This document shows, piece by piece, positions 1 to 64,000 of a stretch of 64,000 bases of DNA. A program made the translations under genes and the position numbers. The stretch is from Peribacillus frigoritolerans. GTDB lineage: Bacteria > Bacillota > Bacilli > Bacillales > DSM-1321. Under the pieces are notes generated by a model that was not told where the DNA came from, made no database searches, and saw nothing but the letters and a program-made list of their open reading frames with translations. How positions within the stretch are numbered: position 1 is the first letter of the stretch; each line of letters opens with the position of its first letter. The stretch is from contig NZ_KV440950.1 of assembly GCF_001636405.1 (NCBI RefSeq), forward strand, positions 1,201,712-1,265,711, read 5' to 3'.

Positions 1-114
1 AGAAAGGTTTACATGCCCCGCCGCATCCAAAGGTGCCGTTGCAATAAAAAACAAATGCTGTTTCTTTATGAAGTTTTGATGCTCAGCCAACATTTCCGGA
101 AAATACTTTGCCAT
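1..114 (-). CDS. Pyridoxamine 5'-phosphate oxidase family protein (N-terminal part)
   Basis: Only the first 38 codons are inside the window; the gene runs off the left edge. The visible N-terminus (MAKYFPEMLAEHQNFIKK, then FFIATAPLD and GHVNLS) is typical of the small FMN-binding split-barrel proteins related to pyridoxamine phosphate oxidase. Two ATG codons are adjacent; the second is preferred because the GGAGGGA ribosome binding site lies about 6 bases before it. These proteins often bind flavin or haem; the actual substrate cannot be told from this fragment. Confidence 0.75.
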   Translation of the reverse strand, partial: MAKYFPEMLAEHQNFIKKQHLFFIATAPLDAAGHVNLS

Positions 115-403
115 CATTATTCCCTCCAAAGAAATCCATTTTAAAATATAAGTTCTCTATTAATGAGTGGATTACCTTTTTCAGCTATACTGCCCTGATG
201 AAAAAAGCGATAGCTGCATACAGCGCTCATTTTCCCTTTGAGAATCCGGCTGACCTTTATGAACGATATTAATTTTAGATTACAAGGGTGATTAAGAATT
301 TGAGATTTTCCAGTATTGTACTATGATAAATTTATATTGTTTGAATTTGGAAGAGTATGGGAGAGTGACCGTACTCTTACAGAATCATTTAAGGAGTGGT
401 AGA

Positions 404-1606
404 ATGGCACGTGTTTTATTTATTAATGCTGGATCAGAAGGACATATCAATCCAACTATTGGAGTTGTGCAGGAGCTTATTTCGCGTGGAGAAGAGGTAG
501 TGTACTTTACGATAGAGTCTTTTCGGGAACGTATAGAGAGGACGGGAGCTACTGTACGAACAATTGAAGGTGAAAAATTTATAGAAGCTTTTCTCTCAGG
601 GGGAAGAAATTATTTACTCGAAAGAATCAATGGTCTTTTACATACGGTAGATATCGTCATACCTAGCGTGCTTGAACAGATCAAAGGAGAGCATTTCGAT
701 TACATCATCCATGATTCCATGTTTGGCTGTGGACGTATGCTTGCCCAAATCCTTAAGCTTCCCGCAATCAATTCTTGTACTTCTTTTGCACAGACAAAAG
801 CAACATTCGATAAAATGCTGGAACAGCTTTCTAAAGAAATCCCTCCAGAAATAGGTAAACCTATACACGATGAATTTCAAAGACTGACCGCAATGGTGAA
901 GGAAAAATATGATGTGGAGATCCATTCTGCTTACGAAGTTTTTTGTAATCCTGCACCACTTTCAATCGTTTATACAACTAGGGAGTTTCAACCTTTTAAA
1001 GAAGCATTCGACCAAGCTTACAAATTTGTAGGTCCGTCCATCTCTTCACGAATAAAGCAGGATAACTTTGACCTTGCTGATATCAAAGGAAAAAATCCCC
1101 TTTACATTTCGCTTGGGACAGTTTTTAACCGGTCTCTTGATTTTTATAAGCTTTGTTTTGAAGCATTTGGAAAAAGCGATCACACGGTGGTCATGTCGGT
1201 CGGTCAACAAACCCCGCTAATTGAATTAGGAGAGATCCCCAAAAACTTCATTGTGAAAAAATACGTTCCACAAACGGACGTGCTAAAATACACTAAATTA
1301 TTTATCACACATGGCGGAATGAATAGTACCAATGAGGGTCTCTACCATGGAGTTCCGCTAATTGTCATCCCTCAAAGCGCGGATCAGCCGATGATTGCAG
1401 GGCAAGTTGCCAGTATCGGAGCCGGTATTACATTACAAATGCAAAGCTTGACTGCAAATCAGCTGCGTGAGGCCGCAGATCATGTGTTAAACGACCCAAC
1501 CTTCCATAAAACTGTTTCAAAATTAAAAGAATCCTTTCAAAAATCGGGTGGATATCACCAAGCTGTTGATGAGATTTTTGAATTTAAAAGACAATACGAT
1601 ATTTAA
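404..1606 (+). CDS. MGT-family (macrolide-type) UDP-glycosyltransferase
   Basis: A 400-aa GT-B glycosyltransferase that would move a sugar from a UDP-sugar to a small acceptor such as a macrolide or flavonoid. The N-terminal acceptor half begins FINAGSEGHINPT (about residues 5-17), the usual glycine/histidine loop. The C-terminal donor site shows THGGMNSTNEGL near residue 302 and, about 20 residues on, PQSADQP, the PSPG-like motif of the YjiC/YojK/macrolide glycosyltransferase group. An upstream in-frame ATG would add 27 residues, but AAGGAG sits 7 bases before the chosen ATG. The gene stands alone. The family is clear, the acceptor unknown. Confidence 0.9.
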   Translation: MARVLFINAGSEGHINPTIGVVQELISRGEEVVYFTIESFRERIERTGATVRTIEGEKFIEAFLSGGRNYLLERINGLLHTVDIVIPSVLEQIKGEHFDYIIHDSMFGCGRMLAQILKLPAINSCTSFAQTKATFDKMLEQLSKEIPPEIGKPIHDEFQRLTAMVKEKYDVEIHSAYEVFCNPAPLSIVYTTREFQPFKEAFDQAYKFVGPSISSRIKQDNFDLADIKGKNPLYISLGTVFNRSLDFYKLCFEAFGKSDHTVVMSVGQQTPLIELGEIPKNFIVKKYVPQTDVLKYTKLFITHGGMNSTNEGLYHGVPLIVIPQSADQPMIAGQVASIGAGITLQMQSLTANQLREAADHVLNDPTFHKTVSKLKESFQKSGGYHQAVDEIFEFKRQYDI

Positions 1607-1698
1607 AACTTTTTCTTATGATACTCTTTGGGCATGAAGAGCGTTGACCTAAAAAGGTATTGTCCTTTTTACATAGAAAAATAAAATGGGGGACTTAT

Positions 1699-2343
1699 AT
1701 GGAAATTTGTTTAATTGGTAGGGGAAGTCACACGAATAATGAATTAGTTGAAGTGTTCCTGGAACTTTCAAAAATGATTAAACCTGAAGCTAGGATTTTA
1801 ATAATCCCTTTTGCAACCGACAATTCCAGGTATGAAAGTTGGATGGCAAGTATTACACAAGCCTTTTCAATCATGGAGAATGTAAGTATTGAATTATTAA
1901 ATGAAGACCTTTCAGGCAAAGAAATGAAAAAGTCTATAATGGAACATGATATTCTTTATTTTATAGGTGGAAAGCCAGAAAGGTTAATCCATGTAATTGA
2001 AGAAAAAGGACTTACCGCAATTATCAAAAACTTTCAAGGTTTAATCATTGGATATAGTGCGGGTTCATTAGCTTTCGGCCATGATTGCATAATCACAAAA
2101 GATAAAGACTGTCCAGAAACGATAGTGATCAAGGGCTTAGGATTAGTGGGGTTTAGCGTTGAGGTCCATTACGAGGATAATATAGATGGAGAATTATTTC
2201 CCCTATCAAATGAACGAAAGATATATGCAATACCAAATGGAAGTGCAGTTTTCTCCAAGAACGGGGAACTATATAAAGGTATAAATGATATCTATTCCTT
2301 TCAATATATGAAAAAGAAAATAGTGAATTCCAAAGTCTTATAA
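1699..2343 (+). CDS. Peptidase E-like protein (S51, class I glutamine amidotransferase fold)
   Basis: A 214-aa cytoplasmic protein of the S51 dipeptidase family, which cleaves Asp-X dipeptides in enteric bacteria. The nucleophile elbow GYSAGS places Ser120; Asp135 and His157 (in VEVHYED) fall at the same positions as the catalytic triad I recall for Salmonella PepE, so the active site looks intact. An in-frame start 13 codons upstream has no ribosome binding site, whereas a TGGGGGA lies before this ATG. The gene is monocistronic. Whether it prefers aspartyl dipeptides is inferred from the family only. Confidence 0.85.
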   Translation: MEICLIGRGSHTNNELVEVFLELSKMIKPEARILIIPFATDNSRYESWMASITQAFSIMENVSIELLNEDLSGKEMKKSIMEHDILYFIGGKPERLIHVIEEKGLTAIIKNFQGLIIGYSAGSLAFGHDCIITKDKDCPETIVIKGLGLVGFSVEVHYEDNIDGELFPLSNERKIYAIPNGSAVFSKNGELYKGINDIYSFQYMKKKIVNSKVL

Positions 2344-2413
2344 AACAGGCAGGCGCTTTATCCCAATTGGAGCAAGGTCGCAGGAAGTTAAGGATAGAGA
2401 AAAGGAGACTGCA

Positions 2414-2731
2414 ATGAAAGTAAATTTAATGATCTTCATTACATCAATAAAAGAACAAGAAAAGAATAGGTTAGTGATGAAAACATTTGAATCTGATATT
2501 CGTCCTGTTACAGGGGATATAATCGATGATCCCGGGTTCGATCCACGATTTCATAATGGATATGAGGTTGTAAAGGTTACCATAAATTATGCTTCGAATG
2601 AATGTTTGGTATCCCTGCACCCGCTTGCGATCGAAATCGAGGAAATCAGGATGGAAACTTATTTGGAGAAACTGGAAGCACACGGTTGGCGTGCTGTCTC
2701 AAAAGAGGAATTGAAAAGTATACAAAAATGA
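2414..2731 (+). CDS. Hypothetical protein, 105 aa
   Basis: A small acidic protein without a signal peptide or membrane segment; I do not recognise a named family. A GAAAAGGAGACTGCA ribosome binding site sits just before the ATG. The sequence alternates charged and hydrophobic residues (VVKVTINYASNECLVSL), as in a small beta-rich domain, followed by a C-terminal helix (METYLEKLEAHGWRAVSKEE). It is followed after 16 bases by the SRPBCC gene and may be cotranscribed with it. Confidence 0.65.
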   Translation: MKVNLMIFITSIKEQEKNRLVMKTFESDIRPVTGDIIDDPGFDPRFHNGYEVVKVTINYASNECLVSLHPLAIEIEEIRMETYLEKLEAHGWRAVSKEELKSIQK

Positions 2732-2747
2732 TATAAGGAGTATGAAA

Positions 2748-3245
2748 ATGGAAAAATACTCGACAACCACTTTAAAGATGAGTAGAAATTTTGATGTAAT
2801 GCCTGAAAGGGTATTTGATGCATGGTTGAACCCCGGGATGATGAGAAAATGGCTTTTTACATTGGAGGGGACAAATAAAGTGGCACGAAATGATCCTCAA
2901 GTGGGAGGAACTTGGGAGATTATTGATCATCGCGATGGAAAAGATTATCGGGCGATAGGGGAGTACCTTGAAATGGACCGTCCCAATAAATTAGTGTTCA
3001 CTTTTAAAATGCCGCAATTCAATGAAGCGGCAGATACAATTACAGTTGAGCTGAAAGAACTTCAAAAGGGCTGTGAAATGACATTTTTACAAAACATCAC
3101 CGTTCCTCATGAAGATAATTGGACACAATCCGATATCGAAAAAGCACTCGGAGAGTATCACGATGGATCTGAACACGGCTGGAATTTAATGTTTATGGGA
3201 CTGAAAGAATTGGTTGAAACTGGACAAGTCAGCTATAAAGGCTAA
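2748..3245 (+). CDS. SRPBCC / AHSA1-domain protein
   Basis: A 165-aa protein of the START-like AHSA1 group (activator of Hsp90 ATPase homolog 1-like). Diagnostic stretches are the N-terminal FDVMPERVFDAWLNP, the WLFT segment, VGGTWEI and the C-terminal EHGWNLMFMGLKELVE helix closing the hydrophobic cavity. An ATG 6 bases upstream is nearly on top of the AAGGAG, so the second ATG with a 7-base spacer is chosen. In many Firmicutes such genes sit beside an ArsR regulator; none is seen here. The ligand is unknown. Confidence 0.85.
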   Translation: MEKYSTTTLKMSRNFDVMPERVFDAWLNPGMMRKWLFTLEGTNKVARNDPQVGGTWEIIDHRDGKDYRAIGEYLEMDRPNKLVFTFKMPQFNEAADTITVELKELQKGCEMTFLQNITVPHEDNWTQSDIEKALGEYHDGSEHGWNLMFMGLKELVETGQVSYKG

Positions 3246-3306
3246 TAGTCGTTGGCCGCAGTTTTTAGACAAAAGGGAATCGGAATCGCATCCCTAACCC
3301 TGAAGA

Positions 3307-3718
3307 TTGGAATGGATTGAAGAAATCAGCTGGAACGCAGCAGGAGGAATTCTTTTGGCGGCCATTGTGTTCAACCAAGGACAAGCAGTCACTATACCGA
3401 CATCCATTACATATTTATCTGCTTTGTTCTATTTAACTATATTCGCTTCCTTTGGAGCTTGGCTATTTTACCTCAAGCTTGTAGAAAAGATAGGTGGGGG
3501 CGAAAAGTGGATACATGGTTGCCCTTTTTCCGGCAATTGGAGGTATAGCTTCAGTGATGATTGGTGAATCAGATCCAACCATTTTCTTGGGAGCTGGCTG
3601 TCTTTTCAGTTGATTAAGTGCGGCGATTGCATTAGGTTTTGGCATGAATATTGGTAAAAGTAATTTGAAAGAGAAATGTAATTCGATTTACAGAGAGGGA
3701 TGGGACAATGGAAAGTAA
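3307..3718 (+). pseudogene. Decayed EamA/DMT-type transporter (C-terminal part, frameshifted)
   Basis: The first frame encodes transmembrane-type sequence (AAGGILLAAIVFNQGQAV, then LSALFYLTIFASFGAWLFYL and KLVEKIGG). At the G-run around 3494-3508 the frame is lost. One base over, the usual family continuation appears (SGYMVALFPAIGGIASVMIGE, shown in parts), but it is interrupted by a TGA at about 3610 before LSAAIALGFGMNIGKS. So there is at least one indel and one stop, and the N-terminal half is missing. The sequence runs up to and overlaps the start of the VOC gene. Confidence 0.75.
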
Positions 3719-4127
3719 ATGGCCAACTGAAATGAAAGTAGCGCAGATCCGGGTTGCACGTCCTACTGATCAACTAAAAAAGGTAGTAAACTTCTATTGT
3801 GAAGGATTAGGATTGAAAAAAATCGGTTCTTTCGAAGGGCACGAAGGATATGACGGCATCATGATCGGACTTCCGGATTCCAGCTATCATCTGGAGTTTA
3901 CTCAACATAAAGATGGCAGTCCTTGTCCTGCCCCATCAAAAGATAATCTGCTTGTCTTTTATATTCCTGAACGTAAAACCATTGAGGAAATCACGAATAG
4001 GTTGAAAGGTATGGGCTATGAACCGGTTTCTCCGGAGAATCCATATTGGGAAAAATCAGGTGTTACCATTGAAGATCCGGATGGTTGGAGAATTGTATTG
4101 ATGAATTCGCCCGGCATAGGAAATTAA
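3708..4127 (+). CDS. VOC-family protein (glyoxalase / bleomycin resistance fold)
   Basis: A 139-aa vicinal-oxygen-chelate protein. It has the paired beta-alpha-beta-beta-beta modules: VRVARPTDQLKKVVNFY-type N-terminal strand and helix, YHLEFTQH with a metal-ligand candidate Glu around residue 65, and a C-terminal VTIEDPDGWRIVLMN that contains the usual DPDGW turn. The start is set by GAGAGGGA eight bases upstream. It is followed at once by a strong terminator, so it is a single-gene unit. Substrate and metal are not predictable. Confidence 0.88.
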   Translation: MESKWPTEMKVAQIRVARPTDQLKKVVNFYCEGLGLKKIGSFEGHEGYDGIMIGLPDSSYHLEFTQHKDGSPCPAPSKDNLLVFYIPERKTIEEITNRLKGMGYEPVSPENPYWEKSGVTIEDPDGWRIVLMNSPGIGN

Positions 4128-4130
4128 ATT

Positions 4131-4368
4131 TCACAAAGGAAACGACCGAAAAGCACCATGCTTTTCGGTCGTTTTGGGTTTATTCGTGATCCCGCCATTG
4201 ATGTGAATGCACTGTCCTGTTATATAAGCACCTTCATCAGATGCTAGCAGCACATAGGCGCCCGCATGATCTGCCGGCTGCCCAGGGCGGCCAAGCGGTG
4301 CCTCTGTGCCGAACCCGGCAACGGATTGTTCGTCGAACGTCGCCGCGATCAGCGGAGTCCAAGCATTC
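4131..4368 (-). pseudogene. C-terminal fragment of a short-chain dehydrogenase/reductase
   Basis: Reading the minus strand gives WTPLIAATFDEQSVAGFG, then APLGRPGQPADHAGAYVLLA, SDEGAYITGQ and IHINGGI. This is the C-terminal substrate-loop and final-strand region of the YhdF/YdaD-like (glucose/ribitol dehydrogenase homolog) SDR proteins. Everything before this, including the Rossmann glycine motif and the YxxxK catalytic site, is missing; the homology stops next to the T-run at 4371 and the 21-bp repeats. The present stop lies inside the neighbouring terminator, so the original end may also be altered. Confidence 0.75.
4141..4180 (+). terminator. Rho-independent terminator after the VOC gene
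   Basis: A perfect 15-bp stem (AACGACCGAAAAGCA against TGCTTTTCGGTCGTT) with a 3-base loop, followed by a T-rich run. Confidence 0.85.
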
Positions 4369-4394
4369 AGCTTTTTTTTGTGCCATTCTATGGG

Positions 4395-4545
4395 GAAAGC
4401 GTGAAACTCACGAGTAAAACGCTGAAATTCACGAGTAAATCGGCTAAACTCACGAGTAAAAGCGTGAAACTCACGAGTAAATGGCTAAAACTCACGAGTA
4501 AACGCCGATTCGACAAATAAAAGCGTGAAAAATTCACGAGTATAT
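4395..4545 (+). repeat. 21-bp tandem repeat with internal inverted symmetry
   Basis: The core CACGAGTA recurs at 4409, 4430, 4451, 4472 and 4493, exactly 21 bases apart, and once more at 4534 (two periods later, the intermediate copy being degenerate). The unit is roughly GCGTGAAACTCACGAGTAAA. Each unit contains the small palindromes CGTGA-AAC-TCACG and ACTC-AC-GAGT. The period equals seven codons, so it reads as a spurious KLTSK-repeat peptide. There are no spacers, so it is not a CRISPR array. Confidence 0.85.
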
Positions 4546-4741
4546 GCCCCAATATACGCATAATAGCCCCAAACTCACTGGAAATGCTCCAAAACTGGTC
4601 AATTGGCTGTATAAAGGTGTAAAGGAGATTGAAGAAGGCAATGATTTTCCTTTCGTAAGCAGTTATTGGTTTTGGCGGGTTTTGTTTATCGTAATCAGTT
4701 TATTCATCATTTTTACGACTGTAAATTCATTCTTTCGCTGA
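4544..4741 (+). CDS. Possible small membrane protein, 65 aa
   Basis: The N-terminal third overlaps sequence that looks like worn 21-bp repeat, and there is no clear ribosome binding site. The C-terminal part (WFWRVLFIVISLFIIFTTVN) is a convincing single transmembrane helix preceded by an acidic stretch (KEIEEGNDFPF). It may be the 3' end of a decayed gene or a short real gene. No family recognised. Confidence 0.35.
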   Translation: MPQYTHNSPKLTGNAPKLVNWLYKGVKEIEEGNDFPFVSSYWFWRVLFIVISLFIIFTTVNSFFR

Positions 4742-4830
4742 AAAACCCAAATTTTTGTAATGATTTATTTAGCCTTGGACATACTTAATGAAGATATCAA
4801 TAACTAACATTTAATTAAGGAGGAAACCCA

Positions 4831-5094
4831 ATGGCTAACGAAAATATCCAAATGAAAATGGAACATATTTGGCAGGATACATGTGGATCATGGGAAAATT
4901 GTACGGAAGCCACAATTCAGTCATTTTTGGCAAAATCTGAAGAAAGCAATATTGACCCGCAATATTGCATGAGCTGGGTGGAACAACATAAAGCCCAAAT
5001 ACCTGAATGGGATGCCGTTTCAAAAGTATCGCTCGACTGGGTTAATCAACATACCTCAACGGGTTCACCCATTTCAATCAAGGATGATTATTAA
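4831..5094 (+). CDS. Hypothetical protein, 87 aa
   Basis: A small soluble protein with a good start (AAGGAGG about 8 bases before the ATG). It is rich in Trp and acidic residues (HIWQDTCGSWENCTEA, SWVEQHKAQIPEWDAVSKV) and has three cysteines; the two near the N-terminus (CGSWENC) could form a disulfide or a metal site. No domain recognised. The next small gene follows after 63 bases in the same direction, ahead of a shared terminator. Confidence 0.7.
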   Translation: MANENIQMKMEHIWQDTCGSWENCTEATIQSFLAKSEESNIDPQYCMSWVEQHKAQIPEWDAVSKVSLDWVNQHTSTGSPISIKDDY

Positions 5095-5157
5095 AAAGAT
5101 ATATTCTTTCTGCTTATGACTGGTTCGAACTCTACTATGGTTAAGAGGTGAAGATAG

Positions 5158-5352
5158 TTGTCAAATCATGAGGAACAAAACGGTCAAACAAATCGTCGGG
5201 ATCCAGATTACAGAGTTAATGAGTGGGATAAAATGAATGGTGAAGATAAATTTGTACAATCAGCCATCCAAGAGGAATTCAATAATCCGGTAATCGAAGA
5301 AACAATCTTGAAGTTCAATAAAATAGCGAATGAAGAAGAAAAAGAAACTTGA
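5158..5352 (+). CDS. Hypothetical protein, 64 aa (TTG start)
   Basis: A very polar, acidic protein with no hydrophobic core segment (EEQNGQTNRRDPDYRVNEW near the start, ILKFNKIANEEEKET at the end). It starts at TTG seven bases after AAGAGGTG. It lies directly before a strong terminator and probably shares a transcript with the preceding 87-aa gene. No family recognised; the composition would suit a small regulatory or spore-associated protein, but that is only a guess. Confidence 0.65.
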   Translation: MSNHEEQNGQTNRRDPDYRVNEWDKMNGEDKFVQSAIQEEFNNPVIEETILKFNKIANEEEKET

Positions 5353-5358
5353 TTTTGG

Positions 5359-5384
5359 ACGCCCCTATAGGGCGTTTTTTTTTT
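5359..5384 (+). terminator. Rho-independent terminator
   Basis: The stem ACGCCC/GGGCGT has a short CTATA-type loop and is followed by ten T residues. Confidence 0.9.
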
Positions 5385-5436
5385 GAGAAGGCTCTTTTCG
5401 TAAAGGTTGTTGTTTTTAAAACGAAACTATCTAAGG

Positions 5437-5566
5437 TTGATTGGAGCGGAAGTGCGAGACTCCTGCGGGAGCGGCGGTACAGGTGAGCCCCCACAGGCGT
5501 TTACGCCGAGGGGGCTCACCGCCCGCCCCGCGGAAAGCGAGCATCTGGAGGGGAAATCAACCACAC
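5437..5566 (+). repeat. Dispersed Bacillus-type hairpin element, copy A
   Basis: It begins TTGATTGGAGCGGAAG, carries the GC-rich inner inverted repeats (CTCCTGCGGGAG; GTGAGCCCCC against GGGGGCTCAC) and ends with GCGGAAAGCGAGCATC...GGAAATCAAC. Five other copies or remnants lie in this window at 29.4, 29.8, 32.2, 39.3 and 55.7 kb. It is much richer in GC than the flanking DNA. No gene is supported in this gap between the 64-aa protein and the phosphotransferase. Confidence 0.85.
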
Positions 5567-5771
5567 CTCACTACTTGGTAAATAGCAACAGAGTATGTGA
5601 AAACAGCCTTTGAGAAAGACGAAGGAGCCGTTAATAAATGATTATGCAAAAGAACATATCTTTACTTTTCAGATTTATAATATACAAATAAAGGGAAATG
5701 GCATCTTAGTATCGTATAAAGCATAGTATAAATCGTTTTAATTAATAAAGTTGGCAATGGGAGTGAAGATC

Positions 5772-6776
5772 ATGGAAGCAGCGGTAGAACGAATTTTTTC
5801 TAATGAATTGGTGAAATTGGCTGGGGATTTTTTCCAAGTGAATGCTGGGAATCCGGTTAAACTTGGAGATGCAGAGAACTACGTTTTTGAGGTTTACAGG
5901 GATGGGACACCATATATCTTAAGAATGACCCATCAATCACATCGTACAAGAGATCAAGTGCTTGCGGAGTTAAAGTGGATTGAGCATTTACAGAATAATG
6001 GGAGTGAGATTCCTAAAGTTCTCTTTTCGATGGAAAAGAATTTAGTTGAAATTGTAAAGGGCTCGGATGGTACGGAATTTTATTGTTGCCTGTTTGAAAA
6101 AGCTCCTGGTGTTAGGATGAAAGTCACTGATGAAAATTTCGATGGACCTTTATTTTTTGAATGGGGAAGAACCATTGGCCAAATGCATAAACAAACAAAA
6201 AGCTATAAGCCTGAAGCGAAATATAAACGGCTGGATTGGTTCGAAGAGGAATTATTGAATGTCCAGCTCTATCAATCCGATGTACCGGAGCAAGTGATCC
6301 GCCAACAAGAAATAATCAACAAGCATTTAAATGACCTTCCCGTTCATCAAGATAATTTTGGCTTGATTCATTCTGATATACATAATGGCAATTTCCATTA
6401 TCATGAGGGGAGGATTCATGTTTTTGACTTTGATGACTGTTCTTATCACTGGTTTGCCAGCGATTTGGCGATCCCTCTGTACTATCTGATGTGGAGTTTG
6501 GAACGTGAAGGGATAAAAGGGCTCGATGAATATGCTGCCAAGTTCATGAGGGAATTCATAAAAGGGTATGAGACGGAAAATATCCTGGCACCTGTGGAAT
6601 ACGAAACGATTCCTCTATTTTTAAAGCTAAGGGATTTAACGTTATATAACTTTTTCCATAAAAAGTATGATTTGAAGAATGCGGATCGTTCATTATCCAA
6701 TACCGTTCAAAAAATTGAACAAAGAATCATGGAAGGCCGGACTATTGTTCACTTCGATCCGAACATGGTTCATTAA
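5772..6776 (+). CDS. Aminoglycoside phosphotransferase (APH) family kinase
   Basis: A 334-aa protein with the APH/choline-kinase fold. The catalytic loop is LIHSDIHNGNFH (about residues 197-208, catalytic Asp then Asn), and the metal-binding VFDFDDC follows about 15 residues later. The N-terminal lobe has AENYVFEVYRDG and ILRM, the nucleotide-binding strands. The chosen ATG is preceded by GGGAGTGA; upstream TTG and ATG codons have weaker context. A GNAT acetyltransferase follows after 11 bases, probably in the same transcript. Most Bacillus members of this group act on metabolites such as homoserine, choline or methylthioribose-like sugars, so antibiotic resistance should not be assumed. Confidence 0.88.
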   Translation: MEAAVERIFSNELVKLAGDFFQVNAGNPVKLGDAENYVFEVYRDGTPYILRMTHQSHRTRDQVLAELKWIEHLQNNGSEIPKVLFSMEKNLVEIVKGSDGTEFYCCLFEKAPGVRMKVTDENFDGPLFFEWGRTIGQMHKQTKSYKPEAKYKRLDWFEEELLNVQLYQSDVPEQVIRQQEIINKHLNDLPVHQDNFGLIHSDIHNGNFHYHEGRIHVFDFDDCSYHWFASDLAIPLYYLMWSLEREGIKGLDEYAAKFMREFIKGYETENILAPVEYETIPLFLKLRDLTLYNFFHKKYDLKNADRSLSNTVQKIEQRIMEGRTIVHFDPNMVH

Positions 6777-6787
6777 GGGGGATTGGA

Positions 6788-7321
6788 ATGCCAGGAATGA
6801 AAAATAATCGGCTTGCATATAAGATCCGGACTGGTGTATTGGAAGATGCGGAAGCGGTTTTGGATGTACAGAATTCCGTTATTTCCGAAGGCGAGTATTT
6901 TATTGCCGTATCGGAGGAGTTCAATAAAACACCTGAACAGCAACGAGATTGGCTACGAAGGTTATTGGAAAATGAGCGGGAGACCATCATCGTGGCCGAA
7001 ATGAATGATGAAGTGGTTGGATGGATTGCCTTTCAATCGGAAAATAGGAAGAGAATGTCCCACAAGGGCTCATTTGGGGTGATGATCAGAAAAGATTTCA
7101 GAGGGATGGGAATGGGAAAAGAGCTTATTGAGGCGTTATTGGATTGGGCAGAAGCCAATCCGTTGATTGAAAAGGTGAGTTTAGGAGTTTTTTCAACAAA
7201 TCATCGGGCAATATCATTGTATAAACGGCTGGGGTTTGTTGAAGAAGGCCGTAAAATCAAAGAATTCAAGATGAGCGAAAGTGAATACGTTGATGACATT
7301 ATCATGTACAAATTGGTTTAA
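6788..7321 (+). CDS. GNAT-family N-acetyltransferase
   Basis: A 177-aa GNAT. The acetyl-CoA loop is FRGMGMGKELIEALLDWA (about residues 103-120), followed by the beta-5 strand VSLGVFSTNHRAISLYKRLGF, where N and Y are the typical motif B residues. The N-terminal YKIRTGVLEDAEAVLDVQN is the usual first strand and helix. The start is 6 bases after AAGGGGGA, which overlaps the end of the phosphotransferase gene. The acceptor is unknown. A terminator follows. Confidence 0.9.
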   Translation: MPGMKNNRLAYKIRTGVLEDAEAVLDVQNSVISEGEYFIAVSEEFNKTPEQQRDWLRRLLENERETIIVAEMNDEVVGWIAFQSENRKRMSHKGSFGVMIRKDFRGMGMGKELIEALLDWAEANPLIEKVSLGVFSTNHRAISLYKRLGFVEEGRKIKEFKMSESEYVDDIIMYKLV

Positions 7322-7325
7322 ACAG

Positions 7326-7370
7326 ACCGAAAGAGCATGAATGGATTCCATACATGCTCTTTGCGGTTTG
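7326..7370. terminator. Probable bidirectional terminator
   Basis: The inverted repeat ACCGAAAGAGCATG / CATGCTCTTTGCGGT lies between the GNAT gene and the converging 3D-domain gene. Confidence 0.7.
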
Positions 7371-7405
7371 GTTATGTATCTATTTTTATAGTAAAACGTT
7401 ATGCA

Positions 7406-8203
7406 TTATCTAATTACTCTTACCTTCACTTGCTTTCTTCCCCACGTTAAAGCATCCGCTTCTTTTGCGATGAATACATCGATTCTGTTTCCTTTGATCG
7501 CACCGCCCGTGTCTGCAGCGATGGCTTGTCCGTAGCCTTCGACTTCCACGATGGAGCCTAGCGGAATCACGTTCGGATCGACTGCTATCAGTTTGGCATC
7601 ATCATATTTTTCTAAATCGACACCCATTCTTGTAGTGCCTGAACATCCTTCGCAGCTTGCTGTATAAGCTGTACTTGTAACCGTCAGTTCTTTAACGGCT
7701 GAGCTTGCTGAACTGGCTCTTTCTTGTAATTTACTGAAGGTCCGTGCACCGGCTATACCGTCAGCGGATAATCCCTTTTGCTTTTGAAAGTTCATGACTG
7801 CTTGTTTTGTACCTGTTCCATAAATGCCATCGACCGTTGATGAGTAAACACCCCAAGCTTTCAATAGCCTTTGCAGTTCAGCTACAGGTCTTCCCATATC
7901 CCCGCTTTTCAGTGTCTGTATTTTCTTATTCGTTTGTGTTCCTGATATTCCATCGACTTTCAGCCCTGATTTTTCCTGAAACTTCTTTACGGATTCCTTT
8001 GTAATCGGTCCGTAGTAACCTGTTGCTTCATGATAGGGAAAAACCCCTTTTGTCAGTAATAATTCTTGTAATTCTTTAACATCACTATTACTCATTCCAA
8101 ATGAAAGTGTGCGATCCAAAGCTGCGGCTTCGCCTTTAGTTGGCATGCAAACTCCTAGAATGAATACAGAAGCCGTTAGGATCGTTAATAAAATTTTCTT
8201 CAT
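7406..8203 (-). CDS. Secreted peptidoglycan-binding 3D-domain protein (YocH/YorM-like)
   Basis: A 265-aa exported cell-wall protein. A signal peptide (MKKILLTILTASVFILGV, cleavage probably after GEAAA) is followed by two PG_binding_1 modules, SNSDVKELQELL...GYYGPITKESVKKFQ and GRPVAELQRLL...GIYGTGTKQAVMNFQ. The C-terminal 3D domain has TSTAYTAS, IAVDPNVIPLGSIVEV and AADTGGAIKGNRIDVF, including the conserved aspartates. It is likely a lytic transglycosylase-like or wall-associated hydrolase. An upstream in-frame start is rejected because GAGGAGG lies just before this ATG. Monocistronic. Confidence 0.9.
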   Translation of the reverse strand: MKKILLTILTASVFILGVCMPTKGEAAALDRTLSFGMSNSDVKELQELLLTKGVFPYHEATGYYGPITKESVKKFQEKSGLKVDGISGTQTNKKIQTLKSGDMGRPVAELQRLLKAWGVYSSTVDGIYGTGTKQAVMNFQKQKGLSADGIAGARTFSKLQERASSASSAVKELTVTSTAYTASCEGCSGTTRMGVDLEKYDDAKLIAVDPNVIPLGSIVEVEGYGQAIAADTGGAIKGNRIDVFIAKEADALTWGRKQVKVRVIR

Positions 8204-8493
8204 GTTTATCCTCCTCGTTGTTTCCTGCAATTAAACAATTCGTTAAACTATCACTCTTTTAGGCGCAGTTAAGGAAAAACACCGCGAAGGCACTAAGTAA
8301 TTGTTAAAACATGTAACAGAAAGAAAAGAAATGAGGCGGACATCGGGTTACCATATCCTTATTAATTGTCGAATTATGGGAAAAAATCAAGTTTCATATG
8401 AAACTAACGGAACCGTTTTGTTGAACAGGGGCATTCATTCATGTACGTTTAAGTTAATAGAAATCCTATTGCAAGGTTGAAGGAGGAAATCAT

Positions 8494-9147
8494 ATGATTA
8501 AGGCAGTTATTTTTGACTTTGATGGCTTAATTTTAGACACGGAAACGGTTTGGTATGAGGCCTATAAAGAAACGATGGCTTTTTATGAATCTGATTTGCC
8601 TCTCGAACATTTTGTTACATGTATCGGAACCGATAACACTGAGCTAAATCAGTACTTCAAAGATCAGCTGGGGGAAAGGTGTAATATTGAAGAAATTGAA
8701 TCCAGAGCAAAAAGCCTCCATGAAGTAAAGATGAAAACAGCACAGGCACGTGAAGGTGTGAAGGATTATCTAGAAGAAGCAAAGAGAAATGGATATACAA
8801 TCGCCCTCGCTTCAAGCTCGACAAAAGAGTGGGTCACTCATCATTTGGGGGAACTCGGACTGTTACACTATTTTGAAGTTATGATTACAGGGGATGATGT
8901 TGATAAAGTTAAACCAGCGCCTGATTTGTATGTAAAGGCAATTGAAGTCCTAGGCATTCAGCCTACAGAAGCCGCAGCATTTGAAGATTCGTTAAATGGG
9001 CTTCAAGCGGCCCTGACTGCTGGGTTAAAGTGTGTAATCGTACCAAATCCCGTGACGGAAGCTTTAGCTTTTGAAAACCATCATTTACGCCTCCGATCCA
9101 TGGCGGATAAGAGCTTGTCTGACGTTATCAAGCATATTGAGCAATAA
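8494..9147 (+). CDS. HAD-superfamily hydrolase (beta-phosphoglucomutase-like)
   Basis: A 217-aa HAD phosphatase or mutase. Motif I is FDFDGLILDTE (Asp nucleophile and Asp+2, residues 8-18), motif II is ALASSS (about 107-112), motif III is the Lys of KVKPAPDLY, and motif IV is AFEDSLNGL. The helical cap follows motif I, as in subfamily I (PGMB/YhcW type). The start is set by AAGGAGGAAATCAT. Substrate not predictable; sugar phosphates are usual for the subfamily. Confidence 0.9.
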   Translation: MIKAVIFDFDGLILDTETVWYEAYKETMAFYESDLPLEHFVTCIGTDNTELNQYFKDQLGERCNIEEIESRAKSLHEVKMKTAQAREGVKDYLEEAKRNGYTIALASSSTKEWVTHHLGELGLLHYFEVMITGDDVDKVKPAPDLYVKAIEVLGIQPTEAAAFEDSLNGLQAALTAGLKCVIVPNPVTEALAFENHHLRLRSMADKSLSDVIKHIEQ

Positions 9148-9190
9148 CAGTTCAACGGTAATTATAGTAAGATGAAAGAATGAAACCGCG

Positions 9191-9217
9191 CCGAAGATGG
9201 CAGAGTCTTCGGTTTTT
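9191..9217 (+). terminator. Rho-independent terminator after the HAD gene
   Basis: Stem CCGAAGA/TCTTCGG followed by TTTTT. Confidence 0.8.
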
Positions 9218-9260
9218 CCAGTTTTAATGAATGTTATATTTTGGTGTGGGGGATGAGTTT

Positions 9261-9755
9261 ATGGGATTGCAAACGAATGACGAAGGAGTCCGGCTGCGGG
9301 AGGTCAAGGAGAGTGATCTTCCTATCTTTTTCGAGCAGCGATTGGATCCTGCCGCAAACTATATGGCTGCTTTCACATCAAAGGATCCATCAGACAAGGC
9401 GGCTTTTTTGACACACTGGAAGAACATCTTATCGAACCGTGATATTCAAAAAATGACCATACTCTGCAACGGGTGTGTGGCAGGCAGCATTCTCAAGTTT
9501 GAACAGTTTGGTAACCCGGAAGTGAGTTATTGGATCGGGAAGCAATTTTGGGGTAAAGGGATCGCTACATGTGCATTGCTCCATTTTTTGCCGGAAATAA
9601 AAATCCGCCCTCTTTATGCCCGCGCAGCCAAGGATAATTTTGCATCCATCCGGGTGCTGGAAAAATGCGGATTTGAAAGATGCGATGAGGACAAAGGATA
9701 TTCCCATGCAAGAGGCAAAGAGGTTGAAGAATTCATTTTGAAACTTGAAAGTTAA
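9261..9755 (+). CDS. GNAT-family N-acetyltransferase (RimJ-like)
   Basis: A 164-aa acetyltransferase of the RimJ/RimL-like type. N-terminal VRLREVKESDLPIFFEQR is the first strand and helix, VSYWIGKQFWGKGIATCALLHF gives the strand plus acetyl-CoA pyrophosphate loop (KGIAT), and ARAAKDNFASIRVLEKCGF is the C-terminal motif. An ATG 10 codons upstream lacks a ribosome binding site; TGGGGGA lies 7 bases before the chosen ATG. Substrate unknown. Confidence 0.88.
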   Translation: MGLQTNDEGVRLREVKESDLPIFFEQRLDPAANYMAAFTSKDPSDKAAFLTHWKNILSNRDIQKMTILCNGCVAGSILKFEQFGNPEVSYWIGKQFWGKGIATCALLHFLPEIKIRPLYARAAKDNFASIRVLEKCGFERCDEDKGYSHARGKEVEEFILKLES

Positions 9756-9804
9756 GATAATAATAACAATATCGTTTAGCCTATGAGGAAACGGGTGACA
9801 TTCA

Positions 9805-10038
9805 ATGGGATATAAGATTTTTTCCATCATTTTTATTTTATGCGGTCTTTTTATAATGTGGTTCGCCATATTTGGCAAAAAGAAAGAGATCAAAGAGATC
9901 GGCATACCAACGAATTTCATCGATGTAATTTTAATGATGATATATAAGCTCTTACCTTCCATTTTTAGAAAAATCCTTCTATTTGCATTGGGTCTGGCTA
10001 TTTCTATCGGATTTACCTATATATTGTTTAAATTATAG
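9805..10038 (+). CDS. Small membrane protein, 77 aa, two transmembrane segments
   Basis: It is dominated by two hydrophobic helices (IFSIIFILCGLFIMWFAIFG at the N-terminus and ILLFALGLAISIGFTYILF at the C-terminus) joined by a charged loop (KKKEIKEI). The ribosome binding site (GAGGAAACGGG) is rather far from the ATG. No family recognised. It stands alone between a GNAT gene and the ABC transporter; the 265 bases downstream hold no supported gene. Confidence 0.65.
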   Translation: MGYKIFSIIFILCGLFIMWFAIFGKKKEIKEIGIPTNFIDVILMMIYKLLPSIFRKILLFALGLAISIGFTYILFKL

Positions 10039-10303
10039 TGAATTTTCCTTATTAGATAAAATAATCCTGAAACTTTCTCCTTACGAAATCGTATAAAATG
10101 GTAACGATCTATAGGAGTTGTTGCTATTTCGAAGAAAAAAAGTGAAGGCAGTGTTTAGGATAATGGGGGCGGGAAGTTGACGCCGGCGGAGGCATTGGTT
10201 CAATATACCCAATTAGAAGAATATCAGTATAGTAATAATATGCATAATATGGTAATGTTGAATTTGTGTGATTTTGGAAATTCATAAAAAAGGAAGGTAT
10301 TAT

Positions 10304-11236
10304 ATGTCTGAAGCGGTTCTTAAGGTTCAATCCTTAACTAAAAAAATTGGAAAAGCAACCATCGTAGACAATGTTAGCTTTGAAATAAAAAGCAATGAAA
10401 TATTTGGTTTACTTGGTCCCAATGGTGCTGGTAAGACCACGATCATCCGTATGATCACAGGTCTCATCAATCGTACGGGCGGTACGGTCATGATCAATGG
10501 CAGTGACCTCGATCATGATTTCGAAGGTGCAATGCATGAATTGGGGGCCATTGTTGAAAATCCGGAGTTCTATAAATATATGACAGGCAGAAAGAATATC
10601 CTGCATTATGCCCGGATGTCATCCAATGACATATCCAATGAGAGAATAGAAGAGGTCATTAAGCTTGTCAAACTGGATCATGCCATCGATAAGAAGGTTA
10701 AAACCTATTCATTGGGAATGCGCCAGCGCCTTGGCGTGGCACAGGCCATTTTACATAAACCGTCGTTATTGATTTTTGATGAACCGACGAACGGCTTGGA
10801 TCCGCAAGGGATTCGCGAGTTTCGTGATTATTTGAAAGTACTGGCAAGTGAAGGCGTCGGGATATTGATTTCATCACATTTACTATCGGAAATGCAATTG
10901 ATGTGTGATAGTTTTGCCGTTATCGAAAAGGGAAAACTGATCCATACGAAAGAACATATTGTTGATGAAAAAACCGAAACGATCAATGAAGTGTCATTCA
11001 CCGTCAGTGATGGGAAGCTAGCTAAAAAAATCCTTCAAGAACAGTTTGCGGATATCACGATCCTAAAAAATGGAGCGAAGAAAATCTCCGTATCGGCCAC
11101 CAAAGAACAAACGGCCCATATAAACAGGAGTTTTAATGCAAATGATCTGGATGTCTTTGAAATTGGCATAACCAGAAAATCGCTGGAAGATAAATTCTTC
11201 GAAATCACTGAGCAGGAAATGAGGGAGTCTGTATGA
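10304..11236 (+). CDS. ABC transporter ATP-binding protein (bacitracin/lantibiotic-export type)
   Basis: A 310-aa ATPase. Walker A is LLGPNGAGKTT (about residues 34-44), the signature is YSLGMRQRLG (about 135-144), and Walker B with D-loop is LLIFDEPTNGLDPQG. A C-terminal extension of about 90 residues is typical of BcrA/YxlF-like subunits. The first 12 codons of the longer frame are dropped because AAGGAAGG precedes this ATG. Its stop overlaps the permease start by 4 bases, so the two are translationally coupled and surely form one exporter. The cargo is unknown. Confidence 0.93.
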   Translation: MSEAVLKVQSLTKKIGKATIVDNVSFEIKSNEIFGLLGPNGAGKTTIIRMITGLINRTGGTVMINGSDLDHDFEGAMHELGAIVENPEFYKYMTGRKNILHYARMSSNDISNERIEEVIKLVKLDHAIDKKVKTYSLGMRQRLGVAQAILHKPSLLIFDEPTNGLDPQGIREFRDYLKVLASEGVGILISSHLLSEMQLMCDSFAVIEKGKLIHTKEHIVDEKTETINEVSFTVSDGKLAKKILQEQFADITILKNGAKKISVSATKEQTAHINRSFNANDLDVFEIGITRKSLEDKFFEITEQEMRESV

Positions 11237-12189
11237 TGTCCTTAGTAAAAAATGAATGGATGAAAATCTTTTCAAAAGTATCAACTTATATATTCATCGC
11301 TTTTCTATTATTGGCAGCATTAGGGGCTGCGGTCATCGATTATAAACTAAGTCCTGACGAAACGAATAAAGATTGGAAGCAAGAGTTAAACGCTGATATC
11401 CAAGAACAGGAAAAGGCTTTGGAAGCTAAGGAAATCAGTGAAGAAGAAAAAGCCGCCATCATGGAAGACATTAATTACAACAAGCAACTGTTGGCTGATA
11501 ATATAAACCCTGACTTAAACACGAATTGGACCTATATGGCTGAATGGACTACAACATTAACATCATTTGTCACTTTATTCGTCGTCATTGTTTGCAGCTC
11601 GCTCGTTTCCTCGGAATTTTCCGATGGTACCATTAAACAACTGTTGATCAGGCCTTATAAACGTTGGAAGATCCTTCTTTCCAAATATATTACTTCCTTG
11701 TTATTTGCAGCGTTACTACTTGCGAGCCTGCTTATATTCAGTTATCTAATCGGAATCATATTCTTTGGCAATGGTTCGTATTCAGACAAAATCATGGATC
11801 CTGCATCTTTCGAATTCAGTCCGGTGGTAGTCGGCGAATATTTCGTGGACATGATCGTGTACTGGATACCAGGTTTCCTGGTCATCACGACCATCGCTTT
11901 CATGTTAAGCACATTATTTAAAAACCAAGCACTTGCAGTAGGTATATCCATTTTCATCCTATTTGCCTCTTCGACATTAAATATGGTCATTCAATCATTC
12001 ATCGGAAAATACGAGTGGTTAAAATTCGTCCTATTCCCCCATCTCGATTTAAGGGGCTATATTTCCGGAACGATAGACATGTTCGATGGAGCTACACTTG
12101 GATTCTCGATGGGTGTACTGGGAATCTATTATCTTATCTTTTTAGCGCTAACTTTCTTATTCTTCCAGAAAAAGGATATCACTAATTAA
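11233..12189 (+). CDS. ABC-2 family transporter permease
   Basis: A 318-aa membrane subunit partnered with the preceding ATPase. One transmembrane helix near the N-terminus (YIFIAFLLLAALGAAVI) is followed by a roughly 60-residue charged extracytoplasmic loop rich in Glu and Lys (QELNADIQEQEKALEAKEI), then five more helices including ALLLASLLIFSYLIGIIFF and a final LIFLALTFLFF. This is the layout of bacitracin-type ABC-2 permeases. The start is ATGATG overlapping the upstream stop; either ATG is possible. A terminator follows. Confidence 0.92.
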   Translation: MMSLVKNEWMKIFSKVSTYIFIAFLLLAALGAAVIDYKLSPDETNKDWKQELNADIQEQEKALEAKEISEEEKAAIMEDINYNKQLLADNINPDLNTNWTYMAEWTTTLTSFVTLFVVIVCSSLVSSEFSDGTIKQLLIRPYKRWKILLSKYITSLLFAALLLASLLIFSYLIGIIFFGNGSYSDKIMDPASFEFSPVVVGEYFVDMIVYWIPGFLVITTIAFMLSTLFKNQALAVGISIFILFASSTLNMVIQSFIGKYEWLKFVLFPHLDLRGYISGTIDMFDGATLGFSMGVLGIYYLIFLALTFLFFQKKDITN

Positions 12190-12197
12190 ATAGAGCG

Positions 12198-12232
12198 AAA
12201 AACCGAAATCAGTGGCTGATTTCGGTTTTTCT
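12198..12232 (+). terminator. Rho-independent terminator of the ABC operon
   Basis: A 15-bp perfect stem AAAAACCGAAATCAG / CTGATTTCGGTTTTT with a 3-base loop. Confidence 0.9.
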
Positions 12233-12341
12233 TATGCAACAGGAATGTTGCTGCTTAGAATCTGACATAAAGTGAAACCTTTATCCAAAATTATCCGTAT
12301 AAGATAATATGAGGATATTCAGTTGGCTTTAGGGGTGTAAA

Positions 12342-12479
12342 ATGAATGAAAACAAGGTTCTATTAATTGGACTTATAGGATTTTCTTTATTTCCAATGGG
12401 CATGATGATAGCACAATAGACAGTTGCTGGCGTAGTGATTGTAATGGGGATCAGTTCCTACCAGTTTGCTAGTCAGTAG
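12342..12479 (+). pseudogene. Possible decayed small membrane protein gene
   Basis: An ATG opens a hydrophobic stretch (NKVLLIGLIGFSLFPMGMMI) ended by TAG at 12417. The same frame goes on for 19 codons with similar character (VAGVVIVMGISSYQFASQ) to a second TAG at 12477. Two stops in an otherwise membrane-like frame suggest a pseudogene, but no homolog is recognised. It is the only content I can see in the 370-base gap between the ABC operon and the next gene, besides the terminator. Confidence 0.35.
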
Positions 12480-12559
12480 CTCCATGTACATATGAACAAT
12501 ACACTGGTTAATTGCGGACTTAGCGGAAATAATCTGATAGAGATGGAGCAGATTTAAAG

Positions 12560-13102
12560 ATGGGGAAAATGCATTATAAACGAAAGTTAGTCATTGTATT
12601 TACAATTATTGGAATAGTGTTAGGGTTCTATGTGTACTCGGCATTCTCTCAAAAATTGACAAAATCAACAGATTTGTCTGATGAATCTATCGGGGGATTT
12701 AAAGTGTTGGATAACATATCGAGTCCGGAATTCATTAGGGAATATGGAGAACCCATCGATCAAGATAATAATAAGGCTTATGATTATTATTATTGGAAGG
12801 GCGGGTTGAAAACGGCCTCTATCAATACAGACGAGGATAAAGGAAAAATCATGCGGTTGATCATTTCAAGTACGGACGATGACCAATTTGAAAACTCCCT
12901 TCAAACAAGCAAAGGCATTAAATTAGGAAGTAAGAAAGCGGACGTACTTTCGAAGTACGGAGATCATTATTATAAAAGTTATGAACAGGGAGCCGATATT
13001 ATCGGATACATTGACCATAAACGAAATATTACCTTGGAATTCTGGTGTGTACCAGGAGGAAGGGTCGCAGAAATACGATTGGATGATGCAGATGTCATTT
13101 AA
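12560..13102 (+). CDS. Membrane-anchored or secreted hypothetical protein, 180 aa
   Basis: An N-terminal hydrophobic helix (LVIVFTIIGIVLGFYVY, residues about 10-26) acts as signal or anchor; the rest is an acidic, tyrosine-rich extracytoplasmic domain. The part GIKLGSKKADVLSKYGDHYYK resembles the helix-turn of SmpA/OmlA-like modules, where a short helix follows a G-x-x-x-x-x-V motif, but this is only a resemblance. The start is uncertain; the ribosome binding site is weak. No operon partners. Confidence 0.65.
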   Translation: MGKMHYKRKLVIVFTIIGIVLGFYVYSAFSQKLTKSTDLSDESIGGFKVLDNISSPEFIREYGEPIDQDNNKAYDYYYWKGGLKTASINTDEDKGKIMRLIISSTDDDQFENSLQTSKGIKLGSKKADVLSKYGDHYYKSYEQGADIIGYIDHKRNITLEFWCVPGGRVAEIRLDDADVI

Positions 13103-13176
13103 TGATTTTTCACCAGCGTCCCCGATTATCGATTTTGGCCGTTTAAGTAAATAAGTAAGCGATGCGATAAAATAAT

Positions 13177-13386
13177 ATGTTCATAAAAAATTTCATCTAT
13201 CATTACATCATTTATCCGATCACTTTTGTTGGGGTATATGCATTATTTGCTACTTTTAAGCTTGATGATACCCCCGTTCCTATAAGAGATGCTATGCATA
13301 TGATTTTAATCTATTATTTTGCAATTAGTGTGTATAATGCTTTGCCTACCATTAAGTCTAACCGTAATAAAAAAGGCAGCCAATAA
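13177..13386 (+). CDS. Small membrane protein, 69 aa
   Basis: Two hydrophobic segments (HYIIYPITFVGVYALFATF and MILIYYFAISVYNALP) are joined by a short charged loop, and the tail is basic (KSNRNKKGSQ). The ribosome binding site is poor, so the start is uncertain. No family recognised. Confidence 0.5.
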   Translation: MFIKNFIYHYIIYPITFVGVYALFATFKLDDTPVPIRDAMHMILIYYFAISVYNALPTIKSNRNKKGSQ

Positions 13387-13533
13387 AACAGTACTCATTG
13401 GAATTTACATATTTTTGCATGAATTCCGAAACCATTTATCCACGTTATCCGTATATGTAAGTATGAACGGTGCCGGGAAGCTCCGGTATTTATGAGCTTT
13501 TATCATTTTAATAAATTTGGGAGATGAAGGATC

Positions 13534-13737
13534 ATGAGCGAAAAGGGTTGTATGAAATGCGGAAGCAATGATGCTGCCAAGAAGGATGTAGCCATGACAG
13601 GAACAGGCTTGTCAAAAATGTTCGATGTCCAGAATAATCAATTTACGGTTGTGTATTGCAAGCAGTGCGGTTATTCGGAGTTTTATAATAGGCAATCATC
13701 TTCAGGAAGTAATCTGCTGGATCTATTCTTGGGATGA
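13534..13737 (+). CDS. Zinc-ribbon protein, 67 aa
   Basis: Two CxxC pairs (CMKCGS at residues 6-9 and CKQCGY at about 45-48) form a classic treble-clef/zinc-ribbon site. The middle ([22 protein letters not shown]) and C-terminal ([11 protein letters not shown]) parts match the small zinc-ribbon nucleic-acid-binding proteins common in Bacillus. GGGAGATGAAGG precedes the ATG. Monocistronic, with its own terminator. The function is not established. Confidence 0.85.
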
Positions 13738-13750
13738 CCATCGGCACGAC

Positions 13751-13790
13751 AAGAATCCCCTTTTACATGAAAAGGGGATTCTTTTTTTTA
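13751..13790 (+). terminator. Rho-independent terminator after the zinc-ribbon gene
   Basis: Stem AAGAATCCCCTTTT / AAAAGGGGATTCTT followed by a T run. Confidence 0.9.
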
Positions 13791-13810
13791 TTTTAGGAAG
13801 GGAATTGCTG

Positions 13811-13957
13811 ATGGAACCGGACTGGGCCGCCAAAATAATGGAAGGCAGGGAAGACGAGATCATGACGACCTTGCCGCGCGATAGCAGGTGTACATTAAGT
13901 ATTCCGGAACAAATGTGGGCGAATATCATTACTCGTGACGGCATGCCCAAGAAATGA
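13811..13957 (+). CDS. Short ORF, 48 aa, uncertain
   Basis: An ATG preceded by GGAAGGGAATTGCTG opens a 48-codon frame ([18 protein letters not shown], then [17 protein letters not shown]). It is slightly richer in GC than its surroundings and reads like soluble protein. It may be a real small gene or the tail of a lost one. No family recognised. Confidence 0.35.
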
Positions 13958-14000
13958 TAGTATAAATGTAAAAAATGGAAATTTCATGAGGGGAAATTAA

Positions 14001-14897
14001 ATGAATAAAATAGCACTTCTTCAACTGTCTCTAGCCATGACAATCTTTGGTTCTGTCGGTTTCTTTTCGGAACTATCAGGACTTCCTGCATTGGAATTGG
14101 TTTTTGTTCGCTGTATTTGTGCTGCCGTATTCTTATGTGCAGCCTGGATGATTACCGGACATTTCAAGAACGAAATATGGAATGGCAGGGAGGTAATGCT
14201 CATCATTTTCTGCGCGGTGGCCAACTTGTTGAACTGGATATTCCTCTTTAAATCTTTTGAGCTGATATCGGTGACAATCGCCATTTCGCTTTATCATTTA
14301 GCGCCGATCCTTGTACTCATTATAGGGAGCCTCATTTTTAGGGAGAAAATGAATGTATTCTCCATCTTGGCCATTTCCCTTTGCTTCATTGGCACATTAC
14401 TCATTATGGGAACAGATGGATTTCGATCATCATCTCCTGAATGGGAGGGCATCATGTATGGGATCATTGCTGCCTTTTTCTATGCGGCAACCATGCTTTT
14501 AGGAAAGAGCATTACAAAGACCAGTGTATATGCGACCACATTTCTGCAAATGTTCATTGGATTTCTATTACTGATTCCTTTTGTCGATTATTCCGTATAT
14601 ACAACGTTAAAATCTTCCGAATGGTTTTATACGGTGCTTACCGGCATCATCCATACAGGTGTCGTGTATTTGCTGTTTTTTAATAGTATTCGCCATTTGC
14701 CTACAAATGTAGTATCTTTCATGATTTTTGTCGATCCGGCAGTTGCCATCCTTTTGGATATTCTGCTTTCAGGATTTAAACCGGACGGGATTCAAATTCT
14801 TGGTATTTCCTTGATATTTATTGGGGTGGTCTATTCACTTAAAACGACTGGACCGACTGAAAATGATGTCATGCAGAAAAGGCCGCACACAATGTGA
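14001..14897 (+). CDS. EamA/DMT-family transporter
   Basis: A 298-aa, ten-helix drug/metabolite transporter built of two EamA repeats: the first ends with the HLAPILVLIIGSLIFREKM segment (about residues 97-115), the second ends with FVDPAVAILLDILLSG plus the last helix IQILGISLIFIGVVYSL. The P/F-x-x-P-x-x-x-x-L-x-x-x-x-x-x-x-E signature at the end of each repeat supports the family. GAGGGGAAATTAA precedes the ATG. Substrate unknown; amino acids or nucleosides are usual. A terminator overlaps its 3' end. Confidence 0.92.
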   Translation: MNKIALLQLSLAMTIFGSVGFFSELSGLPALELVFVRCICAAVFLCAAWMITGHFKNEIWNGREVMLIIFCAVANLLNWIFLFKSFELISVTIAISLYHLAPILVLIIGSLIFREKMNVFSILAISLCFIGTLLIMGTDGFRSSSPEWEGIMYGIIAAFFYAATMLLGKSITKTSVYATTFLQMFIGFLLLIPFVDYSVYTTLKSSEWFYTVLTGIIHTGVVYLLFFNSIRHLPTNVVSFMIFVDPAVAILLDILLSGFKPDGIQILGISLIFIGVVYSLKTTGPTENDVMQKRPHTM

Positions 14898-14907
14898 GGC
14901 CTTTTTC
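14878..14907. terminator. Terminator between convergent genes
   Basis: Inverted repeat AAAAGGCC / GGCCTTTTT around a 13-base loop, overlapping the last codons of the EamA gene; T runs exist on both sides. Confidence 0.7.
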
Positions 14908-14921
14908 CTTTAAGCATGTAC

Positions 14922-16439
14922 CTATTGATTAAAATGATAGACATCCCAAATGTCAGGGGTTTCTGATCCAATGTACCAAGCAGCTGCACCGCCAAGATGA
15001 TTTTGTTTAACCAGGTCCATACGGAGCTTCATCGATTTTTTATCTTCTATCCAAATTTGATGCTTTTTCCCTTTGGAAGTATACACCACGTAATTTTGTT
15101 GCGTCTGTTTATCCCATACCTTTTTAAGTTTTTGAGTTGAAATGATTTTGTTGACCTCAGCCATGGTACGGTCATGACTTTTCACTTTTTTGGTCGACAA
15201 ATCGGTTTCCCATTCTCTCGTATAAAATGGTACAGCCAATATAATCTTATGAGCAGGTACTTCTTTCATTAAAAGCTTGGTTCCTTCTTTGATCCAAGGT
15301 AACGAGGAAACGGACCCGGCTACCGGGCTCCCTCCCCAATGCTCGTCATACCCCATTATGATTATATAGTCCGCTATTTTGCCAAGTGCTTTCCTATCTA
15401 GGCTTTTTGACCAATAAGGGTCTTCATTTTCTCGGGTGACATCCACAGACACTATAATTCCATGCGGTTTTAGTGCCTTTTTCAGTTCGCCTATGAAAAG
15501 TACAAAGTCCTTCTTATTTTTTGGATCGATGTTTTCAAAATCTACATTTATTCCATCACTTTTCGTTTTAACAAGTGAATCGCGTAAAGCTGAAACTAAT
15601 TTTTGGCGTTTTTTTGTATTGCCTAGTACAGAACCCGTTAACACAGGGTCAAATTTATTCCCGATAAGCTGCCAAACTTGTTTTCCTTGTTTATGTGCAG
15701 CTTGGATGTATTTTGTATCTACAGAAACGGAAACGTAATTACCGGTATCCGTCAGCGTATAAGAACGGGGAGATACTACATTCAAATTGGGGTGTTTAAG
15801 TTGCTGGGTATAGTTTTCTTTCGATCCGTTATGCTTCCAGCCCATGACGATACGGTTTTGCGCCTTATTTTGAAGCTGGGATTTCTTTATCCAGCCCTTT
15901 TTTCCGCCAAGCAATTGAACCTGGCAGTAATAATCCGGAACCTTCAATTTTTGGCCCACTTTAAGGGTAACCGTGCGTAAGTTATTTAATTTCGTCAAAT
16001 CATTTGTGGTTACCTTGTATTTATTAGAGATCTTCCACAATGTATCGCCTGATACAACCTTATGAATCTTATATTTCTGGGGAATCTTCAGGTTTTGGCC
16101 AACAGTTATTTCGGAAGAGGTTAATTTATTTACTTTTTGCAGCTCACTTACTGAAACACCATATTGATTTGCTATTTTCCATAGTGTGTTTCCAGACTTC
16201 ACTTTATGAATGATGGGCCCCGCGGAATCCCCAACGGAAGAAGAAATGATGGGAAACTCTTCACCCTTTTTTAAGGTCTTTAATAGAGTGGAACCTAATT
16301 TAGGAGAACTAAAAACTTTTGTATTGTCCACTTTAACAAAACCTATGGATTGGGTTTTACTTGATGAATGACCACTGGTTGGAAAGAGACACATACAAAG
16401 AAGGCTTAACATAATAAAACATCCAAAGAATTTTTTCAC
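14922..16439 (-). CDS. LysM-repeat glycoside hydrolase family 18 protein (SleL/YaaH-like)
   Basis: A 505-aa exported wall hydrolase with a GTG start. Order of parts: signal peptide (VKKFFGCFIMLSLLCMCLF), an SH3-like stretch, two LysM modules (HKVKSGNTLWKIANQYGVSV and HKVVSGDTLWKISNKYKVTT), another SH3-like piece, then a GH18 barrel with the catalytic motif DGINVDFENID (general acid Glu) and later YIIIMGYDEHWGG. It resembles the spore cortex N-acetylglucosaminidases YaaH/SleL but is longer at the N-terminus. The track's longer N-terminus is rejected because AAAGGGGA lies about 10 bases before the GTG. Monocistronic. Confidence 0.9.
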   Translation of the reverse strand: MKKFFGCFIMLSLLCMCLFPTSGHSSSKTQSIGFVKVDNTKVFSSPKLGSTLLKTLKKGEEFPIISSSVGDSAGPIIHKVKSGNTLWKIANQYGVSVSELQKVNKLTSSEITVGQNLKIPQKYKIHKVVSGDTLWKISNKYKVTTNDLTKLNNLRTVTLKVGQKLKVPDYYCQVQLLGGKKGWIKKSQLQNKAQNRIVMGWKHNGSKENYTQQLKHPNLNVVSPRSYTLTDTGNYVSVSVDTKYIQAAHKQGKQVWQLIGNKFDPVLTGSVLGNTKKRQKLVSALRDSLVKTKSDGINVDFENIDPKNKKDFVLFIGELKKALKPHGIIVSVDVTRENEDPYWSKSLDRKALGKIADYIIIMGYDEHWGGSPVAGSVSSLPWIKEGTKLLMKEVPAHKIILAVPFYTREWETDLSTKKVKSHDRTMAEVNKIISTQKLKKVWDKQTQQNYVVYTSKGKKHQIWIEDKKSMKLRMDLVKQNHLGGAAAWYIGSETPDIWDVYHFNQ

Positions 16440-16601
16440 AATGATTTTATTCCCCTTTGTAAAATTTAACTTTACTAGTTTACTATGGAGAATAGCCATA
16501 TAAATAGAGGTACATTGTGGAAAGGCATTTCTAACCATCGTGTGGGACGAATTAATCCGTAAGAAGGGCAATTGATTTGTAAGTAGAAGGGGAGGGTTTA
16601 T

Positions 16602-17111
16602 ATGTCAAATTTTGCATTACAGTTTTATGATTACAACATATGGGCAAATAATCAGATTTTCAACCGTTTAAAAGAGCTTCCAAAGGATGTTTACCATCAG
16701 GAAGTTCAAAGTGTGTTTTCATCAATATCGAGTGTGATGGCCCATGTGTATCTTTCCGATCTGGGGTGGGCGGAGGTTTTTTCCGGTAAAAGCATGAAAC
16801 ATGCATTAGAGCTGGCTGAACAACGGAAGGAACAAATGGAGTCAAAGGAATTGGAGGAAATGGAGGCCATGTTTTTTGAGTTGTCCGAGCGGTACAAATC
16901 GCTGCTTGGCCAAAAAGAAAATTTACATAAACCTCTTATAATTGAGAATCCAGCTGGCGGACAAATGAAAACAAGTGCAGCTGAATTGGTACCGCATGTC
17001 GTGAATCATGGAACCTATCATCGCGGCAATATCACGGCCATGTTGCGCCAAATGGGTTATGCCTCAACTTCGACGGATTATGGGCTGCATTTATTTTTAA
17101 AAGGAGAGTAA
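16602..17111 (+). CDS. DinB-family four-helix protein
   Basis: A 169-aa DinB/YfiT-like protein. Metal-ligand histidines lie in VMAHVYLSDLGW (about residue 48) and in HVVNHGTYHRGNITAMLRQM (about 127-146), the typical HxxxH pattern near the C-terminus. In Bacillus this family includes thiol S-transferases using bacillithiol as cofactor, but the role of this member is unknown. The ATG follows GAAGGGGAGGG. No operon partner is evident; the 265 bases downstream hold no supported gene. Confidence 0.88.
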   Translation: MSNFALQFYDYNIWANNQIFNRLKELPKDVYHQEVQSVFSSISSVMAHVYLSDLGWAEVFSGKSMKHALELAEQRKEQMESKELEEMEAMFFELSERYKSLLGQKENLHKPLIIENPAGGQMKTSAAELVPHVVNHGTYHRGNITAMLRQMGYASTSTDYGLHLFLKGE

Positions 17112-17376
17112 CGGGTCTTCATTTGCTTACTGATGGGAATGTAAGCATTGACAGTCCTGTTAAAGTAAGTCCGCCTGTTATTTTGACGATAACGAAATCC
17201 TATATATGTGAACAGGTTAACCGGTTCTTCCTGGTTGGCCTTTTTTACGTTTGTCACTGGAATTGACTTGTACATGACATTTGTCATCTTCTAGTCATGA
17301 CACCTGGTACTAATAAAATCAGGTTGGTTTCTTTATACTATGGATAACGACAAATAAAAGGAAGTGCAATTGAAAT

Positions 17377-18408
17377 ATGACCTTGCAAAATACGAAATCC
17401 TTGAGAAAACAAATTGCTCCTTTTGAACAATCAACGACAAAGCAAAGTATATGGCAGATCATCAATACCTTGGGGCCGTTCATCATTTTATGGTACCTAG
17501 CATATATAAGTCTTTCCGTTTCTTATTGGCTAGCTTTAATCCCAGCTGTGTTTGCTGCAGGATTCTTGACGAGAATATTCATCATTTTTCATGATTGTAC
17601 GCATCATTCATTTTTCAAAGACCGCCGTGCGAATAGAATCGTCGGTACGATCATGGGTGTTTTGACTTTATTCCCGTTTGATCAATGGGGACATGAGCAT
17701 TCAGTGCATCACGCAACAAGCGGTAATTTGGATAAGCGGGGTACAGGTGATATTTGGACCCTTACGGTAGATGAGTATTTGGCTGCACCGTTTAAACTTC
17801 GTTTTGCTTATCGTTTTTATCGTAATCCATTGGTCATGTTTGGTTTGGGGCCGATTTATGTTTTCCTTCTTAAAAATAGATTTAACCGTAAAGGTGCTAG
17901 AAAGAAGGAAAAAAATAATACGTATTTGACGAATGTATTAATCGTCGTTTTTGCGGCATTGCTTTGCCTGGCAGTAGGCTGGCAGTCGTTCCTTCTGGTA
18001 CAAGGTTCCATTTTCATGATTTCCGGTTCAATCGGCATTTGGCTGTTTTACGTCCAGCACACATTCGAGGACTCTTATTTTGAAGAAAATGAAGAGTGGG
18101 AATATGTATTGGCAGCAGTGGAGGGAAGTTCTTTTTATAAGCTTCCAAAACTGATGCAGTTCCTTACTGGTAATATCGGTTACCATCATGTTCATCATTT
18201 AAGTCCAAGGGTGCCTAACTATAAATTGGAAATGGCGCATAATAATACGCAGCCTTTAGAGAACGTTCCGACGATCACTCTTGCAACAAGCTTGCGCTCA
18301 CTCCGTTTCCGTTTATGGGATGAGGAATCCAAGAATTTCGTCGGTTTCAAGGACATAAAATATTTAACGAAAAAAAGTGTTCCCACTCAAGTGAAATCTG
18401 AACTGTAA
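17377..18408 (+). CDS. des: Membrane fatty acid desaturase (Des-type acyl-lipid desaturase)
   Basis: A 343-aa membrane di-iron desaturase closely resembling B. subtilis Des, which inserts a delta-5 double bond in membrane phospholipid acyl chains at low temperature. All three histidine boxes are present: HDCTHH (about residue 71), HEHSVHH (about 105) and HHVHH (about 270), between pairs of transmembrane helices (WYLAYISLSVSYWLALIPAV, LIVVFAALLCLAVGWQSF). A response regulator of the DesR type follows after 93 bases. In B. subtilis the order is des-desK-desR; here the kinase gene is absent at this place. Confidence 0.92.
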   Translation: MTLQNTKSLRKQIAPFEQSTTKQSIWQIINTLGPFIILWYLAYISLSVSYWLALIPAVFAAGFLTRIFIIFHDCTHHSFFKDRRANRIVGTIMGVLTLFPFDQWGHEHSVHHATSGNLDKRGTGDIWTLTVDEYLAAPFKLRFAYRFYRNPLVMFGLGPIYVFLLKNRFNRKGARKKEKNNTYLTNVLIVVFAALLCLAVGWQSFLLVQGSIFMISGSIGIWLFYVQHTFEDSYFEENEEWEYVLAAVEGSSFYKLPKLMQFLTGNIGYHHVHHLSPRVPNYKLEMAHNNTQPLENVPTITLATSLRSLRFRLWDEESKNFVGFKDIKYLTKKSVPTQVKSEL

Positions 18409-18501
18409 CGTTCATGTATCATTCCAGACTCCCTTAATAATCCTCGGATTTGGGGAGTCTTTGCTTCATATAAGGAACTCGATAAAGGAGAGAACTTAAA
18501 A

Positions 18502-19044
18502 ATGATTCGAATTGTCATTGCAGAGAATCAGCAAATGCTTTTAGAGGCAATAAGTTCTCTACTCAATCTTGAAGAAGATATAGAAATTGTCGGGCAAGCC
18601 AGTAACGGAGAAGAAGCGATGGCTCTTGTACAGCAATTACGGCCTGATGTGTGTATCATGGATATGGAGATGCCTGTAATGAGCGGACTTGAGGCAGCAG
18701 AAGCATTAAGGTCATTTGAATGCAAAGTGGTCATTTTAACGACATTTCGAAGGACTGGTTATTTTCAACTCGCATTAAAGGCTGATGTAAGTGGTTATTT
18801 ATTGAAGGATAACCCGGGTGAAGAGTTAGCCTGCTCGATTCGCTGCATAATGGATGGCAAGCGAATATACTCCCCAGAGCTTATTGATGGGCCTTCCAGC
18901 CATAATGGCCGGGAAATGGGAGTGTTAGGGCTGTTAGCCGATGGTCCATCCAATATTGAGCCGTCCAATCAAAGCGGCACAATTGGGACAGTAAGGAAGT
19001 ATTTTTCGACGATCAAGGATAAAATGAAGTTACCGGCTGGTTAA
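18502..19044 (+). CDS. DesR-like NarL-family response regulator with degenerate HTH
   Basis: A 180-aa protein. The receiver domain looks functional: acidic pocket near AEN, phospho-acceptor Asp54 in CIMDMEMPVMSG, Thr80/81, Lys102 in GYLLKD. The LuxR-type HTH (residues about 131-178) is recognisable by REMGVLGLLADG and GTVRKYFSTIKDKM, but the scaffold helix normally reading EIAxxLxLS is replaced by EPSNQSGTI, one residue shorter and with a proline, and the last helix (usual NRxEA) is missing. The position directly after des suggests descent from DesR. Whether it still binds DNA is doubtful. GGAGAG precedes the ATG. Confidence 0.85.
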   Translation: MIRIVIAENQQMLLEAISSLLNLEEDIEIVGQASNGEEAMALVQQLRPDVCIMDMEMPVMSGLEAAEALRSFECKVVILTTFRRTGYFQLALKADVSGYLLKDNPGEELACSIRCIMDGKRIYSPELIDGPSSHNGREMGVLGLLADGPSNIEPSNQSGTIGTVRKYFSTIKDKMKLPAG

Positions 19045-19064
19045 GATTTGTTTCTTAAATTCTG

Positions 19065-19093
19065 TTGACACGTTTTTTTAAATTGTGTACGAT
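19065..19093 (+). promoter_or_regulatory. Sigma-A promoter of the argS T-box transcript
   Basis: A perfect TTGACA -35 box and TACGAT -10 box separated by 17 bases, placed 25-30 bases ahead of the first stem of the T-box leader. Confidence 0.8.
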
Positions 19094-19114
19094 GGATTAA
19101 ATCATAATATTGAA

Positions 19115-19352
19115 AATTCTGTGATGAAGAGAGTAGTTCATTTTGAAATGGAAAGCGAGTTAGGGATGGTGGGAGCCTAATGCAGGTCGGATGAATGAAG
19201 CGCACTTTGGAGAAATTTCTTGAACCGTTCAGTAGGGAATATCGGGGAGTCACCTCGTTAACAATGGAAAGTGGCCGCAATTTGTGGCAACTAGAGTGGT
19301 ACCACGGGAATTTATGCTCTCGTCTCTTATTTAGAGGCGGGGGCTTTTTTGT
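19115..19352 (+). ncRNA. T-box leader, probable tRNA-Arg sensor
   Basis: The leader has the AGTA bulge region of stem I (GAGAGTAGTT), the stem I terminal-loop type sequence GGATGGTGGGAGCC, and the highly conserved T-box AACTAGAGTGGTACCACGGG at about 19289-19308. It ends in a GC-rich terminator (GCTCTCGTCTC / GAGGCGGGGGC) plus six T at 19316-19350. A CGC triplet at 19201, followed by A, lies where the specifier loop is expected and would read arginine, matching the gene downstream. Uncharged tRNA-Arg would thus permit read-through into argS. Confidence 0.92.
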
Positions 19353-19365
19353 TTAGGAGGGGAAA

Positions 19366-21045
19366 ATGTCGATGAATAAACCAATTGCAGAATTGATTTC
19401 AACTGCTTTGAACAATGAAATGCCGGCAAGTGAAATAGAAAAATTAATGGAAAAGCCGAAATTGATGGAGTTAGGTGATGTAGCCTTTCCGTGCTTTACT
19501 CTTGCGAAAAAATTCAGAAAATCGCCTCAGGTGATTGCGTCGGAAATAGCTCAACAATTAAACAGTACATTGATTCAAGAAGTGAACGTAGTGGGAGGTT
19601 ATCTGAATATTTTCGTCAATCAACAGATGGTGACGGAAAACGTGCTGCAAACGATATTAAGGGAAAAGGATCAGTATGGTTCGATGCAGACTGGACAGGG
19701 AAATGTCGTGATAGATTATTCCTCCCCGAATATTGCCAAGCCTTTTTCCATGGGGCACTTACGCTCTACGGTCATAGGGAATGCACTGGCCAACATTGCC
19801 GAAAAAAACGGCTATAATGCCGTTCGTATCAATCATTTAGGAGATTGGGGCACGCAATTCGGTAAGTTGATTGTTGCGTATAAGCTGTGGGGGGACAAAG
19901 AGGCAATCGAAGCTTCTCCGATTCAGGAATTATTGAAAATCTATGTGAAGTTCCATGAAAGAGCAGAAACCGATGAATCGTTGAATGAACAAGCACGCGC
20001 AAGCTTCAAGTCGCTTGAAGACGGGGACGAGGAAGCACTGGCATTGTGGAAATGGTTCAGGGATGCGTCTTTAAAAGAATTCGAGACGATTTATGATTTA
20101 TTGGGCATCCGTTTTGATTCCTATGCCGGCGAAGCATTTTACAATGATAAAATGGATGCGGTTGTCGGGGAACTAAAAGAAAAAGGCCTGCTTGCCCTTT
20201 CAGAAGGTGCCTATGTCGTGCAATTGGAAGATATGCCGCCTTGTTTGATTACGAAAACCGATGGTGCAACACTTTATGCCACACGTGATTTAGCTGCTGC
20301 CATGTATCGTAAAAAACAGTATGAGGCAAAGAAAACATTTTATGTGGTCGGAAATGAACAATCTCTGCACTTTAAACAACTCTTTAACGTCATTGAAAAA
20401 ATGGGGTATGAGTGGTCAAAAGACTTACAGCACGTAGCATTTGGCATGATGCTAAAAGACGGTAAGAAAATGTCGACCCGTAAAGGGAAAGTCGTGCTGC
20501 TTGCGGATGTATTGGCAGAGGCGATCGAAACTGCGAAGCGCAATATTGAAGAAAAAAATCAAGCGCTTGAACAGAAAGAACTGGTTGCAAGACAAGTAGG
20601 TGTCGGAGCGGTAATCTTTAATGATTTAAAAAATAACCGCATGAACGATATTGATTTTTCATTAGAGCAAATGATGAATTTTGAGGGAGAAACGGGCCCA
20701 TATGTACAGTACACATATGCGCGAATTTCCTCCTTGCTTGAAAAAGGTGATTTTAAAGAGCAGGCCATCCAATATGAAGCTTTAGGCGAATATGCGTGGC
20801 CAGTCATCCAGCTGCTGGAGCAATACCCGATCATTGTCCAAAAATCATTTGAACAAGCCGATCCATCACAAATCGCGAAATTCAGCTTGCATGTATCTCG
20901 TGCATTCAATAAGTATTATGCACATTCGAAAATCCTGGTTGAAGATGAATGGAAACAGATGAAGCTCTCATTCGCTTTTTCCGTTGCGATCGTATTGAAG
21001 GATGCGCTAAGTTTATTGGGAATTTCAACGCCGAATAAAATGTAA
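19366..21045 (+). CDS. argS: Arginyl-tRNA synthetase (T-box-controlled type)
   Basis: A 559-aa class I synthetase that charges tRNA-Arg. The N-terminal additional domain (ArgRS Add-1) covers roughly residues 1-90; the HIGH-like motif is SMGHLRST (about 128-135) after SSPNIAKPF, and the KMSK-like motif is KKMSTRKG (about 364-371). A DALR anticodon-binding domain ends the protein (SLHVSRAFNKYYAHSKIL). AGGAGGGG stands just before two possible ATGs (the second, 6 bases on, is also acceptable). The sequence differs clearly from the housekeeping B. subtilis ArgS, so I infer a second, ArgS2-type enzyme as found in some Bacillus species. Confidence 0.95.
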   Translation: MSMNKPIAELISTALNNEMPASEIEKLMEKPKLMELGDVAFPCFTLAKKFRKSPQVIASEIAQQLNSTLIQEVNVVGGYLNIFVNQQMVTENVLQTILREKDQYGSMQTGQGNVVIDYSSPNIAKPFSMGHLRSTVIGNALANIAEKNGYNAVRINHLGDWGTQFGKLIVAYKLWGDKEAIEASPIQELLKIYVKFHERAETDESLNEQARASFKSLEDGDEEALALWKWFRDASLKEFETIYDLLGIRFDSYAGEAFYNDKMDAVVGELKEKGLLALSEGAYVVQLEDMPPCLITKTDGATLYATRDLAAAMYRKKQYEAKKTFYVVGNEQSLHFKQLFNVIEKMGYEWSKDLQHVAFGMMLKDGKKMSTRKGKVVLLADVLAEAIETAKRNIEEKNQALEQKELVARQVGVGAVIFNDLKNNRMNDIDFSLEQMMNFEGETGPYVQYTYARISSLLEKGDFKEQAIQYEALGEYAWPVIQLLEQYPIIVQKSFEQADPSQIAKFSLHVSRAFNKYYAHSKILVEDEWKQMKLSFAFSVAIVLKDALSLLGISTPNKM

Positions 21046-21391
21046 TGCATGTCAATAAAAGGAGCCATTTTGTTTCAAAATGGCTCCATAATTTATCAGA
21101 TATAGGGCCATCTTCACTTTTTCCTTCTGTAAATCCCTTATGTTCCACTACTATTTTTCCATTATCAGTAAAGGTTACTACTTTTATCTTGACCTTGCCA
21201 CCAGACTTTTGTTGAAGATGTCCAATCCATCCGCCAACTGTTTCATCAGAGTTTTTCTTATAATTTGCTTTCCACATACCATTATCAGATGTGCCTCCAA
21301 TTGCTATACTGGAATAATTCCAATAACCTCCGATGGCAACACCCATACATATAACTACAACAAGTAACCATTTTGAATATTTATTTTTCAT
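20906..21391 (-). CDS. Exported hypothetical protein, probably with a lost stop codon
   Basis: The N-terminus is a clear signal or anchor (KYSKWLLVVVICMGVAIGGYW) after AGAGGGGAAGG. The middle is a plausible small beta-rich secreted domain (WKANYKKNSDETVGGWIGHL, KVKIKVVTFTDNGKIVVEHK). From about residue 107 the frame runs through its own terminator hairpin and 140 bases into the 3' end of argS on the other strand. So the original protein was probably about 105-110 aa and a frameshift or point change removed the stop. No named family recognised. Confidence 0.5.
   Translation of the reverse strand: MKNKYSKWLLVVVICMGVAIGGYWNYSSIAIGGTSDNGMWKANYKKNSDETVGGWIGHLQQKSGGKVKIKVVTFTDNGKIVVEHKGFTEGKSEDGPISDKLWSHFETKWLLLLTCITFYSALKFPINLAHPSIRSQRKKRMRASSVSIHLQPGFSNVHNTY
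21058..21092 (-). terminator. Hairpin between argS and a converging gene
   Basis: Perfect stem GGAGCCATTTTG / CAAAATGGCTCC. The T-rich tail (CTTTTATT) is on the minus strand, so it mainly serves the minus-strand gene, whose open frame nevertheless runs straight through it. Confidence 0.7.
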
Positions 21392-21559
21392 CAAAAAAAG
21401 CCTTCCCCTCTCTGTAGCTGTTTATATTATACAATTTTGTTAATGTATTTTAATATGGGGAAATGAAGGAGGCGGGCTGTCAGCTTGGCATTTGAAGTTG
21501 GCGTCGATCCATGCGACTATCCATTTTCAGCGGAAGAAAAAGAATTTGAATAAAATGGA

Positions 21560-21610
21560 TTGACATTCATTGGTAATGTGTTAATATTTATAAAAATGGA
21601 ACCGGTTCCA
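21560..21610 (+). promoter_or_regulatory. Promoter with LacI-type / cre-like operator
   Basis: TTGACA at 21560 and TAATAT at 21582 form a promoter with 16-base spacing. Right after it lies the perfect palindrome TGGAACCGGTTCCA (21597-21610). With one more base it also satisfies the CcpA cre consensus WTGNAANCGNWNNCW, so either the LacI-family regulator encoded next or CcpA could bind here and block transcription. Confidence 0.75.
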
Positions 21611-21624
21611 AAATTCGCGAATGG

Positions 21625-22671
21625 ATGAATGTAATGGTTAAACAAGAAAACGCAAAGGTTACAATTTACGATGTTGCTAGAGAAGCAGGTGTTTCAAAGA
21701 CCTCTGTTTCCCGGTATTTAGGGGGGAGATTTGATGAACTCTCTGACAAAACCCGTAAGAAAATCGAGCTGGCGATCAACAAAATGGAGTACCGCCCAAA
21801 CACGATGGCAAGAGGGCTCAAAAGCAATAAGAGTTATTTGATTGGAATCATCGTGGCGGACATCAACAATCCATATACGACGGCCATCCTTCGGGGGGCT
21901 GAGGATATATGCAGCCAGAATGGATATAATCTGATGATTTGCAATTCGGATAATAACCCCGAGAAGGAAAGAGGCTATTTTGATATGCTTTTATCCCATC
22001 GCATCGACGGGCTTATCATTCATACGACTGGCGGTAATCACGACATGCTAAAACAGATGCAAGAGCAAAAGACCCCGGTCATCCTTTTGGATCGGAAGGT
22101 GCCGGATCTTGAAATAGATACGGTAGGATTGGATAATTTTCAGGCTACTTCACAAGCTGTCAATTATTTGGTTGGTCAAAATTATGAACGAATTGCATTT
22201 TTCAGCGAACCTGTCAGCAATGTCAGTACCAGGCATGAGCGGCGGCTATCCTTTCAGCAAACGTTGATGAGCCTCAGTCATCCGAGTTCAGAAGATGTTT
22301 ATGAGGTCAATGTCGATGATTTAAAAGATGTCGAGTCCAAGCTCCAGCATTTTTTAGATGACTCAAAAGGCGTATCAAGAGCTATATTGACGGCAAATAG
22401 TGTCGTGCTATTAAAATTAATTTTACTTTTACAAGAAAAGAAACTGTCGGTCCCGGAAGATTTAGCAATGATGGGATTTGATAATCCGGATTGGAGCACC
22501 ATCGTTTATTCGGGCATTACAACGATTGAACAGCCCACATACCAAATCGGGGTCGCTGCTATGGAAATGATCCTACGGCGCATTGATGGACAGGCTTCCC
22601 CAGCGCAGACAATGGCGTATCAAGCGAAATTGAATATAAGGGAAACGACTCCATTTATAAAAAAATCATAA
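21625..22671 (+). CDS. LacI-family transcriptional regulator (KdgR-like)
   Basis: A 348-aa repressor. The HTH is VTIYDVAREAGVSKTSVSRY (residues about 12-31) and the hinge is MARGLKSNKS; a periplasmic-binding-protein-like effector domain follows (IGIIVADINNPYTTAILRGA, PVILLDRKVPDLEIDTVGLD). The latter is very like B. subtilis KdgR, whose ligand is KDG. An internal ATG three codons in has a better-placed GGATGA and may be the true start. It lies upstream of, and in line with, the sugar operon; operator-like palindromes occur before both the regulator and the operon, which fits autoregulation and control of the pathway. Confidence 0.88.
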   Translation: MNVMVKQENAKVTIYDVAREAGVSKTSVSRYLGGRFDELSDKTRKKIELAINKMEYRPNTMARGLKSNKSYLIGIIVADINNPYTTAILRGAEDICSQNGYNLMICNSDNNPEKERGYFDMLLSHRIDGLIIHTTGGNHDMLKQMQEQKTPVILLDRKVPDLEIDTVGLDNFQATSQAVNYLVGQNYERIAFFSEPVSNVSTRHERRLSFQQTLMSLSHPSSEDVYEVNVDDLKDVESKLQHFLDDSKGVSRAILTANSVVLLKLILLLQEKKLSVPEDLAMMGFDNPDWSTIVYSGITTIEQPTYQIGVAAMEMILRRIDGQASPAQTMAYQAKLNIRETTPFIKKS

Positions 22672-22703
22672 GTCTTCTAAACTTGAAGGCTTTATTAACT
22701 CAC

Positions 22704-22725
22704 AAAATGGTACCGATACCATTTT
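22704..22725 (+). promoter_or_regulatory. Inverted-repeat operator before the sugar operon
   Basis: AAAATGGTA-CCGA-TACCATTTT is a perfect 9-bp inverted repeat with a 4-base centre, a typical LacI-family site. It is related to, but not identical with, the palindrome ahead of the regulator gene (shared TGG..CCG..CCA pattern). Confidence 0.75.
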
Positions 22726-22743
22726 AGGGTCAGGAGGATTAAT

Positions 22744-23514
22744 ATGAAAGTACTTGTATGCATGAATTCAATACCGGCCGAAAGGCTTCAAGCGCTCGGA
22801 CATCTTGAAATCATAAAACTCGTAGCAGCCGCTGGAGCTGATGGAATCGAAATCAGAAAAGAATTATTGACGCCGGATGATTCTCTGGAAGAATTGGGTG
22901 CCTTATGCAGGGAGCTTAACTTGGACATTTATTATTCCGCTCCTGAATTCCTGATCGGCTCGAACCATCAAATGAATGAATTAGGTTTTAAACGCTTGGC
23001 AAGGGAAGCGGATGAATTGGGAGCGGAATTGCTGAAGATGCCTCTAGGAAACTACGATTTTTTTGAAACAGATATGTTTCGAATGAATGAAGCCTTGGTG
23101 GAAAATCTGCAAAACCGTGAAATGAAAATCACCATCGAGAATGATCAGACGCTTGGCGGTGGAAACGTAAACCGGATCGCTCATTTCCTGAGTTGCTCCG
23201 AAAAGTTCGATATCCCGATAAGATTGACATTTGATACGGGCAATTGGCTGTATACAGAAGAAGTTCCAATGGAAGCTGCGAAAGGTTTAGCGGGATATGT
23301 GGACTATATTCATTTAAAGCAAGTGAAACGCGAGAAAGAGGGTTGGGTGACTGAGCCGGTATCGATGCCGCTGCTGCCTGAGGTAATGGAGTTATTGGAA
23401 AAGTTTAATGGCGCTTGTCCGGTAGCGATTGAATTCCCGGTAACATTGGAAAATGCAGCGACTTATATTTCACTTATGAAAATGGAACAGGAGGTCAGCC
23501 ATGAACGAGCTTAA
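22744..23514 (+). CDS. Sugar phosphate isomerase/epimerase (TIM-barrel, AP endonuclease 2-like)
   Basis: A 256-aa xylose-isomerase-like barrel. Metal-ligand candidates sit in the expected strands: GIEIRKE near residue 40, TIENDQ near 133, LTFDTGNW near 163, YIHLKQ near 189 and AIEFP near 228. Relatives include hydroxypyruvate isomerase, tagatose 3-epimerase and UlaE-type epimerases. First gene of a five-gene operon, overlapping the kinase by 14 bases. CAGGAGGATTAAT sets the start. The reaction is probably interconversion of a hexose or its 6-phosphate; the exact sugar is not clear. Confidence 0.85.
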   Translation: MKVLVCMNSIPAERLQALGHLEIIKLVAAAGADGIEIRKELLTPDDSLEELGALCRELNLDIYYSAPEFLIGSNHQMNELGFKRLAREADELGAELLKMPLGNYDFFETDMFRMNEALVENLQNREMKITIENDQTLGGGNVNRIAHFLSCSEKFDIPIRLTFDTGNWLYTEEVPMEAAKGLAGYVDYIHLKQVKREKEGWVTEPVSMPLLPEVMELLEKFNGACPVAIEFPVTLENAATYISLMKMEQEVSHERA

Positions 23515-24472
23515 GGTACTGACGATGGGAGAAGCAATGGCGATGTTCATCGCTGAGGATTCGGGCAGCCTCGATGATTGCATGCGTTATAAGCGTTATG
23601 TGGCAGGGGCTGAAACCAATGTAGCGATTGGCCTGTCAAGGTTAGGGATTAAAACTGCATGGATGAGCAAGGTGGGCGATGATTCGTTCGGGCGCATGAT
23701 TATGAAAACGCTCACAAATGAGGGGGTGGATGTCTCCCATGTTTTGATGGATCCATTCAATCCAACTGGGTTCCAGTTAAAATCCAAAGTCGAACAAGGA
23801 GATCCGGTCGTTGAATACTTTAGGAAGAATTCAAGCGCCAGTAAGATTTCCCTGGAGGACTTTCCCCTGGAGAAACTCCCTTCAACTCAGCACCTGCATT
23901 TAACGGGGATACCTCCTGCCATTTCCGGCAGTTTCAGAGATCTGTCATGGCAAGTCTTGAAACATCTGAAACAAAAGGGTGTAACCGTTTCATTCGATCC
24001 AAATCTGCGTCCATCACTCTGGCCGAATGAAAGGGAGATGATCAGCATCGTCAATATGTTTGCGGAGGAGGCGGATTGGCTGCTTCCCGGAATTCAGGAA
24101 GGTGAAATTCTTACAGGATACAGCAACAAGGAGGATATCGCCAGTTACTACCTCGAACTCGGTGTTAAGCTTGTGGTGATTAAACTCGGGGAAGAAGGAG
24201 CCTACTTTGCAACCCAAGATGGAAGGAAGGAGGTACCGGGTTTTACCGTAACGGAAGTCGTGGATACCGTAGGGGCAGGAGACGGGTTTGCTGTCGGGGT
24301 AATCAGCGCTTTACTGGAAGGGGCATCGAATGAAGAAGCGGTTTTACGCGGAAATGCGATAGGGGCCAAGGCCGTGATGTCTTCCGGAGATCACGAAGGC
24401 CTCCCTGATATGGAAGAGCTAGAACACTTTATGAAAAAAGGAGTGCTTCAATCATGTCTCAATTACAAGTAG
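23501..24472 (+). CDS. PfkB-family sugar kinase (KdgK-like)
   Basis: A 323-aa ribokinase-fold kinase. N-terminal MGEAMAMF and RYVAGAETNVAIGLSRLG form the sugar-binding lid and first PfkB signature. The C-terminal VVDTVGAGDGFAVGVISALL (about residues 249-268) holds the anion hole and catalytic Asp. Sequence flavour is of 2-keto-3-deoxygluconate or fructose-type kinases (LKSKVEQGDPVVEYFRKNSS). It overlaps both neighbours. In the pathway it would phosphorylate the imported or isomerised sugar, probably at C6, ahead of the HPS/PHI pair. Confidence 0.9.
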   Translation: MNELKVLTMGEAMAMFIAEDSGSLDDCMRYKRYVAGAETNVAIGLSRLGIKTAWMSKVGDDSFGRMIMKTLTNEGVDVSHVLMDPFNPTGFQLKSKVEQGDPVVEYFRKNSSASKISLEDFPLEKLPSTQHLHLTGIPPAISGSFRDLSWQVLKHLKQKGVTVSFDPNLRPSLWPNEREMISIVNMFAEEADWLLPGIQEGEILTGYSNKEDIASYYLELGVKLVVIKLGEEGAYFATQDGRKEVPGFTVTEVVDTVGAGDGFAVGVISALLEGASNEEAVLRGNAIGAKAVMSSGDHEGLPDMEELEHFMKKGVLQSCLNYK

Positions 24473-25737
24473 CTTCGAGAAAAAGGTGGATGAGATTGAT
24501 CCCCTTGGTGTTCATCACATACAGTCTCGCTTATCTCGACCGTGCGAACTATGGGTTTGGCGTAGCGGGAGGAATGGGGGAAGACCTTAATATCACCGCC
24601 GGGGTATCCTCCTTTCTGGCCGCGCTGTTTTTCCTTGGTTATTTCTTCTTTCAAGTTCCAGGTGCACATTACGCAGAAAAGAAAAGTGCCAAAATCCTGA
24701 TTTTTTGGAGCTTGATTCTCTGGGGAGGACTGGCGACCTTGACGGGGATGGCGACAAGTGTGGCATGGCTCTATCCGATTCGCTTCTTGCTTGGTGTTGT
24801 TGAAAGCGCTGTTATGCCCGCGATGCTCGTCTTCTTAAGCCACTGGTTTCTAAAAGAAGAACGTTCCCGGGCCAATACCTTTTTGATTCTGGGGAATCCA
24901 GTTACTGTATTGTGGATGTCGATCCTTTCCGGCTACCTATTGAAGGCATTCGACTGGAGATGGCTGTTCATCATTGAAGGACTTCCGGCTGTCCTGTGGG
25001 CGTTTATCTGGTATAAGGTCGTCAATGACCGTCCCAAAGATGCCAAGTGGCTTACAGATCAGGAAAAGCAAGATATGGAAGCGACCCTCCAGAAAGAACA
25101 GGCTGCATTAAAACCTGTGAAAAATTATAGGGAAGCTTTTAAGTCAAAGCAGGTCATCGTCCTCAGTATCCAATACTTCATGTGGAGCATCGGGGTTTAT
25201 GGGTTCGTCATGTGGCTGCCGTCCATTATTAAACAAGCGTCGAGCATGGATATCGTGGCAACGGGCTGGCTTTCAGCCGGACCTTATTTGTTAGCGGTCA
25301 TTTCGATGCTGGCACTATCCTATTTTTCGGATAAAACATTGAATCGAAAAACGTTCGTTTGGACATCGCTGCTTGTGGGGGCAATCGCATTCTTCGGGTC
25401 CTTCATGCTCGGCACATCGAATTTCTGGCTTTCATATGCCCTGTTGGTTATTGCAGGCGGTGCGATGTATGCACCGTATGGACCGTTCTTTGCCATCATT
25501 CCTGAAATCCTCCCAAGGAATGTGGCTGGCGGAGCAATGGCCCTGATTAATAGCATGGGAGCGCTTGGCTCATTTGTAGGTGCTTATTTCGTCGGATATT
25601 TAAACGGATTGACCGGCGGGCCTGGAGCATCCTATATTTTCATGGCGGGATCGTTACTGATTTCAGCGTTACTCACATTGATGGTTAAAAAGCCTGCGGT
25701 TACGTCAGTCAAGCAAATGAAGGTAGTTTCGTCATGA
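24454..25737 (+). CDS. MFS transporter, anion:cation symporter type (sugar acid or hexuronate-like)
   Basis: A 427-aa, twelve-helix carrier. YSLAYLDRANYGFGVAGGM near the N-terminus, with the D-R pair, is the usual start of ACS-family carriers (ExuT, GudP, phthalate type). RFLLGVVESAVMPAMLVFLS is the second conserved region, and a charged central loop separates the two halves. It starts inside the end of the kinase gene, after GGAGTGC. As the only transporter in the operon it most likely brings in the substrate, perhaps a sugar acid; that is inference from family. Confidence 0.9.
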   Translation: MSQLQVASRKRWMRLIPLVFITYSLAYLDRANYGFGVAGGMGEDLNITAGVSSFLAALFFLGYFFFQVPGAHYAEKKSAKILIFWSLILWGGLATLTGMATSVAWLYPIRFLLGVVESAVMPAMLVFLSHWFLKEERSRANTFLILGNPVTVLWMSILSGYLLKAFDWRWLFIIEGLPAVLWAFIWYKVVNDRPKDAKWLTDQEKQDMEATLQKEQAALKPVKNYREAFKSKQVIVLSIQYFMWSIGVYGFVMWLPSIIKQASSMDIVATGWLSAGPYLLAVISMLALSYFSDKTLNRKTFVWTSLLVGAIAFFGSFMLGTSNFWLSYALLVIAGGAMYAPYGPFFAIIPEILPRNVAGGAMALINSMGALGSFVGAYFVGYLNGLTGGPGASYIFMAGSLLISALLTLMVKKPAVTSVKQMKVVSS

Positions 25738-26366
25738 AAATACAGCTGGCGTTGGATCGCATGAATATGGAGGAAGCCATTGAAATGGCACGAAGCGTGG
25801 AAGCCTCGATTGATTGGATTGAGGTGGGGACTTCCCTGATTAAAGAGTTCGGAGTGAATAGCATTATAGAAATGAAAAATCACTTTCCGGATAAAAAAAT
25901 CGTTGCCGACATGAAGACGATGGACAATGCGGCTTATGAAATGGATCTTTGCTTTCAAAGCGGGGCTGATATAGCTACGGTAATGGGGGCTGCATCGGAT
26001 GTAACCATCCAAAAATGCCTGGAAAAAGCGCGTGAATACAAGGGGCAGATCATGATTGATTTATTGAATGTATCCGATACCCGGCTTGAGCAATTACGGA
26101 TTTACCGTCAGGCGATATTCTGTGAGCATGTAAGCAAGGACAGCCAGGAGAATTCAGGTCATGCCATGATCAATATGAGAAATCATGCTGGGTCCATGAG
26201 GGCTGCAGCAGGAGGGATCACTCTTTCGTCCTTGCCTGTAATGGTCAGGAAGGGGCTGGATGTCATCATCATTGGCTCGGCGATTACAAAAGCAAAGGAT
26301 CCAGCAGAAGCTGCCCGTCTATTTAAGGAAACGTTGAATGGAAAGAAAGGTGTGAAGGAAGTTTGA
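25734..26366 (+). CDS. hxlA: 3-hexulose-6-phosphate synthase / 3-keto-L-gulonate-6-P decarboxylase family
   Basis: A 210-aa OMP-decarboxylase-superfamily barrel. The hallmark metal/catalytic cluster KKIVADMKTMDNAAYEM (D-x-K-x-x-D, about residues 56-62) is intact. IQLALDRMNMEEAIEMA at the start and VIIIGSAITKAKDPAEAA at the phosphate-binding end are typical. HPS condenses formaldehyde with ribulose 5-phosphate or works in reverse; the sister KGPDC enzymes decarboxylate. The start overlaps the carrier's stop (ATGA), and its own stop overlaps the next gene by 4 bases. The pairing with PHI argues for HPS activity. Confidence 0.88.
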   Translation: MKIQLALDRMNMEEAIEMARSVEASIDWIEVGTSLIKEFGVNSIIEMKNHFPDKKIVADMKTMDNAAYEMDLCFQSGADIATVMGAASDVTIQKCLEKAREYKGQIMIDLLNVSDTRLEQLRIYRQAIFCEHVSKDSQENSGHAMINMRNHAGSMRAAAGGITLSSLPVMVRKGLDVIIIGSAITKAKDPAEAARLFKETLNGKKGVKEV

Positions 26367-26914
26367 AGAAGGAAATTGGGGTTATTTTAGAAGAAATGAA
26401 CGGTGTATTTCACAAAATGGACGGAGGGGTAACGGATGTGCTCCTAAAAAATTTACGGACCGACACCAGGATCTTCATCGTTGGTGAAGGCAGATCGGGC
26501 TTCATGGCCAAAGCCTTTGCGATGAGATTGATGCACCTTGGCTTAAACGTCTATGCAGTCGGGGAAACGATTACCCCTTCTATTTCGAAAGGCGATCTGA
26601 TCATAGCCATTAGCGGGAGCGGCTCGACCAAAAGTGTGATATCAGTTGCAGCAAAAGGCAGAGAAGTGGGATGCAAGGTGTTTTCGATCACGACGAATGA
26701 CCAATCGGAATTGGCGAATGTCTCTCATGAGGTCTTGGTGATACCGGCAGCAACGAAAAATCGCTTGGAACATGAAACGAAAAGCGTCCAGCCGTTAAGT
26801 TCTTTGTTTGATCAATGTGTACATGTTTTATGTGATGCAGTATGCTTGGACTATTCATTAACCGAGTCCATCAGCCACGAGCTTACTTATTCCAAACATA
26901 GTAATGTAGAGTGA
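26363..26914 (+). CDS. hxlB: 6-phospho-3-hexuloisomerase (SIS domain)
   Basis: A 183-aa sugar isomerase that converts 3-hexulose 6-phosphate to fructose 6-phosphate in the ribulose monophosphate pathway. TRIFIVGEGRSGFMAKAFAM (about residues 33-52) and LIIAISGSGSTKSVI (about 75-89) are the SIS phosphate-binding motifs, and LEHETKSVQPLSSLFDQC is the conserved C-terminal catalytic region. It starts at TTG overlapping the synthase stop. Last gene of the operon, followed by a terminator. Confidence 0.9.
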   Translation: MKKEIGVILEEMNGVFHKMDGGVTDVLLKNLRTDTRIFIVGEGRSGFMAKAFAMRLMHLGLNVYAVGETITPSISKGDLIIAISGSGSTKSVISVAAKGREVGCKVFSITTNDQSELANVSHEVLVIPAATKNRLEHETKSVQPLSSLFDQCVHVLCDAVCLDYSLTESISHELTYSKHSNVE

Positions 26915-26919
26915 AATAT

Positions 26920-26955
26920 GGCGGGACCCTTTCAGCGGGTGCCCGCCTTTTTTGA
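26920..26955 (+). terminator. Terminator of the sugar operon
   Basis: Stem GGCGGG / CCCGCC with the nested CCC...GGG, followed by TTTTTT. Confidence 0.85.
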
Positions 26956-26957
26956 TA

Positions 26958-26996
26958 TGAAAAATGCCCTTACTCCCAAAAGGGAATAAAGGGCAT
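26958..26996 (-). terminator. Terminator of the yjlC-ndh operon
   Basis: The inverted repeat ATGCCCTT / AAGGGCAT with an inner CCC-GGG pairing has its T run on the minus strand. A second small hairpin (CACCGTGA / TCACGGTG) lies at about 26999-27018. Confidence 0.8.
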
Positions 26997-27026
26997 GCAC
27001 CGTGAACATGTCACGGTGATAATGAA

Positions 27027-28208
27027 TTAATAAGCCAGGCTGAATAGGGCTTTGATGTGTGATAGGTAGCGAACATTACTTGCTTCTTTCATCAATGTAG
27101 CCGGAAGGCCTTTAAGGGACGTGTTATTGGCCCCGACGGTTGCCACCGCATCCTTACGGCCAAGGCTCGCAAGTGTACCTGAGTTTACAGGTGAGAATGC
27201 TTCAAGTTTCTTGCCTTCAAATGCTGCATATAGGTTGTATCCAACGAGCTCACCCATTTGCCAAGCATTTTGTGCAGTAGGAGCATATGGACGGCCGCCT
27301 TCTGGAGGGAAAGCAACGGCACTGTCGCCGACAACGAATACGTCTTTATGGGATTTGGATTGCAAATACTCATTGACGGTTGCTTTTCCGCGATCCACTT
27401 CAAGGCCTGATTCGCCTACGATAGGAAGAGCCGCAACTCCGCCTGTCCAAACAAGCGTATTGGCCGTTATCGTTTGTCCGTCTTTCAATTCGATTTGATT
27501 TCCTTTAACACCCGTTACAGGCAGACCTGTCAGGAATTCAACGCCGCGTGCTTCCAAGCTTGTCATGGCACGTTCGATTAAGTGGTCAGGCAGTACCGGA
27601 AGGATTTTTGGACCAGCTTCCACAAGCTTGATTTTCAAGTCCTTGAAGTCCACTCCGAACTTTTTGGCGATTTTAGGGAAATGATCCACGATTTCACCGA
27701 TTAACTCAACGCCCGTCAATCCGCCGCCGCCGATCACGATGGTTGCGTCCGCTTCATTATTCGTTTGAGAATATTCGCGGATGCGATCTTCGATATGTTT
27801 GTAAATCTTGTTAGCATCATTAACGGATTTCAAGACCATGCTGTTTTCCTCAAGTCCCGGAATGCCGAAGAATCCTGTTTGGCTTCCCAAAGCAACAACC
27901 AGAGCATCATAAGATAATGTGGAACCATTGGCAAGTTTCACTTCTTTATTATCGACCGAGAATGACTCCACTTTGGAAATGACAAGGTCGATATCTTTTC
28001 CTTTGAAAAGCTTTTCCAAAGGAATGGAAACGGCTTGTTCAGAAATGGATCCGCCTGCAAGACGGTGCAATTCGGTGATGATTTGGTGCGTTGGAAACTG
28101 GTTCACCACTGTAACCTGCACTTCATCCTTTTTGTAATATTCACGTACGGATAAGGCAGATAGTAATCCTGCGTAACCTGCACCTAAGATGACGATTTGT
28201 TTTGACAT
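27027..28208 (-). CDS. ndh: Type II NADH dehydrogenase (Ndh/YjlD)
   Basis: A 393-aa membrane-associated flavoprotein that passes electrons from NADH to menaquinone without pumping protons. ILGAGYAG (residues 7-14) is the FAD motif, IVIGGGGLTGVELIGE (about 157-172) the NADH motif, and VFVVGDSAV and PPTAQ-like PTAQNAWQMGE (about 320-330) the C-terminal FAD and quinone-site segments; the tail SNVRYLSHIKALFSLAY matches B. subtilis YjlD nearly letter for letter. It follows yjlC at 39 bases. Probable Rex control through the box upstream of yjlC. Confidence 0.97.
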   Translation of the reverse strand: MSKQIVILGAGYAGLLSALSVREYYKKDEVQVTVVNQFPTHQIITELHRLAGGSISEQAVSIPLEKLFKGKDIDLVISKVESFSVDNKEVKLANGSTLSYDALVVALGSQTGFFGIPGLEENSMVLKSVNDANKIYKHIEDRIREYSQTNNEADATIVIGGGGLTGVELIGEIVDHFPKIAKKFGVDFKDLKIKLVEAGPKILPVLPDHLIERAMTSLEARGVEFLTGLPVTGVKGNQIELKDGQTITANTLVWTGGVAALPIVGESGLEVDRGKATVNEYLQSKSHKDVFVVGDSAVAFPPEGGRPYAPTAQNAWQMGELVGYNLYAAFEGKKLEAFSPVNSGTLASLGRKDAVATVGANNTSLKGLPATLMKEASNVRYLSHIKALFSLAY

Positions 28209-28247
28209 AGTTAATCCCCCGTCCTTACTGATTGAAAGTTCATCAAA

Positions 28248-28679
28248 TTATTTTTGGTTTTTACGTTCTGCAGAGACTTCAAGAAAAGCTTGGGCGAAAC
28301 GGAAAAGCTTTTGTGCTTCCGGATCTTTCATCATCCTTAACAGACCAAAAAGGCCGATCACATCATTATTCTCTTCTGCACGATCCTTAGCCTCGATGGC
28401 ATTAGCAGCAAGCCCTTTCACTGAATGGACCACAGGTGTCGCGATCTCCGAAATGGCGCTGACCGTATCATTTTTCAACACATCATCAGTCGCAACCGAT
28501 TGAGCGAAATCATAAGACTTTGTTAAAATATTCACTAACTCAGTTAGTTTTGGTAACTGCTCGACTAAAGTGTTCAATGATTCCTGAACCTCAGGCTTTA
28601 ATAATTGGTCCAGTACATCTAATTGTTTTTGGCGGGCATTAAGTTGTTCAGTTTGTGATTGGGTAATCGTTTCTGACAT
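28248..28679 (-). CDS. yjlC: DUF1641 protein YjlC
   Basis: A 143-aa, mostly helical protein of the DUF1641 family, encoded directly before ndh as in B. subtilis. PEVQESLNTLVEQLPKLTEL and the C-terminal VIGLFGLLRMMKDPEAQKLF are the conserved parts; the second is the DUF1641 core. The ATG two codons into the longer frame is used because AAGGAG lies 8 bases before it. It may assist the type II dehydrogenase, but no activity is established that I know of. Confidence 0.95.
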   Translation of the reverse strand: MSETITQSQTEQLNARQKQLDVLDQLLKPEVQESLNTLVEQLPKLTELVNILTKSYDFAQSVATDDVLKNDTVSAISEIATPVVHSVKGLAANAIEAKDRAEENNDVIGLFGLLRMMKDPEAQKLFRFAQAFLEVSAERKNQK

Positions 28680-28728
28680 ATCCAATTCTCCTTTGCAATA
28701 AGCATTTTGTTGATGTAATTAGAAAAAC

Positions 28729-28746
28729 TTGTAAAATATTACACAA
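28729..28746. promoter_or_regulatory. Candidate Rex operator upstream of yjlC-ndh
   Basis: TTGTAAAATATTACACAA is an 18-base near-palindrome matching the Rex consensus TTGTGAAWWWWTTCACAA at most positions, located about 50 bases before yjlC. Rex senses the NADH/NAD ratio and controls ndh in B. subtilis. The rest of the 320-base gap up to the next small gene is AT-rich; nothing else stands out. Confidence 0.7.
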
Positions 28747-29000
28747 TGTGAGACGAGAAAAAATACTAACAAAAATGTAATAAAAGCTAAACTATAGTAT
28801 ATCCCTTTAGTGGCTTGAAAACAGCTGATTTTTTAAAAAAGATTCATAAAATCATCTTTTCCTGCTTATTTGAAGTACAGATTTTAATGAAAGTTACCTG
28901 TCTTTACCTAAAGTGTACTGTAAGAGGGTGCCTGCCATCGACGCCTGTCATACATATTTCCATCTTGATTTGCCATCCTAAATGATGGAGGTGAAAAAAT

Positions 29001-29171
29001 GTGACGGATTCAGAATCTAAACTTACAGAAGAGAATAATGGTAAGAAGCTTCATAAACTGGTTGGCAGTATGGAATATACTAAAGCGCAACTAATGGAAG
29101 GTATGAATGGGATTTCTGAAGTTTACCTCAAAAACAGCGAGGAAGGTACATCGGAAACACCTGATAAATAA
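29001..29171 (+). CDS. Small polar protein, 56 aa (GTG start)
   Basis: The GTG is preceded by a strong GGAGGTG with a 6-base spacer. The product is short, charged and without hydrophobic segments (ESKLTEENNGKKLHKLVGSM, then KAQLMEGMNGISEVYLKN). No family recognised. The good ribosome binding site and the codon use make it more likely real than not. Confidence 0.55.
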   Translation: MTDSESKLTEENNGKKLHKLVGSMEYTKAQLMEGMNGISEVYLKNSEEGTSETPDK

Positions 29172-29232
29172 TATTGTTGTGTAAGCATACTTAAATAGCA
29201 GGAACAACAGGCTTGAGGAAAACATATAAAGC

Positions 29233-29379
29233 GTGGAAGATAAATTCGCCAATGGCGAGCTGGATAGTCTCGATGTCATTCGCCGGTATGGTGTCATCAT
29301 CGATTATGCAACGAATAAAGCCTTGCCGGAATCAACAAAACAGTTCCGTGCATCCATGAAAACCCGTTCATTGGCTTAG
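29233..29379 (+). pseudogene. Remnant of the C-terminus of a hydantoinase B-like protein
   Basis: The frame reads DKFANGELDSLDVIRRYGVI, then IDYATNKALPESTKQFRASM and KTRSLA before TAG. The pattern of a helix, R-Y-G-V-x-x-D, then P-x-(S/T)-T-x-x-x-R is how I remember the C-terminal end of N-methylhydantoinase B / acetone-carboxylase-related subunits, whose last residues are usually xxAHW; here TAG-TGG follows. No other part of the gene is present. The match is from memory and moderate. Confidence 0.45.
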
Positions 29380-29423
29380 TGGAAATAACGTGAAACAGGT
29401 TCCGAATTACTCGGAACCCCAGA

Positions 29424-29605
29424 CTGCAGATCAACTCGAAAAAAAACGAGTTTGCCTGCAGTTTTTTTTGAAAAAAAGATCCAGTTGATTTCAGAAATCC
29501 GATCCCTTTCCGCCGACTGTCTGCCAAGCCTCCTCACCGTAAGCGGCTGCGAGGTCTCGGCTAGCCAGTTATTCGGCAGGAGTGTCGCAAATTTCTTCAA
29601 TCTTT
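29424..29605 (-). repeat. Dispersed hairpin element, copy B (minus orientation)
   Basis: Reverse complement reads ATTTGCGACACTCCTGCCGA, then TGGCTAGCCGAGACC, matching copy E at 55.75 kb over the same stretch. Its outer part is a hairpin CTGCAG...CGAAAAAAAACG...CTGCAG at 29424-29461 with a T run, which could end transcription of anything from the left. Copy E has the related tail CTGCAGGCAAACTGAG. Confidence 0.8.
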
Positions 29606-29780
29606 TAAGGGTTACATCCGTATAAAATTCTTCCATGTTTCAAGTTTTCATCCTTCTATTTTAAAAAGACTGTAGGAGAAAGAGTTCGGAAAACGTATTT
29701 AAATAATGTTCCTGAACCAACTGACCTAAAGTATTACCTTCGACTCCAAGTATGATTTCCAACTGTATTTTGTAACAAAG

Positions 29781-29880
29781 TGATTGGAGAGGAAGGTACG
29801 AGACCCGCAGGCTCAAGACGAGGAGGTTCCCCGACCGCCCGCGGATAAGCGGGTGCCTGAAGCGGAAACCAATATCCCAA
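29781..29880 (+). repeat. Dispersed hairpin element, copy C
   Basis: TGATTGGAGAGGAAGG, GAGACCCGCAGGC, CCGACCGCCCGCGGATAAGC and GGTGCCTGAAGCGGAAACCA follow the order of copy A, with the central hairpin shortened. It ends close to the stop of the PfpI gene. Between copies B and C (about 175 bases) no feature is supported. Confidence 0.8.
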
Positions 29881-29891
29881 TCGTGTCATTC

Positions 29892-30476
29892 TTAATGGAA
29901 ACCCATCAATTCCTTCACATGTTTACAATTATCTTGTGAAGTGAGCATTTCCAAGAGCGTAAAGGCAACATCGAATGCTGTGGATGGATTGTAGGATGTA
30001 ATGATATTGTCCGTGACGACAATCGGTTCGTTCACTACAATCGCCCCAAACTCTTTTAGCTGCCCCTGTCTCTTACTGGTTGGGTGGTTGTATGTTGTGG
30101 CTTTTCTTCCATTCAATATCCCGCTTTTTCCTAGTGGGAGGGAACCTACACAAATGGTTGCGATGATTTTGTTCTTATTATGAAAATGTTTGATTACATC
30201 AAGAAACCTCTGATCATAGGCATCCTCATAGAAACCGGCTTCTTCAAAGCCTCCTGGAATGGCCAGGGCATCGTAGTCATCAAGGTTCACTTGATCGAGG
30301 GTCAGTTCGGGCTGCACGATGAAATTCCAGGTGCATTTCAATCGTTCGTGAAGTCCCACCGTAACCAGGTCAGTGGTGCCATCACCCTCTAATTTATTCC
30401 ACCCCAATACATCTGTAAACACACTTGCTTCAACCGCTTCGAATCCATTGGATAGCAGCATCAATACTTTTTTCAT
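29892..30476 (-). CDS. DJ-1/PfpI-family protein
   Basis: A 194-aa class I glutamine amidotransferase-like protein. MKKVLMLLSNGFEAVEASVF begins the first strand with the conserved Glu, AIPGGFEEAG (residues 72-81) follows, and the nucleophile elbow is ATICVGSLPLGKSG with Cys109. Such proteins act as chaperones, glyoxalases or proteases; the residues alone do not decide. AAGGGGG precedes the ATG. Divergent from an Lrp-type regulator 149 bases away, which might control it. Confidence 0.9.
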   Translation of the reverse strand: MKKVLMLLSNGFEAVEASVFTDVLGWNKLEGDGTTDLVTVGLHERLKCTWNFIVQPELTLDQVNLDDYDALAIPGGFEEAGFYEDAYDQRFLDVIKHFHNKNKIIATICVGSLPLGKSGILNGRKATTYNHPTSKRQGQLKEFGAIVVNEPIVVTDNIITSYNPSTAFDVAFTLLEMLTSQDNCKHVKELMGFH

Positions 30477-30625
30477 AACAGCATCCCCCTTATTTATATT
30501 TGAATTAATTATATAAAAAGCAAATTCCTTTATACATGTGATTAATTACGTATTCATCTCATTTCTTTTTATTTTATAATGTATTTGAAAGGATTCTGTT
30601 AATAATAAAAAGTGGGGCGATTGAG

Positions 30626-31057
30626 ATGGATCGAACGGATAAAAAAATACTTTCCTTGCTTGAGAATAATGGGCGCATGTCCATGAAAGAACTGGCACAA
30701 GAAGTGTCCTTAACGGCTCCAGCAACGAAAGAACGTGTGAATAAATTAGAGGAAAGCGGAGTGATAAAGGGGTATAAAACGGAAATATCACTTGAAAAAC
30801 TTGATAGGAGCATTACGGCATTCATATTATTCGAAACGGATAGATGCAAGGATTTTTATCAATTTAGCTTGAGCCATCCGGAGGTTCTGGAATGCCACCG
30901 GTTAGCCGGTCAATACAGTTATCTTATTAAAATAAGTACATATTCGATGGAAACGCTGGAAGACTTCGTCGATGAAGCCATTAAATACGGAAAATCTTCC
31001 ACCCATCTGATCTTTTCTTCCGCATCGAAAAATGTTTTTTCAGGAGAAGAGATTTAA
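30626..31057 (+). CDS. Lrp/AsnC-family transcriptional regulator
   Basis: A 143-aa regulator. The winged HTH is MDRTDKKILSLLENNGRMSM with KELAQEVSLTAPATKERVNKL (residues 1-40), and the C-terminal RAM domain starts near ITAFILFETDR and contains VLECHRLAGQYSYLIKIST with the conserved G-x-x-Y/D-x-x-L ligand region. AGTGGGGCGA precedes the ATG. It is transcribed away from the PfpI gene; a shared control region is likely. Ligand unknown, commonly an amino acid. Confidence 0.92.
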   Translation: MDRTDKKILSLLENNGRMSMKELAQEVSLTAPATKERVNKLEESGVIKGYKTEISLEKLDRSITAFILFETDRCKDFYQFSLSHPEVLECHRLAGQYSYLIKISTYSMETLEDFVDEAIKYGKSSTHLIFSSASKNVFSGEEI

Positions 31058-31185
31058 CCGGCTTCAACACATTTACTTTCCTTCTCTTTAATATATGAGC
31101 GATTAGCAGGAAATAACTCCACCAATATAGAAAGTAAATAGTAACAAAAATCACAGTTGGATGTTCAAAAAGGGAGTGGAGAAGA

Positions 31186-32016
31186 GTGAGTTTTGTTTAT
31201 GATGAAGATAAAATAATGGAATTCCTTTTGCAGAATAAGAGTGAGTTTGAAGAATATCTTTTATCAGCAGCGGTCAATGTCAGGGATAAAATCGAAGAAA
31301 TCCTTCTGATTGGAAATGTCGATCTTTTGAATAATGCACATAAGCTTGTCCGTTATATAGTGGAGCAGAATGAAACGGATTTGATTGCCTTTGCCGAACA
31401 AGAGGGAGTTACGTGGGCAACCCACTCCTTGACGCTTTCATTCAAGCTGGAATGGATTCAGGCCCTTCGCAGAACGCTTTGGACCTTTCTTTATAAGTTC
31501 GAACAAGAAAAGAAAGCGTTCATTGAGGATTCCAAGGTCTTTTTTGATTTAGAGAAAATAGTGAATGAAAAGGTTGATGATTTTCTTAAATCCTTTTTCG
31601 TCAGTTACTCCGATTACAAAGACAAATTGATTCTCGCTCAGCAAAACTTGGTGGAAAATCTATCCGTCCCGATCATTCCCGTCACTTCCACCACCTGTGT
31701 CCTTCCGTTAATCGGGACAATCGATTATTCACGAATTCAGATAATCGAAGAAAAGGTATTGATGGAGATAGGTAAACTGCGGATACAGACCTTGATCTTG
31801 GATTTGTCCGGTATCATCGAAATCGAAGTTGAAATGATCACTGATTTGATGAAAATCCTCGATGGAACGGCAATGATGGGGTGTAAAGCTGTGGTGACTG
31901 GATTACGCCCAGAAGTTGTTACGAAAATGATCCGTTCAGGGATTCAGCTCGATAATAAAGCAGAAACAAAGGGTACGCTGCAGCAGGCCTTGAAGGACTA
32001 TCTTGCAGTTACCTAA
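31186..32016 (+). CDS. RsbR-like STAS-domain protein (stressosome type)
   Basis: A 276-aa protein with a GTG start after AGGGAGTGGA. N-terminal helical RsbR-N-like domain (residues 1-150), then a STAS domain introduced by the usual VPIIPVTSTTCVLPLIGTID. In the STAS core, LILDLSGIIEIEVEMITDLM stands where RsbR proteins have a D-T pair carrying the RsbT phosphorylation site, so this threonine appears replaced; TGLRPEVVTKMI is the second conserved stretch. Known RsbR proteins form the stressosome that sets off sigma-B. No rsbS, rsbT or rsbX is nearby. Monocistronic with its own terminator. Confidence 0.85.
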   Translation: MSFVYDEDKIMEFLLQNKSEFEEYLLSAAVNVRDKIEEILLIGNVDLLNNAHKLVRYIVEQNETDLIAFAEQEGVTWATHSLTLSFKLEWIQALRRTLWTFLYKFEQEKKAFIEDSKVFFDLEKIVNEKVDDFLKSFFVSYSDYKDKLILAQQNLVENLSVPIIPVTSTTCVLPLIGTIDYSRIQIIEEKVLMEIGKLRIQTLILDLSGIIEIEVEMITDLMKILDGTAMMGCKAVVTGLRPEVVTKMIRSGIQLDNKAETKGTLQQALKDYLAVT

Positions 32017-32029
32017 ATCGTGAAGTGGG

Positions 32030-32058
32030 AGTCGCCATGTTTTGGTGACTTTTTTTTG
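32030..32058 (+). terminator. Terminator after the RsbR-like gene
   Basis: Stem AGTCGCCA / TGGTGACT followed by eight T. Confidence 0.85.
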
Positions 32059-32158
32059 TGGGTAATTTGGAATATAAAGGAATATTATTTGCGATTTTAT
32101 CCTGTCAAAATAAGTAAATGGAATGAGGGAAGGATGCTCCGGACAGAACCGAATCTTG

Positions 32159-32215
32159 GTTCGGAAATTCGCACCCTTTCCGCCGACTGTCGCGAATTTC
32201 TTCAGGATCAACCTT
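32159..32215 (-). repeat. Deletion derivative of the dispersed hairpin element
   Basis: CCCTTTCCGCCGACTGTC is shared with copy B at 29503, and GCGAATTTCTTC with its other end (GCAAATTTCTTC). The GC-rich middle present in copy B is missing, as if excised between the two arms. Confidence 0.6.
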
Positions 32216-32224
32216 CCAAAGGTT

Positions 32225-32749
32225 TCACTTCAGCAAGGAATAGACATATGTATCATGAGGAATCCCGTTTTGGTAAATATAACTTCTTAATATTCCTTCC
32301 TTGATGAAACCCAGCTTAAGCAAGAGCTCACTTGATGGCTGATTTTCCAGAAAAACGACCGCGCCGATACGGGTTAAATCAAGGTCGGTGAAACCGTAGG
32401 CGATAGCTTCCTTAAGCGCTTCTGACGCAAATCCTTTACGCCAATGCGCTGGATGGATTTCATAACCGATTTCCGCCCGTCTGTATTTGGGACTGTGGGC
32501 ATGAAAACCAATGGTGCCAATCAATTCCTGTGTATCTTTTCTTTCAATTCCCCATCGAACGGCTCGTTTTTCATGATAGTTTTTCGCAAAGGCTGCTACA
32601 ATATCCTTGGCCTGTTCGACATTCTCCAATGAATCCTGTCCATAAAAGCGGGTGACTTCATCTTTTGATAAGCATTGGAAAAGAGCTTCCGCATCACTTT
32701 CACGAATTTCCCGTAAGCGTAACCTTTCCGTGTTCAATTCAGGAAACAT
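32225..32749 (-). CDS. GNAT-family N-acetyltransferase (RimJ/RimL type)
   Basis: A 174-aa acetyltransferase. TERLRLREIRESDAEALFQC is the classic RimJ/RimL/YoaA start; IGYEIHPAHWRKGFASEALK (about residues 95-114) holds the strand and the acetyl-CoA loop; ENQPSSELLLKLGF is the C-terminal motif. GAGGAGGGAAAAAA precedes the ATG. The final HDTYVYSLLK is the usual end of the family. Acceptor unknown, often a protein N-terminus or an amino acid. Confidence 0.9.
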   Translation of the reverse strand: MFPELNTERLRLREIRESDAEALFQCLSKDEVTRFYGQDSLENVEQAKDIVAAFAKNYHEKRAVRWGIERKDTQELIGTIGFHAHSPKYRRAEIGYEIHPAHWRKGFASEALKEAIAYGFTDLDLTRIGAVVFLENQPSSELLLKLGFIKEGILRSYIYQNGIPHDTYVYSLLK

Positions 32750-32907
32750 TTTTTTCCCTCCTCATAAATCAGTTTTCTATCTATTCGGTCCCCACAAAGG
32801 TTTTTCCTTTATTATGAAGTGCTTATTTTGCCGGTATTTTCGGTGGTAATCGGACAAGCTAACATTAGTTCAATTTAAAAAAACATTGGATGAAGGGGAG
32901 ATAGATC

Positions 32908-33054
32908 ATGGGAAAAAAACATCGCAACCGCATCGCTTCACCAAAAAAGAATAACCATATACCGAAAGCGGATATCATTGCAGAACATGAAGCACACGGT
33001 AAGGAATATTCTGCAAATAAACGAAAGAACGGTCCTGGTTCCAATACAGATTGA
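32908..33054 (+). CDS. Small basic protein, 48 aa
   Basis: A Lys/His/Arg-rich protein (MGKKHRNRIASPKKNNHIPK, then ADIIAEHEAHGKEYSANKRK) with a strong GAAGGGGAG before the ATG and its own terminator. It resembles small basic Bacillus proteins of unknown function; the composition would allow binding to nucleic acid or a role in spores, but neither is shown. Confidence 0.75.
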   Translation: MGKKHRNRIASPKKNNHIPKADIIAEHEAHGKEYSANKRKNGPGSNTD

Positions 33055-33065
33055 GTAAACGTAGT

Positions 33066-33106
33066 GACCGCTCCTGCCTTTAATGGCTGGGCGGTCTTTT
33101 GTGTTT
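33066..33106 (+). terminator. Terminator after the small basic protein
   Basis: Stem GACCGC(TC)CTGCC / GGCTGGGCGGTC followed by TTTTGTGTTT. Confidence 0.8.
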
Positions 33107-33167
33107 CTTGCCATCAAAGGGTCCATCCTATATCTTAAAGAATGAAGAAGTATTGAAGGGAGTTAGG

Positions 33168-34136
33168 ATGATGAAAGCACTTGTCTTTGATGATTTCGGC
33201 GGTCCGGAAGTTCTGTCTGTAAGGGAAATTGCAGAGCCTGAACGTTCAAAATCAGCCGTGATCGTTCGAATGAAAGCAATTGGATTGAATTTTGCTGATG
33301 TATATAGAAGGAAAGGGAATTATCATTTGGTGGGTGATCCCCCATTCATTCTAGGGTATGAAGGGGCAGGGGTCATCGAATATGCCGGGGAAGATGTCCA
33401 TCATGTGAAAGCAGGAGATCGTGTCGGGTTCGCTGATGTTCCCCATGCCAACGCGGAGCTGGTTTCAGTTCCAGCTGACAAGCTATTGCCTCTGCCTGAG
33501 GGCATTACCTTTGAAACGGCTGCTTCCGTTTTACTTCAAGGATTGACTGCCCAATATTTAACGCATGACAGCCATCGAGTTAAAGAAGGGGAAACCATTC
33601 TGGTCCATGCCGCTGCAGGCGGAGTCGGTCAATTTCTGACACAGATGATCAGGATGAAGGGCGGTCAGGTCCTTGGCTTGACCTCATCAAATGATAAAGC
33701 GGCTGTTGCCAAACAAATGGGTGCGGATCATGTTTTCCTTTACGGATCGGACTGGGTGGAGTCCATTAAGGATGTTACCGGCGGTAAAGGCGTTGATGTC
33801 GTTTATGAATCAGTGGGCCAAACCTTGATGGATAGTTTCCGTGCGACCAAGACTGGAGGAGCTGTCGTATTCTTTGGGATGGCAGGCGGTGATCCAGAGA
33901 AAATCGATCCCAGGATGTTAATGGATACATCCAAGGCATTAATTGGCGGAGACCTTTGGAACGTCCTGACTACCCATGAAGAACGGACAAGAAGAACAGC
34001 AGAGCTGTTCCAATGGATTCTGTCAGGGGAAATCCACATCAAAGAACCGACTCTTTTTTCGTTGGAAAATGGGGCGGATGCACATCGACTTCTTGAAAGC
34101 CGGAAAAGTTCGGGGAAACTATTATTAATACCATAA
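33168..34136 (+). CDS. Zinc-independent quinone oxidoreductase / MDR-family alcohol dehydrogenase-like protein
   Basis: A 322-aa NADPH-dependent oxidoreductase of the QOR group. GroES-like N-terminal half (FDDFGGPEVLSVREIAEPE, GLNFADVYRRKGNY, FILGYEGAGVIEYAGEDV) followed by the Rossmann half with ILVHAAAGGVGQFLTQMIRM (about residues 142-161). Zinc-binding cysteines are absent, as expected for quinone reductases. The first 23 codons of the open frame are dropped: GAAGGGAG lies just before the adjacent ATGATG pair, either of which may be used. Likely acts in detoxification of quinones or enones. Confidence 0.92.
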   Translation: MMKALVFDDFGGPEVLSVREIAEPERSKSAVIVRMKAIGLNFADVYRRKGNYHLVGDPPFILGYEGAGVIEYAGEDVHHVKAGDRVGFADVPHANAELVSVPADKLLPLPEGITFETAASVLLQGLTAQYLTHDSHRVKEGETILVHAAAGGVGQFLTQMIRMKGGQVLGLTSSNDKAAVAKQMGADHVFLYGSDWVESIKDVTGGKGVDVVYESVGQTLMDSFRATKTGGAVVFFGMAGGDPEKIDPRMLMDTSKALIGGDLWNVLTTHEERTRRTAELFQWILSGEIHIKEPTLFSLENGADAHRLLESRKSSGKLLLIP

Positions 34137-34450
34137 CAAATCATGAGGGCTTTCCATTTTAAATGGGGGCCTGTTTGTCTGCAGGGATTCAACCCCTTAT
34201 TCATACTGATGATTAAAACCTTTTTCAGTTCCTTTATATAAACCCATGCTTAGACCCTTGGAATAACTCCATAATAAATGCCCCTGCCCTTACAAGTGTT
34301 ATGGCCTGCCGTCAAAACAACTTGCTTCCCAAGTCGCCTTATCCACAAAAGCCATATGCAATACACGAATCCAGAGGAGAAATCCACAGTGCGCCAATCA
34401 CCAAACCACAATCGTCATTCTGCAATTCACAGTCGGCATTTGTTACAAGC
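34137..34450. other. Intergenic stretch without supported gene
   Basis: It has an imperfect inverted repeat right after the oxidoreductase stop (GGCTTTCCATT / AATGGGGGCC), which may be a weak terminator. The remainder has short open frames without ribosome binding sites. Nothing else supported. Confidence 0.5.
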
Positions 34451-34477
34451 AAAAAAAAGAGAACGGATCCGTTCTCT
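34451..34477 (-). terminator. Terminator of the minus-strand 462-aa gene
   Basis: The perfect 20-base palindrome AGAGAACGGATCCGTTCTCT is followed on the minus strand by seven T. Confidence 0.85.
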
Positions 34478-34493
34478 TGGAAAACATATTATT

Positions 34494-35882
34494 TTAAGAC
34501 GAAATGGAGAGAACATCGAGACGCTCCTTTTGGATCGCGAAATAGGATTGGAGGGTTTCCTTTTTCTTTGTGAGAGGGAAGTTCCGGACGTCCGGGGCCA
34601 CTGCATGATTGCCGAATTGGAGAAGCAAGGTCAACAGCCTGTCCAACTGGCCATATGCATCGTTTCTAATGCGGGCCATATATTCGGCCGCGACCTGTTT
34701 ATCTTCGGTATTTTTCCCTTTTCCTTCCGCCCGGAATTCATCGGTCACTGTCTTTACACGGGAAATGAGCCATGTTTCGCACCAGTCGTTCAGCACATGG
34801 CGGATGAAATCCGCTTGATGGTATTTACGGAGAATGGGCTCGATATGTTCATCCATTTCCAAATCATTCACTTCCCAGCGGAGAGCTTTCTCGGAGATGT
34901 TTCTATGAAAATGGTCGCGTTCAAGCAGGCTTTTGATGGATTCTGCCTGGTGGGCATACTTGACCATTTGTTCCAATGCTTCATTGTACATGATTTTGCT
35001 TAAATAAGCAGAGGCTTGTTTTGGGGCAAGAAGCAACTGCTTATTGGCAGGTAGAGCCTGGCCAAATTTCTTAAGGGAATGAGAATAGATGAAACGGGCT
35101 AACTTCTGCAGTTCCTTTTGGATATCATGGGAGATGTTCATCGCTTCTTGCAGAAATGAACGGAAAATATATTTGCCGACCCGTTCCAATTCCCTGCATA
35201 CAGAATCATTGATATGCCCAAGGTAGCCAGAGTTAAAAATCGTTCTCCGCAACAATGTCCGTTCCGCCCTATTTTCCTTATACTCATCCAAGACGCCATC
35301 GGTAAAGGTGAATACCAGAACTTCTTTTTTTGAAAAAGCCCTGCTCGCAAAAGAAATCTTTACGATATGGCCTAAAGCGTCATGGATTGCGGCGACTGCA
35401 TCCAATAAGCGCTGCCTTGTGAATGGCGAGCGGGAATCAGGAACGATTTCATCATAATCGAACAGTACTTCTTCAGACTTCAAAACGGACATTCGGAAGG
35501 CACCCATAAGCAGCAGCCGTTTTCCATGAATCGTTAGGGCTTTGAAAGCAGCACTATAAAAGAAACGGTACTTTTTGCAATAACGGTCCGTCTTCCTGTT
35601 ATAGCCAAGATTACTTGCAGGACCAAGGTTAAACTTGTACAAAACATCTTCACCTAGATGAACAGGCACAAACACTTTTTTTAGTGATCCTTGTGGTACG
35701 GTGAATTTATGGATGATCTGCCTTAAGTACTTTTCTGTCGTTCCGACTCCCCGGGCCATCATATGAAGCGGGCTCTGAATGACCCCATCCCAATCACTGT
35801 GGAGCAAGGCATACAAACACGTATCGAATTCAGTGGAGGATACATTTCTTAATAGGTATCGGTATGTTTCTTCATAAATCAT
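34494..35882 (-). CDS. Unrecognised protein, 462 aa, with winged-helix-like segments
   Basis: No named family recognised. The N-terminal 65 residues (STEFDTCLYALLHSDWDGVI, then GVGTTEKYLRQIIHKFT) have the spacing of a winged HTH, and a second similar unit may lie at about 155-205 (FTRQRLLDAVAAIHDALG, then KEVLVFTFTDGVL). Two such units in a row recall Rep_3-type replication initiators, but the resemblance is weak and no iterons are seen. The C-terminal 230 residues are helical and rich in Lys and Glu. No signal peptide or membrane segment. Monocistronic. GC and codon use look like the neighbours. Confidence 0.75.
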   Translation of the reverse strand: MIYEETYRYLLRNVSSTEFDTCLYALLHSDWDGVIQSPLHMMARGVGTTEKYLRQIIHKFTVPQGSLKKVFVPVHLGEDVLYKFNLGPASNLGYNRKTDRYCKKYRFFYSAAFKALTIHGKRLLLMGAFRMSVLKSEEVLFDYDEIVPDSRSPFTRQRLLDAVAAIHDALGHIVKISFASRAFSKKEVLVFTFTDGVLDEYKENRAERTLLRRTIFNSGYLGHINDSVCRELERVGKYIFRSFLQEAMNISHDIQKELQKLARFIYSHSLKKFGQALPANKQLLLAPKQASAYLSKIMYNEALEQMVKYAHQAESIKSLLERDHFHRNISEKALRWEVNDLEMDEHIEPILRKYHQADFIRHVLNDWCETWLISRVKTVTDEFRAEGKGKNTEDKQVAAEYMARIRNDAYGQLDRLLTLLLQFGNHAVAPDVRNFPLTKKKETLQSYFAIQKERLDVLSISS

Positions 35883-36072
35883 AAGGCTTCGCCCCCTTTG
35901 GCATCGATTCTTATCTAGAGTCTATATAAACATTGAATCGGAAAAAGTAGCATCGGTGGGGCAAATAGTTTTGACGTAATTCCGCTAGATTTAAAAAATA
36001 GTAAATTAGTTGCATAAAAGTGGTAAAATGGGTAAATGGGAACATACATGACAAGGAGAGATTTTTCAAACC

Positions 36073-37875
36073 ATGATACTTTCACTACTCGGTTTCATCT
36101 TAAAAGGAATTTTAATGAAAATACCATTTGCCATATTGGGACTTTCCTTGATTCCGCAGAGATGGACGAACGCCATCACCAAAAAAGATATACCTTTTTT
36201 CATAGAACAAGTGCTGAGACTTTTAGTTTCTGCTGCGATATTGTTTTTCGTTATCGATATCATGCTGCTGGATCTTACTGCCGCTGCATTCTTTTCGTGT
36301 TTTGCCATTATTCTCGGGCTCATTCTCATCATCGATTCAACCATGTATATGTACAGGGCCACTGAATCTTCAAGCACCCGACGGAATCGGAGGGGAAATG
36401 AAGCGGCAAAGCAGCCAAAAACACCTTGGAACGTACATTTCAACAGTTTGTTGGGTGTCGTGTTGATTGCCGCATGGGTCATCATGCTGTTTTACCCGCT
36501 CACTTTTGCCGCAGATCTGCATGGATTGGCGAAGGTCGATAAGAAAAAAGAGCTGGAAGAAGTTCAAGATATAAAAACCATGCCGCTCGTTACAGTGAAA
36601 ATGGCTGATGCAAAAGGCGATGCGGCGATTAATAAAATAGAAAATGCATCATATTTCACTGAAGGCGAATACCGTCTGACCAATATCAATGATGAATTGG
36701 CTTATACATCACCCATTGAAATGGACGGGTTTTTAAAAGCCGGGAAAGCGGAATACACGCCAGGTTATAATCTGATTTCCGCCATATCGACGGATAAAGG
36801 GGCAAGTACTGTCAAAGGGAAGATGCTGTATGCTCCCTCACAGTACCTTGATCATGATTTGGAAAGGACCATCCGCAAGGCATATCCGAATAAAATCATC
36901 CATGATTCATATTTGGAACCGAATGAAGATGGAAAGCCCTTCTTCGTAGCTTCAGTCGGACATTTTTTGAAATACCGCAGCGGTCCCGTGGTGGACGGGG
37001 TGGTATTGGTGAATCCGGAAACGGGGGACACGAAATACTATCTAAAAGGAAAAGAACCTAAATGGGTAGATCGGACATTCACATTGGAAACAGCCCTGGA
37101 ATATTGGACTTACTGGGGAAAATATGTTCACGGTTGGAAAAACCAGTCCCTGATTGGGCCGAAGAAAGATGTCCTGATTCCTAATGAGGATAATATGCAG
37201 GTTACGTTTAACGAAAAAGGCGAATTGATTTATGTAGTGGACTTTACCCGGGCTAAATCAAAAGGCAACTCCAAAACCCTTGTAGGTTATGGTGTTTTCA
37301 ATGCCAAAACCGGTGAAATGACGTACTACAAAGGCGTCACGTCCGTTCTGACCGGAAAGGAAGCAAAATCCAACGCCAATGCGAGTGAGTTTTTGTCCAA
37401 ATATCCAGGCTGGAAAGCCACAAATGGAATTTTCTATACGATTTACAGTGCTCCCACATATGTGATCCCGGTTACAAAGGGCAGCAAGTTCCAGGGTGTG
37501 GCAATCGTTTATGCCAATAGCGATAATCCCCAAGTGGTCTTTGGGAAAACGAAAGACGAAGCTTTCCGCAATTATAAAAAACTGATTGCCTCTTTAGGGA
37601 AAGTAAGCGGTGTGACGCCTCAAAAAGGATTTGAGATGAAAGAAATAAAGGGGAAGGTAATGAGGATCAATGATGCCAATCTCTCGAATGGATACGTATT
37701 CCATTTAATCGTCGAAGGCAATGCCAAGAGGTTCTCGGTGGACCCAGGTGTCAATGCGCTATCTGATGTGGTGTTGACGAATGTAGGGGACCGGGTTGTG
37801 CTGAAGGTGATGGATATGGAAGAAGACATCGTTCCAGTCGATGAATTCACTAATCTGGATTTGCCAAAGAAATGA
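36073..37875 (+). CDS. Large membrane-anchored protein of unknown function, 600 aa
   Basis: Residues 1-155 contain about four transmembrane helices (LLGFILKGILMKIPFAILGL, LLVSAAILFFVIDIMLLDL, AAFFSCFAIILGLILIIDS and LLGVVLIAAWVIMLFYPLTF). The remaining 440 residues form a large, probably extracytoplasmic domain rich in Tyr, Lys and beta-strand repeats (GPVVDGVVLVNPETGDTKYY and VGYGVFNAKTGEMTYYKGV are similar to each other, like two PepSY-like or beta-propeller-like units). The AAGGAGAG is 12 bases from the ATG. A bidirectional terminator separates it from an FHA-domain regulator on the other strand. No enzyme motif recognised. Confidence 0.8.
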   Translation: MILSLLGFILKGILMKIPFAILGLSLIPQRWTNAITKKDIPFFIEQVLRLLVSAAILFFVIDIMLLDLTAAAFFSCFAIILGLILIIDSTMYMYRATESSSTRRNRRGNEAAKQPKTPWNVHFNSLLGVVLIAAWVIMLFYPLTFAADLHGLAKVDKKKELEEVQDIKTMPLVTVKMADAKGDAAINKIENASYFTEGEYRLTNINDELAYTSPIEMDGFLKAGKAEYTPGYNLISAISTDKGASTVKGKMLYAPSQYLDHDLERTIRKAYPNKIIHDSYLEPNEDGKPFFVASVGHFLKYRSGPVVDGVVLVNPETGDTKYYLKGKEPKWVDRTFTLETALEYWTYWGKYVHGWKNQSLIGPKKDVLIPNEDNMQVTFNEKGELIYVVDFTRAKSKGNSKTLVGYGVFNAKTGEMTYYKGVTSVLTGKEAKSNANASEFLSKYPGWKATNGIFYTIYSAPTYVIPVTKGSKFQGVAIVYANSDNPQVVFGKTKDEAFRNYKKLIASLGKVSGVTPQKGFEMKEIKGKVMRINDANLSNGYVFHLIVEGNAKRFSVDPGVNALSDVVLTNVGDRVVLKVMDMEEDIVPVDEFTNLDLPKK

Positions 37876-37917
37876 TAATGGACCGTGGACATGTACACTT
37901 GCCAGCTCCAATATAAG

Positions 37918-37956
37918 CATGAAAAAAAGCATTGTTTTCAACAATGCTTTTTTCAT
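37918..37956. terminator. Bidirectional terminator
   Basis: The long near-perfect inverted repeat CATGAAAAAAAGCATTGTT / AACAATGCTTTTTTCATG, with A/T runs inside the stem, serves both converging genes. Confidence 0.85.
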
Positions 37957-37971
37957 GTTTTCGAATGATTG

Positions 37972-38667
37972 TCATGATAAGTCCGATAAATTGAATGAAT
38001 GGATGGATTCCATATAATATCCCTTTTGAATGACGGCCTTTATCGCAAAGTGCCCATTTAACCTTTTCCGGACCCGGTACAGCAGTGAAGCGATTTCCTC
38101 TGCCGTGACGATTTGCTCGGGATCTCCGACTCGCTCTGGCCAGACTTGCTGGACAATTTCTTCCTTTGAAATAAGATTGTCCAAATTTTCATATAGCAGC
38201 TTAAAGCAATTGAATTCCTTGGTCGGCATTTTAATGGGTGCTTCTTCATTGATGATCACGGTCTGAAGGTGCTCATTGATAGCGACGGTTTGCAGGAATT
38301 CGGGGTTCACCGGCGTGAAATCCATTGTTAAATCGTTGTCGATGGAGATTATGAATTCAATCAATCCATTGACCAATGTAATCGAATCCCCCGGTTCAAT
38401 GTGACAGGGATTGCCCGGTACGAGGGGCATCTGGTTCACGGAGGTGCCGTGTTTGCTTGCCAAATCCTCAATGAGGAGCTGCCCTTCCTCCATATAAATC
38501 CGGCAATGTTCCCTGGAAACAAAGTCATTGTAAAGCCTGAAATCAGCTTTGGAGTGCTGGCTTGCCCGGCCGATCAGCAGGCTGTTCCCTTCATATACAT
38601 AGGCGAATTCCTCGGTTTGGCCTTTGTGCATGGTCCTCAATACAACCTTGAAAGTTTTATAGATCAT
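37972..38667 (-). CDS. FHA-domain protein with C-terminal OmpR-type winged helix
   Basis: A 231-aa cytoplasmic protein. The FHA domain occupies about residues 28-110 with the phosphothreonine-binding signature LIGRASQHSKADFRL, FVSREHCRIYMEEG and EDLASKHGTSVNQ (the G-R, S-x-x-H and N residues are kept). The C-terminal 90 residues (TKEFNCFKLLYENLDNLISK, then SLLYRVRKRLNGHFAIKAV) look like the Trans_reg_C winged helix of OmpR/PhoB regulators. So it is a DNA binder probably switched by a Ser/Thr kinase, an order opposite to EmbR. No kinase or phosphatase is nearby. Confidence 0.87.
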   Translation of the reverse strand: MIYKTFKVVLRTMHKGQTEEFAYVYEGNSLLIGRASQHSKADFRLYNDFVSREHCRIYMEEGQLLIEDLASKHGTSVNQMPLVPGNPCHIEPGDSITLVNGLIEFIISIDNDLTMDFTPVNPEFLQTVAINEHLQTVIINEEAPIKMPTKEFNCFKLLYENLDNLISKEEIVQQVWPERVGDPEQIVTAEEIASLLYRVRKRLNGHFAIKAVIQKGYYMESIHSFNLSDLS

Positions 38668-38993
38668 TCACTTCATACCCCTTAAAAAATCTGAAAATTT
38701 AAATTATTTTCATGGATTTATCATTTTGGCTACATGGCTGTTTAGTGGGTTCAATTTTATAATTATAAATTATCAGTCGCTTACTTACTAACGAAAAATG
38801 AAAAAAATCCAAATTAGGCACACAGCCATTATAACAAAGAGAGACGAAGGATGAAGAAGAAACTCTATTTTTGCTGATGTTCGCTTTGACTGTGGGAGAA
38901 GTGGTTCCTCAAAGCCGGCCAGGCAGCACCGGAAGAAGTTTGCGATGAAAATGTACCTTACGCTTGTGGAAAAGGAGTTGACCAAAGGTGAGT
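38668..38993. other. Intergenic stretch with possible ORF remnant
   Basis: AT-rich just after the FHA gene start (its promoter lies here on the minus strand). At about 38850-39006 one plus frame, lacking a start codon, reads like protein (KPARQHRKKFAMKMYLTLVE, ending EKELTKGEYVER) and ends overlapping the next small ORF. It may be the tail of a lost gene. Confidence 0.35.
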
Positions 38994-39137
38994 ATGTGGA
39001 GAGATAGGATAAATGCCTTCAGCATCCTGCTGATGATCATCAGTATGATCGTATATATTATTTTTCCCCAGCCCTTTACCCTCATTCTGTACTGTATATT
39101 TGGCATTGCCTTTATCAGCCTGACTTTACTGAATTAA
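38994..39137 (+). CDS. Possible small membrane protein, 47 aa
   Basis: MWRDRINAFSILLMIISMIV followed by PFTLILYCIFGIAFISLTL gives two hydrophobic segments in 47 residues. AAAGGTG stands four bases before the ATG. A terminator lies 50 bases downstream. Too short for family assignment. Confidence 0.45.
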   Translation: MWRDRINAFSILLMIISMIVYIIFPQPFTLILYCIFGIAFISLTLLN

Positions 39138-39188
39138 GACTACCTTTGAATGGGTGGAGGATGGAACCAATAATAGGAGAAGAAACTA

Positions 39189-39216
39189 GCCTGCCGAATC
39201 AATGGCAGGCTTTTTT
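39189..39216 (+). terminator. Rho-independent terminator
   Basis: Stem GCCTGCC / GGCAGGC, 8-base loop, six T. Confidence 0.85.
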
Positions 39217-39320
39217 GATACATAATGTTTCATAATGGAATTGTAACTATTGGCATCTTAGGAAAAGAAGCAGGAACCTAAAGGGTGCCTACTTGAGTTT
39301 ATAGGCAAATGGAACAAAAT

Positions 39321-39437
39321 TGATTGGAACGGAAGGCGCGGGACTTCTGCGGGATAAGCGCGTCGAGGGAAGACCCCGCAGAAGTAAAGCGAGTGCCTCG
39401 GGTGGAATGATTTTCATCGGGGTTATCAACAGTCTGA
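39321..39437 (+). repeat. Dispersed hairpin element, copy D
   Basis: TGATTGGAACGGAAGG, GGGACTTCTGCGGG and AAAGCGAGTGCCTCGGGTGG follow the order of the other copies, and the tail TTTCATCGGGGTTATCAACAG is shared with copy E. An inner inverted repeat (CTTCTGCGGG / CCCGCAGAAG) is intact. The 245 bases from here to selO show no further feature. Confidence 0.8.
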
Positions 39438-39682
39438 AGCAGGAACCCATTAAGGGTACCTGCTTTCTTTTCATTCTAAGGACCGCAATCGTTTTATGAA
39501 ATCCCGGGACGTAATGGATTTAACACGACTTTAAAAGAGCCATTTTTATGCAAAAAAGGTATAATTAATTGTTAGAAGCAGATATTAAAAAATGGACTGC
39601 AACTTAGTTTTATCGCGTGTTTTAACTGAATCTTGAGCGAAATATCTTTTATAAAAAAGTCAAAATAAGAAAAGGAGAAACC

Positions 39683-41140
39683 ATGACTAATGAAACAGGA
39701 TGGAATTTAGACAATAGCTATGCACGTCTACCGGAAAAGTTTTTCACAAGCACGAACCCGACTCCTGTACGTTCACCGGAGTTGATCATTCTCAATGAGG
39801 GTGTGGCGGATTCTCTTGGTTTGGACGTGAAGTCGCTGCAAAGCGAAGATGGTGTGGCGGTGTTTGCCGGAAATGAGATCCCGCAAGGTGCTTCTCCTCT
39901 TGCCCAAGCATATGCTGGGCATCAATTCGGTCATTTTAACATGTTAGGGGACGGCCGGGCGATATTGCTTGGCGAGCAGGTGTTGCCAGAAGGCGGGAGG
40001 GTCGATATCCAGCTGAAGGGTCCAGGAAGAACGCCATATTCCCGCGGGGGCGATGGCCGGGCTGCACTTGGACCGATGCTGCGCGAATACATCATCAGCG
40101 AGGCGATGCACGGGCTCGGCATTCCTACCACCCGGAGTCTGGCAGTGGTGACGACCGGTGAAACGGTGATCCGTGAAACAGGGCTGCCTGGTGCCATCAT
40201 GACCCGTGTGGCTTCGAGTCATCTTCGTGTCGGAACTTTTCAATTCGCTGCAAAATGGGGCACGATCGAGGAACTGCGGACACTTGCCGATTATGCCATT
40301 GAGCGTCATTTTCCAGACATTGAAGCAGATGAAAGCCGTTATCTTTCGCTGCTGCAGGAAGTGGTCAAGCGTCAGGCTGAGCTCATTGCCCAATGGCAGC
40401 TGATCGGCTTCATTCATGGTGTGATGAACACCGACAACATGACGATCAGCGGGGAAACCATCGATTATGGCCCTTGCGCCTTCATGGATGCCTATGACCC
40501 TGCAACCGTATTCAGTTCAATTGATAGGCAAGGCCGCTATGCCTATGGTAACCAGCCGGTAATTGGGGGTTGGAATCTTGCACGGTTCGCTGAATCCCTA
40601 TTGCCGCTGTTGCATGATGACGATGATCAGGCCGTTACACTGGCCCAAGATAAGATTTCCGTTTTTAATGATCTGTATCATTCCAATTGGTTAGCGGGAA
40701 TGAGGGCGAAACTGGGGATATTCAACGAAGAGACTCAGGATGAGGCTCTAATAAATGGCATCCTCAGTATGATGAAGAAGCATGGTGCCGACTATACCAA
40801 TACTTTTCGTGCTCTGACCTTTGATAAAAAGGAGAATACGGTCCTTTTCGGGACACCGGAATTCGCTCAGTGGCAGGAGCTTTGGCAGGCGAGGCTAGGG
40901 AGGCAGAAGGAATCGAAAGAGTCTTCGAATCAGTTGATGCAGAACAGCAATCCTGCAGTGATTCCGCGGAACCACCGGGTGGAAGAGGCGTTGGAGGCGG
41001 CAGTGGAACAAGAGGACTACAGCGTGATGGAACGGCTGTTGGATGTTCTTGCAAATCCTTATGCACACTGCGAAAAACAAGCAGAATACGCCGCACTGCC
41101 TGAGTCAACAAAACCTTACCGGACTTTTTGCGGTACCTGA
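39683..41140 (+). CDS. selO: Protein adenylyltransferase SelO (YdiU / UPF0061)
   Basis: A 485-aa pseudokinase-fold enzyme that transfers AMP to Ser/Thr/Tyr of proteins. Conserved marks: [40 protein letters not shown] (about residues 110-129), the metal/nucleotide segment [13 protein letters not shown] (about 247-259) and [12 protein letters not shown]. The C-terminal FCGT agrees with the conserved Cys near the end in many SelO proteins. AAAAGGAGAAACC precedes the ATG. Monocistronic; a strong terminator follows. Confidence 0.96.
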
Positions 41141-41167
41141 TCATAAAACATGCATGGAGATAATGTA

Positions 41168-41225
41168 AGAGCTCCCGCGATTGAAGTCGATTCTTCGTCA
41201 ACTTCAATTGCGGGAGCCCTTTTTG
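41168..41225. terminator. Bidirectional terminator between selO and a MarR gene
   Basis: Long stem GCTCCCGC(G)ATTGAAGT / ACTTCAATTGCGGGAGC with a T run after it on the plus strand. Confidence 0.88.
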
Positions 41226-41231
41226 TGTTCA

Positions 41232-41660
41232 TCAGTAAAAAAGTTTTGTTTGAAGAATGTCCAGGGCACGGTCAATCTCCGCTAAATCGTCCTTTGATGC
41301 ATGTTGCAGCCGGCTTTGAAAACGGGATTCCACGATTGCAAAAGCCTCTTTCATCATCATTTCCCCTTCTTTGGAGAGGCGGATGTATTGTTTCCGTCTA
41401 TCTTCCGAATCACTTATTTTTTCAATTAAATTCTTTTCGCTTAATTTTTTCAGTTCACGGCTCGTGTTAGGCATGGAGATATGATGACAGTCACTGATTT
41501 CACTTGGTGTGACAGGCTGACTGACGGTTATATATTCAAGGATTTTATATTGTACCGGCGTGATGGAATCGGATTTGGCGTTTTGTGTCAATTCGTGTGT
41601 CACTTGATGTACGGAAGTTGTAAATGTGACCATTTTTTCAAAAAGAGCTTTTTTGTCCAT
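41232..41660 (-). CDS. MarR-family transcriptional regulator
   Basis: A 142-aa winged-helix repressor. SITPVQYKILEYITVSQPVT, PSEISDCHHISMPNTSREL (recognition helix, about residues 51-69) and LIEKISDSEDRRKQYIRLS (wing with the conserved D-x-R-x-x) define the family. The longer open frame is rejected because GAGAGGTGAAAGTT precedes this ATG. Divergent from the flavodoxin-fold oxidoreductase gene, with paired operator-like sequences between; probably represses that gene and itself in answer to quinones or phenolics. Confidence 0.93.
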   Translation of the reverse strand: MDKKALFEKMVTFTTSVHQVTHELTQNAKSDSITPVQYKILEYITVSQPVTPSEISDCHHISMPNTSRELKKLSEKNLIEKISDSEDRRKQYIRLSKEGEMMMKEAFAIVESRFQSRLQHASKDDLAEIDRALDILQTKLFY

Positions 41661-41711
41661 AACTTTCACCTCTCTACTTGAGAAGATATCAAAAATATTA
41701 TCAAAATACAA

Positions 41712-41764
41712 TTATCATTTGACAACAAAAAAGAAGATATTGTATGATTGTTATCAAATGATAA
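41712..41764 (+). promoter_or_regulatory. Promoter with paired MarR-type operators
   Basis: TTGACA (41719) and TATGAT (41743) with an 18-base spacer. TTATCATTTGA overlaps the -35 box and TTATCAAATGATAA (near-palindrome, 41751-41764) lies at the expected start of transcription; a third half-like ATTATCAAAATA is at about 41697. A repressor bound to both would shut the promoter. Confidence 0.75.
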
Positions 41765-41782
41765 GTAAATAGGGGGTACGTC

Positions 41783-42370
41783 ATGAACATGCTAGTCATC
41801 TACACATATCCAAATCATAAAAGCCTAAGCCATGCTTTTTTAGAAAAAGTCGTCAAAGGAAGTAAGGAGAACCCGAACATAAAGGGGCTGCAGGTCTTGG
41901 ATTTATATGAAGAGGGCTTCAATCCGCTCTTGGAGTTCAATGAGCATAAACGAAGGCGTGATATGCATCGGGATCCCCAGTTTGAAAAATATAGAAATCA
42001 AATTATTTGGGCCGACAAGATTGTCTTTGTCTATCCAATCTGGTGGGGGAGGCCACCGGCCATGCTGATGGGATACATCGATCAATTATTTTCGGCGAAT
42101 TTTGCCTACAGGGATAAAAAGGGCTTGTTCCCGGAAGGCCTTCTGAAAGGAAAGTCGGTCGTATGTGTGTCCACGATGAAGGGACCTGCAAAGTATCTGC
42201 TTCTCTGGTTGAATGATGCGCATAAAATATTGATGAAAAGAGCATTATTCAATTTTGTCGGGATCAAGAAAGTGAAGTTTTTCGAATTCGGTAATATGGA
42301 AAGCCCAAAGGGGAAACAAACGCAAAAGCTAGAAAAGGTTTATCGGTATTTCAGGAAGGTGGCTAGCTAA
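41783..42370 (+). CDS. NAD(P)H-dependent oxidoreductase, flavodoxin-2 fold (quinone reductase type)
   Basis: A 195-aa FMN/FAD-binding protein. MNMLVIYTYPNHKSLSHAFL is the flavin phosphate loop of the KefF/YwrO/MdaB group; KIVFVYPIWWGRPPAMLMGY (about residues 73-92) is the signature flavin-binding W-W segment. AGGGGG lies before the ATG. Control by the divergent MarR protein is likely. The usual job is two-electron reduction of quinones or nitro/azo compounds. Confidence 0.92.
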   Translation: MNMLVIYTYPNHKSLSHAFLEKVVKGSKENPNIKGLQVLDLYEEGFNPLLEFNEHKRRRDMHRDPQFEKYRNQIIWADKIVFVYPIWWGRPPAMLMGYIDQLFSANFAYRDKKGLFPEGLLKGKSVVCVSTMKGPAKYLLLWLNDAHKILMKRALFNFVGIKKVKFFEFGNMESPKGKQTQKLEKVYRYFRKVAS

Positions 42371-42392
42371 GTTTTTACGGGATTAAAGAAGA

Positions 42393-42420
42393 ACCCCATT
42401 CATGCATAATGAATGGGGGT
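42393..42420 (-). terminator. Probable terminator of the symporter/two-component operon
   Basis: The inverted repeat ACCCCATTCAT / ATGAATGGGGGT has its T-rich tail (TTCTTCTTT) on the minus strand. Confidence 0.6.
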
Positions 42421-42428
42421 GGCCGTAT

Positions 42429-43754
42429 TCATGGTTTTGTTTTCAAGATCCTCCATTTGTTCTTGATGAGGGTAAGGATCGTACAAATCACCAGGATCGT
42501 CAATGAAGCCAATCCGCTGAACCATATGCTTTGGAATTCACTTACATGAGGCTGGATGATGTATGAAGCCACAATCGCCAGGACCGCGCTTATCGGTATG
42601 TAATCAGCGACTTTTCCTTTACTGAATACGATAACCAGGATTGGAGCCAGCAATGCCGAATATATATTGCCTGAATAAAATAAGAGCTCCAATAGGTTTG
42701 GGGAATAGAAGAGTGTAGCAACGAAAACCAATCCTCCAATACAGATCGAAAGCAGGCAGGCCATCCTTATTTTTTGCTGGTCGCTTTTTTTTGTTTGTAA
42801 TGGTTCAAGAATATTGGCTACGATCAGGCTTACCAATGAGTGCAGGCAGGCACCGAATGTTGAGGTGATTGCACTGATGGCGCAGAGCACAAAAAGGATG
42901 AAAAAGAATGGTGTCGTTATTTTATTTGCCAATCCAGCCAGTATCGAGTGTATATCAGTGAAGCCGCCCGTAAAGATTACCATGATGAACAGGGATGAAA
43001 AGGAGAGCGGGAATATGATCCATATAAGGCCAGATAAAGAGAATGTCAATCTTACCTTTTTCATTTCTATCATGAATAATCGCTGCCACGAAGTCAGGTC
43101 AAAGAAAAACTGGCCGAACCCGACAAGAAGTCCTGCAAAAAGAAAACTCCATAGATCATACTTATTGATTACGAGCATGTATGGATGGTATAAACGAATC
43201 CCATCATAAACAGGCTGAATCCCTTCCTTGACGAAAAAGTATAAAGGAATCAAGATAACTGCGGCAAACATGGATATGACCTGAAAAGCGGCGAATCCAT
43301 GAATGAGCTTTAACCCGCCGAATCCAGCATAAAGGATACAGAAAGCGAAAAAAAAGAACAGCCCGACATAGAGGGGCGTATCGAAAAGAAACTGACATAG
43401 AGTGGACGCGGCCATTCCCTGAATGAATAAAATGTGTAAGCTGGTTATGACCAGGATCACGATCAATATCCAATATCCGAGGGGATGGAGCCGGGCTTTT
43501 AAATAGTCCCCGATGGTCAAGCCCTCGGGGAAATCCTGCCGGACCCTCTTCCCGATGAAGCTGAACATGAACAGGGCGATCGCTCCCATCAGGGCGTATC
43601 CGATCCCTCCGAAAACTCCATACTTCACCATCGATTCAGGGGAGGATAATATTGTGGTGCCTGTCACCCAGCGTGCCAGGAGGGAGATGATCCCCAAACC
43701 CATCCCGATTTGAATGGGGCCTTGTACGTATTCTTGAAATGTACGTGATCGCAA
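42429..43754 (-). CDS. Sodium:solute symporter-family transporter
   Basis: A 441-aa carrier with about 12-13 helices. Family marks are FPEGLTIGDYLKARLHPLGY after the second helix, FLFAGLLVGFGQFFFDLTSW (about residues 203-222) and the helix with SAITSTFGACLHSLVSLIV. It begins at TTG, 3 bases beyond the response-regulator stop, with AAAGGA before it, so it is the third gene of a kinase-regulator-symporter operon. Being cotranscribed with a kinase that lacks a sensor domain, it may import the signal compound or itself act as co-sensor; this is inference. Confidence 0.88.
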   Translation of the reverse strand: MRSRTFQEYVQGPIQIGMGLGIISLLARWVTGTTILSSPESMVKYGVFGGIGYALMGAIALFMFSFIGKRVRQDFPEGLTIGDYLKARLHPLGYWILIVILVITSLHILFIQGMAASTLCQFLFDTPLYVGLFFFFAFCILYAGFGGLKLIHGFAAFQVISMFAAVILIPLYFFVKEGIQPVYDGIRLYHPYMLVINKYDLWSFLFAGLLVGFGQFFFDLTSWQRLFMIEMKKVRLTFSLSGLIWIIFPLSFSSLFIMVIFTGGFTDIHSILAGLANKITTPFFFILFVLCAISAITSTFGACLHSLVSLIVANILEPLQTKKSDQQKIRMACLLSICIGGLVFVATLFYSPNLLELLFYSGNIYSALLAPILVIVFSKGKVADYIPISAVLAIVASYIIQPHVSEFQSIWFSGLASLTILVICTILTLIKNKWRILKTKP

Positions 43755-43757
43755 TGT

Positions 43758-44456
43758 TCATTTTCCTTTCTCGCGGAACTCCTTGGGCGTGATTCCCTCT
43801 ATCTTCCGGAATAAAGTGCTGAAATAATGCTGGCTATTGAAACCCGATTTTTCAGCGACGTCTGATATGCTCCAGCTGGTGTTATTGGTCAAGGCCCTTT
43901 TTGCGGCCTTTATTCTATAGTGCATTAAATATTCCGAAAACGAAGTGCCGACTTCTTCATGGAATTTCCTGCTTAAATAAGTCGGATTGGTATGCACTTC
44001 ACGGGCGATGTCCGAAAGGGAGAGTTTTTCGGCATAGTTTTCATGAATGAAAGAAAGCGAATGGTGAATGAGTGTTGAATAGTTATGGGAAGATACCCTT
44101 TTGTCATACTTGGCCAGGACTTTATGCAAATCACTTTCTATTACAGGTTTCGTTAAATAATCAACCACGCCTATCCTGATGGATTGCTGGGCATAATCGA
44201 AGCTTTGATGGGCGGTCACCATGATGATTTCGACTTCTTTGTTCAGCGCCCTTAGGTCTTCACCAAATTCAAGGCCCGATCGCCCCGGCAGATTAATATC
44301 CAGGAAAGCGAGGTTGATTTTATGATTTTGGTTGAGGGTCAGTGCCTGACAGGCATCAGCAGCTTTGTGAAATTTCCAAAAAGGGTAAATGGACTGAATC
44401 ATATATTCCATTTGTTCAAGGACCAATGGTTCGTCATCAACTAATAATACATTCAT
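43758..44456 (-). CDS. AraC-type response regulator (YesN-like)
   Basis: A 232-aa regulator: receiver domain with acidic Asp7/Asp8, phospho-acceptor Asp53 in FLDINLPGRSG, Thr81 and Lys103 in YLTKP; then an AraC C-terminal domain with two HTHs (LSLSDIAREVHTNPTYLSRK and WSISDVAEKSGFNSQHYFST, ending in FRKIEGITPKEFRE). It overlaps the kinase gene by 4 bases. AraC-type DNA-binding domains usually bind direct repeats about two helical turns apart beside the -35 region, which is exactly the arrangement found upstream of three units in this locus. Confidence 0.94.
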   Translation of the reverse strand: MNVLLVDDEPLVLEQMEYMIQSIYPFWKFHKAADACQALTLNQNHKINLAFLDINLPGRSGLEFGEDLRALNKEVEIIMVTAHQSFDYAQQSIRIGVVDYLTKPVIESDLHKVLAKYDKRVSSHNYSTLIHHSLSFIHENYAEKLSLSDIAREVHTNPTYLSRKFHEEVGTSFSEYLMHYRIKAAKRALTNNTSWSISDVAEKSGFNSQHYFSTLFRKIEGITPKEFREKGK

Positions 44457-45217
44457 TCCTCCGCCTCCTCCATTTTCCTATCAAAAACCAGCGGCCATGA
44501 TACCTCTACCTTTGTTCCCGATTCATTGGAAGCTATATGCAATTGTGCACGGTCATTGAAATACAAATATAAACGTTTTTGGATATTATCGAGGCCATGG
44601 CCGCCATCGTCCGTAACGGAAGATTCATTTCCCATCAATCCATTGTCCGCCACTTCCAGATACACCATTTGTGATTCCAGATAGAACCGGATATGCAGCA
44701 GGGCTTCACCCACTTTTTTTTCCAACCCGTGTTTAAATGAATTCTCCACCAAGGTCTGGAGAATAAAGGGCGGGACAAGTGCGGTTGATAACGGTTCCGG
44801 GCACTCCATATCAATCTTGAGCCGATCACCGAAGCGAAGGGTCTGGATGTCGAGATAATGCTGGGTATACTGGATTTCCTGGGAAAGGGGGATCAATGGT
44901 TCCGATGCTTTATACTTGAATTTCAGGAATTGCGAAAAAGCCTCTAAGGCCCGTATCAATTCTGCCGTCCTGTTCAGGCGGGCCAAGCCCAGAATGACAT
45001 TCAGTGTATTAAACAAAAAGTGCGGCTGGATCTGCTGGTTCAATTTATTATATTGTGCTTCTTGCAGTGCTTGCTCCAGGCGGATCTCCTTGTTTTTATT
45101 TTCAAGAAGATCGATCCTTTTCTCGAATATGAATAGAAATAAAAGAGCGATAGCTCCCATGATGGGAGCTAAAATGAAGAGCATGATAATTAACGTGAAT
45201 CCCTCGTAACTTAGCAT
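44453..45217 (-). CDS. LytS/YesM-type sensor histidine kinase without sensor domain
   Basis: A 254-aa kinase. One hydrophobic stretch (residues about 8-32) is followed by a short coiled coil (EKRIDLLENKNKEIRLEQAL), the phospho-acceptor motif QQIQPHFLFNTLN with His66, and a HATPase domain with LVENSFKHGLEKK (N box) and DDGGHGLDNIQKR (G box). There is no extracytoplasmic loop, HAMP, PAS or GAF domain. Signal input must come from the membrane segment or a partner protein, such as the cotranscribed symporter. Confidence 0.92.
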   Translation of the reverse strand: MLSYEGFTLIIMLFILAPIMGAIALLFLFIFEKRIDLLENKNKEIRLEQALQEAQYNKLNQQIQPHFLFNTLNVILGLARLNRTAELIRALEAFSQFLKFKYKASEPLIPLSQEIQYTQHYLDIQTLRFGDRLKIDMECPEPLSTALVPPFILQTLVENSFKHGLEKKVGEALLHIRFYLESQMVYLEVADNGLMGNESSVTDDGGHGLDNIQKRLYLYFNDRAQLHIASNESGTKVEVSWPLVFDRKMEEAEE

Positions 45218-45305
45218 GGAGAACCTCTGCTTGTTATATTTTTAAATAAATTGAATGATTCTGTTTATTAGTATCATACTAAAGACCCCTCCGGAAATCT
45301 ACAGC

Positions 45306-46295
45306 TTAAGACACAATGTGACAAGCCACTTGATGGTTTTGTGCCGATCGTTTCAGTTCGGGCAGCTGTGTTTTGCAGATATCCTGTACAAACGGGCACC
45401 GTGTATGGAAGCGGCAGCCGTTTGGAGGGTCGATGGGTGACGGGACATCACCCGTCAATAGGATCCGTTCTCTTTCATGTACAGGATTCGGTACTGGGAT
45501 GGCCGATAGCAATGCCCTTGTATATGGATGCTGCGGCTGTTCGAAAATGGACTTTTTATCGGCTATTTCGACTATTTTTCCGAGATACATGACCATCACC
45601 CGATCCGAGATATGTCTGACCACACCTAAATCATGCGAAATGAAAAGAAAGGTAAGGTCGAACTGGCGCTGCAAGGATTTTAATAAATTCAGCACTTGCG
45701 CTTGAATGGAGACATCCAGTGCAGATACAGCTTCGTCACATATGATCAATTTGGGATCCACGGCCAGAGCCCGCGCAATCCCGATCCGCTGTCTTTGGCC
45801 GCCGCTGAATTCATGCGGGTATCTTTCCATGGATTCAGGTCTCAGCCCGACATGTCCCAATAATTCTTCAATCCGGCTCTTCCGGTTTTCTTTAGGGACT
45901 ACATTTTGGATCGCCAAAGCTTCCCCGAGAATTTTGCCGATCGTCTGTCTTGGGTTGAGGGAGGCAAAGGGGTCTTGAAAAATAACCTGCAGATCCTTCC
46001 TGGTACGCCGCATTTCTTTTTTGCCTAAACTCAGTAAATCCCTATCCTGAAAGTGAATGCTCCCGCTCGTCGGTTCATCCAATCGAAGGATGGCCCTTCC
46101 GGTAGTCGATTTCCCGCAGCCGGATTCGCCGACGATGCTTAAGGTTTCACCCTGTTTGATATCGAAGGTAATGTCATCAACGGCTTTTACATGATTGATG
46201 GTCCTTCCGAAAAATCCTCCCTTGATCGGAAAATATTGCTTCAATTGATCCACTTTAAGTAGAACCTTTTTCTCTGCAGCTGGTACACCCATCAT
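45306..46295 (-). CDS. Opp/Dpp-type ABC transporter ATP-binding protein (F subunit)
   Basis: A 329-aa ATPase. Walker A is [16 protein letters not shown], the signature is [17 protein letters not shown], Walker B is [17 protein letters not shown]. The C-terminal oligopeptide-type extension ends with [18 protein letters not shown], whose cysteines belong to the iron-sulfur-like cluster seen in DppD/OppF proteins. The start overlaps the stop of the preceding gene by one base. Last gene of the importer operon. Confidence 0.95.
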
Positions 46296-47317
46296 TAAAT
46301 CCCCACCTTTTCTTGAGCGTCATATGCCTTCTCCCATTGGGGGGTGAACATCCAGCAGCTGACCTCCGTACTTGGGCCGATGGCCTGGAGATCCGGTACG
46401 GCTTGTTCACAAATGCCTTTCGCATGTGGACAGCGGGGAGCGAAGCTGCATCCCTTGGGCATGTTGTAAGGACTTGGAACGGTCCCTGGAATTGTGGTCA
46501 GTTCTTCCTGGTCCATGTCCAGACGGGGAAGGGAGTTCAATAAACCAATGGTGTAAGGATGTTTAGGATTTGTGAATATTTCCTTGGCCAAGGTATATTC
46601 AACGATTTTCCCTGCGTACATGACAGCGACCCGATCACAGGTTTCGTATACGACACCCAAATCATGTGTAATCAAAATGACAGCCGTCCCGAAATCCTTT
46701 TGCAGCGTCTTGATCAGTTCGAGGATTTGGGCTTGGATCGTCACATCCAGTGCTGTTGTAGGTTCATCGGCTATTAAAACCTCAGGGTGGCAGGCAAGTG
46801 CCATGGCAATCATGACCCTTTGCCTCATTCCGCCGCTTAGCTCATGCGGCTCCTGTTTTGCCCTCTTTTCAGGTGAAGGGATCCCGACGAGCCGAAGCAT
46901 GTCGACGGCTTTATCCCATGCTTCCTTTTTTCCCAGCTTTTGATGGAGCCGGATCGCTTCCGCAATTTGCTCGCCCGCTGAATATACGGGATTCAATGAC
47001 GTCATCGGCTCCTGAAAAATCATCGAAATTTCATTCCCGCGTATGGACCGCATCTGTTTTTCAGACTTCGTAAGCAGATCTTCCCCTTTAAAAAGGATGC
47101 TGCCGCCGGCAATCTTGCCGGGTGGCGATGGAATGAGCCTTAACAATGAGAGCGATGTTATGCTTTTCCCGCTTCCCGACTCCCCGACGATTCCAAGCGT
47201 TTCCCCTTTATTGAGGGAGAAACTGATCCCATTGACTGCTTTACTCGTTCCTTCATCAGTGAAAAAGTGGGTCTGCAGGTTTTTTACCTCCAGTATTTTA
47301 TCAGCATCCTGATTCAT
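46295..47317 (-). CDS. Opp/Dpp-type ABC transporter ATP-binding protein (D subunit)
   Basis: A 340-aa ATPase. Walker A is [17 protein letters not shown], the signature is [17 protein letters not shown], Walker B is [16 protein letters not shown], and the C-terminal [17 protein letters not shown] carries the conserved cysteines. Three consecutive ATGs are possible; the third is best placed after AAGGAGGT, which lies just beyond the upstream permease stop. Pairs with the F subunit to energise import. Confidence 0.95.
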
Positions 47318-47329
47318 CATCATACCTCC

Positions 47330-48250
47330 TTAGTTCAAGTCTATTCTTTTGTTAAAGTACCGATAGAGGACATCCACTGCCAAGTTCATGAATACGAAGA
47401 TGACGGAAGCGATGAGGACCCCGCCTTGGACCATCGGCAAATCCCTCGTCCTGATTGCATCGACTATCAATCTTCCAAGTCCATTGATGGCAAAAACGGA
47501 CTCTGTCAATACCGTGCCGCCAAGGAGTGCACCGAACTGGAGGCCAACGACGGTAATGACGGGGATGAGTGCATTTTTCAGGCCGTGTTTATAAATGATG
47601 ATATATTCTTTCAATCCCTTGGCTCTCGCGGTCCGGATATAGTCCTGGCGAACGACTTCAAGCATGCTCGACCTGGTCATCCTGGCAACGATGGCCGCTC
47701 CGCCGGCCCCGAGGGTTATGGCTGGTAGAATCATGTGGCTGAAGGTTCCCCAACCTGAAACCGGAAACAAATGAAGGTTCACGGAAAAGAAGTAGATAAG
47801 CATGAGGCCCAGCCAAAAACTAGGTAACGAGATTCCCAATAAAGCAACGATCATGATGGAAATGTCAGCTGCCGAGTATTGCTTGGTGGCCGAGATGATT
47901 CCTGCGATCATTCCAAGCACAACGGTTATGAATATGCTGGCAAGTGCCAGTTCAAGGGTGATGGGCAAGCGGACCATGATTTCGTCCAAAACAGGGCGGC
48001 TGCTGCGGAGTGATTCCCCAAAGTCACCTTGAACGGCATGAAGGACATAGTCAACATACTGATAGAGGATTGGACGATCCAAGCCAAGCTCATGCCGCAG
48101 CGATTCAATCGTTTCTTTAGTCGCTCCTTCACCTGCAAGCAGTGTTGCCGGATCTCCCGGGACCATTTGCATGATGAGGAAAACAACAAGGCTTACTCCC
48201 AGTAATACCGGTATCGTTTGAAGTACCCGCCGGATAATGAATACGAACAT
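47330..48250 (-). CDS. Opp/Dpp-type ABC transporter permease (B subunit)
   Basis: A 306-aa, six-helix permease. IIRRVLQTIPVLLGVSLVVF is the characteristic OppB/DppB N-terminus, LGLDRPILYQYVDYVLHAVQ the conserved periplasmic piece, and RTARAKGLKEYIIIYKHGLK (EAA loop) contacts the ATPases. AAGGAGGAGA precedes the ATG; 12 bases separate it from the upstream C-subunit gene. Confidence 0.95.
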   Translation of the reverse strand: MFVFIIRRVLQTIPVLLGVSLVVFLIMQMVPGDPATLLAGEGATKETIESLRHELGLDRPILYQYVDYVLHAVQGDFGESLRSSRPVLDEIMVRLPITLELALASIFITVVLGMIAGIISATKQYSAADISIMIVALLGISLPSFWLGLMLIYFFSVNLHLFPVSGWGTFSHMILPAITLGAGGAAIVARMTRSSMLEVVRQDYIRTARAKGLKEYIIIYKHGLKNALIPVITVVGLQFGALLGGTVLTESVFAINGLGRLIVDAIRTRDLPMVQGGVLIASVIFVFMNLAVDVLYRYFNKRIDLN

Positions 48251-48262
48251 TTTCTCTCCTCC

Positions 48263-49165
48263 TTATTTTTTCATTCTTGGATCCAGGGCATCTCTAAGTC
48301 CGTCCCCGAAGATGTTGAAACCAAGTACCAGTGTTGATATCGCTATCCCTGGAAACAATGCGATGTGGGGGGCACTGAACAAATAATCCCGTCCGCTGCT
48401 CAGCATCGCTCCCCATTCTGGTGAAGGCGGCTGGGCTCCCAGTCCAAGGAATGACAATCCGGCTGCCGACAGAATGGCCGTTGCCAGACGTAATGTAGCT
48501 TGTACGATGACGGGTGATAGAATATTCGGAAAAATATGTTTGCATATGATCGTGAAGTCAGTCGCTCCCAATGCACGAATGGCATCGATATATTCCAGCT
48601 TCCTGACTGACAGTGTGGAACCGCGTACAATCCGGGCAAACATCGGTATCGAAAAGACTCCGACCGCCACCATAACATTGATTAAACTCGGACCAAGGGC
48701 ACTAATGATCGCAAGAGCAAGCAGTATTCCCGGGAAAGCCAGCAGAACATCGACAATCCTCATAATGACGGTATCGATCCATTTTCCGTAATAACCAGCT
48801 GCTAACCCGAGGAGTATACCAATGAACGCCCCGAAGAAAACAGAGACAAACCCAACCGTTAATGAAAGCCGTGTTCCATACAACAATCTGCTTAAAATAT
48901 CCCTTCCCTTATCATCCGTACCCATCAAATGTTCGGCTGATGGAGGCTGGAGTTTGTTGACCAAATCAATTTCATAGGGATCCTGCGGTGAGATCAAAGG
49001 GGCAAAGATAGCCAATAAAATATAAAAAAGTACGATGTACCCGCCTACCAATGCCAATTTATTTCGCTTGAATTTTTTATAAAAGGCTTTCCAGTGTCTT
49101 AGTTTCGGAGATTTTCTTTCTTTTACATTCAATTCGGTATTATTGATGACGACCTCTGGCTTCAT
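48263..49165 (-). CDS. Opp/Dpp-type ABC transporter permease (C subunit)
   Basis: A 300-aa, six-helix permease and first gene of the importer operon. FKRNKLALVGGYIVLFYILL is the N-terminal helix after a basic cytoplasmic tail; PSAEHLMGTDDKGRDILSRL is diagnostic of OppC/DppC; REYIDAIRALGATDFTIICK-like EAA loop (here KLEYIDAIRALGATDF). AAAGGAGG stands before this ATG; the longer open frame is not used. Transcribed divergently from the first binding-protein gene. Confidence 0.95.
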   Translation of the reverse strand: MKPEVVINNTELNVKERKSPKLRHWKAFYKKFKRNKLALVGGYIVLFYILLAIFAPLISPQDPYEIDLVNKLQPPSAEHLMGTDDKGRDILSRLLYGTRLSLTVGFVSVFFGAFIGILLGLAAGYYGKWIDTVIMRIVDVLLAFPGILLALAIISALGPSLINVMVAVGVFSIPMFARIVRGSTLSVRKLEYIDAIRALGATDFTIICKHIFPNILSPVIVQATLRLATAILSAAGLSFLGLGAQPPSPEWGAMLSSGRDYLFSAPHIALFPGIAISTLVLGFNIFGDGLRDALDPRMKK

Positions 49166-49213
49166 TGGATTTCCTCCTTTTCTTTCATTCAATTTATTCA
49201 AAAAAAGGATTGA

Positions 49214-49299
49214 AGTAAATATGATGCGGAAAAGCAGTAAAGATAATTAAAAAAAGAGTAAAGATTCTGAAAATATAAAATTCGGTTTTTTTTTATAAT
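49214..49299 (+). promoter_or_regulatory. Activator-type promoter P1 with 21-bp-spaced direct repeats
   Basis: AGTAAAGAT at 49236-49244 and again at 49257-49265 (21 bases apart), then 28 bases, then TATAAT at 49294. A poorer copy, AGTAAATAT, lies at 49214. No -35 box is visible at the proper distance. The same layout, base for base in spacing, occurs before the second binding protein and before the amidohydrolase trio. The likely binder is the AraC-type response regulator of this locus. Confidence 0.8.
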
Positions 49300-49375
49300 T
49301 TACAGTAAGCCCGATGTACTCATAGCTGTAAGTTACTTGGAGAAACAAAGGCAGGTTGAAAAGGGAGGAAATAGA

Positions 49376-50932
49376 ATGAGAAAAGGTATGATTGGGTTGC
49401 TTTTTGCTTCTTTATTGGGCATTTCATCCGTTTTATCAGGGTGTGCATCAGAAGAAACCGGCAGTAAGGAAACAGTAGAAAAAGCGAAAGAAGGAGGTAC
49501 GCTGATCGTCGCGCGCTTATCTGACGCGACCACACTTGACCCCCATTTCATAACAGACATTCCATCTGCAAACGTCGTTTATGAAAAGGTTTATCAAACA
49601 TTGGTCGTTCCTGACAAGAACATGGATCCTAAACCGCTGCTCGCAAAAGAGTGGAAACAACTGGATGATGTCACTTGGGAGTTTAAATTGCAGGAGGGAG
49701 TCAAATTCCATGATGGAGCTCCATTCAATGCCGAAGCGGTGAAAACCAATTTCGACAGGATACTGGATCCGGCAACAGCTTCTCCGCAGGCTGGTAAATT
49801 GGAAATGATCAAGGAAATTAAAGCGATTGACGAAACGACCGTACAATTCAAGCTGAAATATCCTTATGCTCCGCTGTTATCGATTTTAGTGAGTAATGAA
49901 GGAAGCATCATCAGCCCTAAAGCGATTAAGGAAAATAGTGACAAACTCGGGCAAAACCCCGTTGGGACAGGTCCATTCGTTTTTAAATCGTGGAAGCCTG
50001 GTGAAGAAATCGCCCTTTCGAAAAACAAGGACTATTGGGGGGATAAGCCTAAGATTGATGGGGTGGTATTCAAGGTGGTCCCTGAAGATGCCACGAGGAT
50101 TGCGATGATTGAAACGGGTGAAGCGCATGTGACCGATCAAGTGCCAGTGACGGAGATTGATAGGATCGAAGCGTCGGGCACGATGGATTTATATCGCACG
50201 GAGGGACTTGCCGTTGAATACTTAAGCTTCAATGTTAAGAAAAAGCCCTTTGATGATGTAAGGGTCCGTAAGGCGGTCGCTCATGCCATCGAGGTCGATT
50301 CCATCATCAAAGGGGTTTATAACGATGTCGGCACGAGGGCAAATTCAACAATGAGCCCAAAGGTGTTTGGTTATGATCCGGATATAAAAGGCTATGACTA
50401 TGATATTAATGAATCGAAGAAGCTCTTGACTGAAGCGGGGGTCAAGGATGGTTTGGAGTTTACCCTGACGACGAGTGACCGTAAGGAAAGGATCAATATG
50501 GCCGAGGTGATTCAATCCCAGTTAAAAGGAATTGGAATTAAGGTCAAGATTCAAGTCCTTGAGTATGGGGCTTACATTGACGCGACAGCCAAGGGCGAGC
50601 ACCAGGTATCGATAGGCGGCTGGGGCAATGCTACCGGGGATGGAGATTATAATCAATTTAACCTTTTCAATAGCAAATCCCAAGGTGCTGCGGGAAATAG
50701 TTCATTCTATAGCAATCCGGAAGTGGATAAATTGATTGAAAATGCACGTAAAGAATCGGATGGCGATAAACGTAAGGAACTATATTCGAAGGCACAGGCA
50801 ATTGAAAGAGAAGAAGTTCCATATGTTCCTATCCGTAACTATGAACACTTGGCCGTATATGGCGGGTCAGTTAAAGGACTTTGGCTGAATCCGGCAAATT
50901 ATTTAATGCTTGATGACGTAACCGTGAAGTAG
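49376..50932 (+). CDS. Extracellular substrate-binding lipoprotein 1 (SBP_bac_5, peptide/nickel type)
   Basis: A 518-aa lipoprotein: signal MRKGMIGLLFASLLGISS, lipobox VLSGC, then the family 5 binding protein (LDPHFITDIPSANVVYEKVY, then WEFKLQEGVKFHDGAPFNAE and VGTGPFVFKSWKPGEEIAL). The longer open frame is rejected because GGGAGGAAATAGA precedes this ATG. It is divergent from the Opp-type permease genes and most likely delivers substrate to them. A second binding protein of the same type lies 3 kb downstream. Despite the family name, these proteins can bind opines, heterocycles and other small molecules. Confidence 0.95.
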   Translation: MRKGMIGLLFASLLGISSVLSGCASEETGSKETVEKAKEGGTLIVARLSDATTLDPHFITDIPSANVVYEKVYQTLVVPDKNMDPKPLLAKEWKQLDDVTWEFKLQEGVKFHDGAPFNAEAVKTNFDRILDPATASPQAGKLEMIKEIKAIDETTVQFKLKYPYAPLLSILVSNEGSIISPKAIKENSDKLGQNPVGTGPFVFKSWKPGEEIALSKNKDYWGDKPKIDGVVFKVVPEDATRIAMIETGEAHVTDQVPVTEIDRIEASGTMDLYRTEGLAVEYLSFNVKKKPFDDVRVRKAVAHAIEVDSIIKGVYNDVGTRANSTMSPKVFGYDPDIKGYDYDINESKKLLTEAGVKDGLEFTLTTSDRKERINMAEVIQSQLKGIGIKVKIQVLEYGAYIDATAKGEHQVSIGGWGNATGDGDYNQFNLFNSKSQGAAGNSSFYSNPEVDKLIENARKESDGDKRKELYSKAQAIEREEVPYVPIRNYEHLAVYGGSVKGLWLNPANYLMLDDVTVK

Positions 50933-50951
50933 GAATTCATCACAAAAGGAA

Positions 50952-50975
50952 GGCAGCATAAGGATGTTATGCTGT
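50952..50975 (+). terminator. Intercistronic hairpin
   Basis: Stem GGCAGCATAA / TTATGCTGTC with a 4-base loop between the binding protein and the first amidohydrolase. The tail is not T-rich enough for a full terminator; it may stabilise the upstream message or reduce read-through. Confidence 0.6.
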
Positions 50976-50997
50976 CTTCTCAATTAGGAGGGAAAGT

Positions 50998-52506
50998 ATG
51001 ATAGATTTACTGCTAATCCATGGGACCGTCATTACCATGGATCAAAACAGGAGAGTTCTGCAAGATGGCGCCGTCGCCATACATCAAGGAAGGGTTTTAG
51101 CTGTAGATGCGACCGAAAAACTTAAATGGAAGTATGAGGCAGTAAAAGTCATCGATTGCAGCCATCAGTGCATATTGCCCGGATTGATAGATGTTCATGG
51201 GCATGGGGGACATTCCATGTTCAAAACCATTGCCATGGAGAATATTGATTTTTGGATGCCGATCATGACGAATACGTACAAGCATTTTGTAACGGATGAG
51301 TTTTGGTATTACGAAGGAAAGCTATCCGCCCTTGAGAGATTGAAGGCTGGCGTGACGACTGGGGTGAGCGTGTTAGGATCCATGCCGCGGTCCGATGAAC
51401 CGATTTTCGCCATCAATCATGCAAAAGCATATGCCGAAGTGGGAATCAGGGAAGTGGTATGCACGGGTCCTTGCAATCCTCCATGGCCCCATTCATTCAG
51501 CCGATGGATCGATGGAAAGAGAGTGGTAAAGGAAGTTACCTATGAAGAAGTATTACAGGGGGCGGAAGCGGTAATCGAGGCGCTGAACCATGCAAATGAG
51601 GACCGTACGAGAGCCTTCATTACACCATTTGTCATCGTTACATCGGTGGATCCCTCCAATCCGACATCTCCTGACAGGCTTTATGGGCTTACTGATCATG
51701 ACCTGTATCAAGCGAAGAAAATAAGGGAGATTGCCAGGAAATATAACACACGCATTCACTCAGATGCCTTTGGCGGGATGATTCATTTAGCGATACAGGA
51801 TAAGGAAAATGCCCTATTGGGTCCGGATGTCCATTTACAGCACTGTCGGGGCATTTCCTTCGATGAGGCAAGAATACTGGCAGAAACAGGTACCAACGTC
51901 AGTGCATCACCTGGATTTGGCCAGGTTCATGCCCGTACCCCGATAACTGAATTATTGGAAATGGGTGCAACTGTGGCAATCTCCACGGATGGGACGTCCC
52001 CTTCCACAAGTTTCGATATGTTTCAGGCAATGAGGAAAACACAGTTGGTTCACCAGGCCGCCCTTAGGGACTACTATTATTTACCGCCAGGCAAGCTGTT
52101 GGAAATGATCACGATAGATGCTGCGAAATGCATTGGCTGGGATGATGAAATAGGCTCCCTCGAGATCGGGAAAAAAGCGGATGTCATTACGGTCAATCTT
52201 CATCAGCCTCACCTGACCCCTGAATTCATGCATGTTCACCGGCTTGTATTTCAAGCTGTGGCGAATGATGTGGAGCATGTCATCGTGGATGGGAAATTGA
52301 TCATGGAAGGCAGGAATGTACGGACGGTCCATGAAAGTACAGTGCTTGATGAAGCGAATGAGGAGGCCTTTTCAACGATAAAGCGTGCAGGGCTCGAAAA
52401 GTATATGCAGCCGACTAAATATTTCTGGGGCCATGCCAGGGCTTATGTAGATGAAAAGCGATATGACGAACGCGAAGACGCTGCCGCGATGGTGAAAGGG
52501 GAATAA
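50998..52506 (+). CDS. Metal-dependent amidohydrolase (chlorohydrolase/deaminase type)
   Basis: A 502-aa subtype I/III amidohydrolase. The N-terminal beta-sandwich leads to the metal motif ILPGLIDVHGHGGHSM (HGH, about residues 66-72), a strand with RIHSDAFGGMIH, then VHLQHCRGIS (third His, near 280), and AISTDGTSPSTSFDM (metal Asp, near 328). The C-terminal IGSLEIGKKADVITVNL is the typical end of AtzB/TrzN/guanine-deaminase-like enzymes. TTAGGAGGGAAAGT precedes the ATG. It is one base from the next amidohydrolase, hence one operon. It would hydrolyse a C-N or C-Cl bond in a ring compound; the substrate is unknown. Confidence 0.9.
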   Translation: MIDLLLIHGTVITMDQNRRVLQDGAVAIHQGRVLAVDATEKLKWKYEAVKVIDCSHQCILPGLIDVHGHGGHSMFKTIAMENIDFWMPIMTNTYKHFVTDEFWYYEGKLSALERLKAGVTTGVSVLGSMPRSDEPIFAINHAKAYAEVGIREVVCTGPCNPPWPHSFSRWIDGKRVVKEVTYEEVLQGAEAVIEALNHANEDRTRAFITPFVIVTSVDPSNPTSPDRLYGLTDHDLYQAKKIREIARKYNTRIHSDAFGGMIHLAIQDKENALLGPDVHLQHCRGISFDEARILAETGTNVSASPGFGQVHARTPITELLEMGATVAISTDGTSPSTSFDMFQAMRKTQLVHQAALRDYYYLPPGKLLEMITIDAAKCIGWDDEIGSLEIGKKADVITVNLHQPHLTPEFMHVHRLVFQAVANDVEHVIVDGKLIMEGRNVRTVHESTVLDEANEEAFSTIKRAGLEKYMQPTKYFWGHARAYVDEKRYDEREDAAAMVKGE

Positions 52507-52507
52507 G

Positions 52508-54007
52508 ATGAAAACCAAACTTAAAGGAAGATATGTAATCGGGTATGACGGGTGCGATCATGTCATATTGGAAAACGCGGAGATCGTTTATGAAAAAGAC
52601 ACGATTTTGTATGTCGGAAAAAATTATCCAGAAGAAGTGGACGAGGTAATGGATGCCGGTAATGCGATTATCAGTCCCGGGTTCATAGATTTAAATGCAT
52701 TAGGGGACATTGACCATGATATTTTACATTTTGAAGCCGGTGCCGACAGACAGAAAAACCTTCTTTGGTCGGAGAATTATATAAAAAGCGGACATCCTGA
52801 ATTAATGACCAAGGAAGAAGAAGCGTTTAAATCACTATATGCTTATTCACAGCTCATACTGCATGGCGTGACGACGGCGATGCCCATTACTTCCGTCTTT
52901 TATAAAAGCTGGGCTGAAACCTATGATGAATTGGCAGCTGCCGCAGAGCATGCCGCTGGCTTGGGATTAAGGATTTACCTTGGCCCAAGTTTCCAATCAG
53001 GAATGAGAGCCGTCCAGCCTGACGGGAAAATCAAACTGCATTGGGATGAAAAAGCCGGTGAAGCGGGGTTACGGAAAGCGGTCGAGTTTGTGGAAAAGTT
53101 CGATGGAGCCCATGAAGGCATGGTCAGGGGGATGCTTGCTCCAGAACGAATTGAGTCTCAAACGGCCGATCAATTAAAACAGATTAAATATTACAGCGAA
53201 AAATTGAATGTACCCATAAAGCTTCATGCTGCACAAGGAAGCTTTGAATTCAGAACCATCTGGGAAGCCCATCATGTTACACCGATCAGATATTTGTATG
53301 ACCTTGGCTTTCTCGGTACAAGAACAGGGATCCCGCATGCCCACTTTATTTCAGGATACAGTAAAGCGAAATATGGCCAGGGTGATGACTTGGCGCTGCT
53401 TGCGGAAACGAATACAACGGTGATCCATTGCCCGCTGATCATCGGGAGGCATGGGGAGGCGTTAGAATCTTTTGCCAAATATAAACGGGCTGGGATCAAT
53501 ATAGCCCTTGGAACGGACACATTCCCTCCGGATATGTTCCAGAACGTCAGGACAGGCAGCATGCTCTCACGGCTGGCGGCAGGAGAAACGGAAGGCTCTG
53601 TCTATGCCGATTTCTTTCGGTCAGCCACACTGGATGCGGCCGCTTTTCTTGGCAGGAACGATCTAGGACGCATCGCTACGGGGGCCAAGGCGGATATCAT
53701 CGCGATTGACTTGGACGGTTTCCATATGGGGGTAATCGATGATCCGATTCGAACGATGTTCGCAAGCGGATCCGGGAGGGACGTTAAATTATCGATCATC
53801 AATGGAAAGGTGGTCATGAAGGATCAAATAATCCCCGATCTTGATTTAACGGAAATCAAATATAAGGGGCAGCTATATTTCAATAAGATGAGAAGAGGCT
53901 ATATGGAAAGGGATTATCAGGAGCTTTCCGAGAAAGAATTGTTTAAGCCATCATTCAAGGTCGTGGAATCGATAAGCGATACAGAAGCCATTTGTAAAAA
54001 CAAGTAA
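52508..54007 (+). CDS. Amidohydrolase-like protein lacking the first HxH metal motif
   Basis: A 499-aa protein of the chlorohydrolase/amidohydrolase type, one base after the preceding gene. The site where HxH is expected reads SPGFIDLNALGDIDHDILHF, so neither histidine of the usual pair is in place (though IDHD lies close by). The later ligands look present: PIKLHAAQGS, GIPHAHFISGY and ALGTDTFPPDMF. The C-terminal LGRIATGAKADIIAIDL is typical. It may use another metal site, act as a partner of its neighbour, or belong to a described subfamily with the same variation. Ribosome binding site GTGAAAGGGG overlaps the upstream gene. Confidence 0.88.
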   Translation: MKTKLKGRYVIGYDGCDHVILENAEIVYEKDTILYVGKNYPEEVDEVMDAGNAIISPGFIDLNALGDIDHDILHFEAGADRQKNLLWSENYIKSGHPELMTKEEEAFKSLYAYSQLILHGVTTAMPITSVFYKSWAETYDELAAAAEHAAGLGLRIYLGPSFQSGMRAVQPDGKIKLHWDEKAGEAGLRKAVEFVEKFDGAHEGMVRGMLAPERIESQTADQLKQIKYYSEKLNVPIKLHAAQGSFEFRTIWEAHHVTPIRYLYDLGFLGTRTGIPHAHFISGYSKAKYGQGDDLALLAETNTTVIHCPLIIGRHGEALESFAKYKRAGINIALGTDTFPPDMFQNVRTGSMLSRLAAGETEGSVYADFFRSATLDAAAFLGRNDLGRIATGAKADIIAIDLDGFHMGVIDDPIRTMFASGSGRDVKLSIINGKVVMKDQIIPDLDLTEIKYKGQLYFNKMRRGYMERDYQELSEKELFKPSFKVVESISDTEAICKNK

Positions 54008-54066
54008 AGAAAATGAAAAACATAGTAAAGATAATCGAAAAAAATAGTCAGAATATTTCCTATAAT
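54003..54066 (+). promoter_or_regulatory. Activator-type promoter P2 with 21-bp-spaced direct repeats
   Basis: AGTAAAGAA (54003) and AGTAAAGAT (54024) are 21 bases apart, followed by 28 bases and TATAAT at 54061, matching P1 and P3 exactly. A weaker third copy, AGTCAGAAT, is at 54046. The first repeat overlaps the stop codon of the upstream gene. Confidence 0.8.
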
Positions 54067-54107
54067 TAGATAAATGTTCAAAAAATGAAATTGGGAGGTA
54101 GAAGACC

Positions 54108-55673
54108 ATGGGGGTAAAACGTGGGGCAGGAAAGCTTTTTCTAGTCATGATCATGGCTATCATCATTACAGGCTGTTCTTCTAACAATGACGTAAGCACA
54201 ACAGAAAGTGATCCGAACAAAGCATCAAACGGAGGGGGTACATTGGTCATTGCCCGCTTATCCGATGCTGAGAACTTGGATCAGCAGTTCATGTCCACGA
54301 TTAACGCCGCTAGCGTCACTCACCATAAAATCTATGAAGGTCTTGTACAGCGGGATGAGAATAGTGAGATACAGCCAATGCTGGCAGAAAAATGGAAGCA
54401 AATAAATGACACTACCTGGGAATTCAAGCTTAGGGAAGATGTAAAGTTTCATGATGGCACGCCATTTAATGCAGAGGCGGTAAAGAAGACGTTTGATCGA
54501 CTATTGGATCCGGCGGTCGCTTCTCCCAGAGCGGTGGTATTCGATATGGTGAAAGAGGTGAAACCGGTTGATGAATTTACCGTGCAATTCATCCTGAAGG
54601 AACCTTTTTCCCCTCTCCTTTCCATATTGGCGAATCACGAAGGCGGAATCATCAGTCCGAAAACGATTGAAAAGTACGGCAAAAAGATTATCCAGGAACC
54701 GAATGGAACCGGCCCTTTCGCTTTTGATTCATGGTCCCCAGGCCAGGAAATCACATTGACGAAAAACGACAGCTATTGGGGAGACGAGCCAAAAGTGGAC
54801 AAGGTCATCTTCAAGGTCGTCCCGGAAGACTCCACGAGGATATCGATGATAGAAACCGGTGAAGCGCATATCGCCGAGCCGCTTCCTGTAGCGGTCATGG
54901 ACCAGGTGGAATCATCACCGGCAATGGATGTTTACCGCAGTGAAGGGTATGGTACCGAATATTTAGGCTTTAATGTCAATAATGAACCGTTCAATGATGA
55001 AAGGGTCCGTAAAGCCATTGCCCATGCCATTGAGATGGACTCGATTATCAAGGGTGTCTTCAATAATGTGGGAGTAAAGGCGAACTCCTTGATGGGCTCT
55101 AAAGTATTCGGGTACAACGAAGATCTCGAAGCCTATGATTACAACTTAAAGGAAGCGAAGAAACTGATGGCCGAAGCTGGATATTCAAAAGGCTTGGATG
55201 CGACCATCCTGACAATGGACAGTAAAGAAAGAGTCAACTTGGCTGAGGTCCTGCAATCCCAACTGAAAGGGATCGGGATTAATTTGAAAGTGCAGGTCAT
55301 GGAGTACGGTTCATTCGTGGAACAAGTGAATAAAGGACAATCGGAAATGTTCATCATCAGTTGGAGAAACGCGACCGGGGATGCTGATTATAATCAATAT
55401 AACCTTTTTCATACGGAATCACAGGGAGCGGCAGGTAACACATTCTTTTACAGCAATCAAAAGGTTGATCGTTTAATAGATGCAGCCAGGAAGGAAAAAG
55501 AAGAAGGGAAACGCAAAGAACTATACGCAGAGGCACAGGAAATCGAAATGGCTGACACCCCGTACATTCCTGTAAGGGTCATAGAAAATGTTGCTGCAGT
55601 AGCCAAAGAAGTAAAAGGATTTTCAATCAGCCCTTCAGGTTACCTGGAGATAAATGACGTAACGATCAAGTGA
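54108..55673 (+). CDS. Extracellular substrate-binding lipoprotein 2 (SBP_bac_5 type)
   Basis: A 521-aa lipoprotein paralogous to the 49.4-kb gene. Signal KLFLVMIMAIIITGCSS includes the lipobox IITGC. Shared family sequence: GGGTLVIARLSDAENLDQQF, WEFKLREDVKFHDGTPFNAE and GTGPFAFDSWSPGQEITL. It has its own activator-type promoter and no other transporter part, so it probably works with the same permease and widens the range of ligands. GGGAGGTAGAAGACC precedes the ATG. Confidence 0.94.
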   Translation: MGVKRGAGKLFLVMIMAIIITGCSSNNDVSTTESDPNKASNGGGTLVIARLSDAENLDQQFMSTINAASVTHHKIYEGLVQRDENSEIQPMLAEKWKQINDTTWEFKLREDVKFHDGTPFNAEAVKKTFDRLLDPAVASPRAVVFDMVKEVKPVDEFTVQFILKEPFSPLLSILANHEGGIISPKTIEKYGKKIIQEPNGTGPFAFDSWSPGQEITLTKNDSYWGDEPKVDKVIFKVVPEDSTRISMIETGEAHIAEPLPVAVMDQVESSPAMDVYRSEGYGTEYLGFNVNNEPFNDERVRKAIAHAIEMDSIIKGVFNNVGVKANSLMGSKVFGYNEDLEAYDYNLKEAKKLMAEAGYSKGLDATILTMDSKERVNLAEVLQSQLKGIGINLKVQVMEYGSFVEQVNKGQSEMFIISWRNATGDADYNQYNLFHTESQGAAGNTFFYSNQKVDRLIDAARKEKEEGKRKELYAEAQEIEMADTPYIPVRVIENVAAVAKEVKGFSISPSGYLEINDVTIK

Positions 55674-55740
55674 TGCAGTGTGTTGAGGAAAGGGGTTAGG
55701 AGTCCGAATGGGGGGAATGGATTATTCCTGTAATCCTCAT

Positions 55741-55949
55741 GGGAAGGGATTTGCGACACTCCTGCCGAATTACTGGCTGGCCGAGACCCCACAGGCGCAA
55801 ACGCCGAGGGCGGACCGCCCGCGGAAAAGCGAGTGCCTAGAGTGGAAATCAACGTCTACAAAAGAAAGACAGTCGATCTCTGGAATCAATTGAACGTTTC
55901 AAATACTGCAGGCAAACTGAGTTTCATCGAGTTGTTTTACAGTCTGAAA
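55741..55949 (+). repeat. Dispersed hairpin element, copy E
   Basis: It begins GGGATTTGCGACACTCCTGC and continues TGGCTGGCCGAGACCCCACA, GGACCGCCCGCGGAAAAGCG and GAGTGGAAATCAACG, and ends with the tail CTGCAGGCAAACTGAG...TTTCATCGAGTTG and ACAGTCTGAA. The most complete copy in the window; it separates the second binding protein from the amidohydrolase trio. Confidence 0.85.
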
Positions 55950-55990
55950 GGGTTCATCCATTAGGGTGAGCCTTTTTCTTTGGCACAATA

Positions 55991-56054
55991 AGTAAAAATA
56001 ACATAAAAACGAGTAAAAATACTGAAATTATTTGTTGATCTTTAAAACTATAAT
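55991..56054 (+). promoter_or_regulatory. Activator-type promoter P3 with 21-bp-spaced direct repeats
   Basis: AGTAAAAAT at 55991 and 56012 (21 bases apart), then 28 bases, then TATAAT at 56049. Same architecture as P1 and P2, with CTGAAATTAT after the second repeat resembling CTGAAAATAT in P1. Confidence 0.8.
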
Positions 56055-56096
56055 GAAAGTGATGCATAGTCAATCTGGAATGAAAGGGTGAGTGTA

Positions 56097-57344
56097 ATGT
56101 CTCAATCGTATTGGTTAACGAATGTCCGCTTGGAAAATGGTTTTACTTATAATGAAAATGAAACGATCACCGGCACTGAAACCGGCAATTACCACATCAA
56201 GATTGAAAGTGGGAAAATTTCTTCCATTTTATCGGAGAAGGAATCGATAGCGGATCAGGATCCGCAGCATGATGTTCACGGCCTTCTGATGGTTCCCTCG
56301 TTTAAGGAAATGCATATCCACATTGATAAAACGTACTATGGCGGTCCGTGGAAGGCTTGCATGCCTGCCATTAATGGCGTGAAAACCAGGATAGAGGAAG
56401 AGCAGGTCTTGCTGCCCGAATTATTGCCTACCGCTAAAGTCAGAGCAGAGAAAATGCTCGATTTATTATTGAACTTCGGATCTACCCATATACGTACACA
56501 TTGCAACATCGACCCCGTCATAGGACTGAAGAACTTGGAAGCGACCATTCAGGCACTGGAAGGCTATAAGGATAAATTGACGTATGAGATCGTCGCATTC
56601 CCACAGCATGGACTTTTACGCAGCGATTCCGTTCGGTTAATAAGGGAGGCAATGAAGAATGGGGCGAATCTGGTAGGAGGCGTGGACCCCGCCACCATTG
56701 ATGAAAACATAGAGCGGTCACTTGAAACGATCATGGATATCGCGGTTGAATCCAATTCCGATATCGATGTTCATTTACATGATCCGGATCACCTTGGCCT
56801 CTTCACCATGCAGCGACTTGCTTCACTTACGGAAGACGCAGGCTGGCAAGGAAGGGTCACGGTTAGCCACGCCAGCGGGTTGGCAGATCTTTCAGTCCCG
56901 GAGGCTACGGGCATAGCCGAAAGGTTTTCGGAAACAGGAATATCGATTACATCCACAGTGCCGATCTTCAGAACGATCCCCATCCCCCTGCTTCATGAAA
57001 AAGGGGTGAAAGTGGAATTGGGTAATGACAGCATCACTGATCATTGGACACCATTTGGCATCGGGGACAACCTGGAAAAGGCAGGTCGCCTTGCAGAGAG
57101 GTTTCGCATGATTGATGAACGTTCCTTAGCGAAAAGCCTGCAATTCATAACAGGAGGGAAGACCCCATTAAACCAAGACGGGGTCAAGGCATGGCCTAAT
57201 GTCGGGGATGAGGCGAATATCGTTTTGCTTGAAGCCAGCAGTTCAGCGGAAGCGGTGGCTAGAAGGGCGAAGCGTGCTGCTGTCATCTTCAGGGGCAATG
57301 TTGTTAGCGGATCCATTTCATCTTTTGAGACGACAGGTGTTTAA
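56097..57344 (+). CDS. Cytosine deaminase-like amidohydrolase, paralog 1
   Basis: A 415-aa CodA-type enzyme. Metal motif KEMHIHIDKTYYGGPW (HIH, about residues 70-72); THIRTHCNIDP in the next strand; DIDVHLHDPDHLG with a paired-His strand; VSHASGLADLS; and the catalytic Asp region VELGNDSITDHWTPFGIGDN. E. coli CodA has matching THVRTHVDV-like and GHDDVFDPW segments. The ATG in frame after GAAAGGG is used. First of three consecutive paralogs behind promoter P3. It should deaminate or hydrolyse a cyclic amidine or amide; the substrate is unknown. Confidence 0.88.
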   Translation: MSQSYWLTNVRLENGFTYNENETITGTETGNYHIKIESGKISSILSEKESIADQDPQHDVHGLLMVPSFKEMHIHIDKTYYGGPWKACMPAINGVKTRIEEEQVLLPELLPTAKVRAEKMLDLLLNFGSTHIRTHCNIDPVIGLKNLEATIQALEGYKDKLTYEIVAFPQHGLLRSDSVRLIREAMKNGANLVGGVDPATIDENIERSLETIMDIAVESNSDIDVHLHDPDHLGLFTMQRLASLTEDAGWQGRVTVSHASGLADLSVPEATGIAERFSETGISITSTVPIFRTIPIPLLHEKGVKVELGNDSITDHWTPFGIGDNLEKAGRLAERFRMIDERSLAKSLQFITGGKTPLNQDGVKAWPNVGDEANIVLLEASSSAEAVARRAKRAAVIFRGNVVSGSISSFETTGV

Positions 57345-57368
57345 TCTTTTAATAAAGAGAGTGATTGG

Positions 57369-58619
57369 ATGAATGAAGCATACTGGCTTACAAACGTTAC
57401 GCTTGATAGTGGATTTGTTTTTGAGAATGAACGAATTGATCGGACGAAAACAGCTACATACAACATGTATATAAAAAATGGGATCATAGAGGATTTGCAA
57501 TTGGCTTCAACTATGCCTTTGAAAACGGATGGTCCTGTTCACGACGCGAGAAAGCTGCTTGCACTTCCTCCTTTTAAAGAGATGCATAACCATCTGGACA
57601 AGACGTATTTAGGACTGCCATGGAAATCATGCACTCCGGTTCCGAACTTAATCGAACGCTTAAAATTAGAAGCAAAAGAGCTTGCAGAACTGGCTGAAAC
57701 TGGACAGCTCCGGGCTGAACGGATGCTTCAACTATTGTTAAGCGGCGGGGCAACGCATGTAAGGACGCATGTAAATATCGATCCATACATCGGAATGAAG
57801 AACTTGGAAGAGATTCAACGTGCCCTATATCGTTTCAAAGGGAAAATGACATACGAGATCGTGGCTTTCCCGCAGCACGGACTGCTAAGAACGAATTCAA
57901 AAGGGTTGATGAGACAAGCGATGAAAGAAGGGGCGTCCTTGGTGGGCGGCCTGGATCCTGGCGGGGTGGATAATAATATAGAAGCTTCCCTGTATGAAAT
58001 GGTCGATTTGGCTGTTGAATTTGATGCAGATATTGATATTCATATACATGATCCCGGTCACCTTGGTTTATATACGATCAAGAAACTGGCTTCTTTGATC
58101 GATGAAGCAGGATGGAAGAACAGAGCGGCCATCAGTCATGCTTTTGCACTTGGTGATGTTTCAATAGGAGAATCGAATGAACTGGCCAGTGAATTATCAA
58201 ACCTGGGGATAGCGATCATGTCTACAGTTCCGATCAACCGGGTCATGCCCCCGATTGATTCACTGCATGAGAAAGGTGTCCATGTTGCTCTCGGTTGCGA
58301 TGGCTTTTACGACTCCTGGTCCCCATTCGGTACTGGGGATATGCTGGAAAAGGCAGGCCGATTGGCTGAGAGGTACAACTGGAAGGACGAGTATGCATTG
58401 TCTCAATCGCTCCAATTCATTACGGGCGGAGTCAAGACATTGGACGATGAAGGAAATCGTTTATGGCCGAAAGCGGGAAATGACGCAACTATGGTTTTTG
58501 TGGATGCATCATGTGCTGCCGAGGCAATTGCCAGGAGATCGACGCGGGCTGCGGTCATGGTCGATGGAAACCTGGTATACGGCGGACTTGATCGCGAATT
58601 TGCCTTGAAGTCGAATTGA
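57369..58619 (+). CDS. Cytosine deaminase-like amidohydrolase, paralog 2
   Basis: A 416-aa CodA-type enzyme, 24 bases after paralog 1. Metal motif KEMHNHLDKTYLGLPW, then THVRTHVNIDPYIG, DIDIHIHDPGHLG, ISHAFALGDVS and VALGCDGFYDSWSPFGTGD. All expected ligands are kept; the residue before the catalytic Asp is Cys where the siblings have Asn. GAGAGTGATTGG precedes the ATG. Much sequence is shared with the flanking genes, so the trio arose by tandem duplication and then diverged. Confidence 0.88.
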   Translation: MNEAYWLTNVTLDSGFVFENERIDRTKTATYNMYIKNGIIEDLQLASTMPLKTDGPVHDARKLLALPPFKEMHNHLDKTYLGLPWKSCTPVPNLIERLKLEAKELAELAETGQLRAERMLQLLLSGGATHVRTHVNIDPYIGMKNLEEIQRALYRFKGKMTYEIVAFPQHGLLRTNSKGLMRQAMKEGASLVGGLDPGGVDNNIEASLYEMVDLAVEFDADIDIHIHDPGHLGLYTIKKLASLIDEAGWKNRAAISHAFALGDVSIGESNELASELSNLGIAIMSTVPINRVMPPIDSLHEKGVHVALGCDGFYDSWSPFGTGDMLEKAGRLAERYNWKDEYALSQSLQFITGGVKTLDDEGNRLWPKAGNDATMVFVDASCAAEAIARRSTRAAVMVDGNLVYGGLDREFALKSN

Positions 58620-58646
58620 AGATATGGTTCAAGAAGGGAGAAGATC

Positions 58647-59894
58647 ATGAATAGAATCTATTGGTTAAAGAATGTTCGTTTGGAATGTGGGTATCGGAAA
58701 GAGAATGAAAGAGTTACAGGAACGATCACCGGGTTATTTCATCTGTTGATGGAGGATGGCAGGATCACGAAGATTATCAAAGATGGGGAAGCCATACGTG
58801 ATGATTTACCAGTGGAAGATGCAAAAGGATTGCTGGCGGTACCATCCTTCATTGAAAAGCATGTCCATCTTGATAAGACACTGATGGGGGATGTTTGGAG
58901 AGCGTGCACTCCTTCTTCAAGTGTCATTGAACGCTTTGAAAATGAGAAGAGGGTTCTGCCTTCCATTGCAACAAGCACATGTAAACGTGCAGAATCTTTA
59001 CTGGAAATCCTGTTAGCTTCCGGATCTGCACATATACGGACTCATGTTGATATTTATCCGGAAGCGGGCTTGCAAAACTTAGAGCAAGTTCAGCAGGCGC
59101 TTGCTGGCTATTCCAATCGACTCAGTTCAGAAATCGTCGCATTTGCGCAGCACGGTTTGCTGCGGTCCGGCTCTGTCAAGCCTGTCAGGGAGGCATTGCG
59201 GAACGGAGCAGGAATCGTCGGGGCGGTGGATCCGGCCACAGTCGATAACAATATTGAAGCATCGCTCGTGCAATTGATGGATTTAGCAGTGGAAGCTAAT
59301 GCTGATGTGGACTTGCATTTACATGATCCCGGCCATCTGGGCACGTTCACCATGAAACGTTTGGCAGCTCTGACCAAGCAAGCGGGCTGGGAAGGAAGGG
59401 TGGCATTAAGCCATGCGTTCGGCATCGGGGACGTATCCAGGGAAGAAGCCTATGAACTGGCTGACATTCTTAGGGAGGCGGGGATTTCCATCGTCACCAG
59501 TGTCCCGATCAACAGGCAGATGCCCCCTGTTGATTTATTACATGAAAGAGGGGTTGAAGTATCAGTAGGAAATGATAATATCTTTGATGTATGGTCACCT
59601 CTTGGGAATGGTGACATCTTGGAGAGGGCAGGAAGGCTCGCAGAACGTTTCAAATGGATTGATGAAGTCTCGCTTTCCCGGACACTCGGATATATAACTG
59701 GCGGAAAAACCCCATTGGATGATAAGGGTAACCAGGTATGGCCGAAAGTTGGGGATGCCGGAAGTCTGGTGTTAATTGACGCAAGCTGTTCTGCAGAGGC
59801 AGTTGCCAGGCGTTCGGAACGTAAAGCGGTCATTTACAAGGGGAACTTGGTTTCCGGTTCACTATATAAACAAAAGCAGTCCATTGAACGGTAG
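58647..59894 (+). CDS. Cytosine deaminase-like amidohydrolase, paralog 3
   Basis: A 415-aa CodA-type enzyme, 27 bases after paralog 2. Metal motif IEKHVHLDKTLMGDVW, then AHIRTHVDIYPEAG, DVDLHLHDPGHLG, LSHAFGIGDVS and VSVGNDNIFDVWSPLGNGD. This last stretch is the closest of the three to E. coli CodA. GAAGGGAGAAGATC precedes the ATG. End of the trio; a hairpin with T run follows. Confidence 0.88.
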   Translation: MNRIYWLKNVRLECGYRKENERVTGTITGLFHLLMEDGRITKIIKDGEAIRDDLPVEDAKGLLAVPSFIEKHVHLDKTLMGDVWRACTPSSSVIERFENEKRVLPSIATSTCKRAESLLEILLASGSAHIRTHVDIYPEAGLQNLEQVQQALAGYSNRLSSEIVAFAQHGLLRSGSVKPVREALRNGAGIVGAVDPATVDNNIEASLVQLMDLAVEANADVDLHLHDPGHLGTFTMKRLAALTKQAGWEGRVALSHAFGIGDVSREEAYELADILREAGISIVTSVPINRQMPPVDLLHERGVEVSVGNDNIFDVWSPLGNGDILERAGRLAERFKWIDEVSLSRTLGYITGGKTPLDDKGNQVWPKVGDAGSLVLIDASCSAEAVARRSERKAVIYKGNLVSGSLYKQKQSIER

Positions 59895-59907
59895 GACTGA
59901 ACCAAAA

Positions 59908-59943
59908 AAGGATTTCTGGATATTTCCGGATTTCCTTTTTCGT
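59908..59943 (+). terminator. Terminator after the amidohydrolase trio
   Basis: Imperfect stem AAAGGATTTCTGGA / TCCGGATTTCCTTTTT with a short loop, ending in T residues. Confidence 0.7.
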
Positions 59944-60302
59944 TTTTGGAGGCTTCCGTGTACTTTTATTTACAACTGTTATATGCTGTGGAAGTGATTT
60001 TTTTGGCTATATGAATTAGGCCCCCAGTCTTTATCATTATTATATTTTAAAACGCTCTGCTTGCGTGCCTTGCATCCTTTATCCAAGCAAACAAATTAGC
60101 GGGGAGCCGCAGTCTTTGTTACTATTAATGGGAACGTTATCATTTCTCATGCATCTGCAAAGGTCATATGACATAAATCATGTGTCCAGCAATGCAGCAG
60201 CGGACCATCCGGGACCGCGTCTATTAACATGGTGCTGTCCTTTCGCCATTTTCAAGGGAAGGACAAGTGAAATTCACCATGAGTTTGAAAAGTATCATGT
60301 TC
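59944..60302. other. Intergenic stretch without supported gene
   Basis: AT-rich first half, then mixed sequence. An 85-codon open frame has no ribosome binding site. I looked for a purine riboswitch and for the AGTAAARAT repeats of P1-P3 and saw neither, so the permease seems to have a separate control. Confidence 0.5.
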
Positions 60303-60318
60303 AAAGGAGATGGAATCT

Positions 60319-61614
60319 ATGAAAAGTTGGAGATCTTCTGTGACTCTATTTTCTTCTTTTCAATGGTTGTTTTTTATTTTTGCAAATACGGTAGTTGTGC
60401 CCATATCGATTGGCGCAGCTTTTGATCTTCCTCCCAATGTTACGGAAATGACCATGAGAAGCTCGCTCATTTTCACGGGGATCGCTTGCGTGTTTCAGGG
60501 GTGGAAGGGGCATAAGTATCCGCTTATGGAAGGTCACTCCGGTCTATTGTGGGGAGTGATGCTTAATTTAGGTTTATCTGCACCATCCATAGGGCTCGGT
60601 TATGCTGAGATAGGAGGGGGCATAGCTACTGGCCTCATTGCTGCGGGTGTCGTGACCCTCATTATTTCTGCCTTCAACCTGATATCTCATGTCCAGAAGA
60701 TTTTCACTCCCATGGTCATGACGGTTTATTTATTCCTTTTGACGTTCCAGCTCATTTTTGTCTTCTTTAAGGGGATGCTGGGGATTACGGAGAATGGCGA
60801 AATCAACATCCCGGTCAGTTTCCTATCAGTGGGGATTGTACTTCTAGTCAGTATATTAAAAATAAAAGGACCAAGGACAATAAGCAATTTCTCCATATTG
60901 ATCGGGATTATAGTGGGATGGATTTTTTACGAGCTGCTATTTCCGGAGGCCGGGGGAGAAATGGGATTGACGGGTGCCGCTTTTTCATTTTTTCCATTAG
61001 GTGCTCCAAACCTTCAATTCGGGATCATAGCGATTTCCTTTTTTGCAGGATTGCTGAATTTGTGCAACACGTTCGCTTCCATTCAGGCTGCATCGGAATT
61101 AATCGGTGATGAAGCTGAACACAAGCAGTATCGAAATTCTCTATTCATGACTGGCGGATTTACCATTTTCGCTCCGCTGCTTGGCCTTGTTCCATATACA
61201 CCTTTTACTTCATCGATTGGATTTTTGCAGAGCACCCAAATCTATGAGCGGAAGCCCTTCTTGCTTGGAGGCATGTTATTGACCATAATCGGGCTCATTC
61301 CCCCTTTCATCTCTTTCCTGGCCACGATGCCGATAACAGTCGGGAATGCAGTATTGTTCGTTGCGTACCTTCAGCTGTTCGGTACGGCTTTCAACAGCGT
61401 CAAGGGTCAGAATTTCACTTCAGACACGATATTCAGGCTTGCCGTACCAGTATTGATTGGCGTGAGTTTGATGAATGTCCTGCCTGCTGCATTTTCGAAC
61501 CTGCCCGCGCTATTACAGCCCTTTTTGACGAATGGGCTCATAATGGGAGTATTGATATCAATCGTGCTGGAAAAATCGGTCAACTGGACTCGTTATGAAC
61601 AACTGCATAACTAA
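60319..61614 (+). CDS. Nucleobase permease (xanthine/uracil, NCS2-like family)
   Basis: A 431-aa carrier with 12-14 helices. FQWLFFIFANTVVVPISIGAAF at the N-terminus is the Q-W-x-x-x-x-x-A-N helix of purine/uracil carriers; EGHSGLLWGVMLNL, FFAGLLNLCNTFASIQAASE (about residues 241-260) and LLGLVPYTPFTSSIGFLQ-type segments (shown in part) hold the likely substrate-binding region. The second ATG is used, 8 bases after AAAGGAGA. Its place behind five amidohydrolases suggests it carries the ring compound, or a product, of the same pathway. Confidence 0.9.
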   Translation: MKSWRSSVTLFSSFQWLFFIFANTVVVPISIGAAFDLPPNVTEMTMRSSLIFTGIACVFQGWKGHKYPLMEGHSGLLWGVMLNLGLSAPSIGLGYAEIGGGIATGLIAAGVVTLIISAFNLISHVQKIFTPMVMTVYLFLLTFQLIFVFFKGMLGITENGEINIPVSFLSVGIVLLVSILKIKGPRTISNFSILIGIIVGWIFYELLFPEAGGEMGLTGAAFSFFPLGAPNLQFGIIAISFFAGLLNLCNTFASIQAASELIGDEAEHKQYRNSLFMTGGFTIFAPLLGLVPYTPFTSSIGFLQSTQIYERKPFLLGGMLLTIIGLIPPFISFLATMPITVGNAVLFVAYLQLFGTAFNSVKGQNFTSDTIFRLAVPVLIGVSLMNVLPAAFSNLPALLQPFLTNGLIMGVLISIVLEKSVNWTRYEQLHN

Positions 61615-61680
61615 TGGGACTTTGATTGAAAAGGCTATACATAAAGGGAAACGACAATGCTAATTGAAGAGGCGATCATG

Positions 61681-61712
61681 AAAACCGGAAGGGTATTACC
61701 CTTCCGGTTTTC
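61681..61712 (+). terminator. Terminator after the permease
   Basis: Perfect stem AAAACCGGAAGGGTA / TACCCTTCCGGTTTT. Confidence 0.92.
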
Positions 61713-61891
61713 TGTTTTTTATTGGTCTTTTAATGGGAAATGGGCCTTTTAATCAGTAGCAATACCCAATCCCCTTACATATTTTGTTGGAGGGAATACT
61801 TGACGTGGTGTTAATTCCCTGACCATTTCGTTCTGGCTTCCCTTTCTAATCTAAGCTCTACCTTATAAATAATAAACGGAGGTTATATAAA

Positions 61892-62155
61892 ATGTATGAA
61901 TTTCAAAATCAATTGCAAAACCTGAATGTAGATGATTTCCAGGTGACTCAGCCAGTTCCTTGGGAACAAAACCAGTACAATTTGGATGATTCGTCTCGGC
62001 AATTCATTGGTGTGGGCGGCTGCTTTGGTTGTTTTGGCTGTTTCTTGTGCTTCGGTTGCTTTGGTTGCGGCGGTCGCTGTGGACGCTGTGGACGCTGTGG
62101 TGGATGCGGACGTTGCGGCGGGTGCGCCGGTCGTTGCGGACGTTGCGGCGGTTAA
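61892..62155 (+). CDS. Heterocycloanthracin/sonorensin-type thiazole-modified bacteriocin precursor
   Basis: An 87-aa RiPP precursor. Leader: residues 1-43, acidic and Gln/Asn-rich (NLNVDDFQVTQPVPWEQNQ), ending in GVGG. Core: residues 44-87 with 14 cysteines. Its first part is a CFG/CFL ladder (Cys every third residue, with Phe), its second part a CGR/CGG ladder. The core has no Ser or Thr, so only thiazoles or thiazolines can form. ACGGAGGTTATAT precedes the ATG. A maturation protein is encoded 150 bases downstream. The product is presumably an exported, strongly basic antimicrobial peptide. Confidence 0.93.
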   Translation: MYEFQNQLQNLNVDDFQVTQPVPWEQNQYNLDDSSRQFIGVGGCFGCFGCFLCFGCFGCGGRCGRCGRCGGCGRCGGCAGRCGRCGG

Positions 62156-62170
62156 GGTTTCAGGTCTTCT

Positions 62171-62208
62171 AAAGAAAAGTCCCTGCGGTGCAGCAGGGAC
62201 TTTTCTTT
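62171..62208 (+). terminator. Strong hairpin between precursor and maturation gene
   Basis: A 16-bp perfect stem AAAGAAAAGTCCCTGC / GCAGGGACTTTTCTTT with a 6-base loop, beginning 16 bases after the precursor stop. It has T-rich bases within the 3' arm. It probably acts as partial terminator or message stabiliser giving much precursor and little enzyme. Confidence 0.85.
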
Positions 62209-62307
62209 ATGGCATTAGACATAAGAGACAAATTGTCGTACATAGGATGATAGTGAAGTACTGTGCTAAAAGCGGTACTTAGAATGCATCGGGTTAGGAG
62301 GATCGGA

Positions 62308-64000
62308 ATGGTGAATTTAACCCCTTCTATGCGTTTGAAAGTGAAAAGGGATACGTTTTTTCTTCCGGAACCAAACAGAGGTGTGTATTTCAGGAATAAC
62401 GTAAGTTCGTTCCGTATGGAGGGCGCCTCGATCGTTCAGTGGATTGAAAAGTTATTGCCGATGTTCAACGGGAACCATACATTAAGCGAGTTGACGGATG
62501 GATTGCCTGACCCATACCGGAAACGGGTGATGGAAATTGCCGAGGTTTTGTACGGGAATGGGTTTGTTCGGGATATAAGCCAGGACAGTCCCCATCAATT
62601 AAGGGAACATGTTCTTGAAAGGTATGCTTCGCAAATCGAATTCCTGGAAAGCTGCGGCGATTCCGGGGCTCAGCGTTTTGAAACTTATCGAAAGAAAAAG
62701 GCGTTGGCCATAGGCTCTGGCCCCTTGTTCCTTTCATTGGTGTCCTCGCTGATTGAATCCGGATTGCCTGCTTTCCATATCTTCATTACGGACGCGGTAC
62801 CGACCAATAGAAAAAGATTGAAGGAGATCGTGGCACATGCGCGTAAGACAGACGACGAGGTTGCCATAGAGGAGGTCATGCTTGAAAAGGGAACAGAGAT
62901 TGAATGGCGGGAGATCGTGCGGCCTTTTGACTCGATCTTATATGTGTCACAGGAGGGTGATATAGAGGAATTAAGAGAACTTCATTCGGTTTGCAGGCAA
63001 GGGGAAAAGATCCTGTTCCCTGCGTTGATCATCAATCAAGCAGGCATGGCTGGACCGCTCGTCCATCCGGATTCCAAAGGGTGCTGGGAGTCAGCGTGGC
63101 ATCGTTTACATCAAGCTGAGCTTGAAAAGAATCAGGCATCATCTTCTTTTTCCGCCACAGCCGGAGCGATGTTAGCCAATATAATGGTATTCGAATGGTT
63201 TAAAGACGCTGCAGGCGTTACGACAGCAGAACAAGCCAATCAATTTTATCTGTTGGATATGGATACATTGGAGGGAAAATGGCATCCGTTCATTCCCCAC
63301 CCTGGCGTGACGGGTAAAGGGACTGCTGCATGGGTTGAAGATTTCGAACGGCGGCTTGAACAGAATTCGGACCCGGTTGAACCGGGGAAAGTATTTATGT
63401 ATTTCACCCGGTTGACATCCGCGGAATCCGGTATCTTTCATCGTTGGGATGAGGGGGATTTAAAACAGCTGCCGCTGGCTCAATGCCGCGTTCAGGTCGT
63501 GGATCCGCTGTCGTCCGGCCCGGCCGGACTCCTGCCCGAAATCATCCGTTCAGATCTGACGCATGAGGAAGCGAGGCGGGAAACCGGTCTTGCAGGAGTC
63601 GAAGCATATGCATCCAGAACACTCAGCCAGCTCGTTGCGACTCTTCCGAAACTTCAGGGAGCAGACGAAATAAAGGAATCGATCGGTGTCGGAGCAGGGG
63701 AAACATTTGCTGAATGTGTCTGCCGTGGATTGCAAAGCAGTTTGGAAACGGAGTTTTTAAATAAGCGGTTCAACCAGGAGAAACTTGTGACGGTGCAATT
63801 GGCTCAAGTGGAAGATGAGCGCTGCAGGTATTATTTACAAGCACTGACCCGGCTGCAAGGAGATCCGATCATCGCCTTGGGTGAGGGAGTGTCAGGTTTC
63901 CCGGTAGTTTGGGCAGGAACGAGCGATGGCTGGTCCGGAGCTGTCGGTTTGAATGTAACGATCGCATTACGGAATGCATTGCAAAAGGCTGTCATGAAAG
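62308..64000 (+). CDS. Thiazole-containing bacteriocin maturation protein (ThiF-like), cut by window end
   Basis: Open from ATG (after TAGGAGGA) to the window edge, 564 codons with no stop. The N-terminal 100 residues (FFLPEPNRGVYFRNNVSSFR, then WIEKLLPMFNGNHTLSELT) resemble the peptide-binding winged-helix of TOMM maturation enzymes. A Rossmann-like ALAIGSGPLFLSLVSSLIES (about residues 131-150) followed by FITD is the ThiF/E1-like part. It matches what I recall of the ocin_ThiF_like maturation proteins of Bacillus, about 640 aa long, so roughly 70 residues are missing. It should bind the precursor leader and help turn Cys into thiazoles together with a YcaO cyclodehydratase and a dehydrogenase lying beyond the edge. 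Confidence 0.9.
   Translation, partial: MVNLTPSMRLKVKRDTFFLPEPNRGVYFRNNVSSFRMEGASIVQWIEKLLPMFNGNHTLSELTDGLPDPYRKRVMEIAEVLYGNGFVRDISQDSPHQLREHVLERYASQIEFLESCGDSGAQRFETYRKKKALAIGSGPLFLSLVSSLIESGLPAFHIFITDAVPTNRKRLKEIVAHARKTDDEVAIEEVMLEKGTEIEWREIVRPFDSILYVSQEGDIEELRELHSVCRQGEKILFPALIINQAGMAGPLVHPDSKGCWESAWHRLHQAELEKNQASSSFSATAGAMLANIMVFEWFKDAAGVTTAEQANQFYLLDMDTLEGKWHPFIPHPGVTGKGTAAWVEDFERRLEQNSDPVEPGKVFMYFTRLTSAESGIFHRWDEGDLKQLPLAQCRVQVVDPLSSGPAGLLPEIIRSDLTHEEARRETGLAGVEAYASRTLSQLVATLPKLQGADEIKESIGVGAGETFAECVCRGLQSSLETEFLNKRFNQEKLVTVQLAQVEDERCRYYLQALTRLQGDPIIALGEGVSGFPVVWAGTSDGWSGAVGLNVTIALRNALQKAVMK

Follow-up and report, generated by a model that had tools for sequence, protein, structure and literature searches.

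The window analysed here, a stretch of 64,000 nucleotides from Peribacillus frigoritolerans, contains an amidohydrolase and transport cluster together with a two-component system. On the minus strand lie a histidine kinase (PF06580; 44453–45217), an AraC-type response regulator of 232 amino acids (43758–44456) and, directly downstream of the latter, a divergent sodium/solute symporter-like membrane protein (42429–43754), whose PF00474 score of 19.2 bits falls under the cut-off of 22.8. Pfam assigned a receiver and an AraC helix-turn-helix (HTH) domain to the regulator, which together with the adjacent kinase gene marks it as a YesN/AraC-type response regulator. In the kinase, Pfam found His_kinase only and no sensor domain; the protein has one hydrophobic N-terminal region (residues 1–38). 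The kinase gene adjoins the regulator gene at 80 of 81 loci, the exception (L156) stopping at a contig edge. By a script rule the symporter-like gene also adjoins the regulator at 80/81 loci; at L130 it overlaps by a few bases.

Genes resembling oppC, oppB, oppD and oppF of an ABC transporter (45306–49201, minus strand; named from translations) diverge from the first of three promoters, P1. The plus strand encodes the solute-binding protein SBP1 (49376–50932), the amidohydrolases AH1 (50998–52506) and AH2 (52508–54007), a second solute-binding protein, SBP2 (54108–55673), and three PRK06846-type amidohydrolases, AH3–AH5 (56088–59894). Both solute-binding proteins were assigned to SBP_bac_5 by Pfam, and AH3 may start at either 56088 (GTG) or 56097 (ATG).

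Layout of the three promoters

Direct inspection confirmed the common layout claimed by the sequence-only reading, namely two AGTAAARAT-like 9-mers 21 bp apart, a further 28 bp and then TATAAT, save for one letter at 54003. P1, the SBP1 promoter, carries AGTAAAGAT at 49236–49244 and again at 49257–49265 (operator 49236–49265), followed by its −10 at 49294–49299. At P2, the SBP2 promoter, AGTAAAGAA and then AGTAAAGAT begin at 54003 and 54024 (operator 54003–54032) and precede a −10 at 54061–54066, and at P3, ahead of the amidohydrolase trio, AGTAAAAAT occurs twice, at 55991 and 56012 (operator 55991–56020), with the −10 at 56049–56054; all these elements lie on the plus strand. The sole inexact 9-mer among the three promoters, AGTAAAGAA, overlaps the AH2 stop codon. 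The absence of a −35 box also held, as the best hexamers at 16–18 bp spacing had at least four mismatches in six to TTGACA at P1–P3.

The claim that this spacing exceeds chance was borne out by the complete layout. Allowing up to three mismatches, the pair alone was mildly unusual in the window (3 matches versus 0.49 expected; 2 of 100 shuffles reached 3) and was not enriched in the whole genome (74 forward and 50 reverse versus 77 and 101 for the reversed-pattern control). When TATAAT at 28 bp was included, the window had three matches with up to five mismatches and 60 order-2 Markov shuffles had none; sequence of promoter composition, 64 kb in each of 60 runs, gave none at up to three mismatches. 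At no more than one mismatch the pair occurred three times in the genome, forward only and exclusively at P1–P3 (control, 0 and 1), and so the strict motif is not scattered at random.

Each repeat runs on into a TGAAAA-like B-box, absent from the sequence-only reading, to give a 17-bp half-site, and the repeats would be best read as two such half-sites (AGTAAARATNNTGAAAA) arranged head-to-tail. The A-box is AGTAAARAT-like in all promoter classes; the B-box is TGAAAA- or TTAAAA-like and is less conserved in the second repeat of SBP2-class promoters. The promoter-proximal half-site extends to the −35 position. Direct repeats about two turns apart, of some 15–17 bp and two boxes each, with a proximal half-site that abuts or overlaps a poor −35, make this operator architecture one of a known kind, the AraC/XylS type.

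A third A-box, AGTAAATAT, lies 22 bp upstream of P1 repeat 1 (49214–49222, plus strand). Its first base coincides with the start coordinate of the sequence-only reading, which makes no reference to the box. Most divergent operators of Peribacillus, Gottfriedia, Paenibacillus and Neobacillus have such a box 22 bp upstream, a feature that is new here. Among 111 sites, 38 had both the box and a divergent open reading frame, 59 neither, 10 the reading frame only and 4 the box only. No good divergent −10 was seen by eye that would make the box part of a divergent promoter.

Conservation and linkage to the regulator gene

Twenty Peribacillus genomes encode a close response-regulator ortholog, and among them the layout was kept at the orthologous P1 in 20, at P3 in 20 and at P2 in 15; in two of the P2 exceptions the region was not recovered by blastn and in three the site was degenerate. 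Across 19 distinct Peribacillus sequences 17 of the 18 repeat letters of P1 were invariant, and at P3 the same held for 17 of 18 repeat letters versus 27 of the 97 other intergenic letters. In 36 genomes we counted 75 matches with at most one mismatch, 55 of them at this locus; the remaining 20 do not exceed background (reversed control, 35).

The layout is thus retained upstream of orthologous genes, which the sequence-only reading had put forward as a check, and it extends to other genera. In 397 genomes of 135 genera of the order, the zero-mismatch layout gave 24 matches in 18 genomes (reversed-pattern control, 0). All 18 were regulator-positive (E ≤ 1e-60, best candidates scored; 49 of 397 genomes), and each match lay on the contig of the regulator at a distance of at most 13 kb. 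This strict pattern was present in only 18 of the 49 regulator-positive genomes. A relaxed scan of 81 loci returned 134 matches versus 7, 8 and 7 in Markov controls, and found the layout outside matched genes at 69 of 80 named loci. In 9 of the 11 without a site, the 21/28 geometry could be read with changed letters; a shuffle control on three of these reproduced the reading in 0/100 (L114, L119) and 4/100 (L139) cases, and at L147 and L165 no convincing site was found. By record title, the putative regulon occurs in more than ten Bacillales genera. The gap of exactly 28 bp, claimed for P1–P3, stood there and gave way to 27–29 bp in other genera. A natural knock-out, with AH1 and no regulator, did not occur among the 397 genomes: 16 were AH1-positive (E ≤ 1e-170) and all 16 had the regulator.

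A probable circuit and its alternatives

We consider it likely that the linked two-component system uses these repeats as its operator and that its regulator activates the whole cluster through them. A single regulon with an AraC-type operator tied to the encoded response regulator had been proposed, and strict linkage and conservation support it as the best reading, with the regulator as presumed binder. From sequence alone we infer binding and activation by this regulator, as well as the following pairing of its HTHs with the boxes. The kinase would phosphorylate the regulator, and two monomers would sit head-to-tail on the two 17-bp half-sites, on one DNA face and two turns apart, the first HTH presumably reading the A-box AGTAAARAT and the second the TGAAAA-like B-box. 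Because the proximal half-site extends to where a −35 would lie, bound regulator could hold RNA polymerase at the good −10, and SBP1-AH1-AH2, SBP2 and AH3–AH5 would be switched on together.

Linkage and conservation would look no different if some other factor from this cluster or host bound the repeats, and the window holds further regulator genes, such as a MarR-like one (41232–41711, named by eye). Covariation between sites and proteins, expressed as partial r beyond the receiver domain, was 0.60 for A-box/HTH1, 0.26 for A-box/HTH2, 0.19 for B-box/HTH2 and 0.12 for B-box/HTH1, using register rules that favour GT and AT positions; with register errors, A-box/HTH1 stood at 0.18. This set comprises loci with a candidate site, from which the low-scoring L128, L147, L162 and L165 were dropped. 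The kinase, which is no DNA binder, covaried with the A-box as HTH1 did (0.62), and shared ancestry therefore explains much of the signal; with the kinase fixed HTH1 retained 0.34. As the kinase covaries too, HTH1/A-box covariation backs binding by the encoded regulator only weakly. Nevertheless, zero-mismatch matches are confined to regulator-bearing genomes and to the regulator's vicinity, and half-site length, repeat period and position suit its AraC fold, which makes a different transcription factor unlikely.

Activation is also favoured over repression. A regulator bound to the proximal half-site would cover the −35 position and might block polymerase there. However, with no −35 present there is nothing to block, and such a promoter should need an activator. 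In AraC the proximal half-site overlaps the −35, and AraC-type regulators placed so mostly activate; we regard repression as very improbable. Least credible of all is that the promoters are alike through duplication or common descent and have no present function: P1 and P2 might be copies, given that SBP1 and SBP2 come from one family, but the three intergenic regions differ apart from repeats and −10, P3 precedes genes of another family, flanks drift while repeat letters stay fixed, and in other genera similar layouts, some weak, stand ahead of other gene types (named by eye).

A second input may come from CodY, whose gene is present in the genome. The 15-bp box consensus AATTTTCWGAAAATT, as given in the available part of PMC5314169, is matched at 12/15 positions at P1 (49261–49275) and P2 (AATAGTCAGAATATT, 54043–54057), both on the plus strand, and at 10/15 at P3; the boxes thus differ from it by three mismatches at P1 and P2 and five at P3. 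The P1 box overlaps repeat 2 and the −35 position and is inseparable from the B-box of that repeat. The P2 box, with core TCAGAATATT, lies directly upstream of the −10, and TCWGAATATT, with A and T about equally frequent at its centre, recurs at this fixed place in SBP2-class promoters; this putative CodY box is new here, and neither it nor the P1 box figures in the sequence-only reading. AGTCAGAATATT at P2 had been considered as a third regulator site and was ruled out because relatives keep TCWGAATATT rather than AGTC.

At least 12/15 matches to the consensus were found at 67 of 109 distinct sites versus 4.6 expected. Among 105 palindromes the consensus ranked first in the SBP2 class and tied with another palindrome in the SBP1 class, where it overlaps the repeat, and permuted consensuses did equally well in 0/300 (SBP2), 0/300 (SBP1), 3/300 (AH2) and 11/300 (AH5) cases. 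Genome-wide, up to two mismatches gave 102 matches per strand, counted twice because the consensus is palindromic, versus 57 for the reversed pattern. The boxes of the window carry at least three mismatches, and none of the matches listed at up to two falls in it. Of six box-bearing stretches elsewhere, L213 holds a branched-chain amino acid transporter by eye and the other five no clear CodY targets. With lower confidence than for the activator, we propose that CodY may repress some promoters, above all the P2 class, when nutrients are ample, through the box directly ahead of the −10.

More tentatively, and rather doubtful as a whole, the separate symporter-like protein might switch the sensorless kinase, the AraC-type response regulator activate every cluster promoter through the strict 21/28 operator, and CodY repress some of these promoters by way of a box situated between the operator and the −10. 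External nutrient and internal nutrient state would then be read on some 60 bp.

Comparison with known systems

An association of a symporter-family protein with a kinase/regulator pair is known from the SLC5/STAC histidine kinases CbrA, CrbS and RpuS, as described in the part of PMC9100948 available. The present cluster shares this association and differs in its AraC-type regulator and in having separate symporter-like and kinase genes, with only His_kinase found in the kinase by Pfam and hence no STAC-domain fusion. The excerpts of PMC3572039 and PMC10384115 describe XydR and CuaR of Clostridium/Ruminiclostridium, which likewise combine a receiver with an AraC-type domain, are encoded beside a kinase and raise expression of linked genes. 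For XydR these excerpts mention repeats common to two target regions and no defined operator; CuaR has 538 amino acids and a solute-binding protein as co-sensor, whereas the regulator described here has 232 and a symporter-like neighbour. Going by these few papers, the DNA sites that AraC-type response regulators recognise seem to be poorly characterised, and neither this operator nor this regulon appeared in the titles and opening lines of abstracts listed by searches of open-licence literature.

The closest likeness in architecture is to AraC/XylS-family sites. In the available part of PMC4514859, the half-sites of XylS and MekR are head-to-tail with two boxes each, and the MtlR site is located upstream of the −35; summing the half-site formulas given there, we obtained a 21-bp period for XylS and MekR and 17 bp for AraC. 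The operators described here share the head-to-tail two-box half-sites and the 21-bp period of XylS and MekR, but have other letters and would be bound by a two-component response regulator with a receiver domain. They provide a concrete and strongly conserved candidate operator and regulon for an AraC-type response regulator, suggest that one neighbouring two-component regulator controls a whole uptake and breakdown cluster through promoters that may pair a specific activator with CodY, and open the regulator, promoters and effector of an uncharacterised amidohydrolase/transport cluster to direct tests.

Three promoters sharing one layout

On the minus strand the locus encodes, in transcription order, an oppC-oppB-oppD-oppF-like transporter, a histidine kinase, an AraC-type response regulator (43758..44456) and a symporter-like protein; on the plus strand follow genes for solute-binding proteins (SBP) and amidohydrolases (AH), arranged SBP1-AH1-AH2, SBP2 and AH3-AH5. 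Promoter P1 lies between the divergently transcribed oppC and SBP1, P2 (serving SBP2) overlaps the AH2 stop codon and P3 is upstream of AH3. The sequence-only reading had assigned all three a pair of AGTAAARAT-like 9-mers 21 bp apart, then exactly 28 bp and TATAAT, without a -35 box. This spacing was borne out at P1 (49236/49257), P2 (54003/54024) and P3 (55991/56012), the sole departing repeat copy being AGTAAAGAA at 54003, and no acceptable -35 was present at any of them. The layout was also beyond chance, as claimed: pair plus TATAAT (≤5 mismatches) occurred three times in the window versus 0 in 60 shuffles. A genome-wide scan for the pair alone (3 mismatches, -10 not required) gave background level only, and the claim therefore stands on the full layout. 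Elsewhere in the genome, 21-bp units like AGTAAAAGTGCGAAATTCACG are repeated in tandem (G000:C1 near 370233, 1498106, 1564330, 1642457 and 3641869); the period they have in common with the operator is probably a coincidence.

Conservation of the layout

The regulator was found at ≥91% identity in 20 of 36 Peribacillus genomes. Consistent with the single regulon proposed earlier, the layout was kept upstream of orthologs in these 20 (≤1 mismatch), at P1 and P3 in all and at P2 in 15; blastn did not recover P2 in L083 and L084. At the same threshold 55 of the 75 matches in the 36 genomes fell at this locus, and the remaining 20 were scattered (8 came from genomes lacking a close regulator ortholog) and stayed below the reversed-pattern control (35). 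Repeats and -10 formed the fixed islands of the aligned promoters, with invariant letters at 17/18 repeat positions versus 27/97 elsewhere for P3, 17/18 versus 57/94 for P1 (excluding row L085, a P3 fragment) and 16/18 versus 31/60 for P2.

Across the order (397 genomes, 135 genera), a zero-mismatch search for AGTARARAT-N12-AGTAAARAT-N27..29-TATAAT, not seeded on the regulator, returned 24 matches in 18 genomes, and the reversed pattern none in the same 397. All 18 were among the 49 genomes with the regulator at E ≤ 1e-60, and each match lay on the regulator's contig, ≤13 kb away. A relaxed-layout search, this one seeded on the regulator, of 81 loci (L086 and the top 80 among 125 named loci) gave 134 matches versus 7, 8 and 7 in Markov controls. 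Of the 80 named loci, 69 had a site outside the matched genes; among the 11 that did not, 9 allowed the 21/28 geometry to be read with altered letters, as in Sporosarcina (L132; AGTCAAAAT, 12 bp, TCACAAGAT, 28 bp, TATAAT). The rules behind these nine readings favour such an outcome, and only three of the nine carried a shuffle control. Spacing from repeat 2 to TATAAT was mostly 28 bp across genera, and 27 or 29 in some classes.

Like layouts, partly weaker, were noted upstream of genes named by eye as hydantoinase-like (L129, L135, L136, L160, L163), sugar-type binding-protein (L113, L115, L116, L118, L120) and Xaa-Pro-peptidase-like (L123, L130); these would widen the regulon.

Candidate binder and accessory elements

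Judged from sequence, the linked regulator, comprising receiver and AraC-type domains, is the likely, putative binder of the repeats. GFNSQHYF in its second helix-turn-helix (HTH2) was kept in 82 of 86 sequences. Changes in the AGTAAARAT-like repeat (A-box) tracked HTH1 (partial r 0.60 given receiver) more than the rest of the domain (0.43), HTH2 (0.26) or the linker (-0.13). The kinase covaries with the A-box as well (0.62 in the same test), and binder identity is therefore rated likely only. At L106, L146, L156 and L159 an operator of this layout had a further regulator gene (68-69% identity) divergent to it, pointing to autoregulation or to a paralogous circuit.

A third A-box (49214-49222) was located 22 bp 5' of repeat 1 in the window. 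Among distinct sites sorted by class, GTAAA occupied this position in 24/25 of the SBP1 class, 8/8 AH5, 6/10 AH2 and 0/45 SBP2. The third A-box was mostly accompanied by a divergent ORF and, across genera, was conserved at the majority of divergent operators.

No sensor domain was found in the kinase (within 42429-45217), whose N-terminus has a single hydrophobic region. Directly after the regulator in the loci examined is the symporter-like membrane protein gene, less conserved than the transporter genes; its product may be the sensor.

SBP2-class promoters kept TCWGAATATT just 5' of the -10; its central position was A or T at similar frequency (25 TCTGA, 24 TCAGA among 59 windows passing the C/T-N-G filter). 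Among sites with 27-29 bp spacing and TATAAT or TATTAT, 67 of 109 distinct sites scored ≥12/15 for the CodY consensus versus 4.6 expected, numbers that overstate the case because related sites are not independent. Among 105 palindromes of the same letters, the consensus ranked first in the SBP2 class and was tied in the SBP1 class, where it overlaps the repeat. P1, P2 and P3 scored 12, 12 and 10, and codY is present in the genome. What merits further work is the CodY-like box, together with the possible split sensor.

Operator anatomy and AraC-type activators

Class-wise column consensus gave a 17-bp half-site, in which the A-box AGTAAARAT is extended by a B-box (TGAAAA/TTAAAA) near positions 12-17; in the SBP2 class the B-box of repeat 2 is weaker. 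The second half-site extends to the -35 position. We found no description of the regulon in the literature searched. By analogy, the operator layout is that expected for an AraC-type activator: the half-sites of XylS and MekR, as formulated in PMC4514859, add up to 21 bp and that of AraC to 17 bp. The architecture is known and well supported, and the operator letters are new.
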